Shown here in pieces: positions 1 through 53,140 of a DNA stretch of 53,140 nucleotides. The notes under the pieces were generated by a model. It saw only the letters and a program-made list of their open reading frames with translations. It searched no databases and was not told where the DNA came from. The translations under genes and the position numbers were made by a program. The stretch comes from Pseudomonadota bacterium (GTDB lineage: Bacteria > Pseudomonadota > Gammaproteobacteria > Burkholderiales > Burkholderiaceae_C): contig JAJZVU010000026.1 in NCBI GenBank assembly GCA_021845505.1, forward strand, positions 1 through 53,140, read 5' to 3'. Position 1 is the stretch's first letter, and each line of letters starts with the position of its first letter.

Positions 1-121
1 AGATCGCCCCCAGCACGTTGCCGTCGCCGGGCGCAGCCTCCAGGCGCAGCAGCTGGGCTTGCGCGTCGCTCAGCAATTCGCGGGACTCGGCGAGGAATTC
101 CTGCAGGATATCGTTGTCCAT
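1..121 (-). CDS. cheA: CheA chemotaxis histidine kinase, N-terminal fragment
   Basis: The first 40 residues of a protein running off the left edge of the window. It begins MDNDILQEFLAESRELLSDA, the usual opening of the CheA HPt (P1) domain, which carries the phosphorylated histidine further on. CheA is the cytoplasmic kinase that receives signals from MCP/CheW arrays and phosphorylates CheY. The ATG at 121 lies 99 bases after the cheZ stop, so it is third in a cheY-cheZ-cheA operon. The phospho-His and kinase domains are outside the window, so the assignment rests on the N-terminus and the neighbours. Confidence 0.85.
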   Translation of the reverse strand, partial: MDNDILQEFLAESRELLSDAQAQLLRLEAAPGDGNVLGAI

Positions 122-220
122 CGCGCTATCGCTCGATTGTGCTCGGGGTCGTCGGGGGCTCGCGTTGGCAGGCTTCGCAGGCATCGTCGGCCGCCGCGCG
201 CGGCCGCCGGCTCGGATGCC

Positions 221-778
221 TCAGATGCCCAGTTGCGAAAGCAGGTCGTCGACGTTGTCCTGGTTCAGGCGCCCGCCGCCGAAGGTGTCGGCAGCGCCGG
301 CATCGGGCGCGGGCGCCGGGGTCTCGAAACCGGCGCCGCTGAGCTGCAGCAGCGCCTCCTGGATGCGCGACTCCACGGCCTGGAGCAGCGCGATGGTCTT
401 GAGCAATCGCTGGCCCGCCAGATCCTGGCTTTGCTGGGTGGTGAGAATGGTCTGCAGGTGCCCCTCCAGGCGTTGCAGCCGCTGGTCGATGAAACCCCCG
501 TCGGTGTCGCGTATGGCTTGCAGTTCGGCCTGCGCGGCTTCCACGGCCTCCAGGGTGTGCATGGCCTGCTGTTCGCTCAGCCGCAGCGCTTCCTGCAGCG
601 GATGGGTGGCGCCGGGCAGGTCGCTGGACGCGTGCAGGATGCGCTGCACACCCTGGGTCAGCAGCGCATCGGCCTGTCGCAGGTTGCGCAACGCCTCGCC
701 GCCGGCGTCGAGGTCGGATGCGGCGCAGGCCTGGGTGCCGCGCAGCGCCGTTGCGCCGTCTTCGGGAGGAAGGGTCAT
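221..778 (-). CDS. cheZ: CheZ, CheY-phosphate phosphatase
   Basis: A 185-residue, mostly helical protein. CheZ dephosphorylates CheY-P and resets the motor signal. The catalytic helix is visible around residues 115-127, with QDLAGQ giving the conserved Asp119 and Gln123. The C-terminus [14 protein letters not shown] is the CheY-binding tail typical of CheZ. The ATG overlaps the cheY stop as ATGA, so the two genes are translationally coupled. The protein is a little shorter than E. coli CheZ (214 residues), mainly at the N-terminus. Confidence 0.95.
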
Positions 779-1212
779 GATCCTTGCCCCCCCTGTGCAT
801 GCGCGCCCTGCGCGGCGTGCAGGCGCTGCAGGATGCTGTCGATCTTGGCCTTGAGCACGTCGGCCGGGAAGGGCTTGACGATGTAGCCGTTGACCCCGGC
901 CTGGGCGGCGGCCAGGATGTTTTCCTTCTTCGCCTCGGCGGTGACCATCAATACCGGCAGGCCGCGAATCTGCGGGTCGGAACTGGCGCGGATTTCGCGC
1001 AGCAGGTCGATGCCCTGCATATTGGGCATGTTCCAGTCGGTGACCACGAATTCGATGCCGCCGGCCTGGATGCGCTTCAGCGCCTGCACGCCGTCCTCGG
1101 CCTCATCGATCGTGCCCGTGACGTGGCCGGTCTGCATGAGCAGGCCGCGCACGATGCGACGCATGGTCGGAAAATCGTCAACAACGAGAAACTTCAAGGG
1201 ATGCTCCGGCAT
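775..1212 (-). CDS. cheY: CheY chemotaxis response regulator
   Basis: A 145-residue single receiver domain. The acidic pair Asp12-Asp13, the phospho-acceptor Asp59 (in [12 protein letters not shown]), the Thr of VTAEAK and the Lys of YIVKPF are all present. CheY-P binds FliM/FliN and switches motor rotation. The reading frame stays open upstream, but the ATG at 1212 gives the standard CheY start ([13 protein letters not shown]). It also leaves room for the sigma-28 promoter at 1240-1266. A Gly/Gln/Ala-rich tail of about 15 residues follows the receiver fold. The TGA stop overlaps the cheZ start. Confidence 0.96.
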
Positions 1213-1239
1213 GGCGGAACCGCGAGGGTCCCCACTGGA

Positions 1240-1266
1240 ATGACGGCACAGCGGGCGCCGACTTGA
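1240..1266 (-). promoter_or_regulatory. Sigma-28 (FliA) promoter for cheY-cheZ-cheA
   Basis: On the minus strand TCAAGTCG (1259-1266) is followed after exactly 11 bases by GCCGTCAT (1240-1247). The enteric FliA consensus is TAAAGTTT-N11-GCCGATAA. The first 8-mer is identical to the one in front of flgM, and the fliC promoter has the same layout. The -10 end lies 28 bases before the cheY ATG. Confidence 0.75.
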
Positions 1267-1522
1267 GGTGGCGGGCAATGGCCTGCGGATGGCTCGCGCG
1301 GTCGACGACGCACGGCGGTCGGCGCCGCCATTGTGCGCTGGGCGAGCCGGCGGAGGGAATCGGGCGGCAGCGCGTGTCGCAGGAATGCCGCAAGCGCCGC
1401 GCGCGCGCCGCGGATGGCGCGCGAAGCGCGAGCAAAGCGCCTCGCGGAGGTACCATCGCAGGCTGAGTTCGGTCGCGGCGGGCCTTGCGCAAGCCGGGCA
1501 CGCATCCTGGAAGCAATTTCCC
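1267..1522. other. Divergent intergenic stretch between cheY and motA
   Basis: About 256 bases with no gene I can support. It has runs rich in CG dinucleotides and GCGCGAAGCGCG-like inverted repeats around 1400-1440. No convincing sigma-28, sigma-54 or sigma-70 promoter for motA was found by eye. A weak CAAAGCGC near 1434 is not followed by a GCCGATAA-like element at the right distance. Confidence 0.5.
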
Positions 1523-2383
1523 ATGTTTCTCCTGATCGGTTACGTGTTGTCCCTGGCTGCCATTTTCGGCGGCTACATGGCCGAGGGCGGGCATATCGGC
1601 GCGCTGGTGCAGCCCTTCGAACTGCTGATGATCGCCGGGGGTGCGTTCGGTGCCTTCTTCGCATCGACCTTCCCGAAATCGTTCAAGGCGACGATCAAGG
1701 CGCTGCCGATGGCGATGAAGGGTTCGACCTACTCCAAGGATGCCTACATGGAGTTGCTGTCGCTGCTCAACGAGCTGTTCACCCGCATGCGGCAGAACGG
1801 GTTGATGGCCATCGAAGGCGATGTCGAAGAGCCCGAGAACAGCGAAATCTTCAAGAAGTACCCGCATATTGCGTCCGATCATCATGTGCTGGAATTCATC
1901 ACCGATTATCTGCGGTTGATGATCGGGGGCAACCTCGGCGTGATGGAAATGGAAAACCTGATGGATGTCAATATCGAGACCCATCACCGTGAAGCGGAGA
2001 TCCCGGTGCACGCGATGACGCGTACCGCCGACAGCATGCCGGCGTTCGGCATCGTCGCCGCGGTGATGGGAGTGGTGCACACCATGGCCTCGGTGGACAA
2101 GCCGCCTGCGGTGCTCGGCGAACTGGTCGGCGCGGCGCTGGTCGGCACCTTCCTGGGCATCCTGATCGGCTACGCGATCCTGGCGCCCGTGGCCGCGCGC
2201 ATGGAGGACCGGGCGCACGAGGGCACGAAGATGCTCGAATGCATCAAGGTCGCGCTGCTGGCGACCATGAATGCCTATCCGCCGCAGGTCGCGGTGGAAT
2301 TCGCGCGCAAGGTGCTGTTCAGCAACGAGCGTCCGAGTTTCACCGAACTGGAAAGCCATCTGCGCGAAGCCAAGGGAAAGTGA
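1523..2383 (+). CDS. motA: MotA, flagellar stator proton-channel subunit
   Basis: 286 residues, the normal length for MotA. The inner-membrane protein has four transmembrane segments, two near the N-terminus (starting [17 protein letters not shown]) and two around residues 170-220. The cytoplasmic loop between them ([20 protein letters not shown]) would contact FliG. The TM3 motif [16 protein letters not shown] carries the conserved proline. Together with MotB it forms the torque-generating stator. The reading frame is open further upstream, but the ATG at 1523 is where MotA homology begins. motB follows after 3 bases. Confidence 0.96.
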
Positions 2384-2386
2384 ACC

Positions 2387-3430
2387 ATGGCCGAGCCCAA
2401 GCCGCAGCCCATCGTCATCAAGAAGGTCAAGAAGATCGTCGCCGGCGGCCATGGCGCCGCGTGGAAGATCGCCTACGCCGATTTCGTCACGGCGATGATG
2501 GCCTTCTTCCTGCTGATGTGGCTGCTCGGCTCGTCGACCAAGGCGCAGCTGCAAGGCATCGCGAAGTACTTCCAGCAGCCGCTGAAGGTGGCGCTGGAAG
2601 GCGGTCCGGGCAGCGGTTCGGCGACTTCGGTGCTGCCCGGCGGAGGCACCGACCTGACGCGCACCGTCGGCCAGGTGCGCAACGGAGCCACTCCCGGCCG
2701 GACGGTCAGGCCCAACGCGACGACCACGGTGGTGGTGCGCGAGGAGCAGATCGACCGCGCGAACCTGGAGGCGCTGAAAAAGACCCTCGAGCACCAGATC
2801 CGCATCAACCCCCAGCTCAGCGCGTTTCGCAACCAATTGCTGATCGACATCACCCGCGACGGCCTGCGCATCCAGGTGGTCGACAGCGAAAAGCGGCCGA
2901 TGTTCGCGCTCGGCGGGGCCGAACTGCAGAGCTACGCCAAGACCATTTTCCGGGACATCGCGCCCACGCTGAACAGCCTGCCGAACTCCATCAGTATCAC
3001 CGGGCATACCGACGCGCTGACCTACCAGAACCAAGGCAAGGGCTACAGCAACTACAACCTGTCGGCGGATCGGGCGAACGCGGTGCGCCAGGTCCTGGTG
3101 CGCTCGGGGCTCGACGAATCCAAGGTGCTGCGGGTCGTGGGCATGGCCTCGGTGGCGCCGTTCGACCCGAGCAACCCGAATTCCCCGCTCAACCGCCGGG
3201 TCAGCGTGCTGGTATTGACTCGCAAGGCCGCCTCGCGCATCCTCAAGGAGCAGGGCGCCGAGCAGACGGCGTCGAGCGCGGCCCAGGCCAATGCGCGCCT
3301 GACGGCCAGCCAGCCGGGCACGGCATCGGCGCCGCGCGCTGCCGCGCCGCAGCCGGCCCGGTTGCCGCTGGCGCCCCAGGCGGCCAGGCCTCTGGTCCCG
3401 CCGCTTGTCAAAATTGCGCCCAAGGCGTGA
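2387..3430 (+). CDS. motB: MotB, peptidoglycan-anchored stator subunit
   Basis: 347 residues. A basic cytoplasmic N-terminus leads into one transmembrane helix with the proton-binding Asp32 (AYADFVTAMMAFF). A periplasmic linker and plug region follow, then a C-terminal OmpA-like peptidoglycan-binding domain (about 200-285: ITGHTDAL, NLSADRANAVRQVL, NPNSPLNRRVSVLVL). The last 60 residues are Ala/Pro-rich. The gene is only 3 bases from motA. A second MotB-type gene lies at 42646-43539, so the cell has two B subunits. Confidence 0.96.
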   Translation: MAEPKPQPIVIKKVKKIVAGGHGAAWKIAYADFVTAMMAFFLLMWLLGSSTKAQLQGIAKYFQQPLKVALEGGPGSGSATSVLPGGGTDLTRTVGQVRNGATPGRTVRPNATTTVVVREEQIDRANLEALKKTLEHQIRINPQLSAFRNQLLIDITRDGLRIQVVDSEKRPMFALGGAELQSYAKTIFRDIAPTLNSLPNSISITGHTDALTYQNQGKGYSNYNLSADRANAVRQVLVRSGLDESKVLRVVGMASVAPFDPSNPNSPLNRRVSVLVLTRKAASRILKEQGAEQTASSAAQANARLTASQPGTASAPRAAAPQPARLPLAPQAARPLVPPLVKIAPKA

Positions 3431-3439
3431 AATCTGCCC

Positions 3440-3466
3440 TCAAGTCGGCTGCCCCTGTGTCGTTGA
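3440..3466 (+). promoter_or_regulatory. Sigma-28 (FliA) promoter for flgM
   Basis: TCAAGTCG (3440-3447), an 11-base spacer, then GTCGTTGA (3459-3466). The fliC promoter has the same -10 octamer and the cheY promoter has the same -35 octamer. The promoter lies just after the motB stop and 27 bases before the flgM ATG. It would let free sigma-28 raise its own anti-sigma factor. Confidence 0.75.
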
Positions 3467-3493
3467 GCACTACAGCAACCTGATCCGGTCATC

Positions 3494-3838
3494 ATGCATC
3501 CCATCCAGCCCAGCCTCAGCCAGGCCGCCAGCCAGGCTTCCAGCGGCAGCGCGCAGCGCCTGGACGCCGGGCAGTCGCGCGCGCCGGGCGGACCGTCCGC
3601 GGGCGGCGCTGCGAGCAGCGCCGGCGCCGAGACGGTGTCGATCTCCCAGTCTGCGCGCCAGCTGCTGCAGGGTGCTGCGCTGCAGGCCGGGGCGCCGGCT
3701 TCGGCGCAGCGCCTGAGCGCCTTGCGCCAGGCGATCGCCTCGGGGACCTACACGGTCAACACCCGGCAGATCGCCCAGGGGCTGCTGCGCGACAGCCGGG
3801 CGCTGGGCTCCGCCGCGGGCGGCGGCGCCGGGTCCTGA
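3494..3838 (+). CDS. flgM: FlgM, anti-sigma-28 factor
   Basis: 114 residues with a long disordered Ser/Ala/Gly-rich N-terminus. The conserved C-terminal part is visible from about residue 50 (ETVSISQSARQL, then RLSALRQAIASGTYTVNTRQIAQGLL). FlgM binds FliA and is exported through the finished hook, which frees sigma-28 for late genes. It is longer than the E. coli protein (97 residues) because of the N-terminal spacer and a Gly/Ala tail. It has its own sigma-28 promoter, and flgN follows after 20 bases. Confidence 0.9.
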   Translation: MHPIQPSLSQAASQASSGSAQRLDAGQSRAPGGPSAGGAASSAGAETVSISQSARQLLQGAALQAGAPASAQRLSALRQAIASGTYTVNTRQIAQGLLRDSRALGSAAGGGAGS

Positions 3839-3858
3839 ACCGGCCGTCGGGTCGCGCG

Positions 3859-4263
3859 ATGACGGCAGCAGGGTCGAGCGAGCCCCCGACCGCGGCCACG
3901 CGCGCCATCGAGCTGCTCGAGCAGCTGGCGCAACTGCTGGAGGAGGAGTTCGAGGCCCTGCTGCAGTCCCACGATGCCGGGCGCATCGAGCAGCTGGCAG
4001 CCGGCAAGAGCGCCTTGTGCGCGCAGATCGATGCCTTGCAGCCCCAAGCCGCCGACGATGCGGCACGGCTGCAGCGCGTGCGCGAGCTGGCGCAAGCCGT
4101 CGCGCAGGCCAACCAGCGCAACGGCGCGATGCTGGCTGCGCTGATCCGCAACACCCGCGGCGCGCTGGACGTGCTGCGCGGTACCGACAAGTCCGGCGCG
4201 GTCTACGGTCCGCAGGGCCGCACGCTGGACGGCACCGCGGCCAAGCCGCTGGGCAGCGCCTGA
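3859..4263 (+). CDS. flgN: FlgN, export chaperone for FlgK and FlgL
   Basis: 134 residues, almost wholly helical, with Leu heptads (IELLEQLAQLLEEEFEALL). The FlgN signature is present: a K..L...I region, the QANQRNGAMLAALIRNTRGAL helix and a C-terminal VYGPQGRT element. FlgN holds the hook-filament junction proteins for export. It sits directly after flgM, the usual pairing. A second small gene with a similar C-terminal YG element is found beside flgK (23745-24152). Confidence 0.88.
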   Translation: MTAAGSSEPPTAATRAIELLEQLAQLLEEEFEALLQSHDAGRIEQLAAGKSALCAQIDALQPQAADDAARLQRVRELAQAVAQANQRNGAMLAALIRNTRGALDVLRGTDKSGAVYGPQGRTLDGTAAKPLGSA

Positions 4264-4294
4264 GCTGCGGCATGCGCCACGTCCCTGCCACGCC

Positions 4295-4543
4295 ATGCTG
4301 ATCCTCAGCCGACGCAGCGGGGAGGCGATCCGCATCGGCAAGGACATCCGCATCGTCGTGGTCCAGCTCGGCGGCGGCAAGGTGAGGCTGGGAATCGACG
4401 GCCCGCGCGACCTGCGCATCCTGCGCGAGGAGCTCTACGAAATGGTGGCGGGCCTGAACCAGCGTGCGCAGGCGGCCGACCCCGGCGCGCTGGAGCAGTG
4501 GCTGCAGCAACCGCCGCCGGCCAAGCCGGAGGGTTCGTCCTGA
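4295..4543 (+). CDS. csrA: CsrA, RNA-binding translational regulator
   Basis: 82 residues. The core MLILSRRSGEAIRIG through LREELYEMV is the CsrA fold, including the RNA-contacting Leu4 and the Arg of LREELY (Arg44 in E. coli). CsrA binds GGA motifs in leaders and represses or stabilises mRNAs. The protein has about 20 residues more than E. coli CsrA, ending in a Pro/Ala-rich tail. CsrA proteins paired with FliW tend to be longer. It lies between flgN and fliW, which suggests control of flagellin translation. Confidence 0.95.
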   Translation: MLILSRRSGEAIRIGKDIRIVVVQLGGGKVRLGIDGPRDLRILREELYEMVAGLNQRAQAADPGALEQWLQQPPPAKPEGSS

Positions 4544-4601
4544 TGCGCTGCCGGGCGGTCGACCCCGCGCCGTCGGCGCGCACTCACCCGGAGGGCCTTG
4601 G

Positions 4602-5081
4602 ATGACCGTGCATGCCACCCGCCTCGGGCTGGTCGAGGTGCTGCCGCAGCAGCGCTGGACCTGCTCGCAGCCGCTGGCCGGCCTGGAGGACCTGCGCGAG
4701 TTCGTGCTGCTGCACGTCGCGTCGCAGGGGCCGTTCCTGTGGCTGCAGTCGCTGGAGGTGGCCGAACTGGCCTTCGTGGTGTGCGATGCGGCATGCTTCG
4801 GGCTGCGCTACCTGGCGGCCGGCGACTTCGACCCCGGCGCGCTGCTCGCGCCGCCCTGCGTGATGGTGATCCTGCCGCGCGCGCCCGGCGAGGTCCTGCG
4901 CGTGCATTCGCAGGCCCCGCTGCTGTTCGACGTCGGGCAGGCGCGCCTGCGCCAGCAGGTGTTCGAGGCCGAGCAGGTGCAGGGCGACGGCAACTGGGTC
5001 GGGCCGTCCGCCTGCGCCGCGGTCAACCCGGCCTGGGCCGAGCGCATCATCAGCGTGCAGCCGCTGCGCGCGGGGGCCTGA
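4602..5081 (+). CDS. fliW: FliW, flagellar assembly factor and CsrA antagonist
   Basis: 159 residues. FliW features include the GLEDLREFVLLHV segment, FLWLQSLEVAELAFVVCDA, and a C-terminal NPAWAERIISVQPL. In Bacillus, FliW binds either flagellin or CsrA; when flagellin is secreted FliW is freed, sequesters CsrA and relieves repression of flagellin translation. The ATG at 4602 follows a GGAG site by a few bases. The gene is directly downstream of csrA. Its TGA abuts the convergent ycgR stop with no bases between. Confidence 0.9.
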   Translation: MTVHATRLGLVEVLPQQRWTCSQPLAGLEDLREFVLLHVASQGPFLWLQSLEVAELAFVVCDAACFGLRYLAAGDFDPGALLAPPCVMVILPRAPGEVLRVHSQAPLLFDVGQARLRQQVFEAEQVQGDGNWVGPSACAAVNPAWAERIISVQPLRAGA

Positions 5082-5813
5082 TCAGAGGCGGCTGTCGAGC
5101 ACCAGGTCGCGGTCGCGCTGGTGCACGTAGCGCTGCAGGTGCACTTCCTGGCGCGGCTGCAGTTGCTGGAACTGCAGGCCCAGCACCCGCGCCGGCGGCT
5201 GCTGCGCGCGGGCGCGCAGCGTCTGCGCGAAGCGCACCAGCGCCGAGCAGGTCACGGCCTGGCCCGACACCCTGAAGGACACGCGCTCGATCCAGTCGTT
5301 GACCGCGAAGGGCGTGGCCTCGCCGGCCCCGATCTGCAGCCGCATGCCGCTGATGCTCAGGTCCAGGCATTCGGCGCGCACGCTGCGACCGCCGCGTCGC
5401 TGCAGTTCCAGCGCGACGACCTCGTTCGTGCCCACCGGAACCCTGAAATGCGAGCGTCGCTGCAGGTGGTAGACGGCGTGCGGCCAGCGCAGTTGCAGCG
5501 CCTGCGTGCCGTCCCATCTGTGCTGGCCCTCGATCAGGCAGCGCAGCCCCGCCTGGACGCCGGCCGCCAGGCCGAGGAAAAAGGCCTCGCCTCCGGCCTG
5601 CGGCGGCTCCTCGGGGCGCGGACTCGGTTCCTCGAGCAGGATGTAGGTGCGTCCCGAGTCCAGGTAGAGCAGCCGGGTCGTGCGCTCGGTCTGATCGCCG
5701 GGCAGGTACAGGGTCAGCCATTCGCGGCCGCGCTGCATGCGCTCGAGGGTCTGGAAGGAACGCGAATGCACCCTGAAGGTCTCCTGGAACAGGGTGCGCA
5801 GGATGCCGGACAT
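5082..5813 (-). CDS. ycgR: YcgR-like PilZ flagellar brake protein
   Basis: 243 residues. The N-terminal part (about 1-110) resembles the YcgR_N domain. The C-terminal PilZ domain has the c-di-GMP motif RRSHFR (around 119-124) and DLSISGMRL (around 151-159). YcgR bound to c-di-GMP contacts MotA/FliG and slows the motor. It lies 15 bases after the EAL-HDOD gene and probably shares its transcript. It converges on fliW with zero spacing. Confidence 0.85.
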   Translation of the reverse strand: MSGILRTLFQETFRVHSRSFQTLERMQRGREWLTLYLPGDQTERTTRLLYLDSGRTYILLEEPSPRPEEPPQAGGEAFFLGLAAGVQAGLRCLIEGQHRWDGTQALQLRWPHAVYHLQRRSHFRVPVGTNEVVALELQRRGGRSVRAECLDLSISGMRLQIGAGEATPFAVNDWIERVSFRVSGQAVTCSALVRFAQTLRARAQQPPARVLGLQFQQLQPRQEVHLQRYVHQRDRDLVLDSRL

Positions 5814-5828
5814 GACTCGACCGCCGTA

Positions 5829-7109
5829 TCAGATTCCCAGGTTTTCAGCCCAGGCCAGCGCTTCCAGGTGGGCCATCGCGACCGCGCGCTGGTTCAGCCC
5901 GAGCAGGCCGGCGTGCTGGTCGATTTCGTCCCAGTCCTCGCGTTCACAGGCGAGCACGATCTGCAGGTAGGGACCGAAGGCGCCGCGGCGCTCGCGCAGC
6001 GCCAGCACCACCTGTTCGGGCAGGGAGATTTCCTCCAGCGCCTTGTCCAGCGGAACCCCGAGCATGGCGTCGAGCAGCGAGAACACGCCGGCGATGAAGG
6101 CGTTGTCCCCCTCCTCGGCAGGCAGCATGCCGCGGCTGAGCAGTTCCATCATGCGGCCGCGGGTGATGGCCACGCGAGCCTGGCTGGAGGCCGCGCTGCT
6201 GCCCGGAGTCGTGGCCAGCAGCAGCACCAGCCAGCGCAGCAGCTTCTGGTAGCCCAGGATCACCACCGCATGGCGGAACGAGGTGACCTCGGTCATCAGC
6301 CCGAAGCCCGAGGAGTTGATGTAGCGCAGCAGCTTGAACGACAGGGTCGGGTCGTGCTTGAGCACTTCCTCGATGCGCGGAACCTCGGCCTGCTTGTTCA
6401 CCAGGTCGATGAGTTGCAGCACCGTCGCGTAGGCGGGGTTGGCGACCTTGGCGCTGACCGTCTGCGGGCGAGCGAAGTAGTAGCCCTGGAACAGGTGCAG
6501 TCCGGCCGCGAAGTATTCGTCGAAGGCCTGCTGGGTCTCGACCTTCTCGGCGATCAGCCGCAGCCCGGGATGCAGCGCGGCGCGCCGCAGCAGCACCGGC
6601 AGCACGCCGGCCGGCAACGCCTGCACGTCGACCTGGATGTAGCCCAGCAACGGCAACCAGGCCGCGTACGGCGCGGTGATCGCATGCACGCCAGCGGCCA
6701 GCGAGAAGCCCTTGTCGCGCAGCGCCTGCATCGCGACCGCGGCGGCGGCGATCTGCGCCGCATCGTCGCCGGCGGCGCGCGGCAGCTCGAGCACGATGCG
6801 CTGCGGGAAGACGATCTCCAGGTACTCGGCGCCCAGGTCCTCGAGGCGCACGTTGAGGAACGCGAGCTTGTCGCCGAACAGGTTCTCCGCGGAAATGCTC
6901 GACAGCGCGTGGAACAGCAGCGCCGAGTCCGACGCCCGGCTGTGCCGGCTGGGCGCCTGGGTGCTGCTGGCGCTTTCCCGCGCCAGCAGTTCGTAGCCGA
7001 TGATGCTCTGCTTGCGATCGAGGATCGGCTGGCGCGCGATGTGCGCGTAGGTGTAGCCGTCGCCGGTTTCGGCAGCGATCACGGACTCTGGCGTCGGGGA
7101 CGGTGGCAT
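5829..7109 (-). CDS. Degenerate EAL domain fused to HDOD (YuxH-type) signalling protein
   Basis: 426 residues from the ATG at 7109; a TTG at 7139 in the same frame would add ten. The N-terminal half is an EAL phosphodiesterase fold in which the signature is altered: GYELLAR replaces the E-x-L centre, and AEKVET replaces AEGVET. FQGYYFARPQ is kept. Catalytic activity is therefore doubtful. The C-terminal half (about 215-426) is an HDOD domain (VLQLIDLVN, DPTLSFKLLRYINSSGF, FRHAVVILGYQKLLRWL). This architecture occurs in YuxH/CdgJ-type proteins that affect motility. ycgR follows at once, so the pair probably links c-di-GMP to the motor. Confidence 0.82.
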   Translation of the reverse strand: MPPSPTPESVIAAETGDGYTYAHIARQPILDRKQSIIGYELLARESASSTQAPSRHSRASDSALLFHALSSISAENLFGDKLAFLNVRLEDLGAEYLEIVFPQRIVLELPRAAGDDAAQIAAAAVAMQALRDKGFSLAAGVHAITAPYAAWLPLLGYIQVDVQALPAGVLPVLLRRAALHPGLRLIAEKVETQQAFDEYFAAGLHLFQGYYFARPQTVSAKVANPAYATVLQLIDLVNKQAEVPRIEEVLKHDPTLSFKLLRYINSSGFGLMTEVTSFRHAVVILGYQKLLRWLVLLLATTPGSSAASSQARVAITRGRMMELLSRGMLPAEEGDNAFIAGVFSLLDAMLGVPLDKALEEISLPEQVVLALRERRGAFGPYLQIVLACEREDWDEIDQHAGLLGLNQRAVAMAHLEALAWAENLGI

Positions 7110-7221
7110 CGGGTCGGCGGGGCGGTGGCTCGGTGACAATACCGTGCGCTCACGCGGGAGATGCTAGCAGGCTGTCGAACTGCCGGAGGGGGACGCGCGC
7201 CCGGCCAAGCCGACCCGCGGG

Positions 7222-10200
7222 TCAGCGTGTCCAGGCACGCAGCCAGGCGTCGAGATGGTCCTCCATGATCCAGTCGGCGAGCACCTTGGCGCGCAGCGCG
7301 TCGCCCTGGGCGCGCAGCGCCTGGGGTTCGGCGACGGCATCGCGGATCGCCCGCACCCAGTCGCGGAAGCGGTTGGCCACCCGCACCACCGGGAAATCCC
7401 CCTGGTAGGGCGTGATGTCGGAGCAGATCACCGGGTAGCCCAGCACCCCGTATTCGAGCAGCCGCAGGTGGCTCTTGGCCTCGTTGAAGGCGTTGTTCTC
7501 CAGCGGGGCCACCGCCAGGTCGAGGTCCAGGCTGGCCAGCTTCGGTGCGTACTGGTCGAGCGGGACGCCGGGGTGGAATTCCTTGACCAGAGGCTTCAGC
7601 GCGTCGGGGCACAGCCCGAAGAACACCCAGTCCACCTCGGCGGCCGTCTCGCGCACCACGTCGACGATGAGCTCCAGGTCGCCGCTGTGGCCGATGCCCC
7701 CGGCCCAGCCCACGCGCAGGCGCTTGCGCTCGGCGCGCGCCGGCTGCAGCGACTTCCAGCGCGCGCCCTCGAGGCGGTTGGGGCACACCACCACCTCGTC
7801 GCTGAAGCCCGCATAGGCGCGCGCCAGCGGCTCGGTGGCGACCACCAGGCGGTTGCACAGCCCGGCCGCCTTGCGGAAGCGCTTGGCGATGTCCTTGTGG
7901 ATCTGCGCCTTGTGCACGCTCTTGAGCGGCAGGTTGGTGATCAGGTCGTCGATCTCGAACACCCGGAACGCCCTGCAATGCCGCGCGTGGCGCTCCAGCG
8001 CCTCGATCTGCGGCCATTCCATCTGGCGCTGCACCACCAGGCTGTCGGCGTCGATGCGCTGCATCTCGGCCGGCTCGAACAGCCGCATGGTCTCCCAGCC
8101 TTGCGCCGCGCCGCCGCGATTGAGCGCGCGCATCGGCGCGATGATCCGGTACTCGCCGCAGCCCTCGCGGTCGGCCGGATGCACGAGGATGCGCGGCCGC
8201 GGCCGCCAGTCCGGGTCCCAGGCCAGGCAGGGCTGGTCGTCGAACAGGAAGTCGGTGGTCAGCAGGCTCAGCTGGCGGTTGTACGCCGGGTCTCGCGCCA
8301 GCAGAGGCAGCCAGCGGTCGTACATCACCGCGCGCTCGGCAGCGAAGCGCTTCTGCTTGGCCTCGTCGGGTTGGGCCTCGACCTGTCCGCGCTGGCTGGC
8401 CGAGCCTTCGTGCAGCAGCAGCGCATACGGCGTGAACACCACGCGCAGCCCGGCCTGGCGCACCTTCAGGCACAAGTCGATGTCGCTGTACGACACCTTC
8501 AGCGCCTGTTCGTCGAGGCCCGCGACCTGCTCGTACACGGTCTTGCGCACCAGCAGGCACGCGCCGGTGACCGCCGACAGGTCCTGCACCAGTTGCGCAC
8601 GCCCGAAATAGCCGCGGTCCTCGGGCGGGCGGCCGATGAAGGGATGTTCGGCGGGCCCCCGGATTCCGAGGATGACCCCGGCATGCTGGATCTTGCCGTC
8701 CGGGAACAGCAGCTTGGCGCCGACGATGCCGACATCGGGCCGCACGGCATGGCTCATCATTTCGTCGAGCCAGTCCTCGTGCAGCGCGGCGGTGTCGTTG
8801 TTCAGCAGCAGCAGGTAGTCGCCGCGCGCGGCGCGCGCCGCGGCGTTGTTCATCGCCGAGAAATTGAACGCTCCCGGGTGGCGCAGCACACGCAGCCTGC
8901 CTCCCAGCTCGGTCTCGCGCGACTCGACCGCGTCGAGATAGCGGCAGGTGTCGGCGTCGTCGCTGTCGTTGTCGATGATCATGATCTCGTACGCCGGGTA
9001 CCGGGTCTTCTCGATCACCGATTCGATGCAGCGCTGCAGCAACGCGAGCTGGTTGCGAGTCGGCACCAGGATCGACACCAGTGGCCGGACTTCGGGCAGC
9101 GGCCAGCGCACGCGGAAAGCGGGCGGGAAGGGCCCGGGCTGCGCCTCGGCGGCGATGCCCAGCCGCCGGAAATGCGCCTGCAGCGCCGACTGGCCGGCGG
9201 CGAGGATCGCGGGTACGTCCTTGCGCGTGTGTCCCGAGCCCTGCGCCCGGTGGTACAGCACTTCGGCCACATGCCCGATCGCCGCTTCGCCCGCGCCGGT
9301 GCGCTCCAGGTGTTCCCAGGCGCGCAGCAGCAGGTCGTAGTCCTCGGCGCCCTCGAGCGCCGGGTCGAAGCCGCCGAGGGCTTCGAACAGCTCGCGGCGG
9401 ATCAGCAGCAGGCCGCCGACGTAGGGCAGGCTGCGCAGGTAGTCGAGGTTGAAATCGGGCTTGCAGTGCGGGTTGACGTGCTGACCCTCGGGCGTGAGGG
9501 CGTCCTCGTCGGTGTAGACGACCTGCCAATGCGGGTTGCGGGAAATCGCATGCGCCAGGCGGAACAGCGCGTCGGGCGCCAGGCGATCCCCGGCGTCGAT
9601 CAGGGCCACCCAGTCGGCCTGCGCCTGCAGCAACGCGGCGTTGGCCGCGGCGAGAGGATCCCCGCCAGCCGGGTCGATCGCCAGCGCCGTGCCCGGGCAC
9701 CACTGGGCCTCGATGCTGCGGTGGGTCGGTGTCGCATCGACGGTGGCGCTGACGAGTATGCCGACCGTGATGCGGCAATTCGCCAGGCCCTGCTGCGCCT
9801 CGATGGCCTGCTGTGCCCACTCGCGCTCGCGCGGCAGCCAGCGTTCGGACGGCATCCATGGCGTGCGGGCACGCTGCGCGTGGGCGAGGATGGTGCCGGA
9901 CGTGTCGGCGACGTCCAGGCCGGCCTTGAGCGTGCTGGCGACGAAAAGCCGCTCGATCGCGTGCGCCAGGGTGCCGTCGGTCTGCCCGGCCTCGGCCTCG
10001 AACGCGCCGTCCAGGTCCAGCGCCAGCAGCGGCGCCAAGGCCTGCGGCCGACACCAGAACATCGATCCGGCGAAATAAAGGTCCCGCTCCGCGTCGCTGA
10101 CGACGCCCATGCGGTTGCGCAGTTCGTCGACGCGTTGCAGGTTGGCATCGTCGCCGCGCAGCACGAAGCCCCTGGGGCCCACCAGGCCGAGCTGCGGCTG

Positions 10201-11565
10201 GCGCGCGAACTGCTCGATGACCTGCTGCGCATGGCCGAACAGTTCGTCGAGCAGTTCACGCCGCCAGCGGTCTCCATCGCCGTGGGCGATGAACGGGATG
10301 GCGATGCGTCCCTTGAGTTCGCGCAAATGGGGCGACTTCTTGCCGTGCACCAGCAGCACCTGCGCATAGGCCGCCTTCTGCACGACCCGGCGCATCAGCG
10401 CCAGGCGTGGCGCGATGTCGCGCCCGCGGTTCTCGACTTCGACGATGGCCGCGTGCGGGAACTCCGCGAGGATGGCGTCGCGCGCGGCCAGCGCGTGCGG
10501 CGTGAGCGACACATACAGGTCGGCCGCGGTCGGCAGGCCACGCAGCGCGTGCGCGAATTCCGGCCACAGATCGGGGTAGTGCAGATGCAGCACGACCGCG
10601 GACGCCGGTGTGCTCGGCGCGGCGGCCTGTGCAGCGCCGCCGCGGAAGTGGGACTGCACTTCCCGGACGAAGGACTGTGCCGACTGGCGCGTGCGCTCCT
10701 CGTCGGCGCGCATCGTGTCGACCAGCTGCTGGCGCGTGCGCCGGGCGTAGTCGAGGTCGTCGAAGCCGTAGGCGATGCCATAGCGGTCGACCGGGTCGGG
10801 CAGCCATTGCTCCTTGCCGACGCCGTCGAGCGGGACGACCACCGAGTCGCAACCCGCGATCGCCGCCAGCCGCGAGTACAGCGTATGGGTGTCGTAGCTG
10901 ACGAAGGTCTTCACCGACTGGAAGATCCGCGCGACCTCGGCGTGGGGCTTGCCGTCGATCAACGTGGCTTCGCGCAGTTCCGCAGCGACCAGCCGATCGC
11001 GCCCCTTGCGCAGGCAATAGGCGACTCCCGAGCGGGCTCGCGGTTCGTCCTCCGGGCGCAGGTAGTAGAGCGCGAACGGCGTGTGGGTGATGCGCAGGAA
11101 CTCGCTTGCGGTTCGCGAGCCCGGGTAGTGGAAATCGCCGAAGTAACTGCCGAACCGGAAGTACAGCTCGCCCGGCCCATAGAACACCTTGCCGGAATGG
11201 AAGCCCGGGTTGTGCAGGAACCAGCGGACCACGTGCCGGGCACCCAGCGGGTTGCCGAAGACGATTTCGGGATAGACGACGACCACGTCGTCGGGAGCCT
11301 TGAAACGCGGGTTCGCGGGGATGACCGGCGACGCGATCTCGGGGTTCACGCGGTACGTCGCCGGGTTGGCGATGTCGTACATGTTGCGTATGTACGCGCC
11401 GACTTCCTCGATATTGTGGAAATGCAGGTCGAAGCTCGGGATCAACGGGTACAAAAAGGCCTGCTCACCGATCTGGTTGAGGACGTGGCACAGTTTGTGG
11501 AGCGCGATCGCTCCCCCGCTCGTTTCATCGTAGGACGGGGCGTAGACTATGAATGTGCGCTTCAT
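7222..11565 (-). CDS. Giant multidomain glycosyltransferase (RgpF-like, GT2, GT-B)
   Basis: 1447 residues, last gene of the sugar operon. Four blocks are visible. Residues 1-320 look like a GT-B-type N-terminal region (MKRTFIVYAPSYDETSGGAI). About 330-570 resembles the rhamnan synthesis RgpF family (LHLHYPDLW, NRGRDIAPRL, HGKKSPH). About 600-1080 is a GT2 arrangement with DAGDR, a Y-T-D-E-D site, then VSILVPTRNQ, DNDSDD and LLLNNDTA. About 1130-1447 is a second GT-B domain (HPADREGCGEYRI, VGWAGGIGHSGDLELI, RLLEYGVLGYPVICSD). It may build several linkages of one glycan. Acceptor and donor sugars cannot be read from sequence. No transmembrane segment is obvious, so it is probably cytoplasmic. 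Confidence 0.85.
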   Translation of the reverse strand: MKRTFIVYAPSYDETSGGAIALHKLCHVLNQIGEQAFLYPLIPSFDLHFHNIEEVGAYIRNMYDIANPATYRVNPEIASPVIPANPRFKAPDDVVVVYPEIVFGNPLGARHVVRWFLHNPGFHSGKVFYGPGELYFRFGSYFGDFHYPGSRTASEFLRITHTPFALYYLRPEDEPRARSGVAYCLRKGRDRLVAAELREATLIDGKPHAEVARIFQSVKTFVSYDTHTLYSRLAAIAGCDSVVVPLDGVGKEQWLPDPVDRYGIAYGFDDLDYARRTRQQLVDTMRADEERTRQSAQSFVREVQSHFRGGAAQAAAPSTPASAVVLHLHYPDLWPEFAHALRGLPTAADLYVSLTPHALAARDAILAEFPHAAIVEVENRGRDIAPRLALMRRVVQKAAYAQVLLVHGKKSPHLRELKGRIAIPFIAHGDGDRWRRELLDELFGHAQQVIEQFARQPQLGLVGPRGFVLRGDDANLQRVDELRNRMGVVSDAERDLYFAGSMFWCRPQALAPLLALDLDGAFEAEAGQTDGTLAHAIERLFVASTLKAGLDVADTSGTILAHAQRARTPWMPSERWLPREREWAQQAIEAQQGLANCRITVGILVSATVDATPTHRSIEAQWCPGTALAIDPAGGDPLAAANAALLQAQADWVALIDAGDRLAPDALFRLAHAISRNPHWQVVYTDEDALTPEGQHVNPHCKPDFNLDYLRSLPYVGGLLLIRRELFEALGGFDPALEGAEDYDLLLRAWEHLERTGAGEAAIGHVAEVLYHRAQGSGHTRKDVPAILAAGQSALQAHFRRLGIAAEAQPGPFPPAFRVRWPLPEVRPLVSILVPTRNQLALLQRCIESVIEKTRYPAYEIMIIDNDSDDADTCRYLDAVESRETELGGRLRVLRHPGAFNFSAMNNAAARAARGDYLLLLNNDTAALHEDWLDEMMSHAVRPDVGIVGAKLLFPDGKIQHAGVILGIRGPAEHPFIGRPPEDRGYFGRAQLVQDLSAVTGACLLVRKTVYEQVAGLDEQALKVSYSDIDLCLKVRQAGLRVVFTPYALLLHEGSASQRGQVEAQPDEAKQKRFAAERAVMYDRWLPLLARDPAYNRQLSLLTTDFLFDDQPCLAWDPDWRPRPRILVHPADREGCGEYRIIAPMRALNRGGAAQGWETMRLFEPAEMQRIDADSLVVQRQMEWPQIEALERHARHCRAFRVFEIDDLITNLPLKSVHKAQIHKDIAKRFRKAAGLCNRLVVATEPLARAYAGFSDEVVVCPNRLEGARWKSLQPARAERKRLRVGWAGGIGHSGDLELIVDVVRETAAEVDWVFFGLCPDALKPLVKEFHPGVPLDQYAPKLASLDLDLAVAPLENNAFNEAKSHLRLLEYGVLGYPVICSDITPYQGDFPVVRVANRFRDWVRAIRDAVAEPQALRAQGDALRAKVLADWIMEDHLDAWLRAWTR

Positions 11566-11686
11566 GGGATGTTTCCGTCACGCCGAGCGTGGGTAGCGTC
11601 GAACCAGGGTGCGAATGGGGTGATGCCGCGGGCCGGGTTGATTCCGGCCAGCGGCGGGCGGCGAGCGCATCGAGGAGATCCCCGAT

Positions 11687-12613
11687 TCAGTCGCTCGCCA
11701 GCGTGTTCCTGTACCAGTCCACATAGCGTGCGATGCCCTCCGACAGTCCGATGCGGGCTTTCCAGCCCAGTAGCCGCTCGGCCTTGCAGCAGTCCAGCAC
11801 GACCGCGGGGACATCGAATCTGCGGCCAGGCTTGTAGACCACATCCGGCGCGGTCCCGGTGGCCCGGGCGACCAGGTCGATCAGCGCGTTCAGCGTGGTT
11901 CCCTGACCGCCGCCGGCGTTGAACACCCCACGGTGCGAAGAGGCCAGCGCCTGGGTTGCCAGCAGCGCAAGGTCCTCGACATGGAAATAGTCGCGCACGA
12001 TGCCCCCGTCGCCCCACACCTCGATCGGCCGCCCGCCCAGCGCCTGATGGACGAAGTGGGCGATGGCTCCCTGGCCCCTGGAGGGAAGCTGCCCCGGACC
12101 ATACGGGTTGGCGGCGCGCAGGATGACGTGGCGCAGGCCGTGCAGATGGTCGTAGAGCGCCAGGTACTTCTCGATGCTCAGTTTGGCCACGCCATAGGCG
12201 CAGGTCGGATCGGTGGCATGGGACTCGCTCATCGTGGGCGCCCTGGGCTGGCCGTAGACCGTACCGCCCGACGACATGAACAGGATGTCCGCGACGCGGT
12301 GCCTGACGCACAGCTCGAGCAAGGCGAGCGTCTGCACGACGTTGCTGTGATAGTCGAAACGCATGTCCTCGTTCGACGACTGGGGCAAGGTCGTCGACAC
12401 GAGGTGCACCACTTGGGCCACCCGGTGCTCCACGATCGCACGCTCGAGCCCTGCGACGTCGGCGAAATCGCCCCGCACCTGGGCGATCCGATGCGTCGAG
12501 GCGTCGGCATCGGCATGGCGGTCATAGACCACGACGCGTGATCCTGCGGCTTCGAGAGCGCGCACGACATGGCGGCCGATGAAGCCGCGCCCACCGATCA
12601 CCAGAGTGCTCAT
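11687..12613 (-). CDS. NAD-dependent nucleotide-sugar epimerase/dehydratase
   Basis: 308 residues of the extended SDR family, related to UDP-glucose 4-epimerase. It has a GGRGFIG nucleotide-binding loop at residues 7-13, a Ser pair in FMSSGGTVYG and the catalytic YGVAK. Sugar-nucleotide binding is suggested by RAANPYGPGQ and VRDYFHVEDLA. It would convert an activated sugar for the island; the exact substrate is not evident. It lies 42 bases after the upstream SDR gene and 121 bases before the giant glycosyltransferase. Confidence 0.85.
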   Translation of the reverse strand: MSTLVIGGRGFIGRHVVRALEAAGSRVVVYDRHADADASTHRIAQVRGDFADVAGLERAIVEHRVAQVVHLVSTTLPQSSNEDMRFDYHSNVVQTLALLELCVRHRVADILFMSSGGTVYGQPRAPTMSESHATDPTCAYGVAKLSIEKYLALYDHLHGLRHVILRAANPYGPGQLPSRGQGAIAHFVHQALGGRPIEVWGDGGIVRDYFHVEDLALLATQALASSHRGVFNAGGGQGTTLNALIDLVARATGTAPDVVYKPGRRFDVPAVVLDCCKAERLLGWKARIGLSEGIARYVDWYRNTLASD

Positions 12614-12655
12614 TCGATGCCTCCGGCGGCGCCGGCGAGGTGCGCGGCGCCCACG

Positions 12656-13426
12656 TCAACGAGCCGAGTAGCCGCCATCGACGGGAAGGATCGCGCCCGT
12701 GATGAAGTCGCTGGCGGGCGAGGCCAGGAAAACGGTGGCGCCCTTGAGGTCGTCGGGCTTTCCCCAGCGCTTGGCCGGTGTGCGCAGAAGAACTTCGGCG
12801 CTGCGAGTCTCATCGCCGATCAGGGCGGTATTCAGGCGGGTGTCGAAATATCCGGGTGCGATGGCGTTCACACAGATCCCCTTGGCGGCCCAATCGTTCG
12901 ACAGCGCCTTGGTCAATTGCGCGACACCGCCCTTGGAGGCGACGTAGGCAGGAATGGTGATGCCGCCGAAGAAACTCATCACCGAGGCGACGTTGATGAT
13001 CTTCCCGCGGCCCAGGGAAATCATGCCCCGGGCGACCCGCTGGCAATACAGGAAGGTCGCGGTGAGGTTGATGGCCAGCACGTCGTCCCAGTCGTCCCGC
13101 GAAAAGACCTCGCTCGCCGCCCGCCGCTGGATCCCCGCCGCGTTGACCAGGATGTCCAGCGGCCCCCGCAGCAGCCGCTCGGACTCGTCGACCGATCGGT
13201 CGATGGCATCGCGATCGCGCACGTCGACGCGCAGCGCGTGCGCGTCGGCGCCGTTTTCGCGCAGCCTGGCCGTCAGCTCATCGACCCGCGGGTCGATGTC
13301 GACGGCCACGGCCGCCGCGCCCGCCTCGAGAAGCCCCTGGAGCATGGCCAGCCCGAGGTCGCCGCCGCCGCCCACGACCAGGGCGCGCCTGCCTGCCAGA
13401 TCGAACAGATGCATGTCGTGGTTCAT
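12656..13426 (-). CDS. Short-chain dehydrogenase/reductase (gluconate/KduD-like)
   Basis: 256 residues of the classical SDR family. It has a GGGGDLG cofactor loop, an NAAG motif, the active-site Ser in NVASVMSFFGG and Tyr-Lys in YVASK, and the PVDGG end. Its look is closest to 2-deoxy-D-gluconate 3-dehydrogenase and related sugar oxidoreductases. The ATG overlaps the stop of the next SDR gene upstream (ATGA), showing tight coupling. It may oxidise or reduce a sugar intermediate, possibly with the neighbouring SMP-30 hydrolase. Confidence 0.85.
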   Translation of the reverse strand: MNHDMHLFDLAGRRALVVGGGGDLGLAMLQGLLEAGAAAVAVDIDPRVDELTARLRENGADAHALRVDVRDRDAIDRSVDESERLLRGPLDILVNAAGIQRRAASEVFSRDDWDDVLAINLTATFLYCQRVARGMISLGRGKIINVASVMSFFGGITIPAYVASKGGVAQLTKALSNDWAAKGICVNAIAPGYFDTRLNTALIGDETRSAEVLLRTPAKRWGKPDDLKGATVFLASPASDFITGAILPVDGGYSAR

Positions 13427-14184
13427 CCCATGAAGAGTCCGCCGTTGACGTCGAGCACCGCGCCGGTGGTGAAGCTCGACTCCAGGCTCGCGAAATAGCA
13501 GGCCGCCAGCGCGACCTCCTCGGGTGTTCCGATACGCCCGAGCGGAAATCGGCTGAGCAGTTGCCTGTGCGTCTCCGGGTCACGCGAACGGGACATGTCC
13601 GACTCGATCGTTCCGGGCGCCACGCAATTGACGGTGATCCCGTCCTGCGCCAGCTTGCGCGCCAGTCCGTAGGTGAGGGCGATCATCCCGCCCTTCGAAG
13701 CCGTGTACGGCATGCCGTTGGCATAGCCGCCCATGCGGCCCGCATTCGACGAGATGTTGATGATGCGCGGGGCACGCGCTTCGCGCAGGTAGGGCAGGCA
13801 CTTTTGCGCCATGAAGAACGAAGCCTTGAGATTCACGTCCAGCACCCGATCCCAGGTCTCCTCGTCGGTCTGCTCGACCGGGTCGAGGTCGAGTACCCCG
13901 GCGCAGTTCACCAGGATGTCGATCGAGCCGTGGTGAGCGTGCACCGCACGCAGGACCGGCTCGATGCATGCCAGATCCGACAGATCGCACGGCCAGATCG
14001 ATGCGGCGAGCCCGGCGTCCTGGAAACGCTGCTGGGCGCGCCCCAACCTGGCCGGGTTCGACGCCAGCAGGGCGACCCCGAGGCCGGCCTGGGCGAACTT
14101 CAAGCCGATGGCCGAGCCGATGCTGCCCGAGCCTCCGGTGACGATCGCCACCCGCTGGCCGAAGGTGAAAAGCTGCTGCGTCAT
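13423..14184 (-). CDS. Short-chain dehydrogenase/reductase (FabG-like)
   Basis: 253 residues of the classical SDR family. It has a TGGSGSIG cofactor loop at about residues 16-23, an NCAG motif, the active site SSNAGRMGG...YTASK, and a C-terminal VNGG. The frame is open upstream, but the ATG at 14184 places the Rossmann loop at the normal position and overlaps the ATP-grasp stop as ATGA. Both ends of the gene overlap neighbours by 4 bases. The substrate is unknown; context suggests a sugar or acyl group added to the glycan. Confidence 0.85.
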   Translation of the reverse strand: MTQQLFTFGQRVAIVTGGSGSIGSAIGLKFAQAGLGVALLASNPARLGRAQQRFQDAGLAASIWPCDLSDLACIEPVLRAVHAHHGSIDILVNCAGVLDLDPVEQTDEETWDRVLDVNLKASFFMAQKCLPYLREARAPRIINISSNAGRMGGYANGMPYTASKGGMIALTYGLARKLAQDGITVNCVAPGTIESDMSRSRDPETHRQLLSRFPLGRIGTPEEVALAACYFASLESSFTTGAVLDVNGGLFMG

Positions 14185-15464
14185 GGCTTCGTGGCCGGGT
14201 TGTACATGGCGAGCAGCATATCTTCGCCGTGTTCGTCGACGACCGAAAGATGGTCGCGGATGAAGCGGACCCGCTCGAGGCTGGCCTCGCGGGTCGGGGC
14301 CATGGTGTAGATGCGTGCCAGAACCTGGCGCTCGGTGCCGGTCATCTCCGGCGTGACCAGGTCGCCCTCGCGCAGCCGTTGCAGCACGGTCAACGTGCCG
14401 GGATGCTCGGCGATGCTCCGCAGCCCGCGCACCCGACCGATCCGGCCTGCGCGCAGCAGCGCCCAGACCGTGGTCGCATGGTGTCCCTTGAAACGCGGAT
14501 CGTTGACCTCGCCGAAGGCGCCTCGATACATGGTTCCGGTCATCGCCAGATCGATCAGCATTTCCCGCTGGTCGAACCCCTGCAAGTGCCTGAGATAGAG
14601 ATGCGGGGCCTCGCCCTGCAGCCGGAATCCCGGGTCGTAGGCGTAGAAGCCGTCGGTGTCGACGAAGAACTGGATCAGCAGGACGGCGTTGCGGATTTGC
14701 AGATCGGCGAACATGCGCAGCAGGGACGGGTGTACCGTCCGCAGGAAGCGGTCGAGGTGCCGGCTCGGGTACTCGGCCGCGATGCATACCGGGCTACCCC
14801 CCTGGTCCGCGGCCTTGTGGCGATCGGCGGCGGCCGAGAGGTACGCCTGTCCGTCGACGAAGGTGTAATAGGCGAACATGTCGTCGCAGTCCATGAAGCG
14901 CTCGATCACCAGCTGCTTGCGCGGCGATGCGGCCAGCGCGAGCGCGACACCCGCGGCGAATTCGCCGGCATTGCGGCAGACGGAGACGCCGACGCCTGCG
15001 CCGCAGTCCGTGGGCTTGACCACGACCGGGTAGGGCAGCGACGCCACCGCGCGCGCGTCGGCCGGGTCGACGTCGAATGTCGGAGTGGTGGGAATGCCGT
15101 GCCGGCGGCAGGCGTCGATGAATCCCGATTTCGACGTCAGCGCGGCCACGCTGCGCGGGTTGGCGTAGCACGGCATGCCGTGCCGGTCGCACAACTGCTG
15201 GTAGTAGGGGACGAGCGGGTCGGCTACGCCCACCAGGATGCCGGTGATGTGCTCGCCGGCGATCACGGTGTCGATCGCGGCAAAATCCTTGACGTCCAAG
15301 TCGTATGCACGCCGCGCATGACGCTTGGCCGGCGCTCCCGGGTAGGGGTCGACCACGACGGTGCGCAGCCCCATCGTATTGGCGACGTCGACGATGGCCC
15401 CCGTCTCCGGATTGCCGCCGAGGATCAGGATGCTTCGCTCCTGCGCATGATCCCGTGGACTCAT
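14181..15464 (-). CDS. ATP-grasp carboxylate-amine ligase-like enzyme
   Basis: 427 residues. The N-terminal pre-ATP-grasp Rossmann part (ILILGGNPETGAIVDVAN) is followed by an ATP-grasp region (TSKSGFIDACRRHGIPTTPT, YPVVVKPTDCGAGVGV, QLVIERFMD, then FYAYDPGFRLQG). Such enzymes join a carboxylate to an amine or thiol using ATP, as CarB, PurT or LysX do. In this operon, next to a sugar aminotransferase, it may acylate an amino sugar with an amino acid or other acid. The ATG at 15464 overlaps the GT2 stop. The exact reaction cannot be stated from sequence. Confidence 0.8.
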   Translation of the reverse strand: MSPRDHAQERSILILGGNPETGAIVDVANTMGLRTVVVDPYPGAPAKRHARRAYDLDVKDFAAIDTVIAGEHITGILVGVADPLVPYYQQLCDRHGMPCYANPRSVAALTSKSGFIDACRRHGIPTTPTFDVDPADARAVASLPYPVVVKPTDCGAGVGVSVCRNAGEFAAGVALALAASPRKQLVIERFMDCDDMFAYYTFVDGQAYLSAAADRHKAADQGGSPVCIAAEYPSRHLDRFLRTVHPSLLRMFADLQIRNAVLLIQFFVDTDGFYAYDPGFRLQGEAPHLYLRHLQGFDQREMLIDLAMTGTMYRGAFGEVNDPRFKGHHATTVWALLRAGRIGRVRGLRSIAEHPGTLTVLQRLREGDLVTPEMTGTERQVLARIYTMAPTREASLERVRFIRDHLSVVDEHGEDMLLAMYNPATKP

Positions 15465-16702
15465 GATCGCGGCCCCCGCGGCAGGAAGGTGATGGGGTCG
15501 AATCCATTGGATTCGATGAACGACGCGAATCCCATGCGCGGCGGAACCACGCGACGGATCCTGTCCTGGGGAAGGCCGTGGCGGACGAACAGCGCGGCAA
15601 CCTCGGCGTGGACTGCGGGATCGAAGGAAGCCAGCACAAGCCAGTCGAAGTCCGTACCGGCAAGCGCGGAGGGGTCTTCGACGTCCATCTTGAGGAGGCG
15701 GTTCTCGCGGAAATCGCGATCGAACCAGCCGACGCAACGCAGTTCGGGGTTGTCGCGCAGCTGCCTGTAGACATGCTGGCCGAACGATCCCGAGTTGTAG
15801 AGCGCGATTCTGGAGCCGGGCTCGAGTTCGCCGAACGGTTGGTAGTCGCGGTAGCGCAGCGGATCTCCCAGATAGGCGCCATGGCGAATGATGAGCAGTG
15901 CGCACAGGTAGGCCTGCAACTGCCGAAGGAATGCGTAGCGCGTGTCCTGGCGAGCGCCCAGCGCCTGCGCCATGTAGCCGAACCCGCGTGACATCCGCGT
16001 GGCCTCGGCATGCGTGAACCCCTTGGCCTGGAGAATGGAGTTGGGCCGGTGGCGGTAGTTGTAGAGCGTGAGGTCGCTGAGGTAGATCGACTTCGCTGCG
16101 AGGATCGCCGGGTAGACCAGCGCGGCATCCTCGCCGAAGGTGATCTCATCGGGCACGCGCTGCTGCAGTGCGTCGATCAGGCTGCGTCTGTACAGCTTGC
16201 CCCAGGAATAGGTCCGGATGCCGTGCTGGAAGAAATCGCCCGCCTGGATCATCGCGGGCAGCACCTGCTCCTGCATGCGCAGTGCCGGATAAAGGCCGGT
16301 GGGCAGCGCGTTGTGGGCATATGAGAAATTCCCGAGAAACTCCCGCTTGTGGCCGCCGATGACCATGTCCACGTCGTGGCGCCGGGCCAGATCGTGATAG
16401 GCCTCCAGGCAACCCGCATCGAGCCAGTCATCGCCGTCCACGTAGAACGCATAGTCTCCGCTGGCGTGGGCGAGGCCGGCCTTGCGGGCGCTGACCAGGC
16501 CCCCGTTGGGCTTCGCGATCACCTGGACCCGGGAATCGGCCTTTCGAAAGAACTCGCAGATTTCCAGGGCCGCGTCGGTCGAGCCGTCGTCGACCAGGAT
16601 GATCTCCAGGTTCCGATACGTCTGTTCGACGAGGCTCTGCACGCATTGGTACAGATAGGCAGCCAGGTCGTAGATCGGAACGATGACGGAAATGCGGTCC
16701 AT
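15461..16702 (-). CDS. GT2 family glycosyltransferase with C-terminal nucleotide-binding-like domain
   Basis: 413 residues. The first 250 residues are a GT-A/GT2 domain: ISVIVPIYDLAAYL, LVDDGSTD, the KPNGGLVSARKAGL loop and YVDGDDWL as the DxD metal site. From about residue 290 there is a second part (RIALYNSGSFGQHVYRQL, CVGWFDRDF) that resembles the Rossmann-like tail found on some polysaccharide GT2 enzymes. It would transfer a sugar onto flagellin or a lipid carrier. The start at 16702 is 2 bases from the SMP-30 stop. Confidence 0.87.
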   Translation of the reverse strand: MDRISVIVPIYDLAAYLYQCVQSLVEQTYRNLEIILVDDGSTDAALEICEFFRKADSRVQVIAKPNGGLVSARKAGLAHASGDYAFYVDGDDWLDAGCLEAYHDLARRHDVDMVIGGHKREFLGNFSYAHNALPTGLYPALRMQEQVLPAMIQAGDFFQHGIRTYSWGKLYRRSLIDALQQRVPDEITFGEDAALVYPAILAAKSIYLSDLTLYNYRHRPNSILQAKGFTHAEATRMSRGFGYMAQALGARQDTRYAFLRQLQAYLCALLIIRHGAYLGDPLRYRDYQPFGELEPGSRIALYNSGSFGQHVYRQLRDNPELRCVGWFDRDFRENRLLKMDVEDPSALAGTDFDWLVLASFDPAVHAEVAALFVRHGLPQDRIRRVVPPRMGFASFIESNGFDPITFLPRGPRS

Positions 16703-16704
16703 GG

Positions 16705-17586
16705 TCAGTCGATGCGGGCGGTCGCGGGCGGCAGGCCGCGCGTGGCGTGGCCGCGGATCTCGAACAGGCGGCCCGCGAGGGGGTATTGCCCGCGAGCGTG
16801 TTCGCTCATCTCGACCGCGGCGCTGGAGACGAGCAGGCGATCGAGCCGGGGCCCGCAGAAGCACACGTTGGTGATGTTCGGTGCCGGCAGGTCGAAACTG
16901 CGCAGGATCCCGCCGTCGGGGGCGATCTGCAGGACCCGACCGCTTCCCCACATGGCCAGCCAGAGATTGCCGTCGACATCGAAGCACATGCCATCGGGGA
17001 GGCCGTCGCCGGCACCGAAGCGCAGGAAGGTCTCGCGCCGGGAGATGGTTCCGCTGTCCAGGCAGAAGGCGTACCGGTAGACGATGCCGCGCGAGGTGTC
17101 GTTGGCGTAGAGGAGGCGATCCCCAGGGGCGATTGCGGGGCCGTTGGTGACCCCGAAGCCACGGTCGTGAATGGTCACGCCGCGCTGCCGGGTGAAGCTC
17201 GCCACCCGGCCCTCCGCGCTGCCCTCGCCGCCGTCCGGCATGCTTGCGTACCAGATGCGCCCGGCGCGGTCGGCGCAGGCATCGTTGAGCCGGCAGAGCG
17301 GGTCCCCGGGAAAGCTCCTGTCGAGCCAGCGGAGTTCACGCCGCCCCTCGGTGTCCACGAGTGCGATACCCGTCTTCAGACCGACGGCGTGTTGTCCGGC
17401 AAGGGGCGTCGGCAGCACCCAGCCGATGGCCTCGGGCATCGGCCAGACGCGGCTGGCGCCGTCGGCGATGTCCACCTGCAGCAGGCACCGGCCGACGATG
17501 TCGACCATCAGCAGTCGCTCGCTCGCGGCATCCCAGTGGAGGCCTTCGCCGAGCTGGCATGGAGCCCCGGGAAGGACGTCGATCAT
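16705..17586 (-). CDS. SMP-30/gluconolactonase-like protein
   Basis: 293 residues of the SMP-30/regucalcin beta-propeller family. Family motifs are LGEGLHWDAASERLLMVDI near the N-terminus, RLNDACADRAGRIW, VTNGPAIAPGDRLLYANDT and PDGMCFDVDGNLWLAMWG. The metal ligands Glu (LGEG), Asn (VTNG) and Asp (PDGM) are all present, so a lactonase activity is plausible. Members hydrolyse sugar lactones. Its place between a methyltransferase and a glycosyltransferase suggests a side step in making an oxidised sugar. Confidence 0.82.
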   Translation of the reverse strand: MIDVLPGAPCQLGEGLHWDAASERLLMVDIVGRCLLQVDIADGASRVWPMPEAIGWVLPTPLAGQHAVGLKTGIALVDTEGRRELRWLDRSFPGDPLCRLNDACADRAGRIWYASMPDGGEGSAEGRVASFTRQRGVTIHDRGFGVTNGPAIAPGDRLLYANDTSRGIVYRYAFCLDSGTISRRETFLRFGAGDGLPDGMCFDVDGNLWLAMWGSGRVLQIAPDGGILRSFDLPAPNITNVCFCGPRLDRLLVSSAAVEMSEHARGQYPLAGRLFEIRGHATRGLPPATARID

Positions 17587-17600
17587 GCTGCAGACACGCC

Positions 17601-18182
17601 TCAGTCGACGCGCTCGAATCGCATCGCGCGCGGGTCGGATTCGCTGCGTGTGTCGTCACCGTTGCGCGCGATCGCGCAATAGTGCAGCGGGAACAGGTTG
17701 CGGCCCGGCGTGTGCAGCTTGTCGAATTCGACGACCTCGAGGTCGCGGAACAAGACCTGCAGGCCGAATTCGGTGAATCGCCAGCAGTCGGGAACGGGGC
17801 CGTGGATTCGCGCGTTGAGTGGGGTGGTGAACAGCATCCAGCCGCCCGGTCTGGTGATCCTGCGCAGCTCGCGGACTGCGGCGAAGGGGTCCACGACGTG
17901 TTCCAGCACTTCGGTGCAGAGCACCGCGTCGAAATGGGCGTCGGGAATGTTCGCGTTGTGCGTGGTGATGTCGGCGACCATGTCGGGAGCCGTCGACGGC
18001 GTGATGTCCAGGGTGATCAGCCTGAAATCCCGCAGTTCGGGAACCGCCTTGCCTTGATTGCCGACATCGCAGATGACGAAGTCACGGCGGAGGTAGCGCT
18101 CGACGAAGTGCCGGCGCTTTTGCGTGATGAACGCCCGCGACAGAGGGAAGTGCGTCTCGTCGAATTCGGATGGCAGTGTCAT
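17601..18182 (-). CDS. SAM-dependent methyltransferase, class I
   Basis: 193 residues. The motif I region is unusual (FVICDVGNQGK rather than the common VLDxGxGxG). The later motifs are typical: DAVLCTEVLEHV and RITRPGGWMLFTTP. Such small enzymes often methylate sugars in O-antigen or flagellin glycans, and methylated 4-amino-4,6-dideoxy sugars are known on Pseudomonas flagellins. It lies 14 bases before the SMP-30 gene. The acceptor is not known. Confidence 0.8.
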   Translation of the reverse strand: MTLPSEFDETHFPLSRAFITQKRRHFVERYLRRDFVICDVGNQGKAVPELRDFRLITLDITPSTAPDMVADITTHNANIPDAHFDAVLCTEVLEHVVDPFAAVRELRRITRPGGWMLFTTPLNARIHGPVPDCWRFTEFGLQVLFRDLEVVEFDKLHTPGRNLFPLHYCAIARNGDDTRSESDPRAMRFERVD

Positions 18183-18242
18183 GAATGTCTTCGGTCGTGC
18201 GGCTCGGCGGCGGCGGCAAGGGTACCTGAGCGGGTCAGGACA

Positions 18243-19040
18243 CTAGAGCGGGTCATGCAATCTGGCACCGATCCCTCCGCTCATGTCGATGCAGGAACCG
18301 TGCAGGAAGCGCAATTCGTTGGAATTGACCTGGAAGACGAGTTCGGCGACCTCGGCCGCGCTGGCGATCCGGCGCTGCGGATGGTGGTCGCGAAGATGCT
18401 GCAGCTTCTCGGGTGCCGAGCGGAAGCCGTCCTGCAGCATCGGCGTGCTGACCGATGCCGGTTCGACGCAGTTGACGCGGAAGCGATCCTCGAAATCGAG
18501 CGCAAGCCCGCGCGTGAGGGCAGCCAGCGCGGCCTTGGTCGTCGCGTACGCGAGGAAGCCGGGCTTGGTCAGACGCGCGTGGATGCTGCCGACATTGACC
18601 ACGCTGCCATCCCCGCGCTCAAGCTCGGCTGCCAGGTTGCCGACCAGCAGGTACGGCGCCAGCACGTTCACGTCGTACGATTTCTGCAATTCGTCCACTG
18701 CGATCGGATGAACGCGCGACACATGCTGGTGGGCCGCGTTGTTGATCAGCGCGCGCAGCGGTTGGCCGGCAAGCCAGTTCCGGATGCGGGTCAGCGTATG
18801 GTCACGCGCGCGCTCGTCGTTGACGAACGCATGCAAGTCGGCCCGGATGTACATGTCCAGGGTCGACGCCGGCGGTGGCTCGACGCGGTCGATGCCGCAG
18901 ATGCGATACCCGGCTGCCTGGAAGCGCGCTGCAATCGCCGCACCGATCGCCCCGGCCGCGCCGGTGATCACCGCGCACCCGGGTTTGCGTGGGTCGGCGG
19001 CGTCGGCGACACCGGGCGGCGAATGGATGGAAGTCGGCAC
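18243..19040 (-). CDS. Short-chain dehydrogenase/reductase
   Basis: 265 residues from the GTG at 19040, which comes one base after the aminotransferase stop and has AAGGG about 8 bases before it. An ATG at 19076 in the same frame would overlap the aminotransferase by 35 bases and seems less likely. SDR motifs are TGAAGAIG, NNAAH in place of NNAG, the Ser in VNVGSIHARL and YATTK, and CVEPASVSTPM. It is the second gene of the sugar operon and may act on the product of the aminotransferase pathway. Confidence 0.8.
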   Translation of the reverse strand: MPTSIHSPPGVADAADPRKPGCAVITGAAGAIGAAIAARFQAAGYRICGIDRVEPPPASTLDMYIRADLHAFVNDERARDHTLTRIRNWLAGQPLRALINNAAHQHVSRVHPIAVDELQKSYDVNVLAPYLLVGNLAAELERGDGSVVNVGSIHARLTKPGFLAYATTKAALAALTRGLALDFEDRFRVNCVEPASVSTPMLQDGFRSAPEKLQHLRDHHPQRRIASAAEVAELVFQVNSNELRFLHGSCIDMSGGIGARLHDPL

Positions 19041-19041
19041 C

Positions 19042-20151
19042 CTAGCGGCCCTTGCGGACGATCGCGATGATGGCATCCTGATCGGATTCGCTCAGATCGG
19101 GGTAGATCGGCAGACACAGCACCTGGTTCGCCCGCCGGCGCGCCATGTGCAGCGGATGGCCGCCGGCTGCGCCGAATTTCTTGTAGATCTGGAAATCCGG
19201 AATGATCGGATAGAAGTAGCGCCGTGCATGCACATCGATGCGCTTGAGTTCGCGGTGCAGGGCGTCGCGCTGGTCACCGGTGCCGTCGCCTACGAAGATC
19301 GGAAAGTAGGCATGGTTGTGCCAGGTGTGTTCGTCCAGGCTCAGGCATTCCACGCCATCGAGTCCCTCGAAGGCCTTTCGGTACCGTGCGTCGATCGCCT
19401 GACGCCGGTCGCGCACGCTGCTTGCATACTTCAGTTGCAGCAGGCCCATCGCGGCGCTGACCTCGCTCATCTTGCCGTTGATGCCGGAGGCCGCGACCAT
19501 CGTCTCGCCGACAAAACCGAAATTGCGAAGTTTGTCGATGCGGCGCTTGGTCTTCGCGTCGGCGCAGACGATGGCCCCGCCCTCGAAGGTGTTGAACACC
19601 TTGGTCGCGTGGAAACTCAGCACCGACAAGTCGCCCCACTTCAGCACGCTGTCGCCGCGGTGGCGCACGCCGAAGGCGTGCGCCGCGTCGTAGATGACGC
19701 GCAGGTTGTAGTTGTCGGCGATCTCCTGGATCGCTTCGACCGCGCAGGGCTTTCCGTAGCAGTGCACCGGCAGGATCGCCCGCGTGTGGTCGGTGATCGC
19801 CGCCTCGATCTGCGCCGGATCGAGGTTCAACGTGAGCGGATCGATGTCGACGAACACCGGGATATTGTTCGTCCACAGCAGTGAATGGGCGGTCGCGATG
19901 AAGGTATAGGGGGTGGTGATGACCTCGCCCTGCAGGCGCAATGCCTGCAGCGCGATGATCAGACCGACGGTTGCGTTGCAGACCAGCGAAACGTGTTCGA
20001 CGCCCAGATGCTCGGCCAGCCGCGCCTCGAATTCTTCGTGATAAGGGCCCGCGTTGGTAAGGATTCCGCTGTCCCATATTTTGCGCAGATAGTCCGTGTA
20101 TTCTTCCAGCGGGGGAAGAAACGGCTTGGTTATGTAAATCGGGCCGGACAT
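19042..20151 (-). CDS. DegT/DnrJ/EryC1 family sugar aminotransferase
   Basis: 369 residues of PLP-dependent fold type I. The Schiff-base lysine lies in SFHATKVFNTFEGG (around residue 183). PLP contacts are seen in VYDAAHAFG-like IYDAAHAFGV and the NATVGLIIAL loop. Homologues such as VioA and FdtB transaminate dTDP-4-keto-6-deoxyhexoses to give 4-amino-4,6-dideoxy sugars like viosamine. The start at 20151 gives MSGPIYITKPFLPPLEEYTDYL, normal for the family. It is the first gene of the ten-gene sugar operon. Placement next to flgL suggests flagellin glycosylation. Confidence 0.87.
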   Translation of the reverse strand: MSGPIYITKPFLPPLEEYTDYLRKIWDSGILTNAGPYHEEFEARLAEHLGVEHVSLVCNATVGLIIALQALRLQGEVITTPYTFIATAHSLLWTNNIPVFVDIDPLTLNLDPAQIEAAITDHTRAILPVHCYGKPCAVEAIQEIADNYNLRVIYDAAHAFGVRHRGDSVLKWGDLSVLSFHATKVFNTFEGGAIVCADAKTKRRIDKLRNFGFVGETMVAASGINGKMSEVSAAMGLLQLKYASSVRDRRQAIDARYRKAFEGLDGVECLSLDEHTWHNHAYFPIFVGDGTGDQRDALHRELKRIDVHARRYFYPIIPDFQIYKKFGAAGGHPLHMARRRANQVLCLPIYPDLSESDQDAIIAIVRKGR

Positions 20152-20446
20152 GGCTGGGCAGGCGGTGGGGTCGTTCGACGCGATCGTCTCGATGCGGCTG
20201 GTGCGGGCACGGCCGTCCTCTGGCGTTTCCAGGCGACACGCCGACGACCGGCGTCTGCGCGGAAACGGCCCGACGGGACTGCCGGTTGCCCGCAGAGTAA
20301 CCTGATTGCCGCCGCGTGCAAAGTCCGCAATCGCTTCGCGGGACCTTTCCTCGGGTTGCCGGCCGCACGGTTCCAATACCGGGCGCGGGCGGGTGGATCG
20401 GTGCCGGGAATAATCGGCAAACGCCGCCTGGTCGCGCCGGTGGCTC
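20152..20446 (-). other. Intergenic region between flgL and the sugar operon
   Basis: About 295 bases without a gene. It should hold the promoter of the sugar operon. A weak sigma-70-like pair on the minus strand, TTGCAC then TACTCT 16 bases later, lies around 20295-20325. A GCCGATTA matching a sigma-28 -10 lies near 20410-20420 on the minus strand but has no TAAAG-like partner 11 bases upstream. No clear terminator for the flg operon was found, so read-through from flgL is possible. Confidence 0.4.
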
Positions 20447-21709
20447 TCACAGGTACTTGAACAGGCTCAACCCCTGCAACTGCGCGAACGCGGCCTCCGA
20501 CGCCTGCAGCGCGGTCAGGCTCTGCTGGTACTGGCTGATCACCTGCGGATAGTTGATTCCCGACAGCGTCGCCTGCTGGGTCTGCAACTGCAGCGTCAGG
20601 CTGGCGTTCTGGGTCTGCACCGCCTGCACCTGCTGCAGCCGGCTGCCGATCGCCGATTGGGTGCCGAGCAGCGTGGTCTGCGCCTGGTCGAGGCTGGCCA
20701 GCGCGTTGGAGATGATCTGCGCGCGCTGCGCCGCGGTGCCGCTGGTCTGCGCGGTGGAGGAGAAGGCCTGCTGCAGCGACTGGAAGGTCGCGAACAGGCT
20801 CTGCGGCTGCGAGCCGGCGATGGTGAAGCTGTCGCCCGCGGCCGGGTTGCCGACCACCGGGACTTCGATCGCCGGGCTGGCGCCCGGCGGCAGGCCGATG
20901 CTCATCCCGGCGCTGAAGGTGCCGCTGGCGACCACGCCGGAGGACGCGAAGGCGCTGCCGCTGCCGCTGGTGACGCTGTAGTCGAGTCCGCCGGAGGCTG
21001 CGGCGCTGAAACTGATGTGGTACTGCGTCCCCGAGACCAGCAGCACCTGCTGGGCCAGCGAGGGGTTGACGACACTGCCCGGCCCGAGGCTGGCGCCGCC
21101 GGTGTTGGACGCGGCCGCGGCCACGCCGAAGGTGCCGTTGCCGCCCGGGATGTTCATGAACACCGCGCTGCCCGGGTCGCCGATCGGGGTGTTCAGGCTG
21201 GCGCCCAGCGCCAGCTGGTTCTGCCCGCCGTCGCCCTGGTAGAGCACCTGGCCGTTGGCCTGGAGCACGAAGGGCTGGGTCTGGCTGCGGCTGCCGGCGA
21301 ACACGTAGTTGCCCTGGCCGTCCTGGGTGTTGCCGTACTGCACGAGTTGTTGCAGGTAGGCCTGCATCGACGTGCCGGCGTTCTTCAGGTCCTGCGGACT
21401 GACCGTGCCGTTGTTCATCTGCAGCGCCAGCTGGCGCACCTGATCGATCAGCGTGCCCACGCTTTGCAGGCTCGCGCTCTCCAGCTGCAGCGACTGCTGG
21501 GCGTTGCCGCCGTTCTGGGTGTAGCCGGCGAGCTGCCCGATCTGGGCCGTCAGGTCGACGTTCTGTGCCACCGCGACCGGTTGCGCCGAGGGGTCGACCA
21601 GGCTGCTGCCGGTGGACAGCTGCTGGCCGAGGGTCCCCAGCAGGCTTTGCTGCTGCAGCATGCCGCTGAGCCCGGCGGTGTAGAACTGGCTGCTGCTGAT
21701 GATCTGCAT
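20447..21709 (-). CDS. flgL: FlgL, hook-filament junction protein (HAP3)
   Basis: 420 residues, secreted through the flagellar type III pathway. The N-terminus (MQIISSSQFYTAGLSGMLQQ) and the flagellin-like C-terminal helix (about 330-420, ending AAFAQLQGLSLFKYL) form the coiled-coil D0/D1 core. The middle is a Gly/Ser/Ala-rich variable domain. FlgL joins FlgK to the filament. It is 28 bases downstream of flgK and ends the flg operon. It is longer than E. coli FlgL (317 residues) because of the enlarged middle domain. Confidence 0.93.
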   Translation of the reverse strand: MQIISSSQFYTAGLSGMLQQQSLLGTLGQQLSTGSSLVDPSAQPVAVAQNVDLTAQIGQLAGYTQNGGNAQQSLQLESASLQSVGTLIDQVRQLALQMNNGTVSPQDLKNAGTSMQAYLQQLVQYGNTQDGQGNYVFAGSRSQTQPFVLQANGQVLYQGDGGQNQLALGASLNTPIGDPGSAVFMNIPGGNGTFGVAAAASNTGGASLGPGSVVNPSLAQQVLLVSGTQYHISFSAAASGGLDYSVTSGSGSAFASSGVVASGTFSAGMSIGLPPGASPAIEVPVVGNPAAGDSFTIAGSQPQSLFATFQSLQQAFSSTAQTSGTAAQRAQIISNALASLDQAQTTLLGTQSAIGSRLQQVQAVQTQNASLTLQLQTQQATLSGINYPQVISQYQQSLTALQASEAAFAQLQGLSLFKYL

Positions 21710-21737
21710 CGAGGTCTCCTGCGCGCAAGCTGCCGCG

Positions 21738-23741
21738 TCATGCGGCCTGTACCGCGCTGATCAGCGACTGGAACAGGCTGTTGCCGATCTGGATCGCGGT
21801 GGCGGCCGCCTGGTAGGCCTGCTGGTACTGCACCAGCTTCGCCGCTTCCTGGTCCAGGTTGACCCCGGAGGCCGACTGCTGGGCGTTGCCGGCCTGCAGC
21901 GCCACCGCGTTGGCGGCACTCAGGGCGCTCTGCGCCTGCGAGCCCTGCGACGCCACCTGGCCGACCAGCTGGGTGTAGGCGCCTTGCACCGACACGCTGC
22001 CGCCGTCGAGCAGCTTGGCGCCTTGCAGCGCCGCCATGGCCTGCGCATTGGCGCCGTTGCCCGGGCCCGCCGGGCTGAGGCTGAAGGCGTCGCCCGAGAC
22101 CGCGACATTGCCGCTGAGGGTGACGCTCCAGTAGCCCCCGGGCGGGTTGGATGCGTAGGGTATCGCCAGCGTCGTGCCGCTGCCGCCCAGCGTCAGGCTG
22201 CCGCTGGCCAGCGCGGTGGACGAGCCCTGCGCGGTGACCACGAACCCCACCGTCGCGCCGCTGGTGCCGCCGCTGCTCAGCGTGACCTGCAGCGGCGCCG
22301 GAACGTTGGCGCCGCCGACCACGACCGCGCCCGCGCTGCCCGAGGCGTACTGCCCGGACGACAGCACCAGGTTGCCCAGGTTGGTGTTCACCACGCTGCC
22401 CGAAAGGGTCTGGCCCGCGCTGCCGACATACGGCGCGGCCGCGGCGATGGCACGCGGGTCGCTGAGCACCGACTGGAAGTCCAGCGCTCCCAGGCGGGTG
22501 GGCAGCACCTCGAAGCTGTTGCCCGACGCGGCGCCGCTGACGCTGAGTTGCACGCCGCCGAAGCTCAGCGTGGTGACCGAGCCCGAAGTCGACTGGCCGA
22601 CGCTCACCGCCTGGCCGTTGGACAGGTTGGTGGCGCTCCAGCTGGTGCCGTTGTACTGCAGGCGGTAGTCGGTCGCGGCGAGCTGGGAGACATCGACGAT
22701 CGAGCCGCTGATGGTCGCGCCGGCCGTGTTGCCCGAGTTCGCCAGCACCTGCACCGGGCCGGCCGAGAACATCGGCGAGCCGAGCTTGCCGTACAGGTCC
22801 AGCCCCTGCGCCTGCTGGGTGTTCACCGCCTGCGCGAGCGCGTCGGCGATCTGTCCCAGGCCGTCCTGCGCCGGCTGCAGCACCTGGCTGCGAAACTGCA
22901 GCAATCCGCCCAGCGTGCCGCCCTGCAGCCCCTGGGAGAGGATCGCCCCGTTGCTCGCATAGGCGACCTCGAGCTGCGACGGGTCGTAGGGGTTGGGCGC
23001 GGTCTGCAGCTGGTAGGACTGGGAGCCCGCGACCAGCACCTGGCCGGTGCCGGTGTACACATCGAGCTGGTTGCCTTGCTGCAGCACGCTGACGCCGAGC
23101 TGCGCGGAAAGCTGGGTGACCAGCTGGTTGCGCTGGTCGAGCAGGGTGTTGGGCTGGCTGGTGCTGGTGGTCAGCGAGTTGATCTGGGTGTTGAGCTGGG
23201 CGATCTGCCCGGTCAGGTTGTTGATGGCGTCGAGGCTCTGCCCGATCTGCTGGTTGACTCCGCTGGCGGTGGCCTGCAGTTGCTCGCCGGCGCTGTTCAG
23301 CGTCTGCGCCAGGGTCTGCGCCTGGCTGATCAGCGCCTGCCGCGAGGGCACGTCGGAGGGGTTGGCGGCGACTTGCGCGACCCCGCTGGCGAAGAACTGG
23401 TTGACCGCGGTGCTCAGCCCGGACTGGCTGCCGCCGAACAGGCTGACCAGGGGCTGCAGTTCGTTGTTCAGGGTGTTGGCGCCGCTGGCGCTGGCCGTGG
23501 TGCTCCACACCTGGGTCTGCAGGAAGCTGTTGTAGCTGCGGGTGACGGTGCTCAGGTCGGTGCCGTTGCCCAGGTAGAACCCGCCGAAGGCGCTGACCGG
23601 CTGGGTGATCTGCACCGCCTGCTCGCGCGAGTAGCCCGGGGTGTTGACATTGGCGATGTTGTTGCCCGTGACCTGCAGCGCGTCCTGCGCCGCCTGCAGC
23701 CCCGTGAGGGCGTTGCCGACCAGACCGCTGACTCCCGACAT
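21738..23741 (-). CDS. flgK: FlgK, hook-filament junction protein (HAP1)
   Basis: 667 residues. It opens with VSGLVGNALTGLQAAQDALQVTGNNIANVNTPGYSR, the rod/hook-family N-terminal motif (here 36 residues in three pieces: LVGNALTGLQAAQDAL, VTGNNIANVNTPGYSR). The C-terminus ends GVNLDQEAAKLVQYQQAYQ and QIGNSLFQSLISAV, the conserved FlgK tail. The large Ser/Gly/Thr-rich centre forms the exposed domains. It is exported after hook completion with FlgN as chaperone. A small unnamed gene lies just 3 bases upstream. Confidence 0.95.
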   Translation of the reverse strand: MSGVSGLVGNALTGLQAAQDALQVTGNNIANVNTPGYSREQAVQITQPVSAFGGFYLGNGTDLSTVTRSYNSFLQTQVWSTTASASGANTLNNELQPLVSLFGGSQSGLSTAVNQFFASGVAQVAANPSDVPSRQALISQAQTLAQTLNSAGEQLQATASGVNQQIGQSLDAINNLTGQIAQLNTQINSLTTSTSQPNTLLDQRNQLVTQLSAQLGVSVLQQGNQLDVYTGTGQVLVAGSQSYQLQTAPNPYDPSQLEVAYASNGAILSQGLQGGTLGGLLQFRSQVLQPAQDGLGQIADALAQAVNTQQAQGLDLYGKLGSPMFSAGPVQVLANSGNTAGATISGSIVDVSQLAATDYRLQYNGTSWSATNLSNGQAVSVGQSTSGSVTTLSFGGVQLSVSGAASGNSFEVLPTRLGALDFQSVLSDPRAIAAAAPYVGSAGQTLSGSVVNTNLGNLVLSSGQYASGSAGAVVVGGANVPAPLQVTLSSGGTSGATVGFVVTAQGSSTALASGSLTLGGSGTTLAIPYASNPPGGYWSVTLSGNVAVSGDAFSLSPAGPGNGANAQAMAALQGAKLLDGGSVSVQGAYTQLVGQVASQGSQAQSALSAANAVALQAGNAQQSASGVNLDQEAAKLVQYQQAYQAAATAIQIGNSLFQSLISAVQAA

Positions 23742-23744
23742 GGC

Positions 23745-24152
23745 TCAACCCCTTCCCAGGCTGCGGCGAGCGGCCGGCGCGGCCGCTTGGCCGTACACCG
23801 GATCGAGCGGGCGCCGCGCGGCCTGGTCGCGCGCCTGGCGCATCGCATCGCTCCACACCGTCAGGGTATGCAGCAGGCCGTCGTACTCCTGGCGCAACGC
23901 TTGCGCCTGTGCCTGCAACACCGCGCCGGGGGGCGCCACGCCGCCGTCGGCGCGGCGCTCGGCGAACCGCGCCAGGCGGTCGAGCAGCGGTTGCCACAGC
24001 GGGGCCAGCGCCTGCGCCGACATGTCGCCCTGCATCAGCGCCTGTCGCTTGTCGCGCAGCATCGCCGAGAGGGCCTGCAGCAGCGCGGCCTCATCGTCGG
24101 CGGCGGCGGCCTGGGGCGGGTCGATCGGGCGGGTTTTCACGGCGGGCACCAT
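23745..24152 (-). CDS. Small helical protein between flgJ and flgK, possible export chaperone
   Basis: 135 residues, no family recognised with certainty. The body (about 20-110) is predicted helical with regular Leu spacing (ALLQALSAMLRDKRQALM, LWQPLLDRLARFAERR, YDGLLHTLTVWSDAMRQ). Near the end it has DPVYGQ and then RRSLG, which recalls the VYGPQG end of the FlgN at 3859-4263. It lies 3 bases before flgK and 15 after flgJ. A hook-associated-protein chaperone of FlgN/FliT type is the best guess, not a firm call. Confidence 0.5.
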   Translation of the reverse strand: MVPAVKTRPIDPPQAAAADDEAALLQALSAMLRDKRQALMQGDMSAQALAPLWQPLLDRLARFAERRADGGVAPPGAVLQAQAQALRQEYDGLLHTLTVWSDAMRQARDQAARRPLDPVYGQAAAPAARRSLGRG

Positions 24153-24167
24153 ACGCAGGGGTTAACG

Positions 24168-25145
24168 TCACGGAACGGCCACACTTGAGCCGCCCGCGTC
24201 GGCCAGCGAGGCCAGCGCGTCGCGCATCAGCGGGCTGTGGGCGACTTCGAGCAGCTTGCTGGCGTACTGGGGGTCGGTGGCGTAGCCGCTGCCCTGCAGC
24301 GCCTGGGCGAAGGCGGCCAGGTTGCTGCCGTGGCCGCGCACCGGGGCGTAGCGCGGCGACTGCAGCAGCGAGGCATAGTCCCGCACGCTGGCCGCCGCGC
24401 TGCGATAGGCGCGGAAGGCCGCGCTGCCCAGTCGGCTCAGGCCGGACTCGACCTCGCTGGTCAGCGCCTGCAGCGAAGCGCCCTGCCAGCCGCCCGACGC
24501 CTTGATGCCGAACAGGTTGTGGCCCGGAGCGTGGCGGCCCCAGCCGGTTTCCAGCGCGGCCTGCGCCAGGATGCCCAGCGGGCTCACCCCCAGCGCCTTG
24601 GCGGCGGCGCGGGCGCTGGGCAGGATCGATGCGATGAACCGGCGCGCCTGCTGCTGCAGGCCGGGGCTGCCGGCGGCGTCCGCGGCCGGCGGCGGCGCAG
24701 CCGCCGCGGTGGCTGCCGGGCGGGTGGGCGTGGGCGGCGGTGCGCTCGCCGCGCCGTGGCCCGACGGCGCGCTGTCCGCCGCCTGCCGCGCCTGCCCGTA
24801 GCGCGCCGACAGTTCGCGAGCCAGCAGGCTGGCCAGGCCGATGCCGGCACCCTGGCTGACCGTGCTCGCCACCTGCTGGGTGAACAGCGACTCGAACAGC
24901 GGCCCGCCGGTGCCGCCCAGCAGGTCGGGCCCCAGCTTGACGGCGTTGGCGCTTTGCAGCATCTGCTGCACCAGCAGCGCCTCGAACTGGCGGCTCACCG
25001 CGGCGATGGCCGCCGGGCTGTGGGGGTCGGAGCGGGCCAGCGCCGACAGTTGGTTCAGCCCCTGGAACGACAGGCTGTTGCCCGTACCGGCGAGCAGCGC
25101 GGGCGCGGCGCTCGGTGCGGCGGAGGCGAGGGCGGGGGCGTTCAT
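24168..25145 (-). CDS. flgJ: FlgJ, rod cap and peptidoglycan hydrolase
   Basis: 325 residues with two parts. The N-terminal rod-binding domain (about 45-125) has AAVSRQFEALLVQQMLQSAN and GPLFESLFTQQVA. An Ala/Pro spacer (130-170) follows. The C-terminal glucosaminidase domain (about 175-310) has the catalytic Glu in QAALETGWG and NLFGIKA. FlgJ caps the growing rod in the periplasm and cuts the cell wall. The bifunctional form is typical of beta- and gammaproteobacteria. Confidence 0.95.
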   Translation of the reverse strand: MNAPALASAAPSAAPALLAGTGNSLSFQGLNQLSALARSDPHSPAAIAAVSRQFEALLVQQMLQSANAVKLGPDLLGGTGGPLFESLFTQQVASTVSQGAGIGLASLLARELSARYGQARQAADSAPSGHGAASAPPPTPTRPAATAAAAPPPAADAAGSPGLQQQARRFIASILPSARAAAKALGVSPLGILAQAALETGWGRHAPGHNLFGIKASGGWQGASLQALTSEVESGLSRLGSAAFRAYRSAAASVRDYASLLQSPRYAPVRGHGSNLAAFAQALQGSGYATDPQYASKLLEVAHSPLMRDALASLADAGGSSVAVP

Positions 25146-25163
25146 GCCTGGCTTCCCGGCGCT

Positions 25164-26300
25164 TCAGATGACGTCGAGCTGGGCGTGCAGCGCGCCGGCC
25201 TGCTTCATCGCCTGCACGATGGCGATGAGGTCGGACGGCGACGCGCCCACCGCGTTGAGAGCGCGCACCACGGCCTCCAGCGTGACCCCGGGGCGGAACA
25301 TCAGCAGCTCGGCCTTGCCGGCCTTGGCTTTCACATTGGTCTTGGGCACGACCGCGGTCTGCCCGGCTCCCAGCGGATTGGGCTGGCTGACCTCGTAGCT
25401 GGTGTTGATGGTCACCGACAGGTTGCCGTGGGCCACCGCGCAGGCGCCCAGCGTCACGTTCTGGCCCAGCACCACGGTGCCGCTGCGGGCGTCGATCACC
25501 ACCTTGGCCGGCGGAGCCTCGGGGGTCACGTCCAGTCCCTGGAGTTCGCCGAGGAAGGCCGTGCGCGCGCCCGGAGACAGCGGCGCGCGCACCTGCACGC
25601 TGCCGGCGTTGAGGGCGGTCGCGGTGTCGGCGCCGAAGGACTGGTTGATGCGGCTGGCGATGCGCGCCGCGGTGCCGAAGCTGGGCGTGTCCAGCGCCAG
25701 CGTCAGGCTCGGGCCCTGGTCGAAGGCATTGGGCACGCTGCGTTCGACGGTGGCCCCATTGGGCACGGTGCCCGCGGTCAGGAAGTTCACCTGGGTGCTG
25801 CTGCCCCCGGAGGAGGCGCCGTAGCCGCTGACCACCACGTTGCCCTGCGCCACCGCGTAGGTCTGGCTGTCGGCGCCTTTCAACGGGGTCATCAGCAGCG
25901 TGCCGCCGGCCAGGCTGGACGCATTGCCGACCGCCGACACGGTGACGTTGATCTTCTGCCCGGGCAGCGAGAACGGCGGCAGGCTGGCCGTGACCATCAC
26001 GGCGGCCAGGTCCTTGGGTTGCAGGTTCTGCGCCACGCTGGCCGGCAGGTTGATTCCCAGGCGCTGGAACATGTTCAGCAGCGACTGCGTGGTGTAGGGA
26101 ACCTGGGTCGCCTGGTCGCCCGTGCCCGACAGGCCGACGACCAGGCCGTAGCCCACCAGCTGGTTGGTGCGCACTCCCTGCACGCTGACCAGGTCGCGGA
26201 TGGCCATCGCCCGCGCCGGTTGGGCCACCAGCGTGGCGAGCAGCAACGACAGCGCGGCCAGGGCCGCAGGCCAGCGGTGAAGGCGGGGGATCGATGGCAT
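25164..26300 (-). CDS. flgI: FlgI, flagellar P-ring protein
   Basis: 378 residues, standard length. A Sec signal peptide with a basic start and hydrophobic core (LAALSLLLATLVAQPARA) precedes the mature protein, which begins near MAIRDLVSVQGVRTNQLVGYG. The C-terminus ends LNAVGASPSDLIAIVQAMKQAGALHAQL, the conserved FlgI end. FlgI forms the ring in the peptidoglycan around the rod. It lies 16 bases after flgH and 18 before flgJ. Confidence 0.97.
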   Translation of the reverse strand: MPSIPRLHRWPAALAALSLLLATLVAQPARAMAIRDLVSVQGVRTNQLVGYGLVVGLSGTGDQATQVPYTTQSLLNMFQRLGINLPASVAQNLQPKDLAAVMVTASLPPFSLPGQKINVTVSAVGNASSLAGGTLLMTPLKGADSQTYAVAQGNVVVSGYGASSGGSSTQVNFLTAGTVPNGATVERSVPNAFDQGPSLTLALDTPSFGTAARIASRINQSFGADTATALNAGSVQVRAPLSPGARTAFLGELQGLDVTPEAPPAKVVIDARSGTVVLGQNVTLGACAVAHGNLSVTINTSYEVSQPNPLGAGQTAVVPKTNVKAKAGKAELLMFRPGVTLEAVVRALNAVGASPSDLIAIVQAMKQAGALHAQLDVI

Positions 26301-26316
26301 GGTGCGCGGGGTCGGA

Positions 26317-27030
26317 TCAGAAAGGCCAGACCGACAGGAAGAAGCGGGTCAGCCACGGCACGGTGGCGGCGTCGTACACACTGCCGTTGCCGCTGTACTC
26401 GACGCGGGCGTCGGCGATCTGGGTGCTCAGCACGGTGTTCTGCGGGGTCACGTCGGCAGCCCTGACCACCCCGACGACGCGGATGAATTCGTGGCCGCCG
26501 TTGAGCATGACCTCCTTCTGCCCCGACACCTCGAGGTTGCCGTTTCCCATGACCTGCACGACGGTGGCCTGCAGGGTCGACGTGAAGGTGTTGCTCTGGG
26601 TGGTGGCCCCGTTGCCGCCGAACTTCTGCGCCGAGGTCGCTCCCAGGCTCGGCGTGTAGCCGCCCAGCGAGGCCCGCCCGCCGAACAGGCTGGTCAGGCT
26701 GGCGCTGATGGAGTCGGACTTGGCGATGGTGGTGTTGGTCGACTTGCTGGCGTTGGCGTTCTCGGCGATCAGGATGGTGATCAGGTCGCCGACGCGGTGC
26801 GCCCGCGTGTCCTGGAACAGCGCGACGTTGGTGCCGCGCTGCCAGATCGCGCCGTTGGGCGCGTGGGCATTCATCGGCTGCGGCTGCGCCGGGATGCGCA
26901 GCGGCTTGAGGGGGCGCAGCGCCATCTTGTCGCTGGGCGTGGCCGCGCAGCCGCCGAGCAGCAGCGCCGCCGCCAGCAGCGCGGCGCCGAGGCTGCGTGC
27001 GCGCGGTCCGGGGAAGGCGATGCCGGGCAT
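26317..27030 (-). CDS. flgH: FlgH, flagellar L-ring lipoprotein
   Basis: 237 residues. The N-terminus carries a lipoprotein signal with lipobox LLGG-Cys (Cys28 approximately). FlgH motifs are GAIWQRGTNVALFQDTRAHRVGD, LITILIAENANASK and NLEVSGQKEVMLNGGHEFIRVVG (all within the ordinary FlgH domain). It forms the outer-membrane ring. The ATG overlaps the flgG stop by one base (TGATG), so translation is coupled. Confidence 0.96.
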   Translation of the reverse strand: MPGIAFPGPRARSLGAALLAAALLLGGCAATPSDKMALRPLKPLRIPAQPQPMNAHAPNGAIWQRGTNVALFQDTRAHRVGDLITILIAENANASKSTNTTIAKSDSISASLTSLFGGRASLGGYTPSLGATSAQKFGGNGATTQSNTFTSTLQATVVQVMGNGNLEVSGQKEVMLNGGHEFIRVVGVVRAADVTPQNTVLSTQIADARVEYSGNGSVYDAATVPWLTRFFLSVWPF

Positions 27031-27815
27031 CAGATGTTCTGCTCCACGTACTGCAGCATCTGGTCGGAGGCCTGCACCGCCTTGCTGTTGATCTCGTAGG
27101 CGCGCTGGGTCGAGATCATGTCCACCAGCGCGGACACGACGTTGACATTCGACGCCTCCAGGTAGCCTTGCTGCACCGAACCCAGGCCGTTGAGGGTGGG
27201 CTGCCCGGTGTTGGGGCTGCCCGAGGAGCCGGTCTGCAGGTACAGGTTGCCGCCGATGCTCTGCAGCCCGGCCGGGTTGATGAAACTGGCCAGCTGGATG
27301 GTCCCCACCTGCTGCGCCGCGGCCTGCCCGGGCAGCGTGACCGAGACCGTGCCGTCGTTGCCGATGGTGATGTTCTGCGCGCTGGCCGGGATGGTGATCG
27401 CCGGTTGCAGCGGGTAGCCGCTGGAGTTCACCAGCTGCCCCTGGTTGTTGAGCTGGAAGGTGCCGTCGCGGGTGTAGGCGATGGTGCCGTCGGGCTGCAG
27501 GATCTGGAAGAAGCCGTTGCCGTTGATCGCCACGTCCAGCGAGTTGCCGGTCTGCGTCAGGTTGCCCTCGGTGAACAGCCGCTCGGTGGCCACCGGTGCC
27601 ACCCCGGTGCCCAGTTGCAGCCCCGACGGATACAAGGTGGTCTGCGAGGACTGCGCTCCCGGCTGCGTCAGGTTCTGGTAGAGCAGGTCCTGGAACACCG
27701 TGCGGCCGCTCTTGAAGCCGGTGGTGTTGACGTTGGCCAGGTTGTTGGCGATCACGTCCATGTTGATCTGCTGGGCTTGCAACCCGGTGGCGGCGACGTA
27801 CAGGGAGCGGATCAT
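27030..27815 (-). CDS. flgG: FlgG, distal rod protein
   Basis: 261 residues, the usual length. The N-terminal [20 protein letters not shown] and [18 protein letters not shown] are the rod/hook signature. The C-terminus ([24 protein letters not shown]) is the paired helix. FlgG forms the distal rod crossing the peptidoglycan and outer membrane and is exported by the flagellar system. It follows flgF after 43 bases. Confidence 0.97.
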
Positions 27816-27858
27816 GGTGGCTGGCTGGAAGGAACAGGGGGCGGGTCGTGGCGGGTCT

Positions 27859-28596
27859 TCAGGTCACGTTGAGCAGTTGCTCGGCAGCCTGCTGGTTCTG
27901 GTTGACGCTTTGCATCAGCTTGGTCTGCATCTCGAAGGCGCGGGTGTTGTCGAGCATCTGCACCATCGCCTGCACCGGGTTGACATTGCTGCCCTCGAGC
28001 ACGCCGCTGGCCACCTGCACCGCCGGGTCGGGCTGTGCCGGCCCCTGGGTGTCGCGGAACAGTCCGTCGGCGCCGCGCTGCAGCTGCGCGGCGGGCGGAT
28101 TGACCAGCTGGATGCGCCCGAGCACGACCAGCGCGTTGGGTTGCGATCCCGCCGGAACGCCCGAGATGGTTCCGTCGGCGCCGATCTGGATCGACTGCAG
28201 CTGGGGCAGGGAGATCGGCGAGCCGCTCTGCGCGAGCACCGGGTGGCCGTCGCTGGTCACCAGCAACCCGCTGCCGGAAATGCGCAAGTCGCCGTTGCGG
28301 GTGTAGGCGGTGCCGCCGCCGGCGGTCTGCACGGCCAGCCACCCGGGCCCCTGCACGGCCACGTCGAGGTTGCGGCCGGTATGGATCATCGGGCCCTGCC
28401 GGAAATCCGTGGTGTCGCTCTGGGTCGCCACGTAGGCGTTGCTGGGCAGCGGTTCGCCGTACACCGGCAGCGCGCGGAACTGCGGCTGCGCGCTGCGGTA
28501 GCCGGTGGTGTCGGCGTTGGCCAGGTTGTTGGCGACGACCGTCTGGCGCTGCAGCACGGCGCGCGCGCCGGTGGCGGCGATCCACAGGGAGTCCAT
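27859..28596 (-). CDS. flgF: FlgF, proximal rod protein
   Basis: 245 residues. The start [18 protein letters not shown], then [18 protein letters not shown], is the rod signature. The C-terminus ([35 protein letters not shown]) is typical of FlgF. It builds part of the proximal rod. It sits between flgE (21 bases upstream) and flgG. Confidence 0.95.
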
Positions 28597-28617
28597 GGAG
28601 GCGTCCTCGTAAGGTCG

Positions 28618-29853
28618 TTACAGCGACAACAGGGTCTGCAGCACCGAATTCTGGGTCTTGATGGTCTGCGCATTGGCCTGGTAGGCCTGCTGCGCGACGA
28701 TCAGGTCGACGAGCTGGGTCGACAGGTCGACGTTGGAGCTCTCGACCGCGCTGGACTGCAGCGTGCCCAGGCCTCCCGCGCTCGGCGAGCCGGTCAGCGG
28801 CACGCCCGAGGCGTTGGTCTCGACGAAATAGTTGTCGCCGGCGCGTTGCAGGAACTGCGGCGCGGCGAAGTTGGTCAGCGTGATCTGCCCGAGCAGCGAA
28901 GACTGGCCGTTGCTGTACTGGCCGTAGATGTCGCCGTTGGGGTTGATCGCCAGGTTGGTCAGGCTGCCGGCGGCGTAGCCGTTGTCGTTGACACTGTTGA
29001 CCGCCGACGCGGTCGCGTAGCTGGTCGATCCGGTGTAGCCGACCTGCACGCTGCTCGGCGTGGCGCCGTCCGCCCAGGTCAGGGTCCCGGTGTTCAGGCT
29101 GATCCCGCCGCTGACCGTGCCTGTGGCGCTGAAGGGCAGCGACCCCAGCTTGCCCGAGGTGATGCCGCTGGTCCCGGTGGTGCCGTCGATCGAGTAGTAG
29201 ACGTTCCAGTTGGTCCCGGCGCCCGACACCAGCTGGTAATAGGTGCTCAGCAGGTGCGGCGAGCCCAGGCTGTCGTACACGGTGGTGCTGGTCGAGTAGT
29301 TGTAGGTGGTCGGGTCGCTGGCCGAAAACGCCGTCCCGCTGGCCACCGGCGTCGTGCCCGAGTTCAGGTTCAGGTCGATCACCAACCCGGACGTGGCTTG
29401 CGGCGCCTGCATGCCCTGGGTGATCTGCAGCGGGCCGTTGGCCCCGGCAAGGGTTCCGCTGACCGCCGGAATGCCGATCAGCTTGCCGCCGTTGGAATCG
29501 ATCACGTAGCCGCTGGAATCGAGCTGGAACTGGCCGTTGCGCCCGTAGACCGTCGAGCCGTTGTGGTCGAACTGGAAAAAGCCGTTGCCGTTGATCGCCA
29601 CGTCCAGCGGGTTGCTGGTGCTCTGGATGTTGCCCTGGGAGAACTGCTGCGCCACCGTCGCGACCTGGGTGCCGATGCCGATCTGGCCGTTGGTGGGGGC
29701 GTTGCCCGCGATGGCCGCGGCGTAGGCGTCGGAGAACTCGGCGTTGGACTGCTTGAAGCCCACGGTGTTGGCGTTGGAGATATTGTTTCCCAGCACCTGC
29801 AGGTCGGAGGTGGCGGTCTGCAGTCCGGAAATCGCGGTCTGGAAGGTGCTCAT
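28618..29853 (-). CDS. flgE: FlgE, hook protein
   Basis: 411 residues, close to the E. coli length. The N-terminus MSTFQTAISGLQTATSDLQ and LGNNISNANTVGFKQSNAE is the hook signature. The C-terminus (NVDLSTQLVDLIVAQQAYQ, AQTIKTQNSVLQTLLSL) forms the core coiled coil. The middle is Ser/Thr/Gly-rich. FlgE polymerises into the hook with FlgD as scaffold, and its completion triggers the export switch. It follows flgD after 43 bases. Confidence 0.97.
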   Translation of the reverse strand: MSTFQTAISGLQTATSDLQVLGNNISNANTVGFKQSNAEFSDAYAAAIAGNAPTNGQIGIGTQVATVAQQFSQGNIQSTSNPLDVAINGNGFFQFDHNGSTVYGRNGQFQLDSSGYVIDSNGGKLIGIPAVSGTLAGANGPLQITQGMQAPQATSGLVIDLNLNSGTTPVASGTAFSASDPTTYNYSTSTTVYDSLGSPHLLSTYYQLVSGAGTNWNVYYSIDGTTGTSGITSGKLGSLPFSATGTVSGGISLNTGTLTWADGATPSSVQVGYTGSTSYATASAVNSVNDNGYAAGSLTNLAINPNGDIYGQYSNGQSSLLGQITLTNFAAPQFLQRAGDNYFVETNASGVPLTGSPSAGGLGTLQSSAVESSNVDLSTQLVDLIVAQQAYQANAQTIKTQNSVLQTLLSL

Positions 29854-29896
29854 GGCGGGCGCGCTGAAGGAGGGGTCGAGGGGATCGGGGCGGCCG

Positions 29897-30589
29897 TTAC
29901 ATCACGCCCTGCACGCTGGACAGCGGCACGGGGACGCTCTGGCCCTGGATCTGCAGCGAAGGCGAGGATCCGCCGTTGAGCATCACCGAGACCACCTGGC
30001 CGCTGCCGAAGGGCGTCGAGGCGACCGCGGCACCGCTGGCGTCGAGGGCCTGCACGTTGAAGCTGTAGCTGCCCGCGGCCAGCGGCGTGCCGGAGGCGTC
30101 GGTGCCGTTCCAGGTGAACGATTGCACCCCGGCCGGCAGCGCCCCCAGGTTCAGCGTGTCGACCACCTGCCCGGCCGCGTTGTTGATCTGCACCGCCACC
30201 TTCTGCGCTGCGCCGCCGAGGGTGAACCCCCCCGCGGCGCTGCCGCTGCTGCCCAGGCTGAGCGAGTTGTTGTCGAACACCACGTTGCGACCGACCAGCG
30301 ACGCGGCCTGCAGGCTTTGCGATTGCGCCAGCTGGGCGGTCAGCGTGGCCAGCGACTGCTGCATCGCCTGCACGCCGCTGGCGGTGCTGAACTGGGCCAG
30401 TTGGGCCGACAAGTCGGTGTTGCTCATCGGGTTGAGCGGGTCCTGGTTGGTCAGCTGGGTGACCAACAGGTTGTAGAAGGTGTTGGCGCTGCCCAGCGCG
30501 CCGGCTCCCGAAGCCCCCGAACTGCTCGAGCTGCTGCTGTTCTGCAGCGAAGCGAGAAAGGGGTTGCTGCCGATCGGTGAGGTGGTCAT
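29897..30589 (-). CDS. flgD: FlgD, hook capping scaffold protein
   Basis: 230 residues. The N-terminal export region contains NTFYNLLVTQLTNQDPLNPM, the hallmark of FlgD, followed by DLSAQLAQFSTASGVQAM. The C-terminal part has tandem Ig/tudor-like folds (VDTLNLGALPAGVQSFTWNG). FlgD caps the growing hook and is removed at the end. It follows flgC after 19 bases. Confidence 0.96.
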   Translation of the reverse strand: MTTSPIGSNPFLASLQNSSSSSSSGASGAGALGSANTFYNLLVTQLTNQDPLNPMSNTDLSAQLAQFSTASGVQAMQQSLATLTAQLAQSQSLQAASLVGRNVVFDNNSLSLGSSGSAAGGFTLGGAAQKVAVQINNAAGQVVDTLNLGALPAGVQSFTWNGTDASGTPLAAGSYSFNVQALDASGAAVASTPFGSGQVVSVMLNGGSSPSLQIQGQSVPVPLSSVQGVM

Positions 30590-30608
30590 GACGGGATTCC
30601 TCGGAACT

Positions 30609-31025
30609 TCACTGGCCCAGGGTCAGGGTCTTGAGCAACAGGTTCTTGGTGGTGTTGGCCACGTTGACATCGGCCTGGTAGGAGCGCGACGCCGAGATCA
30701 TGTTGACCATCTCGTCCACCGGGTTGACGTTCGGGTAGGCGACGTAGCCCTGCTTGTCGGCCAGCGGGTTGCCCGGGTCGTAGACCATGCGCAGCGGCCC
30801 GGGCTTCTGCACCACGCCGAGCACCCGCACTCCGTCGACGCCGGCGCCGGCCCCCGCGGCCTGCAAGGGCTGAGCCGCGAAGACCACCTCGCGGGCGCGA
30901 TAGGTCTGGCCGTTCGAGCTGGTCGCCGAGTCGGCGTTGGCCAGGTTGCTGGCGACCACGTTCAGGCGGTAGCTCTGCGCGGCCAGCCCGCTGGCCGCGA
31001 CGTTCAGTGCGTTGAACAGGGACAT
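30609..31025 (-). CDS. flgC: FlgC, proximal rod protein
   Basis: 138 residues, standard. The N-terminus (MSLFNALNVAASGLAAQSYR, VVASNLANADSATSSNG) and the C-terminus (NVNPVDEMVNMISASRSYQ, NTTKNLLLKTLTLGQ) match FlgC. It forms the proximal rod with FlgB and FlgF. It lies 25 bases after flgB. Confidence 0.97.
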   Translation of the reverse strand: MSLFNALNVAASGLAAQSYRLNVVASNLANADSATSSNGQTYRAREVVFAAQPLQAAGAGAGVDGVRVLGVVQKPGPLRMVYDPGNPLADKQGYVAYPNVNPVDEMVNMISASRSYQADVNVANTTKNLLLKTLTLGQ

Positions 31026-31050
31026 GGTGTCGGGTGCGGGTGCGGGCGAC

Positions 31051-31461
31051 TCAGCCGGTGATCGCCGACGACAGGGTCTTGATGCGGCCGGTCAGGAAGG
31101 TCAGGTCGGCTTCGTACTGGATCGAGTTGGACGCAAAGGCCGCCTGCTCGCGGTTCATGTCCACGGTGTTGCCGTCGAGCCCCTGCGGGTTGCCTTGCTG
31201 GTAGGCGACGAATCGGGCCGCCGGCTGCGATGCGCCGGGGCCTTGCAACTGTCCCGGCTGGTCGGTCTTCAGCGCCAGCGCGCCGGACTGGCCGGCGATC
31301 GCGGCTTGCAGCGCCTTGCCGAAATGCAGGTCGACGGCCTTGTAGCCCGGGGTGTCGGCGTTCACGATGTTCGCCGCCAGGACCTGCTGGCGGTAGGCGC
31401 GCAGGTCCAGCGCTTGCTGCAGCGGGGTGAACGTGCGGTCGAGAAGGCTGGGCGGGGACAT
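31051..31461 (-). CDS. flgB: FlgB, proximal rod protein
   Basis: 136 residues from the ATG at 31461; the frame is open upstream but homology starts here. The motifs are ALDLRAYRQQVLAANIVNAD, then TPGYKAVDLHFGKAL near the N-terminus, and NTVDMNREQAAFASNSIQYE followed by LTFLTGRIKTL at the end. FlgB begins the rod next to FliE. It is the first gene of the flgBCDEFGHIJ-flgKL series, with a sigma-54 promoter about 40 bases upstream. Confidence 0.95.
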   Translation of the reverse strand: MSPPSLLDRTFTPLQQALDLRAYRQQVLAANIVNADTPGYKAVDLHFGKALQAAIAGQSGALALKTDQPGQLQGPGASQPAARFVAYQQGNPQGLDGNTVDMNREQAAFASNSIQYEADLTFLTGRIKTLSSAITG

Positions 31462-31501
31462 CGTGTCGGACGGCTGGGCAGGCTGGATGGCGATTTCGTT
31501 A

Positions 31502-31516
31502 GCAGGAAGCGTGCCA
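31502..31516 (-). promoter_or_regulatory. Sigma-54 (RpoN) promoter of the flgB operon
   Basis: On the minus strand TGGCACG-CTTC-CTGC. The -24 element is identical to the RpoN consensus TGGCACG, and the GG-N10-GC spacing is exact; the -12 has CTGC instead of TTGC. The expected start of transcription is near 31490, giving a leader of about 30 bases before the flgB ATG. Confidence 0.8.
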
Positions 31517-31743
31517 TCGCCGACAAAGCCCGCATAGTCGTGCAAAAGGTCTATTTCATCGTTTTTTCTGTAGGCAAAAGCGGTTAAAAGTCGCTCCTTT
31601 GCCGATCGAGCCGCATTCGTCGACGGCGGCGCGGCGCGGCCTCGCGCCGCCCGGGCGGCAAGGCCTTGCCGCTTGCCGCTGCCGCCCGGCGAGGCTGTCG
31701 CAGGGGGTGCGCGGTGGTACGGACCTTGCAAGCCCGGGTCCAC
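31517..31743 (+). other. Divergent region ahead of flgA
   Basis: About 227 bases upstream of flgA. An AT-richer patch at 31545-31610 (runs of T and A, TAAAAGTC at 31585-31592, GCCGATCG at 31601-31608) stands out from the GC-rich surroundings. The two elements look like sigma-28 boxes, but the spacer is 8 rather than 11 bases. No sigma-54 site facing flgA was found. The likely flgA promoter is somewhere in this patch. Confidence 0.4.
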
Positions 31744-32562
31744 ATGAACCCCTCCGATCGATCCCGGCCCGCGCCGGACAGCCTGTCGCGGTGGCGCTCG
31801 GCGACGTCCGCTGCCGCGCTGGCCCTCGTGCTGATGGGCGGCGCGGGCGCTGCCGAAGTCGCGCCCGCAGCGCCGATGCGCCATCCGGAGGTCGCGCCGG
31901 TGCGCCATCCGCCGCCCCCGTCCTGGGAGCCGGCGCAGGCGCTGCGCGCGGCAGCCGAGGACTTCGTGCGCAGCCATCTGCCTGCGGGCTCGGGGCGCGC
32001 CCGGGTGCGGCTGCGCGCCCAGTTGCCGGCCGCGCGCTTCCGCCGTTGCGCGCCGGGGCAACTGGTCGCGCAGGCCTTCGGCGATGCCAATCCCTACGGC
32101 GCGCAGACGGTGCAACTGCGCTGCCGGGGCCCGCAGGCGTGGTCGGTGTACCTGCCTGTGCGCGTCGACTGGCCGCAGCAGGTGGTGGTGGCGGCGCACG
32201 CGCTGGCCGCGGGCCATGCGCTGCGAGCCTCCGACCTGCAGGTCCTGCAACGCAACCGCGACGCACTCCCGCCGGGCTCGCTGCACAGCGAGGCGCAGGC
32301 CGAGGGCCGGGTGCTGACGGTCGGGGTCGCCGCCGGCCAGGGAATCACCCGGGGCATGCTGGCCGGCCGCACGCTGATCCACAACGGGCAGTCGGTGGCG
32401 CTGATCGCCGAAGGGCAGGGTATCCGGCTGGTCGCGCTGGGCGTGGCGCTGCAGGACGGCAGCCGGGGCCAGACCGTGCTGGTGCGCAACGCCCAATCGG
32501 GCAGGGTGGTCAGCGGGGTGGTCGATCGCCGGGGCGATGTGATCGCGGCACGCATGCGTTGA
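31744..32562 (+). CDS. flgA: FlgA, P-ring assembly chaperone
   Basis: 272 residues from the ATG at 31744; an upstream GTG at 31666 in frame would add 26. A hydrophobic segment near residues 20-37 (SAAALALVLMGGAGAAEV) looks like a signal peptide. The C-terminal SAF domain (about 140-270) shows AAHALAAGHALRASDLQVLQ and GRVLTVGVAAGQGITRGML. FlgA is a periplasmic chaperone for FlgI. It is divergent from flgB, a common arrangement. Confidence 0.92.
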   Translation: MNPSDRSRPAPDSLSRWRSATSAAALALVLMGGAGAAEVAPAAPMRHPEVAPVRHPPPPSWEPAQALRAAAEDFVRSHLPAGSGRARVRLRAQLPAARFRRCAPGQLVAQAFGDANPYGAQTVQLRCRGPQAWSVYLPVRVDWPQQVVVAAHALAAGHALRASDLQVLQRNRDALPPGSLHSEAQAEGRVLTVGVAAGQGITRGMLAGRTLIHNGQSVALIAEGQGIRLVALGVALQDGSRGQTVLVRNAQSGRVVSGVVDRRGDVIAARMR

Positions 32563-32567
32563 CGGCG

Positions 32568-32583
32568 CGTCAAAACCCTGACG
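32568..32583 (+). promoter_or_regulatory. FleQ-box-like palindrome after flgA
   Basis: CGTCA-AAACCC-TGACG, flanked by further matching bases so that the arms GCGCGTCA and TGACGCGC pair over 8 bases. The GTCA-N6-TGAC core is the form reported for FleQ sites in Pseudomonas aeruginosa. A third half site, TTGACG at 32559-32564, includes the flgA stop codon. The palindrome is about 110 bases upstream of a sigma-54 promoter, a normal enhancer distance. It could also fold as an RNA hairpin, but no T run follows. Confidence 0.6.
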
Positions 32584-32693
32584 CGCGGGCCGGCTGGGCG
32601 GGGTGCGGGATCCGCTCGGTGGTTCGGCGCAGTTTCGGACTGAGCCGGTTTTCTCTCTAGAAAACATCCGAAGAGCCACGCGAAGCCGCAGCC

Positions 32694-32708
32694 TGGCATC
32701 GCCTTTGC
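32694..32708 (+). promoter_or_regulatory. Sigma-54 (RpoN) promoter of the chemosensory-like operon
   Basis: TGGCATC-GCCT-TTGC, followed by T, with exact GG-N10-GC spacing. Only two bases of the -24 heptamer differ from TGGCACG, and the -12 TTGC is perfect. Transcription should begin near 32720, some 20 bases before the first mini-ORF. Confidence 0.78.
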
Positions 32709-32740
32709 TAGGGCCCTCTCACGCTCAGGGAGGAACCGCC

Positions 32741-32812
32741 ATGTCGGCAGCAGCGTTTGCGCAGATCCAGCAGCGCGCAGCGGCGTGGCCCCCACGAGCG
32801 CGGCCAACATGA
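32741..32812 (+). CDS. Short leader ORF (23 residues)
   Basis: A 23-residue ORF (begins MSAAAFAQIQQRAAAW) with the best Shine-Dalgarno sequence of this operon, AGGGAGGA at 32727-32734, 6 bases before its ATG. It is the first ORF after the sigma-54 promoter. Its TGA overlaps the next ATG as ATGA. No family is recognised. It may act as a translated leader that delivers ribosomes to the next genes, or be the remnant of a longer gene. Confidence 0.45.
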   Translation: MSAAAFAQIQQRAAAWPPRARPT

Positions 32813-32859
32813 ACCATCGACCCGATCGTCTGCGCGGCACGCCGGAGTTGCAGCCATGA
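32809..32859 (+). CDS. Second short leader ORF (16 residues)
   Basis: A 16-residue ORF (MNHRPDRLRGTPELQP) that starts inside the stop of the 23-residue ORF and ends in the start of the 911-residue protein, both as ATGA. It has no Shine-Dalgarno site of its own, so translation would depend on coupling. A tandem of two 4-base overlaps into a large gene is unlikely to be pure chance but is not proof of function. Confidence 0.35.
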   Translation: MNHRPDRLRGTPELQP

Positions 32860-35591
32860 ACCTGGCCAGCGCCAGCCTGCGCGAGTTGCGCGTCGCCTTC
32901 GGGGTGGATGCGCGGTCGTTCCTCGAGCAGTTCGACAGCGCGCTGCGGGGCGAGGCGCAGACTCCCGACCCCCGGGTGGGCGCCGCGGCCGGCGAGGCCT
33001 TGCGCGGCCTGCGCATCGGAGCCGAGTTCCTCGGGCTGCGCTCGCTGTCCCAGCTGTGCCGCGAGGTCGAGCGCGAACTGCTGGCGCCGCCTGGCGCGCC
33101 GCCTGAATCCGCCCAAGCCGGCGCGATGCGGGTGCGCCAGCTGGCGCAGGCGCTGCACCAGGCGCTGGGCGACGTGCTGGCCCTGGCCCCGCAGGACCCG
33201 TCGCCGGCGGGGTTGCCGCAGCAGCACCGGCGGGGCTCGCACGAACAGCCGCAGCCGGAGCAGCAGCAGCCGGAGCAGCAGCAGCCGGAGCAGCAGCAGC
33301 CGGAGCAGCCGGAGCGGACGCAGCGGCTCCAGGCGAGGGGTGTGCAGCAGCCGGGTGTGCCGCTGGATCGGCTCGGGGAGCCACGCGTCGACGAGCAGGG
33401 GTCTGCAAGGCTGGACGAGTCGGTGACCGGGCAGCCGCGTGCGCCGATCGAAGGCCTGAAGGTCGAGGACAGCGGGGCGGCAGCGGGGTCGCTCGAGCCC
33501 CCGCCAGGAGTGGAGCCGCCGCGGCAGCCCACGGCCGTGCAGGAGGAGGTGCCTGGGGAGCTTGCCGAGCCGGTGTCGCGGCTCGATGCATCGCGGGACC
33601 TCCTGGCGACCGCAGAATCCATCGAGCCGGCTGCCGCGCAGCATATGGCGGCCGACGAAGTGGTGGCGATGGCCGACGAGCCGGTGGCCGGGGAGCTCTC
33701 AGCGGGGGAATTCGTGGCGGGGGAATTCGCGGCCGGGGACCTGACGGCGGGGGAAGTCGGGCCCGAGGAGGTCGCGCTCCAGCCGCTTGAGGTCCCGCAC
33801 GTCGCGGCCGACGCATTCATGGTCGAGGAGTTCGTGGTCGAGGAGGCCGTGGTCGAGGAGGCCGTGGTCGAGCAGCCGGTGCCCGAGGAGTTCGTGGCCG
33901 AGGTGCCCGTGGCCCAGCAGCCGGTGGTCGTGCAGGCCGTGGTCGAGCAGCCGGTGGCCGAGGAGGTCGTGCCCGACGAGTTCGTGGTCGAGGTGCCCGT
34001 GGCCGAGCAGTCGGTGGTCGTGCAGGCCGTGGCCGAGCAGTCGGTGGCCGAGCAGTCGGTGGCCGAGGAGGTCGTGCCCGACGAGTTCGTGGTCGAGGAG
34101 GCCGTGGCCGAGGAGCCCGTGGTCGAGCACCCGGTGGCCGAGGAGTTCGTGGTCGAGCAGCCGGTGGCCGAAGAGTTCGTGGCCCGGCAGCCGGTGGCCG
34201 AGGAGTTCATGGTCGAGGAGTTCGTGGCCCAGGAGGCCGTGGCCCAGCAGCCGGTCGCCGAGGAGTTCGTGCCCGAGCAGCCGGTGCCCGAGCAGCCGGT
34301 GGCCGAGGAGCCGGTGGCCGAGGAGCCGGTGGCCGAGGAGCCGGTGGCCGAGGAGCCGGTGGCCGAGCAGCCGGTGCCCGAGGAGCCGGTGCCCGAGGAG
34401 CCGGTGCCCGAGGAGCCGGTGGCCGAGGAGCCGGAGGCCGAAGAGGCGGTGTTGCACGACGCCGTGGCCGGCGAAGCCGGGGGCGACGCAGTCGCGTGCG
34501 GGCCGCACCCCGCCGCGGGCAGCGCCGCCGAGCCAGCGCGGGCCGGGCTGTCGCCGGCGGCGCGGGAGCTGGTGGCCGGCGAGAATCGGGAGGCGGCGTC
34601 GCGGACGCCTGCCCGGCAGGAGGAACTGGCGATGCGGTCGCAGGTCGAGGAGTTCGCCCCGGTGCCGGACGAGGCCGTGCCTGGGGAGCCGGTGCAGCGG
34701 GTCCTGGAGCAGCCCCTGCCGGCGCAGCCCGGCGAGCCCGGAACGCGGCTGCCAGCCACGACCGGGGCAGGCGGCGGCCCGGTCGCGCCGCCTGCAGGCG
34801 CGCCGGAGTCCGGGCGCGCCTGTCGCTGGGACCTCGCCGATGCCTCGCGGCTGTTGCACGACGCGGTGGCGCCGCTGCAGGGCAGCCTGCAGCGGACGCA
34901 GGACTTGCTGCTCGACCAGCAGCAGGGCTGGCAGCGGCTGCGCGAGGAGTTGTTGCAGGCCCTGGCCGCGGCCGCGCCGTCGCAGCTGGCGGCGGCCGTC
35001 GCGCCGCCGCGGGAGCAGCCCGCCACGGCGCAAGCGGTGGACGCGCAAGGCGCCGACGCTCAGCGCGAGGCCGACGCGCCGCCCGCCTGGGATGGCGTGC
35101 TGCAGGTGCACCCGGCGCGCCTGGGCGAATGGACCGTGGCCCTGCCTTCGCAGTGCGTGCTCGGCCAGCTCAGGCAGCCGCGCGGCCTGCGCCTGCCTCG
35201 CGGCGAAAGCCTGGTGCTCAGCGAACTCGGCGCCCTGCCCGACGTCGGCCTGGAGGCGCCCTGGCAACTCGAGCCGGACCCCCTGGGCGCCGACGAATAC
35301 CTGCTGGTCGGCGACCGCCAGGCGGCCTATGCGTTGCGGGTCCAGTCCTGCCTGGAGCCGCGGGCTCTGCATTTCTGGTCCCTGCCGGTGGTGCTGGGTG
35401 CGCCGCTGGGAGTGGCCGCCGCCGCGGTGCTGGACAGGCCCGCGCTGGCGGCGGGCGCGTCGCCGCGCGCCAGCGACCTGGTGCTGCTGCTCGACCCCGG
35501 TTTCATCGCCGCCCAGCATGCGGCGGCGCGCGAGGCCGCGGCCGGCGAGGGCGCGGTGCAGGCGGATGCGGCGCGAGAGGTCCCGGCATGA
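32856..35591 (+). CDS. CheA-like scaffold: HPt-like domain lacking His, PVAEE-repeat linker, CheW-like domain
   Basis: 911 residues. Residues 1-110 resemble an HPt bundle, but the site expected to read AHxLKG is ALRGLRIGAEFLGL, with no phosphorylatable His. Residues 129-153 are Gln/Pro/Glu repeats. About 320-530 is a Val/Glu/Pro repeat (PVAEE). About 652-712 is helical (DASRLLHDAVAPLQGSL). Residues 745-905 look like a CheW fold (WDGVLQVHPARLGEWTVALP, YLLVGDRQAAYALRVQSCL). No HATPase domain is present. It is the first large gene of the sigma-54 operon and overlaps cheW-like gene 2 by 4 bases. It could be a kinase-dead adaptor like FimL or ParP. The function is not known. Confidence 0.75.
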   Translation: MNLASASLRELRVAFGVDARSFLEQFDSALRGEAQTPDPRVGAAAGEALRGLRIGAEFLGLRSLSQLCREVERELLAPPGAPPESAQAGAMRVRQLAQALHQALGDVLALAPQDPSPAGLPQQHRRGSHEQPQPEQQQPEQQQPEQQQPEQPERTQRLQARGVQQPGVPLDRLGEPRVDEQGSARLDESVTGQPRAPIEGLKVEDSGAAAGSLEPPPGVEPPRQPTAVQEEVPGELAEPVSRLDASRDLLATAESIEPAAAQHMAADEVVAMADEPVAGELSAGEFVAGEFAAGDLTAGEVGPEEVALQPLEVPHVAADAFMVEEFVVEEAVVEEAVVEQPVPEEFVAEVPVAQQPVVVQAVVEQPVAEEVVPDEFVVEVPVAEQSVVVQAVAEQSVAEQSVAEEVVPDEFVVEEAVAEEPVVEHPVAEEFVVEQPVAEEFVARQPVAEEFMVEEFVAQEAVAQQPVAEEFVPEQPVPEQPVAEEPVAEEPVAEEPVAEEPVAEQPVPEEPVPEEPVPEEPVAEEPEAEEAVLHDAVAGEAGGDAVACGPHPAAGSAAEPARAGLSPAARELVAGENREAASRTPARQEELAMRSQVEEFAPVPDEAVPGEPVQRVLEQPLPAQPGEPGTRLPATTGAGGGPVAPPAGAPESGRACRWDLADASRLLHDAVAPLQGSLQRTQDLLLDQQQGWQRLREELLQALAAAAPSQLAAAVAPPREQPATAQAVDAQGADAQREADAPPAWDGVLQVHPARLGEWTVALPSQCVLGQLRQPRGLRLPRGESLVLSELGALPDVGLEAPWQLEPDPLGADEYLLVGDRQAAYALRVQSCLEPRALHFWSLPVVLGAPLGVAAAAVLDRPALAAGASPRASDLVLLLDPGFIAAQHAAAREAAAGEGAVQADAAREVPA
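33255..33314 (+). repeat. 15-bp tandem repeat coding for Pro-Glu-Gln-Gln-Gln
   Basis: Three perfect copies of CCGGAGCAGCAGCAG at 33255-33299, then a shortened variant. They encode a Gln/Pro/Glu stretch just after the HPt-like domain of the 911-residue protein. The unit is a multiple of three, so copy changes would alter linker length and not the frame. Confidence 0.85.
33814..34445 (+). repeat. 15-bp tandem repeat array coding for PVAEE pentapeptides
   Basis: About 630 bases built from 15-base units of the type CCGGTGGCCGAGGAG (Pro-Val-Ala-Glu-Glu) and relatives such as TTCGTGGTCGAGGAG. From 34281 to 34445 there are eleven units in an unbroken row, several identical; the 5' part is more diverged. 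It encodes a long acidic linker in the 911-residue protein. All six frames are open here, which creates false ORFs on both strands. Confidence 0.9.
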
Positions 35592-36121
35592 ACGCGCAGC
35601 GCAGCCCCGCCACGGTGCCGCCGCCGATGGATTTCGCGCCGTCGCTCGCTGGAAGCTGGCTGCTGTTCGTCGTCGACGGCCAGGCCTGCGCGATCGACAG
35701 CCGGCAACTGCGCCAGATCGCGCTGGCCGACTCGTTGATCCGGCTGCCCGGCCCGCGCCTGGCGCGCTGGCCGGGGGTGCTGGCGTGGCAGCAGCGGGTA
35801 CTCGGTGTGTTCGACTGCGGCGCCGCCATGGGCCGCCGGCCGAGCCTGGGCGCCGTCGCGGCGCGCGTGCTGGTGGTGCAGGATCGGTCGCGCCTGTGGG
35901 CGCTGCTGGTCGACCAGGTGCGCGGGTTGCACCACGACAGTCCGACGCGCCTGATCGACGTGCAGCCGGGGCTGCCGCCACCGTGGAATGCGGTGCGCGC
36001 GCTGCTGCCGCTGCCCACCGACGACGGTGGCGAGGTCTGCCCGGTGCTGCATGTGCCTACCCTGTGCCAGGACGGCTGCGCGCCGCCGGCGCCCATCCAT
36101 CCTGCGGAGCTGCGAGCGTGA
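35588..36121 (+). CDS. CheW-like coupling protein
   Basis: 177 residues. The CheW fold is visible: SWLLFVVDGQACAIDSRQLR, LIRLPGPRLARWPGVLAWQQ then VLGVFDCGAAMG, LVVQDRSRLWALLVDQVRGL and a final VCPVLHVPTL. CheW/PilI proteins bridge receptors and CheA. Sequence divergence suggests it serves a special array rather than the main one. The ATG overlaps the previous stop (ATGA) and its own stop overlaps the next GTG (GTGA), so the three proteins are made together. Confidence 0.8.
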   Translation: MNAQRSPATVPPPMDFAPSLAGSWLLFVVDGQACAIDSRQLRQIALADSLIRLPGPRLARWPGVLAWQQRVLGVFDCGAAMGRRPSLGAVAARVLVVQDRSRLWALLVDQVRGLHHDSPTRLIDVQPGLPPPWNAVRALLPLPTDDGGEVCPVLHVPTLCQDGCAPPAPIHPAELRA

Positions 36122-37167
36122 AAATCACACCGACCCGTGCCATTGCCTGGATGTGGCTGCTGTGCAGCCTGTGGTTGCCTGGAATCTGGTGGCTGCAGAC
36201 CTTGCTGCCCGTGCATGCCGGCGCCGACCTGCCGAGCGCGCTGCCGGTGCTGGGCGGCGGGGTGCTGCTGCTGTTGCTGGCGGCGCTGTTCCTGGCGTTG
36301 AGCCTGCGCATCGAGCAGACGCGGCTGCGCATCGCGGTGCGCGCCGCGCTGCGCGGCGAGGCCGGCGCCGGCGCCGCGCCGGAGTGGCGGGCTCTGCTCG
36401 ACGATGTACGCCTGTCGATCCGCCGCCTGGGCCTGGAGCGCGAGCGCCTGGCGCTGCGCGCGCAGCGCGCCGAGGAGGCGCTGCGCGAGCAGGGCGAGCG
36501 TTCCAGCCAGGCTGCGCGTTCGGCCGAGGATTCGCTGCAACAGCTCGAGCAGCAGTGGCAGCGCCTGCTGCCGGCGCTGCCCTCGGCCGACGAGGGGCAG
36601 GCGCGGTTGCGTGCGCTGGAGGGTTCGACGCAGGCGATGGACGGCGCCCGGGAGCATGCGCGCGGCCTGCGCGAGGGTCTGGCCGGCGCGCAGGCCGCGC
36701 TGCAGGCGTTGCGACAGTCCGTGCAGGAACAGCGGGACGAGGGTGAGCGCGAGTTCCTGCAGCGCGCCACCCGGGTGGCCGAATCCCTGCAGTTGCTCAG
36801 CCTGAATTTCCGGCTGGCGCTCGAGCGCCTGGAACTCATCCCCGGAGTGCGCGGCGAGAGCCTGGATACCGTGGTGCAGGATGTGGAGCCGCTGTGCCTG
36901 CAGGCGACCAACCTGCTGGACAGCCTGCCGCAGGCGACTTCGCGGCCGCGCCTCGGCGTCGAGGCGTTGCAGCCGCTGGAGCAGGCGCTGCAGCCGCTGC
37001 CCGAGCGGGCCGCGAGCCTTCTTGCCGCACTGCAGCAGGCGAACGACGAGGTCCGGCAGGTGCTGCCGGAGGCCCAGGCGGCCGCCGCGCGCGACTGGCG
37101 GGCGATCCTGGAGAAGGTCCTGCGGGACGACGCGCCGGCGCCCGCAGCAAGCCTGGCCGACGGCTGA
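36118..37167 (+). CDS. Small membrane-bound MCP-like transducer
   Basis: 349 residues from the GTG at 36118, with GGAG 8 bases upstream. Two membrane helices lie at about 8-30 (AWMWLLCSLWLPGIWWL) and 41-63, with only a short periplasmic loop, so there is no ligand domain. Residues 90-210 are coiled coil. Residues 222-262 (LQLLSLNFRLALER, then GVRGESLDTVVQDVEPL) look like a decayed MCP hairpin tip, compared with ILALNAAVEAAR and GRGFAVVAGEVR in Tsr. No methylation sites could be identified. It could be the receptor for the CheW-like proteins encoded upstream. It is the last gene of the operon. Confidence 0.7.
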   Translation: MKITPTRAIAWMWLLCSLWLPGIWWLQTLLPVHAGADLPSALPVLGGGVLLLLLAALFLALSLRIEQTRLRIAVRAALRGEAGAGAAPEWRALLDDVRLSIRRLGLERERLALRAQRAEEALREQGERSSQAARSAEDSLQQLEQQWQRLLPALPSADEGQARLRALEGSTQAMDGAREHARGLREGLAGAQAALQALRQSVQEQRDEGEREFLQRATRVAESLQLLSLNFRLALERLELIPGVRGESLDTVVQDVEPLCLQATNLLDSLPQATSRPRLGVEALQPLEQALQPLPERAASLLAALQQANDEVRQVLPEAQAAAARDWRAILEKVLRDDAPAPAASLADG

Positions 37168-37287
37168 GCTCCGGCCGGGCCGGGCCCGGGCGGGGCTGAA
37201 TTGTCGCGCGGATGGCCCGTTTCGGGCATTGTACGCACGCCGCGCGCTACCGCGCCCGGGCGTGCCGCGAACGATTGCGTGGGGGCC

Positions 37288-37314
37288 TAAAGTCCCTGGG
37301 GGTTGTGTCGTTGA
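37288..37314 (+). promoter_or_regulatory. Sigma-28 (FliA) promoter of fliC
   Basis: TAAAGTCC (37288-37295), 11 bases, then GTCGTTGA (37307-37314). Of the three sigma-28 sites in the window this has the -35 nearest to the TAAAGTTT consensus. The -10 octamer is the same as at flgM. A leader of about 60 bases would run to the fliC ATG at 37384. Confidence 0.82.
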
Positions 37315-37383
37315 GCCGGATGCGGACAGGATTGGCCGCATCCGGCAGGGAAGCCGGATCCTCCCCCCTATAGGAGCTTTGCC

Positions 37384-38988
37384 ATGGCCCTAACCGGCAT
37401 CATCAACACCAACGTCTACGCGCTCAATACCCTGAACGCGCTGGGCAACACTTCGAGCAACCTCAGTACCTACATCCAGCAACTGTCGACCGGCCAGCAG
37501 ATCAACAGCCCGGCCGACAACCCGGCGGGCTATTCGATCTCCCAGCGCTTCCAGACCCAGATCAACGGCCTGAACCAGGCGGTGTCCAACGGCAACCAGG
37601 GCGTTTCGCTGGTGCAGACCGCCACCAGCGCGCTGCAGAACCAGACCAACCTGCTGCAGCAGATCCGCACCATCGCGGTGCAGTCGGCGAACGCGTCGAA
37701 CACCACCGCCGACCGCCAATCGCTGCAGAACGTGGTCAGCCAGTTGCTGTCGCAGGTCCAGACCATCGCGACGCAGACCCAGTTCAACGGCCAGAACCTG
37801 CTCGACGGCACTTTCGCGGGATCGGCCTTCCAGGTCGGTGCGAACGCGAACCAGACGATCAGCGTGTCGATCGCCAACGCGCAGACGACCTCGCTGGGCA
37901 ATTTCGTGACCTCGGCTGCTTCGACCAGCCTGTACTCGTCGTCGGGTGCGTACTCGCTGGGCGGCAACCTGGCGGGCGGCGGCTTCACCGTCAGCAGCGG
38001 AACCGCCGGCGGCAATTTCACGTCGGGCACCTTCGCGATCTCGGGGTCGGTCGGCGACGCCACCGTCAACGTGCTCAGCGCGGGTTCCTCGGCCTACACC
38101 ATCGCCAGCAGCGTCAATGAGGTTTCGGCGCAGACCGGGGTCAGCGCGACCGCTTATACCAGCGTCGCGTTCTCGGTGAGCGGCGCCGGCAGCCTGAGCT
38201 TCTCGCTGAGCAACGGCACCTCGGGTTCGCAGTCCAACGCCGTCAATATCTCGGCGACCATCACCGGCAACGGAACGACCACCCCGTATGACCTGAGCTC
38301 GCTGGTCACCGCGATCAACAACCAGGCGTCGACCACCGGGATCTCGGCCTCGACCCAGACCGTGCAGGGAACCCAGGAGCTGGTCCTCACGCAAAGCCAG
38401 GGTCGCAACATCGTCATCGACAGCGGCAACAACAGCGGCGCCAGCGGACTGGCATCGGGTTCGACCGCCAAGCTGACGGTGGTCGCCAATACCCTGAATT
38501 CCGACGGAACGATCAGTTCGGGCTCGAGCCTGGCGACGCTGAGCTCGGGGGCTTCCGGGTTGACCATCCAGGGCGTGGTGCAGTTCGCGTCGTCGTCGTC
38601 GTACACCATCGGCAGCGGCTCGAACATCGGCTTCACGTCGCAGGCGGCGACCCTGACGACCGGTGTCGGCGGCTCCGCGGTGTCGAGCATCAACGTGTCG
38701 ACCGCGGCCGGCGCGCAGGCGGCGATCGCCGTGCTCGACCAGGCGATCAATACCCTGAACAGCCAGGGCGGTGCGCTCGGAGCGATCCAGCAGCGGATCC
38801 AGGCCTCGGTGTCGAACGCGCAGACGGCAGCGACCAACCTGGCGTCGGCGCAATCGGTGGTCAAGGATGCCAACATCGCGGCGGCGACCACCCAGTTGTC
38901 CAAATACCAGATCTTGCAGCAAGCGGGTATTTCGACACTGGCGCAGGCCAATGCGCTGCAGCAGAGCTACCTGAAACTGCTGCCGTAA
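37384..38988 (+). CDS. fliC: FliC, flagellin
   Basis: 534 residues. The conserved N-terminal D0/D1 region (INTNVYALNTLNALGNTSSN, QLSTGQQINSPADNPAGYSI, TQTQFNGQNLLDGTF) and C-terminal region (AIQQRIQASVSNAQTAATNL, QQAGISTLAQANALQQSYLK) are intact. The middle (about 170-430) is very Ser/Thr/Gly-rich, a likely O-glycosylation surface. Flagellin is exported by the flagellar type III system and forms the filament. It has GGAG 9 bases before the ATG, its own sigma-28 promoter and a terminator. It is probably a CsrA/FliW target. Confidence 0.97.
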   Translation: MALTGIINTNVYALNTLNALGNTSSNLSTYIQQLSTGQQINSPADNPAGYSISQRFQTQINGLNQAVSNGNQGVSLVQTATSALQNQTNLLQQIRTIAVQSANASNTTADRQSLQNVVSQLLSQVQTIATQTQFNGQNLLDGTFAGSAFQVGANANQTISVSIANAQTTSLGNFVTSAASTSLYSSSGAYSLGGNLAGGGFTVSSGTAGGNFTSGTFAISGSVGDATVNVLSAGSSAYTIASSVNEVSAQTGVSATAYTSVAFSVSGAGSLSFSLSNGTSGSQSNAVNISATITGNGTTTPYDLSSLVTAINNQASTTGISASTQTVQGTQELVLTQSQGRNIVIDSGNNSGASGLASGSTAKLTVVANTLNSDGTISSGSSLATLSSGASGLTIQGVVQFASSSSYTIGSGSNIGFTSQAATLTTGVGGSAVSSINVSTAAGAQAAIAVLDQAINTLNSQGGALGAIQQRIQASVSNAQTAATNLASAQSVVKDANIAAATTQLSKYQILQQAGISTLAQANALQQSYLKLLP

Positions 38989-39015
38989 GCGCGGAGTCCT
39001 TGACGCGACGAGTCA

Positions 39016-39046
39016 CGGGGAGCCCACCGCGGGTTCCCCGTTTCTT
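39016..39046 (+). terminator. Rho-independent terminator of fliC
   Basis: Arms CGGGGAGCCC and GGGTTCCCCG (39016-39040, with one G-T pair) are followed by TTTCTT. It lies 27 bases after the fliC stop. It would separate fliC from flaG, although some read-through could still reach flaG and fliD. Confidence 0.75.
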
Positions 39047-39066
39047 GGATTCTGGAGACGGGCTCC

Positions 39067-39525
39067 ATGAATATCTCGAATCTGCTTTCCGTACTCGACC
39101 CCGGCGCCCTCGCGCCGCCGCCCGCGGCGGCCGGCGGGCAGGCGCAGGGCACGAGCGCGCCGCCGCCGTCCGGCGAGGGATCGGCAGCGTCCGGCCCGGC
39201 ACAAGGGTCCGCGCAGCCGCAGCCGCAGCAGTCGCAGCAGCCGCAGTCCGCGCAGTCCGGCGCGCTGTCGGCCGCCGCGTTGCACAAGGCGGTGCAAAAG
39301 ATCAACCAGCAACTCGCGCTGTCCAGCGGAATCACCCTGAGCGCGGGACTCGACACCAGCGGCAGCCACCCCGGGCAGGTGCTGGTCGAGCTCAGCGACA
39401 AGGTCACCAAGCAGACCTTCTTCAAGTACTACGTTCCGGCCAGCCAGGTGGTGAACGCGGCGCAGAACCTCGGCGGCGGCGCCGCCGCGGTACCGCAGGG
39501 TACCCTGATCAACGCGAAGGCTTGA
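39067..39525 (+). CDS. flaG: FlaG family protein
   Basis: 152 residues. The N-terminal 75 residues are Pro/Gln/Ser-rich. The FlaG domain (about 78-150) reads ALHKAVQKINQQLALSSGIT, then LDTSGSHPGQVLVELSDKVT and QTFFKYYVPASQVVNAAQN. FlaG affects filament length or stability in several polar flagellates. It sits between fliC and fliD, the normal position. Confidence 0.87.
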   Translation: MNISNLLSVLDPGALAPPPAAAGGQAQGTSAPPPSGEGSAASGPAQGSAQPQPQQSQQPQSAQSGALSAAALHKAVQKINQQLALSSGITLSAGLDTSGSHPGQVLVELSDKVTKQTFFKYYVPASQVVNAAQNLGGGAAAVPQGTLINAKA

Positions 39526-39584
39526 GGCCGGGCATGCCCAGCGTGGACAATCCGGGCCATCGCGTCAGCTAGCGGAGCGCAACG

Positions 39585-41540
39585 ATGTCGGTTTCGATTT
39601 CCGGCCTGGTCAGTGGCATCAACGTGCAGTCCTTGATCACGTCGCTCAGCGCTGCGTACCAGAGGCCGATCACCCAGCTGCAGGCGCAGGAACAGTCCAA
39701 CCAGACGACCCTGTCGGCCTGGGGCCAGGTGCAAGGCGCGCTGTCGAGCCTGCAGTCGGCGGTGGCGGGACTGCAAAGCGTGACCCAGGTGAACAATCGC
39801 CTGGCCAACCTGAGCAACTCGGCCGCGGTGTCGGCCAGCGTCAGCTCGAACGCACCGCTGGGGAGCTATTCGCTGGGCCAGATCGCGCTGGCCCAGGCGC
39901 AAAGCGCGTATTCGCAGGATTTCGCTTCGGCTTCCAACACCGCGGTCGGCACCGGGACGCTGCAGATCCAGGTGGGCTCGGGTTCGGTCACGAATGTGGT
40001 GATCAACAACGCCAACGACAACCTGAACGGAATCGCCGCGGCGATCAACAACGCCAGCGCCGGGGTCAACGCCGCGGTGGTGTACGACGGCACCGGCTAC
40101 CGCCTGACCCTGACCAGCAACCAGACCGGAACCGCCAACGCGTTCACCGTCGGCGCCAGCGGCGCGACCGGATCGCTGTCGGCGTTGAGTTTCGGCTCGG
40201 GTACCGGCAGCAGCGGGATGACGCAAAGCCAGGCCGCGCTGAACGCCTCGCTGAGCATCAACGGCTTGAGCATCACCAGTTCCAGCAACACCGTCAGCGG
40301 GGCGATTCCCGGAGTGACCCTGAACCTGCTGCAGGCCAGCGGGTCGACCACCCTGACGGTGGCCAATGACAGTCATTCGTTCAGCCAATCGGTCCAGATC
40401 TTTGTCACCGCCTTCAATTCGGCGATGGACACGCTGAACCAGGTCACAGCGTACAACCCCGATTCGAGCGCCACGTCGGGGGCCTCGGGGCAGACCGGAG
40501 CCTTGCTGGGCAACGCCGGAATCCAGAGCCTGCGCACCCAGTTGCTCAACCTGATCAGCGGCCAGGCGCTCGGAACGGCGCCGGGCAGCAACTACAACTC
40601 GCTGGCGTCGGTGGGTATCAGCCTGGCGCAGGACGGAACGATCCAGCTCGACACCTCGCTGCTGGGCGCCGCGCTGAGCACCGACTACAACGGGGTGGCC
40701 GGGCTGTTCGGGCAGGTCGGCAGCGCCAGCAACGCCAACGTGCAATTCGTCGCGGCAGGCGGCAGCACCCAGCCCGGCACCTATGCGATCTCCATCGCGT
40801 CGGCGGCGACCCAGGCCAGCGTGACGGCTTCGAGCGCGGTTCCCAGCGGCGGTCTGGCCAGCGCCGAGACCCTGACCATCACGTCGGGCGCCACCAGCGT
40901 CGCGGTGGCGCTGGCTTCCGGCGCGGGCATCGCGTCGATCGTCGGCACCATCAACGCCACGCTGTCGCAGCAGGGGCTGTCGGCGATCAGCGCGATCAAC
41001 AACAACGGCGTGCTGGAACTGCAGACCGCCGGCTACGGCAGCGGGCAGTCCTTCAGCGTGGTGTCCAACCAGCCCGCATCGTCGGGGGGCACCGGAATCG
41101 GCACGACCCTGCTCAGCGCCACCGGAACCGATGTCGTCGGCACGATCAACGGCCAGGCGGCCAGCGGTTCCGGGCAGACGCTGAGCGTCACCGGCCCCGG
41201 GCCCGCGCTGGGCCTGCAGGTCGACGTGGCCGGGCAGGCCACCGGCAGCCTGGGCACGATCACCCTCAGCCAGGGGGTGTACCAGCAGATGAACACGGCG
41301 CTGAGCGCTGCGCTGGACAGCCAGACCGGCTTCGTCGCGGCGGCCACCAACGGGTTGAACAGCACCATCAGCGGCATCAACCAGCAGATCACCCAGTTGC
41401 AGAGCAGCGCGGCGGCGCAGACCGCGCTGTTGCAGCAGCAGTTCAATGCCATGCAGGTCCAGGTGGCGCAGTTGCAGTCGGTCGGGCAGTACCTGGACGC
41501 GTTCTTCCCCTCGACGTCCGGTTCGTCCTCGATCGGGTGA
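39585..41540 (+). CDS. fliD: FliD, filament cap protein (HAP2)
   Basis: 651 residues, longer than E. coli FliD (468). The N-terminus (SISGLVSGINVQSLITSLSA, AQEQSNQTTLSAWGQVQGAL) and the C-terminus (NSTISGINQQITQLQSSAAA, LQQQFNAMQVQVAQLQSVGQ) are the FliD terminal regions. The middle is Ser/Gly/Thr-rich and probably includes an extra domain. FliD caps the filament and inserts flagellin subunits. fliS follows after 25 bases. Confidence 0.95.
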   Translation: MSVSISGLVSGINVQSLITSLSAAYQRPITQLQAQEQSNQTTLSAWGQVQGALSSLQSAVAGLQSVTQVNNRLANLSNSAAVSASVSSNAPLGSYSLGQIALAQAQSAYSQDFASASNTAVGTGTLQIQVGSGSVTNVVINNANDNLNGIAAAINNASAGVNAAVVYDGTGYRLTLTSNQTGTANAFTVGASGATGSLSALSFGSGTGSSGMTQSQAALNASLSINGLSITSSSNTVSGAIPGVTLNLLQASGSTTLTVANDSHSFSQSVQIFVTAFNSAMDTLNQVTAYNPDSSATSGASGQTGALLGNAGIQSLRTQLLNLISGQALGTAPGSNYNSLASVGISLAQDGTIQLDTSLLGAALSTDYNGVAGLFGQVGSASNANVQFVAAGGSTQPGTYAISIASAATQASVTASSAVPSGGLASAETLTITSGATSVAVALASGAGIASIVGTINATLSQQGLSAISAINNNGVLELQTAGYGSGQSFSVVSNQPASSGGTGIGTTLLSATGTDVVGTINGQAASGSGQTLSVTGPGPALGLQVDVAGQATGSLGTITLSQGVYQQMNTALSAALDSQTGFVAAATNGLNSTISGINQQITQLQSSAAAQTALLQQQFNAMQVQVAQLQSVGQYLDAFFPSTSGSSSIG

Positions 41541-41565
41541 CCATGCAAGCAAGGAGGCTTGTTAC

Positions 41566-41949
41566 ATGAATGCATTGATGGCAGTCAACGCCTACCGGCA
41601 GGTCGGCCAGCAGGGGGTCCAGGAGGAACGCCTGCTGGTGCTCGGCCTCGACGGCATCCTGGAATACCTGCGCCGGGCGCGCGGGGCGATCCAGGACCGG
41701 GCGCTGGAGCGCAAGGTGCCCGCGATGACCCGCGCGTACCAGATCGTCGAGCACCTGCTGGTGGCGCTGCCCGAGTCCGGCTCCGAGCAGTCGGGCGAAC
41801 TCAGCGATCGGCTCGCCGGGATCTACCGCTACCTGCTCGAGCGCCTGGGACAGGCGAACATTTTCGACGACCTGCAGGCGCTGGACGACTGCGCCGCGGT
41901 GGTGACCGCGCTGCGCGATTCCTGGATCGAGGGACTGCGCCGGGAGTAG
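41566..41949 (+). CDS. fliS: FliS, flagellin export chaperone
   Basis: 127 residues from the ATG at 41566, preceded by a strong AAGGAGG. The four-helix FliS features are NAYRQV near the N-terminus, LLVLGLDGILEYLRRARGAI, the KVPAMTRAYQIVEHLLVAL helix and IYRYLLERLGQANI. FliS keeps flagellin unfolded for export. It lies directly after fliD. Confidence 0.93.
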   Translation: MNALMAVNAYRQVGQQGVQEERLLVLGLDGILEYLRRARGAIQDRALERKVPAMTRAYQIVEHLLVALPESGSEQSGELSDRLAGIYRYLLERLGQANIFDDLQALDDCAAVVTALRDSWIEGLRRE

Positions 41950-41985
41950 CGCGGCGCGGCAGGCCGGGCGCGCGGTCGCGCGGCC

Positions 41986-42018
41986 GGCGCGCAGCCGGTA
42001 TGCTGGGGGCTGCGCGCC
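41986..42018 (+). terminator. Strong GC hairpin between fliS and the PilZ-like gene
   Basis: A perfect 11-base stem: GGCGCGCAGCC (41986-41996) and GGCTGCGCGCC (42008-42018) around an 11-base loop. No T run follows, so it is either a weak terminator or an mRNA-stabilising structure. It lies 37 bases after the fliS stop and 28 before the next ATG. Confidence 0.55.
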
Positions 42019-42046
42019 TGAGCGCTTCGCCTGCCTCTTGCCTGCC

Positions 42047-42637
42047 ATGAACGAGCCCGCGCCGCCATCGACCTATCCGCCCGACCTGGGCGACGCCGCC
42101 GCGCCGGGCGTGCGCGGCGAAGTCGTCAGCCTGCACGCCAGGCTGCCGATGGACTGGGTGGAGACCATCACCCCGGAATCGGCGCTGGCCGACGTGATGG
42201 CCGACAACCTGACGCTGCTGCGCGCGTTGTGGATGCTCGACGAGCCGCCTGCGGCCGGCGACGCCGGCCGCGCCGAGGCGACGTCCCATCTCGAGCGTCG
42301 ACTCGATCTGCTGCTGCTGATGGCCAGCACCGCGCTGCGCGGCATGCAGCAACTGCCGCGCGAGCGCGACTGCGTGTTGTCGGCGCACCGCCTGTACTGG
42401 GCCAGCGAGGAGTCGATCGGGGTCGGCCGCCGCGTCTGGGCGCGCATCTGGTTGCGCCACCGCATCGCGCTGCCGTTGATGCTGCCGGGGCAGATCGTCG
42501 AGGAGGAGGTCGACGGCGAGCAGCTGTGGCATCGGCTGGACATCGAGGCGCTGGAACCCGCGTTGCAGAACGACCTCGAGCGCCTGGTGTTCCGCCATCA
42601 CCGCCGGCAGGTGGCGCGCCAGCGGGCGGGGCTCTGA
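42047..42637 (+). CDS. PilZ-like (atypical) motility protein
   Basis: 196 residues from the ATG at 42047. A helical N-terminal part (about 25-110, VVSLHARLPMDWVETITPES) leads to a C-terminal part reading IWLRHRIALPLMLPGQIVEE and LQNDLERLVFRHHRRQVARQ. This end resembles the C-terminal half of atypical PilZ proteins found downstream of fliS in other proteobacteria. The classical RxxxR and DxSxxG motifs are not seen, so c-di-GMP binding is uncertain. It lies 8 bases ahead of motD, suggesting a role at the stator. Confidence 0.5.
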   Translation: MNEPAPPSTYPPDLGDAAAPGVRGEVVSLHARLPMDWVETITPESALADVMADNLTLLRALWMLDEPPAAGDAGRAEATSHLERRLDLLLLMASTALRGMQQLPRERDCVLSAHRLYWASEESIGVGRRVWARIWLRHRIALPLMLPGQIVEEEVDGEQLWHRLDIEALEPALQNDLERLVFRHHRRQVARQRAGL

Positions 42638-42645
42638 GGCTCGCG

Positions 42646-43539
42646 ATGTCGCGCCGCCAGCAGCACGAGCAGGAGAACCACGAGCGCTGGCTGGTGTCGT
42701 ACGCCGATTTCATCACCCTGCTGTTCGCGTTCTTTGTCGTCATGTACTCGATCTCCTCGGTCAACGAGGGCAAGTACAAGGTGCTGTCGAAGACCCTGGT
42801 CGCCGCGTTCACCGGCCAGCCCACGCGGCCGCTGCCGCTGCAGGCCGGGGCCGGCAGCGGCGGGCCGCCCCAGCTGGTGGAGCTGCCCGCGCTGCCGACC
42901 GCCGGCGAGCCGCCCAGCGGCCCGACGCGCGCGCAGCGGGAACTGCGCCAGCGCCTGGCGCAGATCGCGCGTTCGCTGGCGCGGCGGCTGGCGGCGCAGG
43001 TGCGCCAGGGCGAGGTGCAGGTGCGCCTGACTCCGCAGGGGGTCGCGATCGACATCCACGACCAGGTGCTGTTCGCCTCCGGCAGCGCGGCGCTGGGCGA
43101 GGGCGCGCAGGGCCTGCTGCAGCAGGTCAGCCAGGTGCTGGCGCAGTTGCCCTACCAGTTCCAGGTCAACGGCTACACCGATGACCGGCCGATCCATAAT
43201 GCGCAGTTCGCTTCCAACTGGGATCTGTCGGCGATGCGCGCGCTTTCGGTGGTCGACATGTTGATCCAGCAAGGGGTCCCGCCGAATCAACTAGTCGCCG
43301 CCGGTTATGGCCAATATCATCCGGTTGCAAGCAATTCCAGCCCGCAGGGCCGCGCCGCCAACCGCCGGGTCAGTATCGTGATCGTCTCCCCCGACCAGGC
43401 CAGCGGGGACGCCCGCGGTGTGGTGGTGGCGCCCGCCGCCGCCAGTTCCCCGGCGCCCTCTGCGACACCTTCCCCGGTGCCCTCTGCCACACCGTCTCCC
43501 CCAGCGCCTCCCCCACCGTCTCCTGCCCATCGACCGTGA
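42646..43539 (+). CDS. motD: MotD, second MotB-type stator protein
   Basis: 297 residues from the ATG at 42646. One membrane helix carries the proton-site Asp21 (LVSYADFITLLFAFFVVMYS), with the ISSVNEGKYK motif typical of MotD. The OmpA-like domain (about 135-250) shows VNGYTDDRPI, NWDLSAMRALSVVDMLI, AAGYGQYHPVASN and RAANRRVSIVI. A Pro/Ser-rich tail follows. In Pseudomonas and Xanthomonas it partners MotC; no motC is present in the window. Its stop overlaps the start of the SPOR gene. Confidence 0.92.
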   Translation: MSRRQQHEQENHERWLVSYADFITLLFAFFVVMYSISSVNEGKYKVLSKTLVAAFTGQPTRPLPLQAGAGSGGPPQLVELPALPTAGEPPSGPTRAQRELRQRLAQIARSLARRLAAQVRQGEVQVRLTPQGVAIDIHDQVLFASGSAALGEGAQGLLQQVSQVLAQLPYQFQVNGYTDDRPIHNAQFASNWDLSAMRALSVVDMLIQQGVPPNQLVAAGYGQYHPVASNSSPQGRAANRRVSIVIVSPDQASGDARGVVVAPAAASSPAPSATPSPVPSATPSPPAPPPPSPAHRP

Positions 43540-44312
43540 CCGACCCTCTCGACACCATCCAGAAACGCCTCGGTTGGATCAACCGCGGACTGATCGCCGG
43601 CGCCATCGTGCTGGTGCTGCTGCTGATCGCCTACACCTGGCACCGGTTGCACGCGGGCAGCGCGCCGCCCCAGCCCGCCGCGCCGGCCTCGCGCCCCATC
43701 GCCGCGGCATCGCATCCGTCGGTCGCGGCCTCGCATCCGCTGGCCGCGGCCTCGCCGGCGGCGGCGACCTCGCAGCCGGCGGCGGCACCCGCGTCGGCCG
43801 CCGCGGCATCGGCGCCGGCGGTCGCGGCGGCGAGCCAACCGGTGGCCACCGCGTCGGCCGCGGCTTCGCCGTCGGCGTCGGCGTCGGCTGCGGCGGCGGT
43901 CCAGCCACAGGCCCAGCCGGTGGCGCCCGCGCCACGAACCGCCGCCGCGCAGGCAGCGCACCGCGCCGCGGCCGCCCACAGGGCGCCGCCGCGGCGCGCT
44001 GCCGAGGCACGTGCGCCACGTCACGCCGCGCCGCGTCACGCCGCGCGGCGCACGCTGCCTGCGGCCGGCGCGGTCTGCCATCGTGCCGGCTGGTACGTGC
44101 AGGTCGGCGCGTTCTCCGAGGCCGCGGGTTATCGGCGCCTGCAGCAGAGGTTGGCGCACTTCGGGCTGCCGACCTGCCGCGGCCCGCGCAAGCCGCGCGG
44201 GTTGCATGAACTGCTGGTCGGCCCGTATGCCAGCCGCGCCGAGGCCGAGCGCCTGCGCTCGCACCTGAAGGCGCCGCTGCGCAAGGCCAGCTTCCTGCGC
44301 CACCTGCGCTGA
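43536..44312 (+). CDS. Membrane-anchored SPOR-domain protein
   Basis: 258 residues starting at GTG (GTGA overlap with motD). One transmembrane helix lies at about 18-35 (GLIAGAIVLVLLLIAYTW). Next comes a long Ala/Ser/Pro/His spacer (45-160). The C-terminal SPOR domain is at about 180-258 (GWYVQVGAFSEAAGYRRLQQ, HELLVGPYASRAEAERLRSH). SPOR domains bind denuded septal peptidoglycan. Coupling to motD suggests it helps place or anchor stator or flagellum at a pole or septum, but this is inference. Confidence 0.8.
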   Translation: MTDPLDTIQKRLGWINRGLIAGAIVLVLLLIAYTWHRLHAGSAPPQPAAPASRPIAAASHPSVAASHPLAAASPAAATSQPAAAPASAAAASAPAVAAASQPVATASAAASPSASASAAAAVQPQAQPVAPAPRTAAAQAAHRAAAAHRAPPRRAAEARAPRHAAPRHAARRTLPAAGAVCHRAGWYVQVGAFSEAAGYRRLQQRLAHFGLPTCRGPRKPRGLHELLVGPYASRAEAERLRSHLKAPLRKASFLRHLR

Positions 44313-44331
44313 AGCACGCGGGCGGGGCGTC

Positions 44332-44402
44332 GAGGCGCCCTCGCGGGGCGCCTCGGGCCGCGGCACGGGCCTGCCGCGGCGTTGCGCACCGGCTACGCCG
44401 GT
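44332..44402 (+). terminator. Three consecutive GC hairpins before the FleQ-like gene
   Basis: Three perfect inverted repeats in 71 bases: GAGGCGCC/GGCGCCTC (44332-44354), CCGCGGCA/TGCCGCGG (44358-44379) and ACCGGC/GCCGGT (44388-44402). No T runs follow. They probably insulate the activator gene from the fliD-motD transcript. Confidence 0.5.
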
Positions 44403-44455
44403 CGACGGATTGCTGCGGCGGGTCGCGCTGGTGCGAGAATGCTCATGAAACCACC

Positions 44456-45553
<1,098 letters not shown>

Positions 45554-45574
45554 TGCCCGGGGGCCCGGGCGCGA

Positions 45575-45590
45575 CGTCAAATCCTTGACG
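45575..45590 (+). promoter_or_regulatory. FleQ-box-like palindrome upstream of the FlrC-like gene
   Basis: CGTCA-AATCCT-TGACG. The full inverted repeat extends to 10-base arms (GCGACGTCAA and TTGACGTCGC, 45571-45594) around four bases, the most perfect of the three sites. It is 29 bases before the GTG start at 45620, so it may overlap that gene's promoter. No good sigma-54 sequence was found nearby. Confidence 0.65.
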
Positions 45591-45619
45591 TCGCCGGCGC
45601 GCCGGGGAGGCCGCGCGCA

Positions 45620-46711
45620 GTGGGTAACACTAGGATGTCACCCATGTCCGTAACGCCTCGAGCCCTGCCCGGCGAGCCGGCCGCCAGTGCCCCGGCAACC
45701 GGCCTGATCGCCCAGTCCGCGTCGATGCTGCAGACGCTGGAGATGGCGCGGCGCGCCGCGCAGACCGACGTGGGCATCATGCTGCTGGGGGAAAGCGGGG
45801 TCGGCAAGGAAGTGCTGGCCCGCTACGTGCACCGGGTTTCGCCGCGCGCGCAGGGGCCCTTTGTCGCGATCAACTGCGCTGCGATACCCGACAGCCTGCT
45901 CGAGGCCACGCTGTTCGGCTTCGATCGCGGGGCCTTCACCGGGGCATCGCAGTCGGCACCCGGCAAGTTCGAGCAGGCGCAGGGCGGCACGCTGCTGCTC
46001 GACGAAGTCACCGAAATGGCGGCGGCGCTGCAGGCCAAGTTGCTGCGGGTGCTGCAGGAGCGGGAAATCGAGCGCCTGGGAGGGCGCCGGCGCATCCCCC
46101 TGGACCTGCGCGTGGTCGCCACCAGCAACCGCGACCTGCAGCAGGCGGTGGCGCAGGGGGTGCTGCGCGAGGACCTGTACTACCGCTTGAGCGTGTTCCC
46201 GCTGCGCGTGCCGCCGCTGCGCGAGCGTCGCGAGGACATCGTGCCGCTGGCCGAGGCGCTGCTGCGCAGGTTCGCCGAGCAGTACGCGCTGGCGGCGGCG
46301 CCGCGCCTGGATTCCGCGGCGCGCGAGCGCCTGCTGGACCATGGCTGGCCGGGCAACGTGCGCGAACTGGAAAACGTCATGCAGCGCGCGGCGATCCTGT
46401 GCAATGATGGGCGCATCGCTGCGGCCGACCTGCTGTTGCACCCCGCCGCGCAGCCGTCGCGCGGCGCCGCGCCGCAACCGCAGCCGACCGGCGCGCTGGC
46501 GCCCGGCGCCGAGGCGGCTGCCGGGCGGGCGCTGGGGGCCGAACTCGCCGACAGCGAGCGCCGCATGATCGTCGATGCGCTGCGGCAAAGCGCCGGCTCG
46601 CGCAAGCTGGCCGCGCAGCGCCTGGGAATCAGCCCGCGCACCCTGCGCCACAAGCTGCAGCGCCTGCGCGAGGCGGGAATCGAGCTGGGCGAGGACGACG
46701 GCGACGACTGA
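45620..46711 (+). CDS. FlrC/FleR-like sigma-54 activator without receiver domain
   Basis: 363 residues from GTG at 45620, with GGGGAGG 9 bases upstream; ATGs at 45635 and 45644 are alternatives. The AAA+ domain has GESGVGKE (57-64), GAFTGA (104-109) and LLLDEVTEM. The C-terminal helix-turn-helix LGISPRTLRHKLQRLREAG is that of FleR/FlrC. The normal N-terminal receiver domain is absent, and no kinase like FleS lies beside it, so phosphorylation control is probably lost. It would drive middle flagellar genes, with fliE next downstream. Confidence 0.88.
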   Translation: MGNTRMSPMSVTPRALPGEPAASAPATGLIAQSASMLQTLEMARRAAQTDVGIMLLGESGVGKEVLARYVHRVSPRAQGPFVAINCAAIPDSLLEATLFGFDRGAFTGASQSAPGKFEQAQGGTLLLDEVTEMAAALQAKLLRVLQEREIERLGGRRRIPLDLRVVATSNRDLQQAVAQGVLREDLYYRLSVFPLRVPPLRERREDIVPLAEALLRRFAEQYALAAAPRLDSAARERLLDHGWPGNVRELENVMQRAAILCNDGRIAAADLLLHPAAQPSRGAAPQPQPTGALAPGAEAAAGRALGAELADSERRMIVDALRQSAGSRKLAAQRLGISPRTLRHKLQRLREAGIELGEDDGDD

Positions 46712-46730
46712 AGCGTCGCCGCCGGCACGG

Positions 46731-46745
46731 TGGAACGGCTTTTGC
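46731..46745 (+). promoter_or_regulatory. Sigma-54 (RpoN) promoter of fliEFGHIJ
   Basis: TGGAACG-GCTT-TTGC then T, with GG-N10-GC spacing exact and a perfect -12. Only one base of TGGCACG differs. Transcription would start near 46757, about 45 bases before the fliE ATG. It lies 20 bases after the FlrC-like stop. Confidence 0.82.
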
Positions 46746-46759
46746 TTGCAGCGGGTTGA

Positions 46760-46775
46760 CGTCATCGCCTTGACG
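46760..46775 (+). promoter_or_regulatory. FleQ-box-like palindrome in the fliE leader
   Basis: CGTCA-TCGCCT-TGACG, located downstream of the sigma-54 -12 element, centred about 10 bases past the expected transcription start. In Pseudomonas aeruginosa FleQ is known to bind fliE in the same unusual downstream position. Confidence 0.62.
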
Positions 46776-46801
46776 CCTGCTGGCCCTGTCCGGAGATCGC
46801 C

Positions 46802-47143
46802 ATGAATGTCGACCGCATGCAGCAACTCGTCGTCCAGATGCGCGCGCTGGCAGCGCAGGCGGCCGCCGTTGCGCCGGCGCCGGGAGCTGGCGCGGCGCCG
46901 GCCGCCGCGGGCTCGGCGGTCGGGCAGTTCGCCGACATGCTGAAGACCGCGCTGGACGGGGTGAACGCCCAGATGGTGCACGCCGACCAGTTGCAGGCGC
47001 GGTTCGCCAGCGGCGCCAGCGGCGTCAGCCTGAGCGACGTGATGCTGGCCTCGCAGAAGGCGTCGCTGTCGTTCCAGGCCGCGCTGCAGGTCCGCAACAA
47101 GCTGGTCACCGCGTACCAGGACATCATGAACATCCAGGCCTGA
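46802..47143 (+). CDS. fliE: FliE, MS-ring/rod junction protein
   Basis: 113 residues. The C-terminal part (SAVGQFADMLKTALDGVN, VSLSDVMLASQKASLSFQA, LQVRNKLVTAYQDIMNIQA) is the FliE domain. FliE joins the MS ring to the proximal rod and is among the first proteins exported. GGAG lies 6 bases before the ATG. It is first in the fliEFGHIJ series. Confidence 0.95.
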   Translation: MNVDRMQQLVVQMRALAAQAAAVAPAPGAGAAPAAAGSAVGQFADMLKTALDGVNAQMVHADQLQARFASGASGVSLSDVMLASQKASLSFQAALQVRNKLVTAYQDIMNIQA

Positions 47144-47244
47144 GCCGCCGTGTCGACGAACCCGCGATGCCCACCCTCGCGCCGCGGCAGGCCGCGCCGG
47201 CCGGGCTGCGCGCGACAGCCGCTGCGCGTCGCTCCCGCGAGTGA

Positions 47245-47268
47245 GCCGGCAGCGGCCGGCGCCTTTTT
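47245..47268 (+). terminator. Hairpin plus T run between fliE and fliF
   Basis: GCCGGC-AGCG-GCCGGC followed by GCC and five T residues. It is 12 bases before the fliF ATG and looks like an intrinsic terminator or attenuator. It may reduce downstream transcription. A possible 25-residue ORF (47167-47244, start MPTLAPRQ) ends at its foot. Confidence 0.5.
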
Positions 47269-47280
47269 CCTCTGATCCCG

Positions 47281-48984
47281 ATGGCCACGCGTACCGACGC
47301 CCCACCCGCCAACGCGCTGCAGGCACCGCTGGCGCTGTGGCGGCGCCTGAGCATCAACCAGCGCATGGGGCTGCTGGCCGGGCTGGCGGCGCTGGTCGCG
47401 CTGCTGGTCGTCAGCCTGATGTGGGGGCGGGTGCAGGGCTACCAGGTGCTGTACGCCAACCTGTCGCAGGCCGACGGCGGCGCGGTGCTGGCGCAGCTGC
47501 AGAAGCTCAACGTCCCGTACCGCATCGCCGACGGCGGCAATGTCATCGAGGTGCCGACCGCCCAGGTCTACGTCACCCGCATGAAGCTGGCGGCGCAGGG
47601 CCTGCCCAAGGGCGTCGGGGTCGGCTTCGAGGTGCTGGACCACGAGCCGATGGGAACCAGCCAGTTCATCGAGCACGTGAACTACCAGCGCGCGCTGGAG
47701 GGGTCGTTGGCGCGCACCATCGAATCGCTGTCGGCGGTGCAGTCGGCCATCGTCCATCTGGCGATCCCCAAGCCCTCGGTGTTCCTCGACCAGGAGCAGA
47801 AGCCCTCGGCCTCGGTGCTGCTCAAGCTGTACCCGGGACGCGCGCTCGGCGCCGCCCAGGTCGCCGGGATCGTGCACCTGGTGGCCTCCGGGGTCGCCGG
47901 ACTGGACGACAAGGCGGTCACCGTGGTCGACCAGGACGGCAACCTGCTGACCGCCGCCGCGCAGTCCTCCAGCGGCATCGAGCCCGGCCAGCTGGCCTAC
48001 CGCAACGCGGTGGAGCAGCAGTACCGCAGGCAGATCGAGTCGATTCTCAGCCCGCTGGTGGGCAGCAACGGCGTGCGGGTGGCGGTGTCGGCCGACCTGG
48101 ACTTCGGCAAGACCGAAACCAGTTCGGTGATCTACGGTCAGAGCCACCTGCTCAGCCGCCAGGCGCAGACCCGCAACAGCACCGGCGGAGCCGGGCTGCC
48201 GGCAGGCGTGCCGGGAGCGCTGACCAACCAGCCCCCGGGCGGCGTCACCGCGCCCTTCACCGTCGGTTCGGCCTCCCAGCCGCTGACGCCCAGGCAGTTC
48301 CAGCAGGTGGCGCCCGCGCTGCGCAGCCTGGCGCCCACCGCGGCCAGCAGTTCGGCGACCAACAACTACGACGTCGACCAGACGGTGAGCCATACCCAGC
48401 AGCCGGTCGGCACGGTGCGGCGCATTTCGGTGGCCGTGCTGATCAACGACCGTCCGGCCGCCGGCAGCGGCGCGGCCGCCAAGGCGCACCCGCTGAGCCC
48501 GGCCCAGCTGGCGCAGATCAAGCAGCTGGTCGAGGATGCGATCGGCTACGACGCCAAGCGGGGCGACCAGGTTTCGGTGGCCAGCATGCCCTTCGGCCAG
48601 GCGGCGGCAGCGCCGGCGGCGGCGCCGTGGTGGCGTTCGCCGTGGCTTTGGGCGCTGCTGCGCCAGGCGGTGCCGTACCTGCTGGCGCTGATCTTCGGGC
48701 TGCTGATCTATCGCGCGGTGCGTCGCCTGGGCGCGGCTGCGGCCAGCGTCGCGGCGAGCGAGCCCGGTGAGCCGGGCGAGGCCGGCGGGCCGGGGCCCGG
48801 GGGCGCCCGTATGGCAGGCGCGCGCATGGCGGGCGCGGCGGCCGGTGGTGGCGAACTGGCGCCCGACGTGGTGCAGTTGAGCAACACCTTCGAGAACGAC
48901 GCCGCGGTGTCGCGCGAACTGGTCAAGCAGGATCCGCGCCGCGCCGCGCAGGTGGTCAAGGAGTGGCTCGCCGATGGCCAATGA
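47281..48984 (+). CDS. fliF: FliF, MS-ring protein
   Basis: 567 residues. The first transmembrane helix lies at about 30-48 (GLLAGLAALVALLVVSLMW). Periplasmic ring-building motifs follow (YQVLYANLSQADGGAVLAQL, NYQRALEGSLARTIESL, AVQSAIVHLAIPKPSVF). The second helix is at about 458-480 (LWALLRQAVPYLLALIFGLL), and the cytoplasmic end ARAQVVKEWLADGQ-type tail binds FliG. FliF is the base on which the flagellum is built. It overlaps fliG by 11 bases. Confidence 0.96.
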   Translation: MATRTDAPPANALQAPLALWRRLSINQRMGLLAGLAALVALLVVSLMWGRVQGYQVLYANLSQADGGAVLAQLQKLNVPYRIADGGNVIEVPTAQVYVTRMKLAAQGLPKGVGVGFEVLDHEPMGTSQFIEHVNYQRALEGSLARTIESLSAVQSAIVHLAIPKPSVFLDQEQKPSASVLLKLYPGRALGAAQVAGIVHLVASGVAGLDDKAVTVVDQDGNLLTAAAQSSSGIEPGQLAYRNAVEQQYRRQIESILSPLVGSNGVRVAVSADLDFGKTETSSVIYGQSHLLSRQAQTRNSTGGAGLPAGVPGALTNQPPGGVTAPFTVGSASQPLTPRQFQQVAPALRSLAPTAASSSATNNYDVDQTVSHTQQPVGTVRRISVAVLINDRPAAGSGAAAKAHPLSPAQLAQIKQLVEDAIGYDAKRGDQVSVASMPFGQAAAAPAAAPWWRSPWLWALLRQAVPYLLALIFGLLIYRAVRRLGAAAASVAASEPGEPGEAGGPGPGGARMAGARMAGAAAGGGELAPDVVQLSNTFENDAAVSRELVKQDPRRAAQVVKEWLADGQ

Positions 48985-49987
48985 GGATGAACTCAAGGGG
49001 CTGGAGCGCGCCGCGGTGCTGCTGCTGAGCCTGGGCGAGGACCAGGCGGCCGAGGTCATGAAACATCTGGCGCCGCGCGAAGTGCAGCGCCTGGGCGTGG
49101 CGATGTCGCGCCTGGGGCGGGTCAGCACCGACCAGGCGCACACCGTGATGCGCGAGTTCCGCGACAAGCTGGAGCGCCAGACCTCCCTCGGCCTGGGCGC
49201 CGACCAGTTCCTGCGCTCGGCACTCACCAAGGCGCTGGGAGGCGAACGGGCGAGTTCGCTGATCGAGCGCATCCTGCACGGCGGAGAGTCCAGCGGCCTG
49301 GAGAACCTCAAGTGGCTGGAGCCGCGCGCGGTGGCCGAGTTGATCAAGCTCGAGCACCCGCAGGTGATCGCGCTGGTGTTGTCCTACATCGACCCCGACC
49401 AGGCCGGGGAGGTGCTGCAATACCTGCCGGAACGCCAGGCCAGCGAGGCGGTGTTGCGGCTGGCCAACCTCGACGGCCTGCAACCCGGCGCACTGCGCGA
49501 ACTCAACGACGCGCTCGACGAGTTGCTGTCGGGCGATTCGCAGAGCGTGCAGGTCAGTGCGATGGGCGGACCGAAGGTCGCGGCGGAAATCCTCAATCGC
49601 GTCGAGACGGCGCTGTCCAATGGCATCATGGAGCACATGCGCTCGCAGGACGAGACGCTGGCCGGCAGGGTGCAGGAGCAGATGTTCGTGTTCGACGACC
49701 TGATCAACGTCGACGACCGCAGCATGCAGACCATGTTGAGGGAGATTTCGTCGGAAAGCCTGATCGTCGCGCTCAAGGGTGCCAATGCCCCGCTGAGGGA
49801 GAAGTTCCTCGGCAACATGTCCAAGCGCGCGGCCGAAATGCTGCGCGACGACCTGGAGGCCAAGGGCCCGGTGCGGCTGAGCGAGGTCGAGGCGGCGCAG
49901 AAGGAGATCCTGCAGGTGGCGACCCGCCTGGAGGCCGCGGGCCAGATCCAGCTCGGCGGCGGCGGGGCCGAGGCGATGGTGGGCTGA
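48974..49987 (+). CDS. fliG: FliG, motor switch protein
   Basis: 337 residues, standard. The N-terminal domain (GLERAAVLLLSLGEDQAAEV, MKHLAPREVQRL) binds FliF. The middle has LEHPQVIALVLSYIDPDQAG and LPERQASEAVLRLANLDGL (EHPQ motif). The C-terminal torque domain (MFVFDDLINVDDRSMQTMLR, LKGANAPLREKFLGNMSKRA) meets MotA. It forms the C-ring with FliM and FliN. Confidence 0.97.
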   Translation: MANEDELKGLERAAVLLLSLGEDQAAEVMKHLAPREVQRLGVAMSRLGRVSTDQAHTVMREFRDKLERQTSLGLGADQFLRSALTKALGGERASSLIERILHGGESSGLENLKWLEPRAVAELIKLEHPQVIALVLSYIDPDQAGEVLQYLPERQASEAVLRLANLDGLQPGALRELNDALDELLSGDSQSVQVSAMGGPKVAAEILNRVETALSNGIMEHMRSQDETLAGRVQEQMFVFDDLINVDDRSMQTMLREISSESLIVALKGANAPLREKFLGNMSKRAAEMLRDDLEAKGPVRLSEVEAAQKEILQVATRLEAAGQIQLGGGGAEAMVG

Positions 49988-50011
49988 CGACTGCGTGAGC
50001 ATGGGGCCGCG

Positions 50012-50746
50012 ATGGATGCTGGGGACGCGACGCGCAGGCGCGCGCACGGTGGGCGAGAGGTGATCATCCCCAAGGAGGAGGTGGCCCAGGCGCGCGCCTG
50101 GGCGGCCCCCGAGCTGGGGCCGGGGCGCAGCGCGGGCGGCGCCGCGTCCGCGCTGCCGACCGCGCGCGACCTCGAGGCGGTGTTCGAGGCGGCGCGCGAG
50201 CAGGCGCGGCGCGAGGGCTTCGAGCAGGGCTTCCAGCAGGGCCGGACGGCCGGACTGCAGGCGGCACGGCAACAGGCGCAGGCCGAACTCGACTCGCTGC
50301 GCGCATTGCTGCAGCGCCTGCACGCACGGGTGGACGCGCTGGACGCCGACCTGGAATCGGCGCTGGTCGCGCTGGCGCTGGAGCTGGCGCGGCAGGTGTT
50401 GATCCACGAGTTGCGCACCCAACCCCAGCAGGTGCTCGAGGTGCTGCAAAAGGCGCTGGCGGCCTTCCCGGCGCGCGCCGGGGTCCCGTGGGTGCGACTG
50501 CATCCCGACGATGCCGCGCTGCTGCGCGAACTGGCCCCGGAACTCGAACAGAGCGGCCTGGGCTTCGTGTCCGACTCGGCGCTGCAGCGTGGCGACCTGG
50601 TGCTGGGCGCCGGTCCCGAGCCGGCACGCGCCCATCCCGAACGCCGCTGGCGGGTGCGCGCCGAGCCGCAGGCCGAACTCGACCTGCGGCTGGAGGAGCG
50701 CTGGCGCCAGGTGATGGCGCGGCTGTTCGAGGAGGGCTCGCTATGA
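50012..50746 (+). CDS. fliH: FliH, export ATPase regulator
   Basis: 244 residues. The GxxxG helix repeat typical of FliH (EGFEQGFQQGRTAGLQ) lies near residues 68-83. A coiled coil and the C-terminal FliI-binding domain (LALELARQVLIHELRT, VRLHPDDAALLRELAPELEQ) follow. FliH holds FliI at the export gate through FliN. It begins 25 bases after fliG and its stop overlaps the fliI ATG. Confidence 0.92.
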   Translation: MDAGDATRRRAHGGREVIIPKEEVAQARAWAAPELGPGRSAGGAASALPTARDLEAVFEAAREQARREGFEQGFQQGRTAGLQAARQQAQAELDSLRALLQRLHARVDALDADLESALVALALELARQVLIHELRTQPQQVLEVLQKALAAFPARAGVPWVRLHPDDAALLRELAPELEQSGLGFVSDSALQRGDLVLGAGPEPARAHPERRWRVRAEPQAELDLRLEERWRQVMARLFEEGSL

Positions 50747-52230
50747 GCGCGCCGCCCCCGCCCGATGCGACCGATGCGACCGATGCGACCGATGCGACCG
50801 ATGCGACCGATGCGACCGCGGGCGGCCACGATGCCGTCCGCGCGGCGGCGGCCGGCCCGGCGATCGCCTTCGCGGGGCCCGCCGCGCTGGCACGGCTGCA
50901 TACCCTGTACCGGCGGCTGCGGGCGGCCGGCGACTTGCCGCTGGTTCCCAGCGGCAGCCTGGTTCGGGTGCGCGGGCTGATCCTCGAAGCGCAGGGGCTG
51001 GACCTGAGCCTGGGTTCACGCTGCCTGATCGGCGCCGAGGGCCAGCGCAGGATCAGCGCCGAGGTGGTGGGGTTCCACGGCGACAACGTGCAACTGATGG
51101 CCAGCGGGGACATGCAGGGGCTGGCTCCCGGCGCGCGGGTGATGCCCGTGCCGGGCGACCTGCGGCTTCCAGCCGGGCTGGAGTTGTGCGGGCGCGTGCT
51201 CGATGCCGACGCCCGCCCGCTCGATCGCCTGGGCCCGCTGCTGGCCGGCGACTTCACCAGCCTGAGCACCCCTCCGATCAATCCGCTGGAGCGAGCGCTG
51301 GTGCGCCAGCCGCTGGATGTCGGGGTGCGTGCGATCAACGCGCTGTTCACGGTCGGTCGCGGCGCCCGCATGGGGTTGTTCGCCGGCAGCGGGGTGGGCA
51401 AGAGCGTGCTGCTGGGCATGATGGCCCGCAACACCGACGCCGACGTGATCGTCGTCGGCCTGATCGGCGAGCGCGGGCGCGAGGTCAAGGAATTCATCGA
51501 GGACATCCTGGGTGCCGAGGGGCTGCGGCGCGCCGTCGTCGTGGCCGTGCCGGCGGACGCCCCGGCCTTGTCGCGCATCCGCGGCGCGCGGCTGGCCACC
51601 GCGCTCGCCGAGTACTACCGCGACCAGGGGCTGCACGTGCTGCTGCTGATGGACTCGCTGACCCGCTATGCGCTGGCGTTGCGCGAAGTGGCGCTGGCGG
51701 CAGGCGAGCCGCCGGCCGCGCGCGGCTTCCCGCCGTCGGTGTTCGCGCGCCTGCCGGCGCTGGTCGAGCGCGCCGGCAACGGGCGCGACGGCGGCGGCAG
51801 CGTGACCGCCTTCTACACCATCCTGATGGAAGGCGACGACCAGCAGGACCCGGTGGCCGACAACACCCGCGCCATCCTCGACGGACACATCGTGCTCGGG
51901 CGCAGGCTGGCCGAGCAGGGGCATTTCCCGGCGATCGACCTGCAAGCCTCGATCAGCCGGGTCATGCCCGCGCTGGCCGATGCCGAACAGTTGCGCCGGG
52001 TCTACCGCCTGAAGGAGCTGGAGTCGCGCTACGCCGCGCAGCAGGACCTGATCGCGGTGGGCGCCTACACCCCGGGCAGCGATCCGGTGCTGGACCAGGC
52101 CGTGCAGGCGCACGCGGCCATCAGCCAGTTCCTGCGCCAGGGCATGCGCGAAGCGGTCGACCTGGCCACCAGCCGTGTGCTGCTGGCGCAACTGATGGCG
52201 CCGTACCTGCCGGCGGCAGCCGCTGCCTGA
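50743..52230 (+). CDS. fliI: FliI, flagellar export ATPase
   Basis: 495 residues. Walker A GSGVGKS lies at about 213-219, VGLIGERGREVKEFIED and LLLMDSLTRYALALREV (Walker B Asp) follow, and the C-terminus ends in the usual helices (EAVDLATSRVLLAQLM). FliI powers substrate unloading for type III export. The N-terminus is about 25 residues longer than usual because of an Asp-Ala-Thr repeat. The ATG at 50743 overlaps the fliH stop. Confidence 0.95.
   Translation: MSAPPPPDATDATDATDATDATDATAGGHDAVRAAAAGPAIAFAGPAALARLHTLYRRLRAAGDLPLVPSGSLVRVRGLILEAQGLDLSLGSRCLIGAEGQRRISAEVVGFHGDNVQLMASGDMQGLAPGARVMPVPGDLRLPAGLELCGRVLDADARPLDRLGPLLAGDFTSLSTPPINPLERALVRQPLDVGVRAINALFTVGRGARMGLFAGSGVGKSVLLGMMARNTDADVIVVGLIGERGREVKEFIEDILGAEGLRRAVVVAVPADAPALSRIRGARLATALAEYYRDQGLHVLLLMDSLTRYALALREVALAAGEPPAARGFPPSVFARLPALVERAGNGRDGGGSVTAFYTILMEGDDQQDPVADNTRAILDGHIVLGRRLAEQGHFPAIDLQASISRVMPALADAEQLRRVYRLKELESRYAAQQDLIAVGAYTPGSDPVLDQAVQAHAAISQFLRQGMREAVDLATSRVLLAQLMAPYLPAAAAA
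50764..50817 (+). repeat. 9-bp tandem repeat at the fliI N-terminus
   Basis: Six perfect copies of GATGCGACC, coding for six Asp-Ala-Thr triplets at residues 8-25 of FliI. FliI N-termini normally bind FliH, so repeat number could tune this contact. The unit keeps the frame. Confidence 0.92.
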
Positions 52231-52288
52231 GGGGCCCGGCGCCTACAATCGGGCAGGTCCCAGCGGCCGCGGCGCCCCAGCCTCGCAG

Positions 52289-52819
52289 ATGTCCGACCCC
52301 GCCTTCCCTTCCAGTGCCTCCACGCGGCGCTCGCAGGTCTTGCGCGACCTGCTCGAGCAGGCCCAGCGCGCGGCCCAGGAAATCGCCGTCGCGGTCAAGC
52401 GGGCGCAGGTCGAGCAGCAGCGCGCCGAGGCCAAGCTGCAGAACCTGCAGCAGTACGCCGAGCAGTACCGCCTGCAACTGGCCGAGCGCGAGCGCGCGGG
52501 AGCGCCGTGGAGCCAGGTGCGCGACCTGCGCGGCTTCCTCGACCGGCTGGCGGCGGCACAGGCCGCGCAGCGCGGAGATGTCGAGCGCAGCCGCGAGCAA
52601 TGCGCCGAGCACTTGCGGGCGTGGACCACTGCACGCCAGAAGGAAAAGGCCTACGAGGTGCTGCTGGCGCAGGAGCAGGGCGTCGCGCTGGCGCAGCAGC
52701 GCCGGCGCCAGCAGGCCGACTTCCAGGAGTGGTCGCTCAACCGCCGGCCGGTGTTCGGCGACAGCGCGGCCGATACCCAGGGCTCGCGCTTCGGCGATAC
52801 CGGGCCCACGCGGCCTTGA
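52289..52819 (+). CDS. fliJ: FliJ, export chaperone escort
   Basis: 176 residues, a long coiled coil typical of FliJ (VLRDLLEQAQRAAQEIAVAV, KLQNLQQYAEQYRLQLAERE, CAEHLRAWTTARQKEKAYEV). It links the FliI ring to FlhA and recycles chaperones. It follows fliI after 58 bases; a TACAAT near 52243 could be a -10 but lacks a -35. The C-terminal 30 residues are poorly conserved. Confidence 0.88.
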   Translation: MSDPAFPSSASTRRSQVLRDLLEQAQRAAQEIAVAVKRAQVEQQRAEAKLQNLQQYAEQYRLQLAERERAGAPWSQVRDLRGFLDRLAAAQAAQRGDVERSREQCAEHLRAWTTARQKEKAYEVLLAQEQGVALAQQRRRQQADFQEWSLNRRPVFGDSAADTQGSRFGDTGPTRP

Positions 52820-52881
52820 GCGCTGCGCGCGCGGCCGGCGGTTTTCCGGCGCCCGGCGTGCCGGGTTGCACGGTCGGTTCC

Positions 52882-52896
52882 TGGCGCGAGTCTTGC
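52882..52896 (+). promoter_or_regulatory. Sigma-54 (RpoN) promoter ahead of fliK
   Basis: TGGCGCG-AGTC-TTGC then T, exact GG-N10-GC with a perfect -12 and one mismatch in the -24. It is 47 bases before the next ATG. It would allow fliK and downstream genes to be expressed apart from fliEFGHIJ. A lone GTCA half site follows near 52927. Confidence 0.8.
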
Positions 52897-52943
52897 TTGC
52901 GTCGGGTGGCGCACGCGGTGCTCCTGTCACCGCCGACCCCTCC

Positions 52944-53140
52944 ATGACCCGTATCTCGACCTTCGAAGCCCTTCCCGCCGCCACCGCGACACCCGCTGCG
53001 ACGTTCGGCGAAACCAGTGCCTCCGGCTCCTTCGCCGCGGTGCTGTCGATGGCGCAAGACGGTGCCTCGCCAGCGGGCGCGGGCGCCGCTGCGCCGCCCG
53101 CGCCGCCCGCGGCGCCCGCGGCGCCAGGCCCCGCGGCCGC
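52944..53140 (+). CDS. fliK: FliK, hook-length control protein, N-terminal fragment
   Basis: The first 65 residues of a gene cut by the right edge. It begins MTRISTFEALPAATATPAAT and soon becomes Ala/Pro-rich, like the disordered N-terminus of FliK. The call rests mainly on position after fliJ, since this part is poorly conserved. FliK measures hook length and switches export to late substrates. Confidence 0.6.
   Translation, partial: MTRISTFEALPAATATPAATFGETSASGSFAAVLSMAQDGASPAGAGAAAPPAPPAAPAAPGPAA

Follow-up and report, generated by a model that had tools for sequence, protein, structure and literature searches.

In Rhodobacter sphaeroides, CheA3 is found with CheA4, CheW4 and TlpT/TlpC and is described as a protein whose P1 and P5 ends flank a very long middle part and which has no functional kinase (PMC10782961, PMC2829493, PMC3964821, PMC6829392). 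Its P1 domain keeps the histidine and is phosphorylated by CheA4, its middle contains degenerate Hpt, P2 and kinase domains, and the partner TlpC is without the typical membrane, sensory and glycine-turn parts (same sources). A 2010 survey met this layout again in no complete genome that it covered; an online domain search added just Roseovarius, Caldicellulosiruptor, Desulfuromonas and Anaerocellum (PMC2829493). In a 2023 survey, every CheA is taken to have a core of P1, P3, P4 and P5, and CheA3/CheA4 pairs are regarded as special to Rhodobacteraceae (PMC10782961). The Vibrio protein ParP is described as an N-terminal interaction domain that binds ParC, a long proline-rich linker and an SH3-like C-terminal AIF domain nearer to CheA P5 than to CheW; a P5-like end carried on such a linker can enter and build arrays (PMC5706961). 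FimL is homologous to the N-terminus of ChpA and contributes to keeping a response regulator at the pole (PMC10519157), and in the DgcP–FimV system a diguanylate cyclase is placed at a polar hub (PMC7033161). For Thiomonas, a paper on motility describes a flagellar locus of 76 kb and, apart from it, a che islet, and the accessible part of its text does not mention the genes treated below (PMC5481541).

The stretch of DNA that was analysed, hereafter the window, comprises 53,140 nucleotides and is one entire contig of a 3.7-Mb genome in 84 contigs. Between flgA (31666–32562, taken as the longest ORF and identified by a ChapFlgA match) and the flagellin gene fliC (37384–38988), it carries three ORFs that are, like these neighbors, in plus orientation. 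Gene 1 (32856–35591; 911 aa) encodes a kinase-less CheA-like protein with a P1-like domain, a Pro/Glu-rich linker and a P5-like domain, gene 2 (35588–36121; 177 aa) a divergent CheW, and gene 3 (36118–37167; 349 aa, GTG start) a membrane protein. Stop and start codons overlap as ATGA between genes 1 and 2 and as GTGA between genes 2 and 3, which confirms the coupling of the three genes proposed in an initial annotation of this DNA. That annotation knew of no named system with this exact set; NCBIfam names none of the three proteins either (matches of the A3, A6 and A2 members were low-complexity, coiled-coil or weak, and none gives a CheA, CheW or MCP family), and no description of the gene set was found in a literature search that covered mostly papers available without subscription.

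The N-terminal domain of gene 1 (32856–33188, plus strand) is most similar to the P1 domain of CheA. The best PDB matches of its profile (A4, ~110 residues) were Thermotoga CheA P1 structures (1tqg, E = 0.009; 2ld6, E = 0.015). Among 399 genomes of the order, a wider N-terminal profile (A10) had matches in 15 apart from the window (E = 1.2e-7 to 5.1e-4). Fourteen of the 15 were followed up and the best eight proteins read; these comprised seven CheA proteins with P3–P5, some of them truncated where the locus ends, and one ChpA-like protein. The best matches elsewhere are mostly CheA of flagellar size. Pfam Hpt was matched by 8 of 13 gene 1 members at E ≤ 10 (best 0.004), and the single-protein Pfam scores for both Hpt and the P5-like end lie below the curated cut-offs. 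In a Foldseek search with the AlphaFold model of the FB-6 orthologue, CheA P1 (1tqg) ranked 14th (E = 0.053, TM 0.81 on the target), and since designed four-helix bundles fit equally well (TM 0.80–0.84), the fold alone does not single out HPt.

An alignment without gaps across the phosphorylation site pairs HTIKGGAGFL of CheA with RGIRIGAEFL of gene 1, so that the phospho-His is replaced by Arg50 (codon 33003–33005) and the conserved Lys by Arg53. Across 24 copies from 24 genomes in three genera, some of them near-identical and hence not 24 independent events, Arg occupies the site in 23 and Gly in one, and His in none. An alternative alignment to a sensor-kinase HPt, with a three-residue gap, pairs the His with Glu47 and likewise leaves no His. 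For the 911-residue protein, the proposed HPt-like part without His is borne out, CheA P1 being the best PDB match of its profile.

Downstream of this domain, a low-complexity linker rich in Pro, Glu and Gln (33189–34817, plus strand) contains a 15-bp/90-bp tandem repeat of the PVAEE type (33820–34445), as initially annotated. Thirteen orthologues of gene 1 span 433–911 aa and differ in length mainly between the two end domains, and in other orthologues the linker is PE-rich. Several matches of gene 1 were rejected and attributed to the low complexity of the linker, namely Pfam HC2 (6.8e-11, 43.1 bits against a cut-off of 40) as well as PARP, TonB, DNA-polymerase-tau and adhesin families. The linker is followed by a helical stretch (34818–34970, plus strand; consensus AVEPLxxSLxQTxxLLREQxQGWxxLRE), which is weaker in distant members and forms part of a long helix in the FB-6 orthologue model.

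The C-terminal domain (35082–35552, plus strand) had been called CheW-like; that holds, and PDB profile, genome searches and Foldseek place it more precisely as CheA P5-like, with an SH3-like fold. Its profile (A5), into which gene 1 of genomes G166 and G153 entered only in part because these genes are split over contigs, had three PDB matches at E ≤ 10, and two of these are the P5 region of Escherichia coli CheA (0.0085 and 0.016). A search of 369 genomes of the class gave matches at E ≤ 0.05 in 41, the window's among them. Of the best 19 places outside the window, 18 lie in frames that also hold a CheA-type N-box and one in a frame without it, and these frames span 621–2412 aa. With the FB-6 orthologue model (mean pLDDT 57, pTM 0.30, only the two domains near 80), Foldseek returned eight PDB matches at E ≤ 0.001, every one a CheA or CheA-complex entry. 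Pfam CheW was matched by 2 of the 13 gene 1 members (best 0.0064), and the profile of the domain is not close to that of gene 2 (hhalign probability 7.6%).

Neither gene 1 nor its 13 orthologues matched the Pfam P2, P3 or P4 domains at E ≤ 10, and an ATPase domain was matched neither in the three proteins of the trio nor in the 13 gene 1 orthologues, in agreement with the initial annotation, which had seen neither an ATPase domain nor a phospho-His. Among the characters of CheA, P5 is present, and phospho-His in P1 and P3/P4 were not found. The sequence shows gene 1 to keep the two ends of CheA and to lack P2, P3, P4 and the phospho-His.

Gene 2 is a CheW, as first proposed (PF01584, E = 3.2e-13, 49.9 bits against a cut-off of 23.5; best PDB profile match CheW, 2.6e-6). 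The Arg of the NLRG motif matters for CheW; by eye, gene 2 reads AWQ where the canonical CheW of the same genome has NLRG. Fusion of genes 1 and 2 into a single ORF that ends in the CheW domain occurs in two genomes from separate genera (G165, locus L172, E = 1.7e-17, its N-terminus off the contig; G025, locus L167, E = 1.1e-8). At the level of sequence, the reading of genes 1 and 2 as a kinase-less chemosensory-like scaffold is well supported.

For gene 3, which had been described as a two-helix MCP-like protein without a sensor domain, the two halves of the description fared differently. The protein has two membrane helices joined by a short loop, a helical cytoplasmic part and no sensor domain, and its model (pLDDT 65) places a turn at 240–246. 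It also carries an LLxLNxRLxLER stretch that resembles the MCP tip LLALNAAIEAAR and falls on it in one profile alignment, in which one of 40 shuffles scores higher. The window's gene 3 did not match MCPsignal (PF00015) at E ≤ 10, and this family was not among the 25 families listed, out of 34, for 13 gene 3 members, the nine unlisted ones being single-member matches with E above 1.2 each; of the three families proposed for profile searches, Hpt stayed below cut-off, CheW was found in gene 2 and MCPsignal was not found in gene 3. In the PDB profile search, an MCP appeared at E = 0.22, outranked by keratin and designed helical bundles. When gene 3 was compared by hhalign with the MCPs of its own genome, one of 40 block shuffles scored better than profile A6; for profile A1, four of 40 did so, as did the reversed profile (neither A6 nor A1 includes the truncated gene 3 of G154). 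In a corresponding HMM comparison, for 10 of 13 members the real score was equalled or exceeded by 0–5 of 40 block shuffles, and for the remaining three by 23–36 of 40; only the best alignment of the window's protein spans the LLxLNxRLxLER motif. A reciprocal profile gave 11.9 bits with one of six MCPs, and Foldseek was unspecific. The two helices stand, and the likeness of gene 3 to MCPs was not confirmed.

A genomic survey found the trio conserved in Thiomonas and in two related genera (g49 and g26), beside the flagellin gene. Within the genus, gene 3 was found in 16 of 28 genomes by a single-protein search and the N-terminus of gene 1 in 18 of 28 by a profile search. Flagellin_N matched above 100 bits in 16 of the 28, and 14 of these 16 have gene 1; the remaining two (G172 and G156) have a gene-3-like frame directly before fliC and near a contig end, which the single-protein search missed and which we take as gene 3 by position and motif. 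Four further genomes have gene 1: in G160 and G164 the flagellin match is cut by a contig edge, in G154 the contig ends within gene 3, and G155, 82% complete, has no flagellin match. In the other eight genomes of the genus, gene 1 and gene 3 were not found and flagellin was not matched above 100 bits. Beyond the genus, the N-terminal profile recovered five g49 genomes and one g26 genome among 399 genomes of the family. Gene order is flgA, GGDEF gene, gene 1, gene 2, gene 3, fliC in L164 (g49) and GGDEF gene, fused genes 1 and 2, gene 3, fliC in L167 (g26); at the other g49 loci, the check covered the GGDEF gene before gene 1. Three weaker matches of the N-terminal profile were set aside, two of them (G099 and G127) looking like ordinary HPt domains and the third (G247) being a short match with a stop.

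The position between flgA and fliC, together with a distribution that follows flagellin in this way, could be explained by a factor for flagellar assembly or placement that reuses parts of CheA away from the receptor array, for example as a polar guide for flagellin export. We consider this rather unlikely: the P5-like domain and CheW are both kept and are fused in two genera, which suggests that array contacts are still used, and contig gaps could remove linked genes together, so that loss of shared contigs could mimic part of the co-occurrence of trio and flagellin.

Pairwise dN/dS values were 0.08–0.40 for the gene 1 domains and 0.09–0.44 for genes 2 and 3, below 0.45 in all seven pairs; these are bare pairwise values, and dS is saturated in the pair L045–L047. 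The linker, the part of gene 1 with the weakest constraint in most pairs, gave 0.30–1.1 and lends selection no support. The trio as a whole is a conserved unit under selection next to flagellin. A decaying copy of a che operon would account for the missing catalytic domains and His and for the lack of a recognised MCP motif, and the gene 1 frame of G173 (L041/L015), left out of the gene 1 alignment, holds a stop. We rejected such decay on the dN/dS of the domains in all seven pairs, and with ORF overlaps, promoter and synteny all kept it is very improbable.

A putative sigma-54 (RpoN)-type promoter site, TGGCATCGCCTTTGCT, lies upstream of gene 1 at 32694–32709 on the plus strand. With a score of 0.93 against a sigma-54 consensus, it is the sole site of at least 0.9 on both strands of the window, which hold seven sites of at least 0.85. 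All 13 distinct loci, including L034 as a near sister of the window, have such a site scoring at least 0.93 within 1.5 kb upstream of gene 1, consistent with the sigma-54 promoter first noted here. It lies ~1 kb before gene 1 and ahead of a GGDEF gene in the nine loci that have this gene, and 160–218 bp before gene 1 in the four that do not. Across 21 loci, a GGDEF gene precedes gene 1 and heads the operon in 17; it is missing from the window, L034, L040 and L043. The GG(D/E)EF motif is intact in 16 of the 17 genes, with GGDEC in L044, and the three GGDEF genes that were tested matched the Pfam family at E = 2.2e-41 to 9.7e-43.

The frequency of this gene with its intact motif, the presence of PilZ-type c-di-GMP receptors in the same flagellar cluster (5082–5813 and 42038–42637) and a membrane protein without a sensor domain would all suit a membrane complex of its own, free of kinase, with the envelope or flagellum as its stimulus and the operon's diguanylate cyclase as its output. 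As four of the 21 loci, the window included, have the trio without a GGDEF gene, we regard such an independent complex as unlikely.

At the left edge of the contig, 32 kb from the trio, lie cheZ (221–778, minus strand; PF04344, 35.9 bits against a cut-off of 30.7) and the start of a cheA gene (1–121, minus strand; 40 codons of P1, cut by the contig edge), which by eye matches the start of the full cheA in the relatives L100 and L101; a cheY-like frame on the minus strand beside them was also recognised by eye. With cheZ, the start of cheA and the GGDEF gene of relatives, the analysis adds to what the initial annotation described. A search of the window's own genome for P3 returned only one ChpA-like frame of 2344 aa, and the truncation of cheA at the contig edge would explain this result. 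A genome without a flagellar CheA was ruled out, as cheA begins at that edge. Five relatives (G032, G151, G169, G170 and G175) have a CheA-type P3 domain 28–29 kb from the trio on the same contig. A target kinase would therefore be at hand for a dominant-negative competitor that lowers kinase output when flagellin is made, either because the P5-like domain and CheW displace CheA and CheW in the main array or because the P1-like domain captures CheY or the kinase domain of CheA. The sharing of both CheA end domains and the absence of catalysis would fit this possibility; such a competitor, however, has no need of a protein of 433–911 aa with a flexible middle, of a membrane partner or of a GGDEF gene, and we think it improbable.

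Since the ends of CheA are kept and the kinase and phosphorylated His are gone, gene 1 probably encodes a scaffold or adaptor and not an enzyme. For the trio as a whole, a non-phosphorylating chemosensory scaffold or adaptor is the most likely reading, with about even chances of being right. The P5-like domain might bind the gene 2 CheW in the way that P5 and CheW associate within core units, which we infer from the fusion of genes 1 and 2 in two genomes. Through this pairing, the module could enter or cap the flagellar receptor array or, alternatively, join the gene 3 membrane protein in small complexes that contain no kinase. Carried on its flexible linker, the P1-like domain with Arg in place of His may hold a partner without phosphotransfer, as FimL holds PilG; candidates are a polar landmark, CheY or the kinase domain of CheA. 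In most relatives, c-di-GMP would be made locally at this site by the operon's diguanylate cyclase. Recruitment of the array and flagellar placement, the roles suggested initially, would be possible outcomes. Taken one step further, the three genes might form a phosphorylation-free chemosensory branch with a structural role in organising or re-tuning the flagellar receptor array and, in most relatives, a tie to a dedicated diguanylate cyclase, a proposal that we put forward tentatively.

CheA is normally defined by its kinase, and gene 1 encodes a relative that keeps just the ends, with His changed to Arg. It would offer a natural experiment on the roles of P1 and P5 in the absence of phosphorylation, be it array building, partner capture or polar placement, and the tie to flagellin together with the diguanylate cyclase in relatives makes a link between array and c-di-GMP testable in Thiomonas.

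Among described systems, the layout closest to gene 1 is the P1–linker–P5 arrangement of R. sphaeroides CheA3. The two sets share P1 and P5 ends around a long middle, a CheW and an atypical receptor-like partner; unlike in CheA3, the His is Arg in gene 1 and the middle is of low complexity, the operon has no CheA4-type gene, and the trio lies at fliC. Gene 1 proteins fit neither the 2010 nor the 2023 survey scheme. The analogies to FimL and ParP drawn in the initial annotation are apt, the one for the His-less HPt-like end and the other for a P5-like C-terminal domain that follows a Pro-rich linker. The N-terminus of gene 1 is CheA P1-like, unlike the ParC-binding N-terminus of ParP, and judged by the size of ParP, none of the best 19 frames found class-wide with the C-terminal domain profile is of that size. 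FimL, a His-less HPt protein of Pseudomonas and Acinetobacter, belongs to type IV pili and to our knowledge is without a P5-like domain, whereas gene 1 has such a domain and an N-terminus that matches mostly CheA of flagellar size. Gene 2 shares the PF01584 fold with CheW and differs from it in the missing NLRG motif and as part of a kinase-less operon. Overall, the trio resembles ParP, FimL and CheA3 in parts and is a member of none of them.

The start of the cheA gene of the main flagellar system is located at positions 1-121 of the window on the minus strand, where the gene is cut by the end of the contig. Because this break falls inside cheA, the lack of a flagellar CheA kinase is probably a gap of the assembly rather than of the organism. 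Matches to the CheA-type P3 (dimerisation) domain numbered two or three per genome in 22 of the 28 genomes surveyed from the genus, four in two genomes and one in the remaining four; these matches include ChpA-like frames of ~2200 aa.

Within the flagellar cluster, a run of large non-flagellar ORFs occupies positions 7222-20376. This block, which includes one ORF of 1447 aa and, as judged by eye, sugar-nucleotide or dehydrogenase-like proteins, possibly represents candidate genes for flagellin glycosylation. In MAG BP4.bin57 (locus L018, 2138-5488), a tandem pair of closely similar flagellin genes is found 3' of the trio, and two flagellin genes likewise occur in L162, a locus of the separate genus g49.

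The same flagellar cluster carries two genes for PilZ-type c-di-GMP receptors, one YcgR-like and one tPilZ (5082-5813 and 42038-42637); the position of the tPilZ gene 3' of fliD is kept in relatives whose loci extend that far. The predicted diguanylate cyclase (GGDEF) gene that heads the trio operon in most relatives lies at 6400-7320 in locus L039, with equivalents in other loci. Searches of three of these proteins returned no Pfam family for their helical N-terminus. In the 17 copies listed, an RxxD motif is located five residues ahead of GG(D/E)E, the usual spacing of the inhibitory site.
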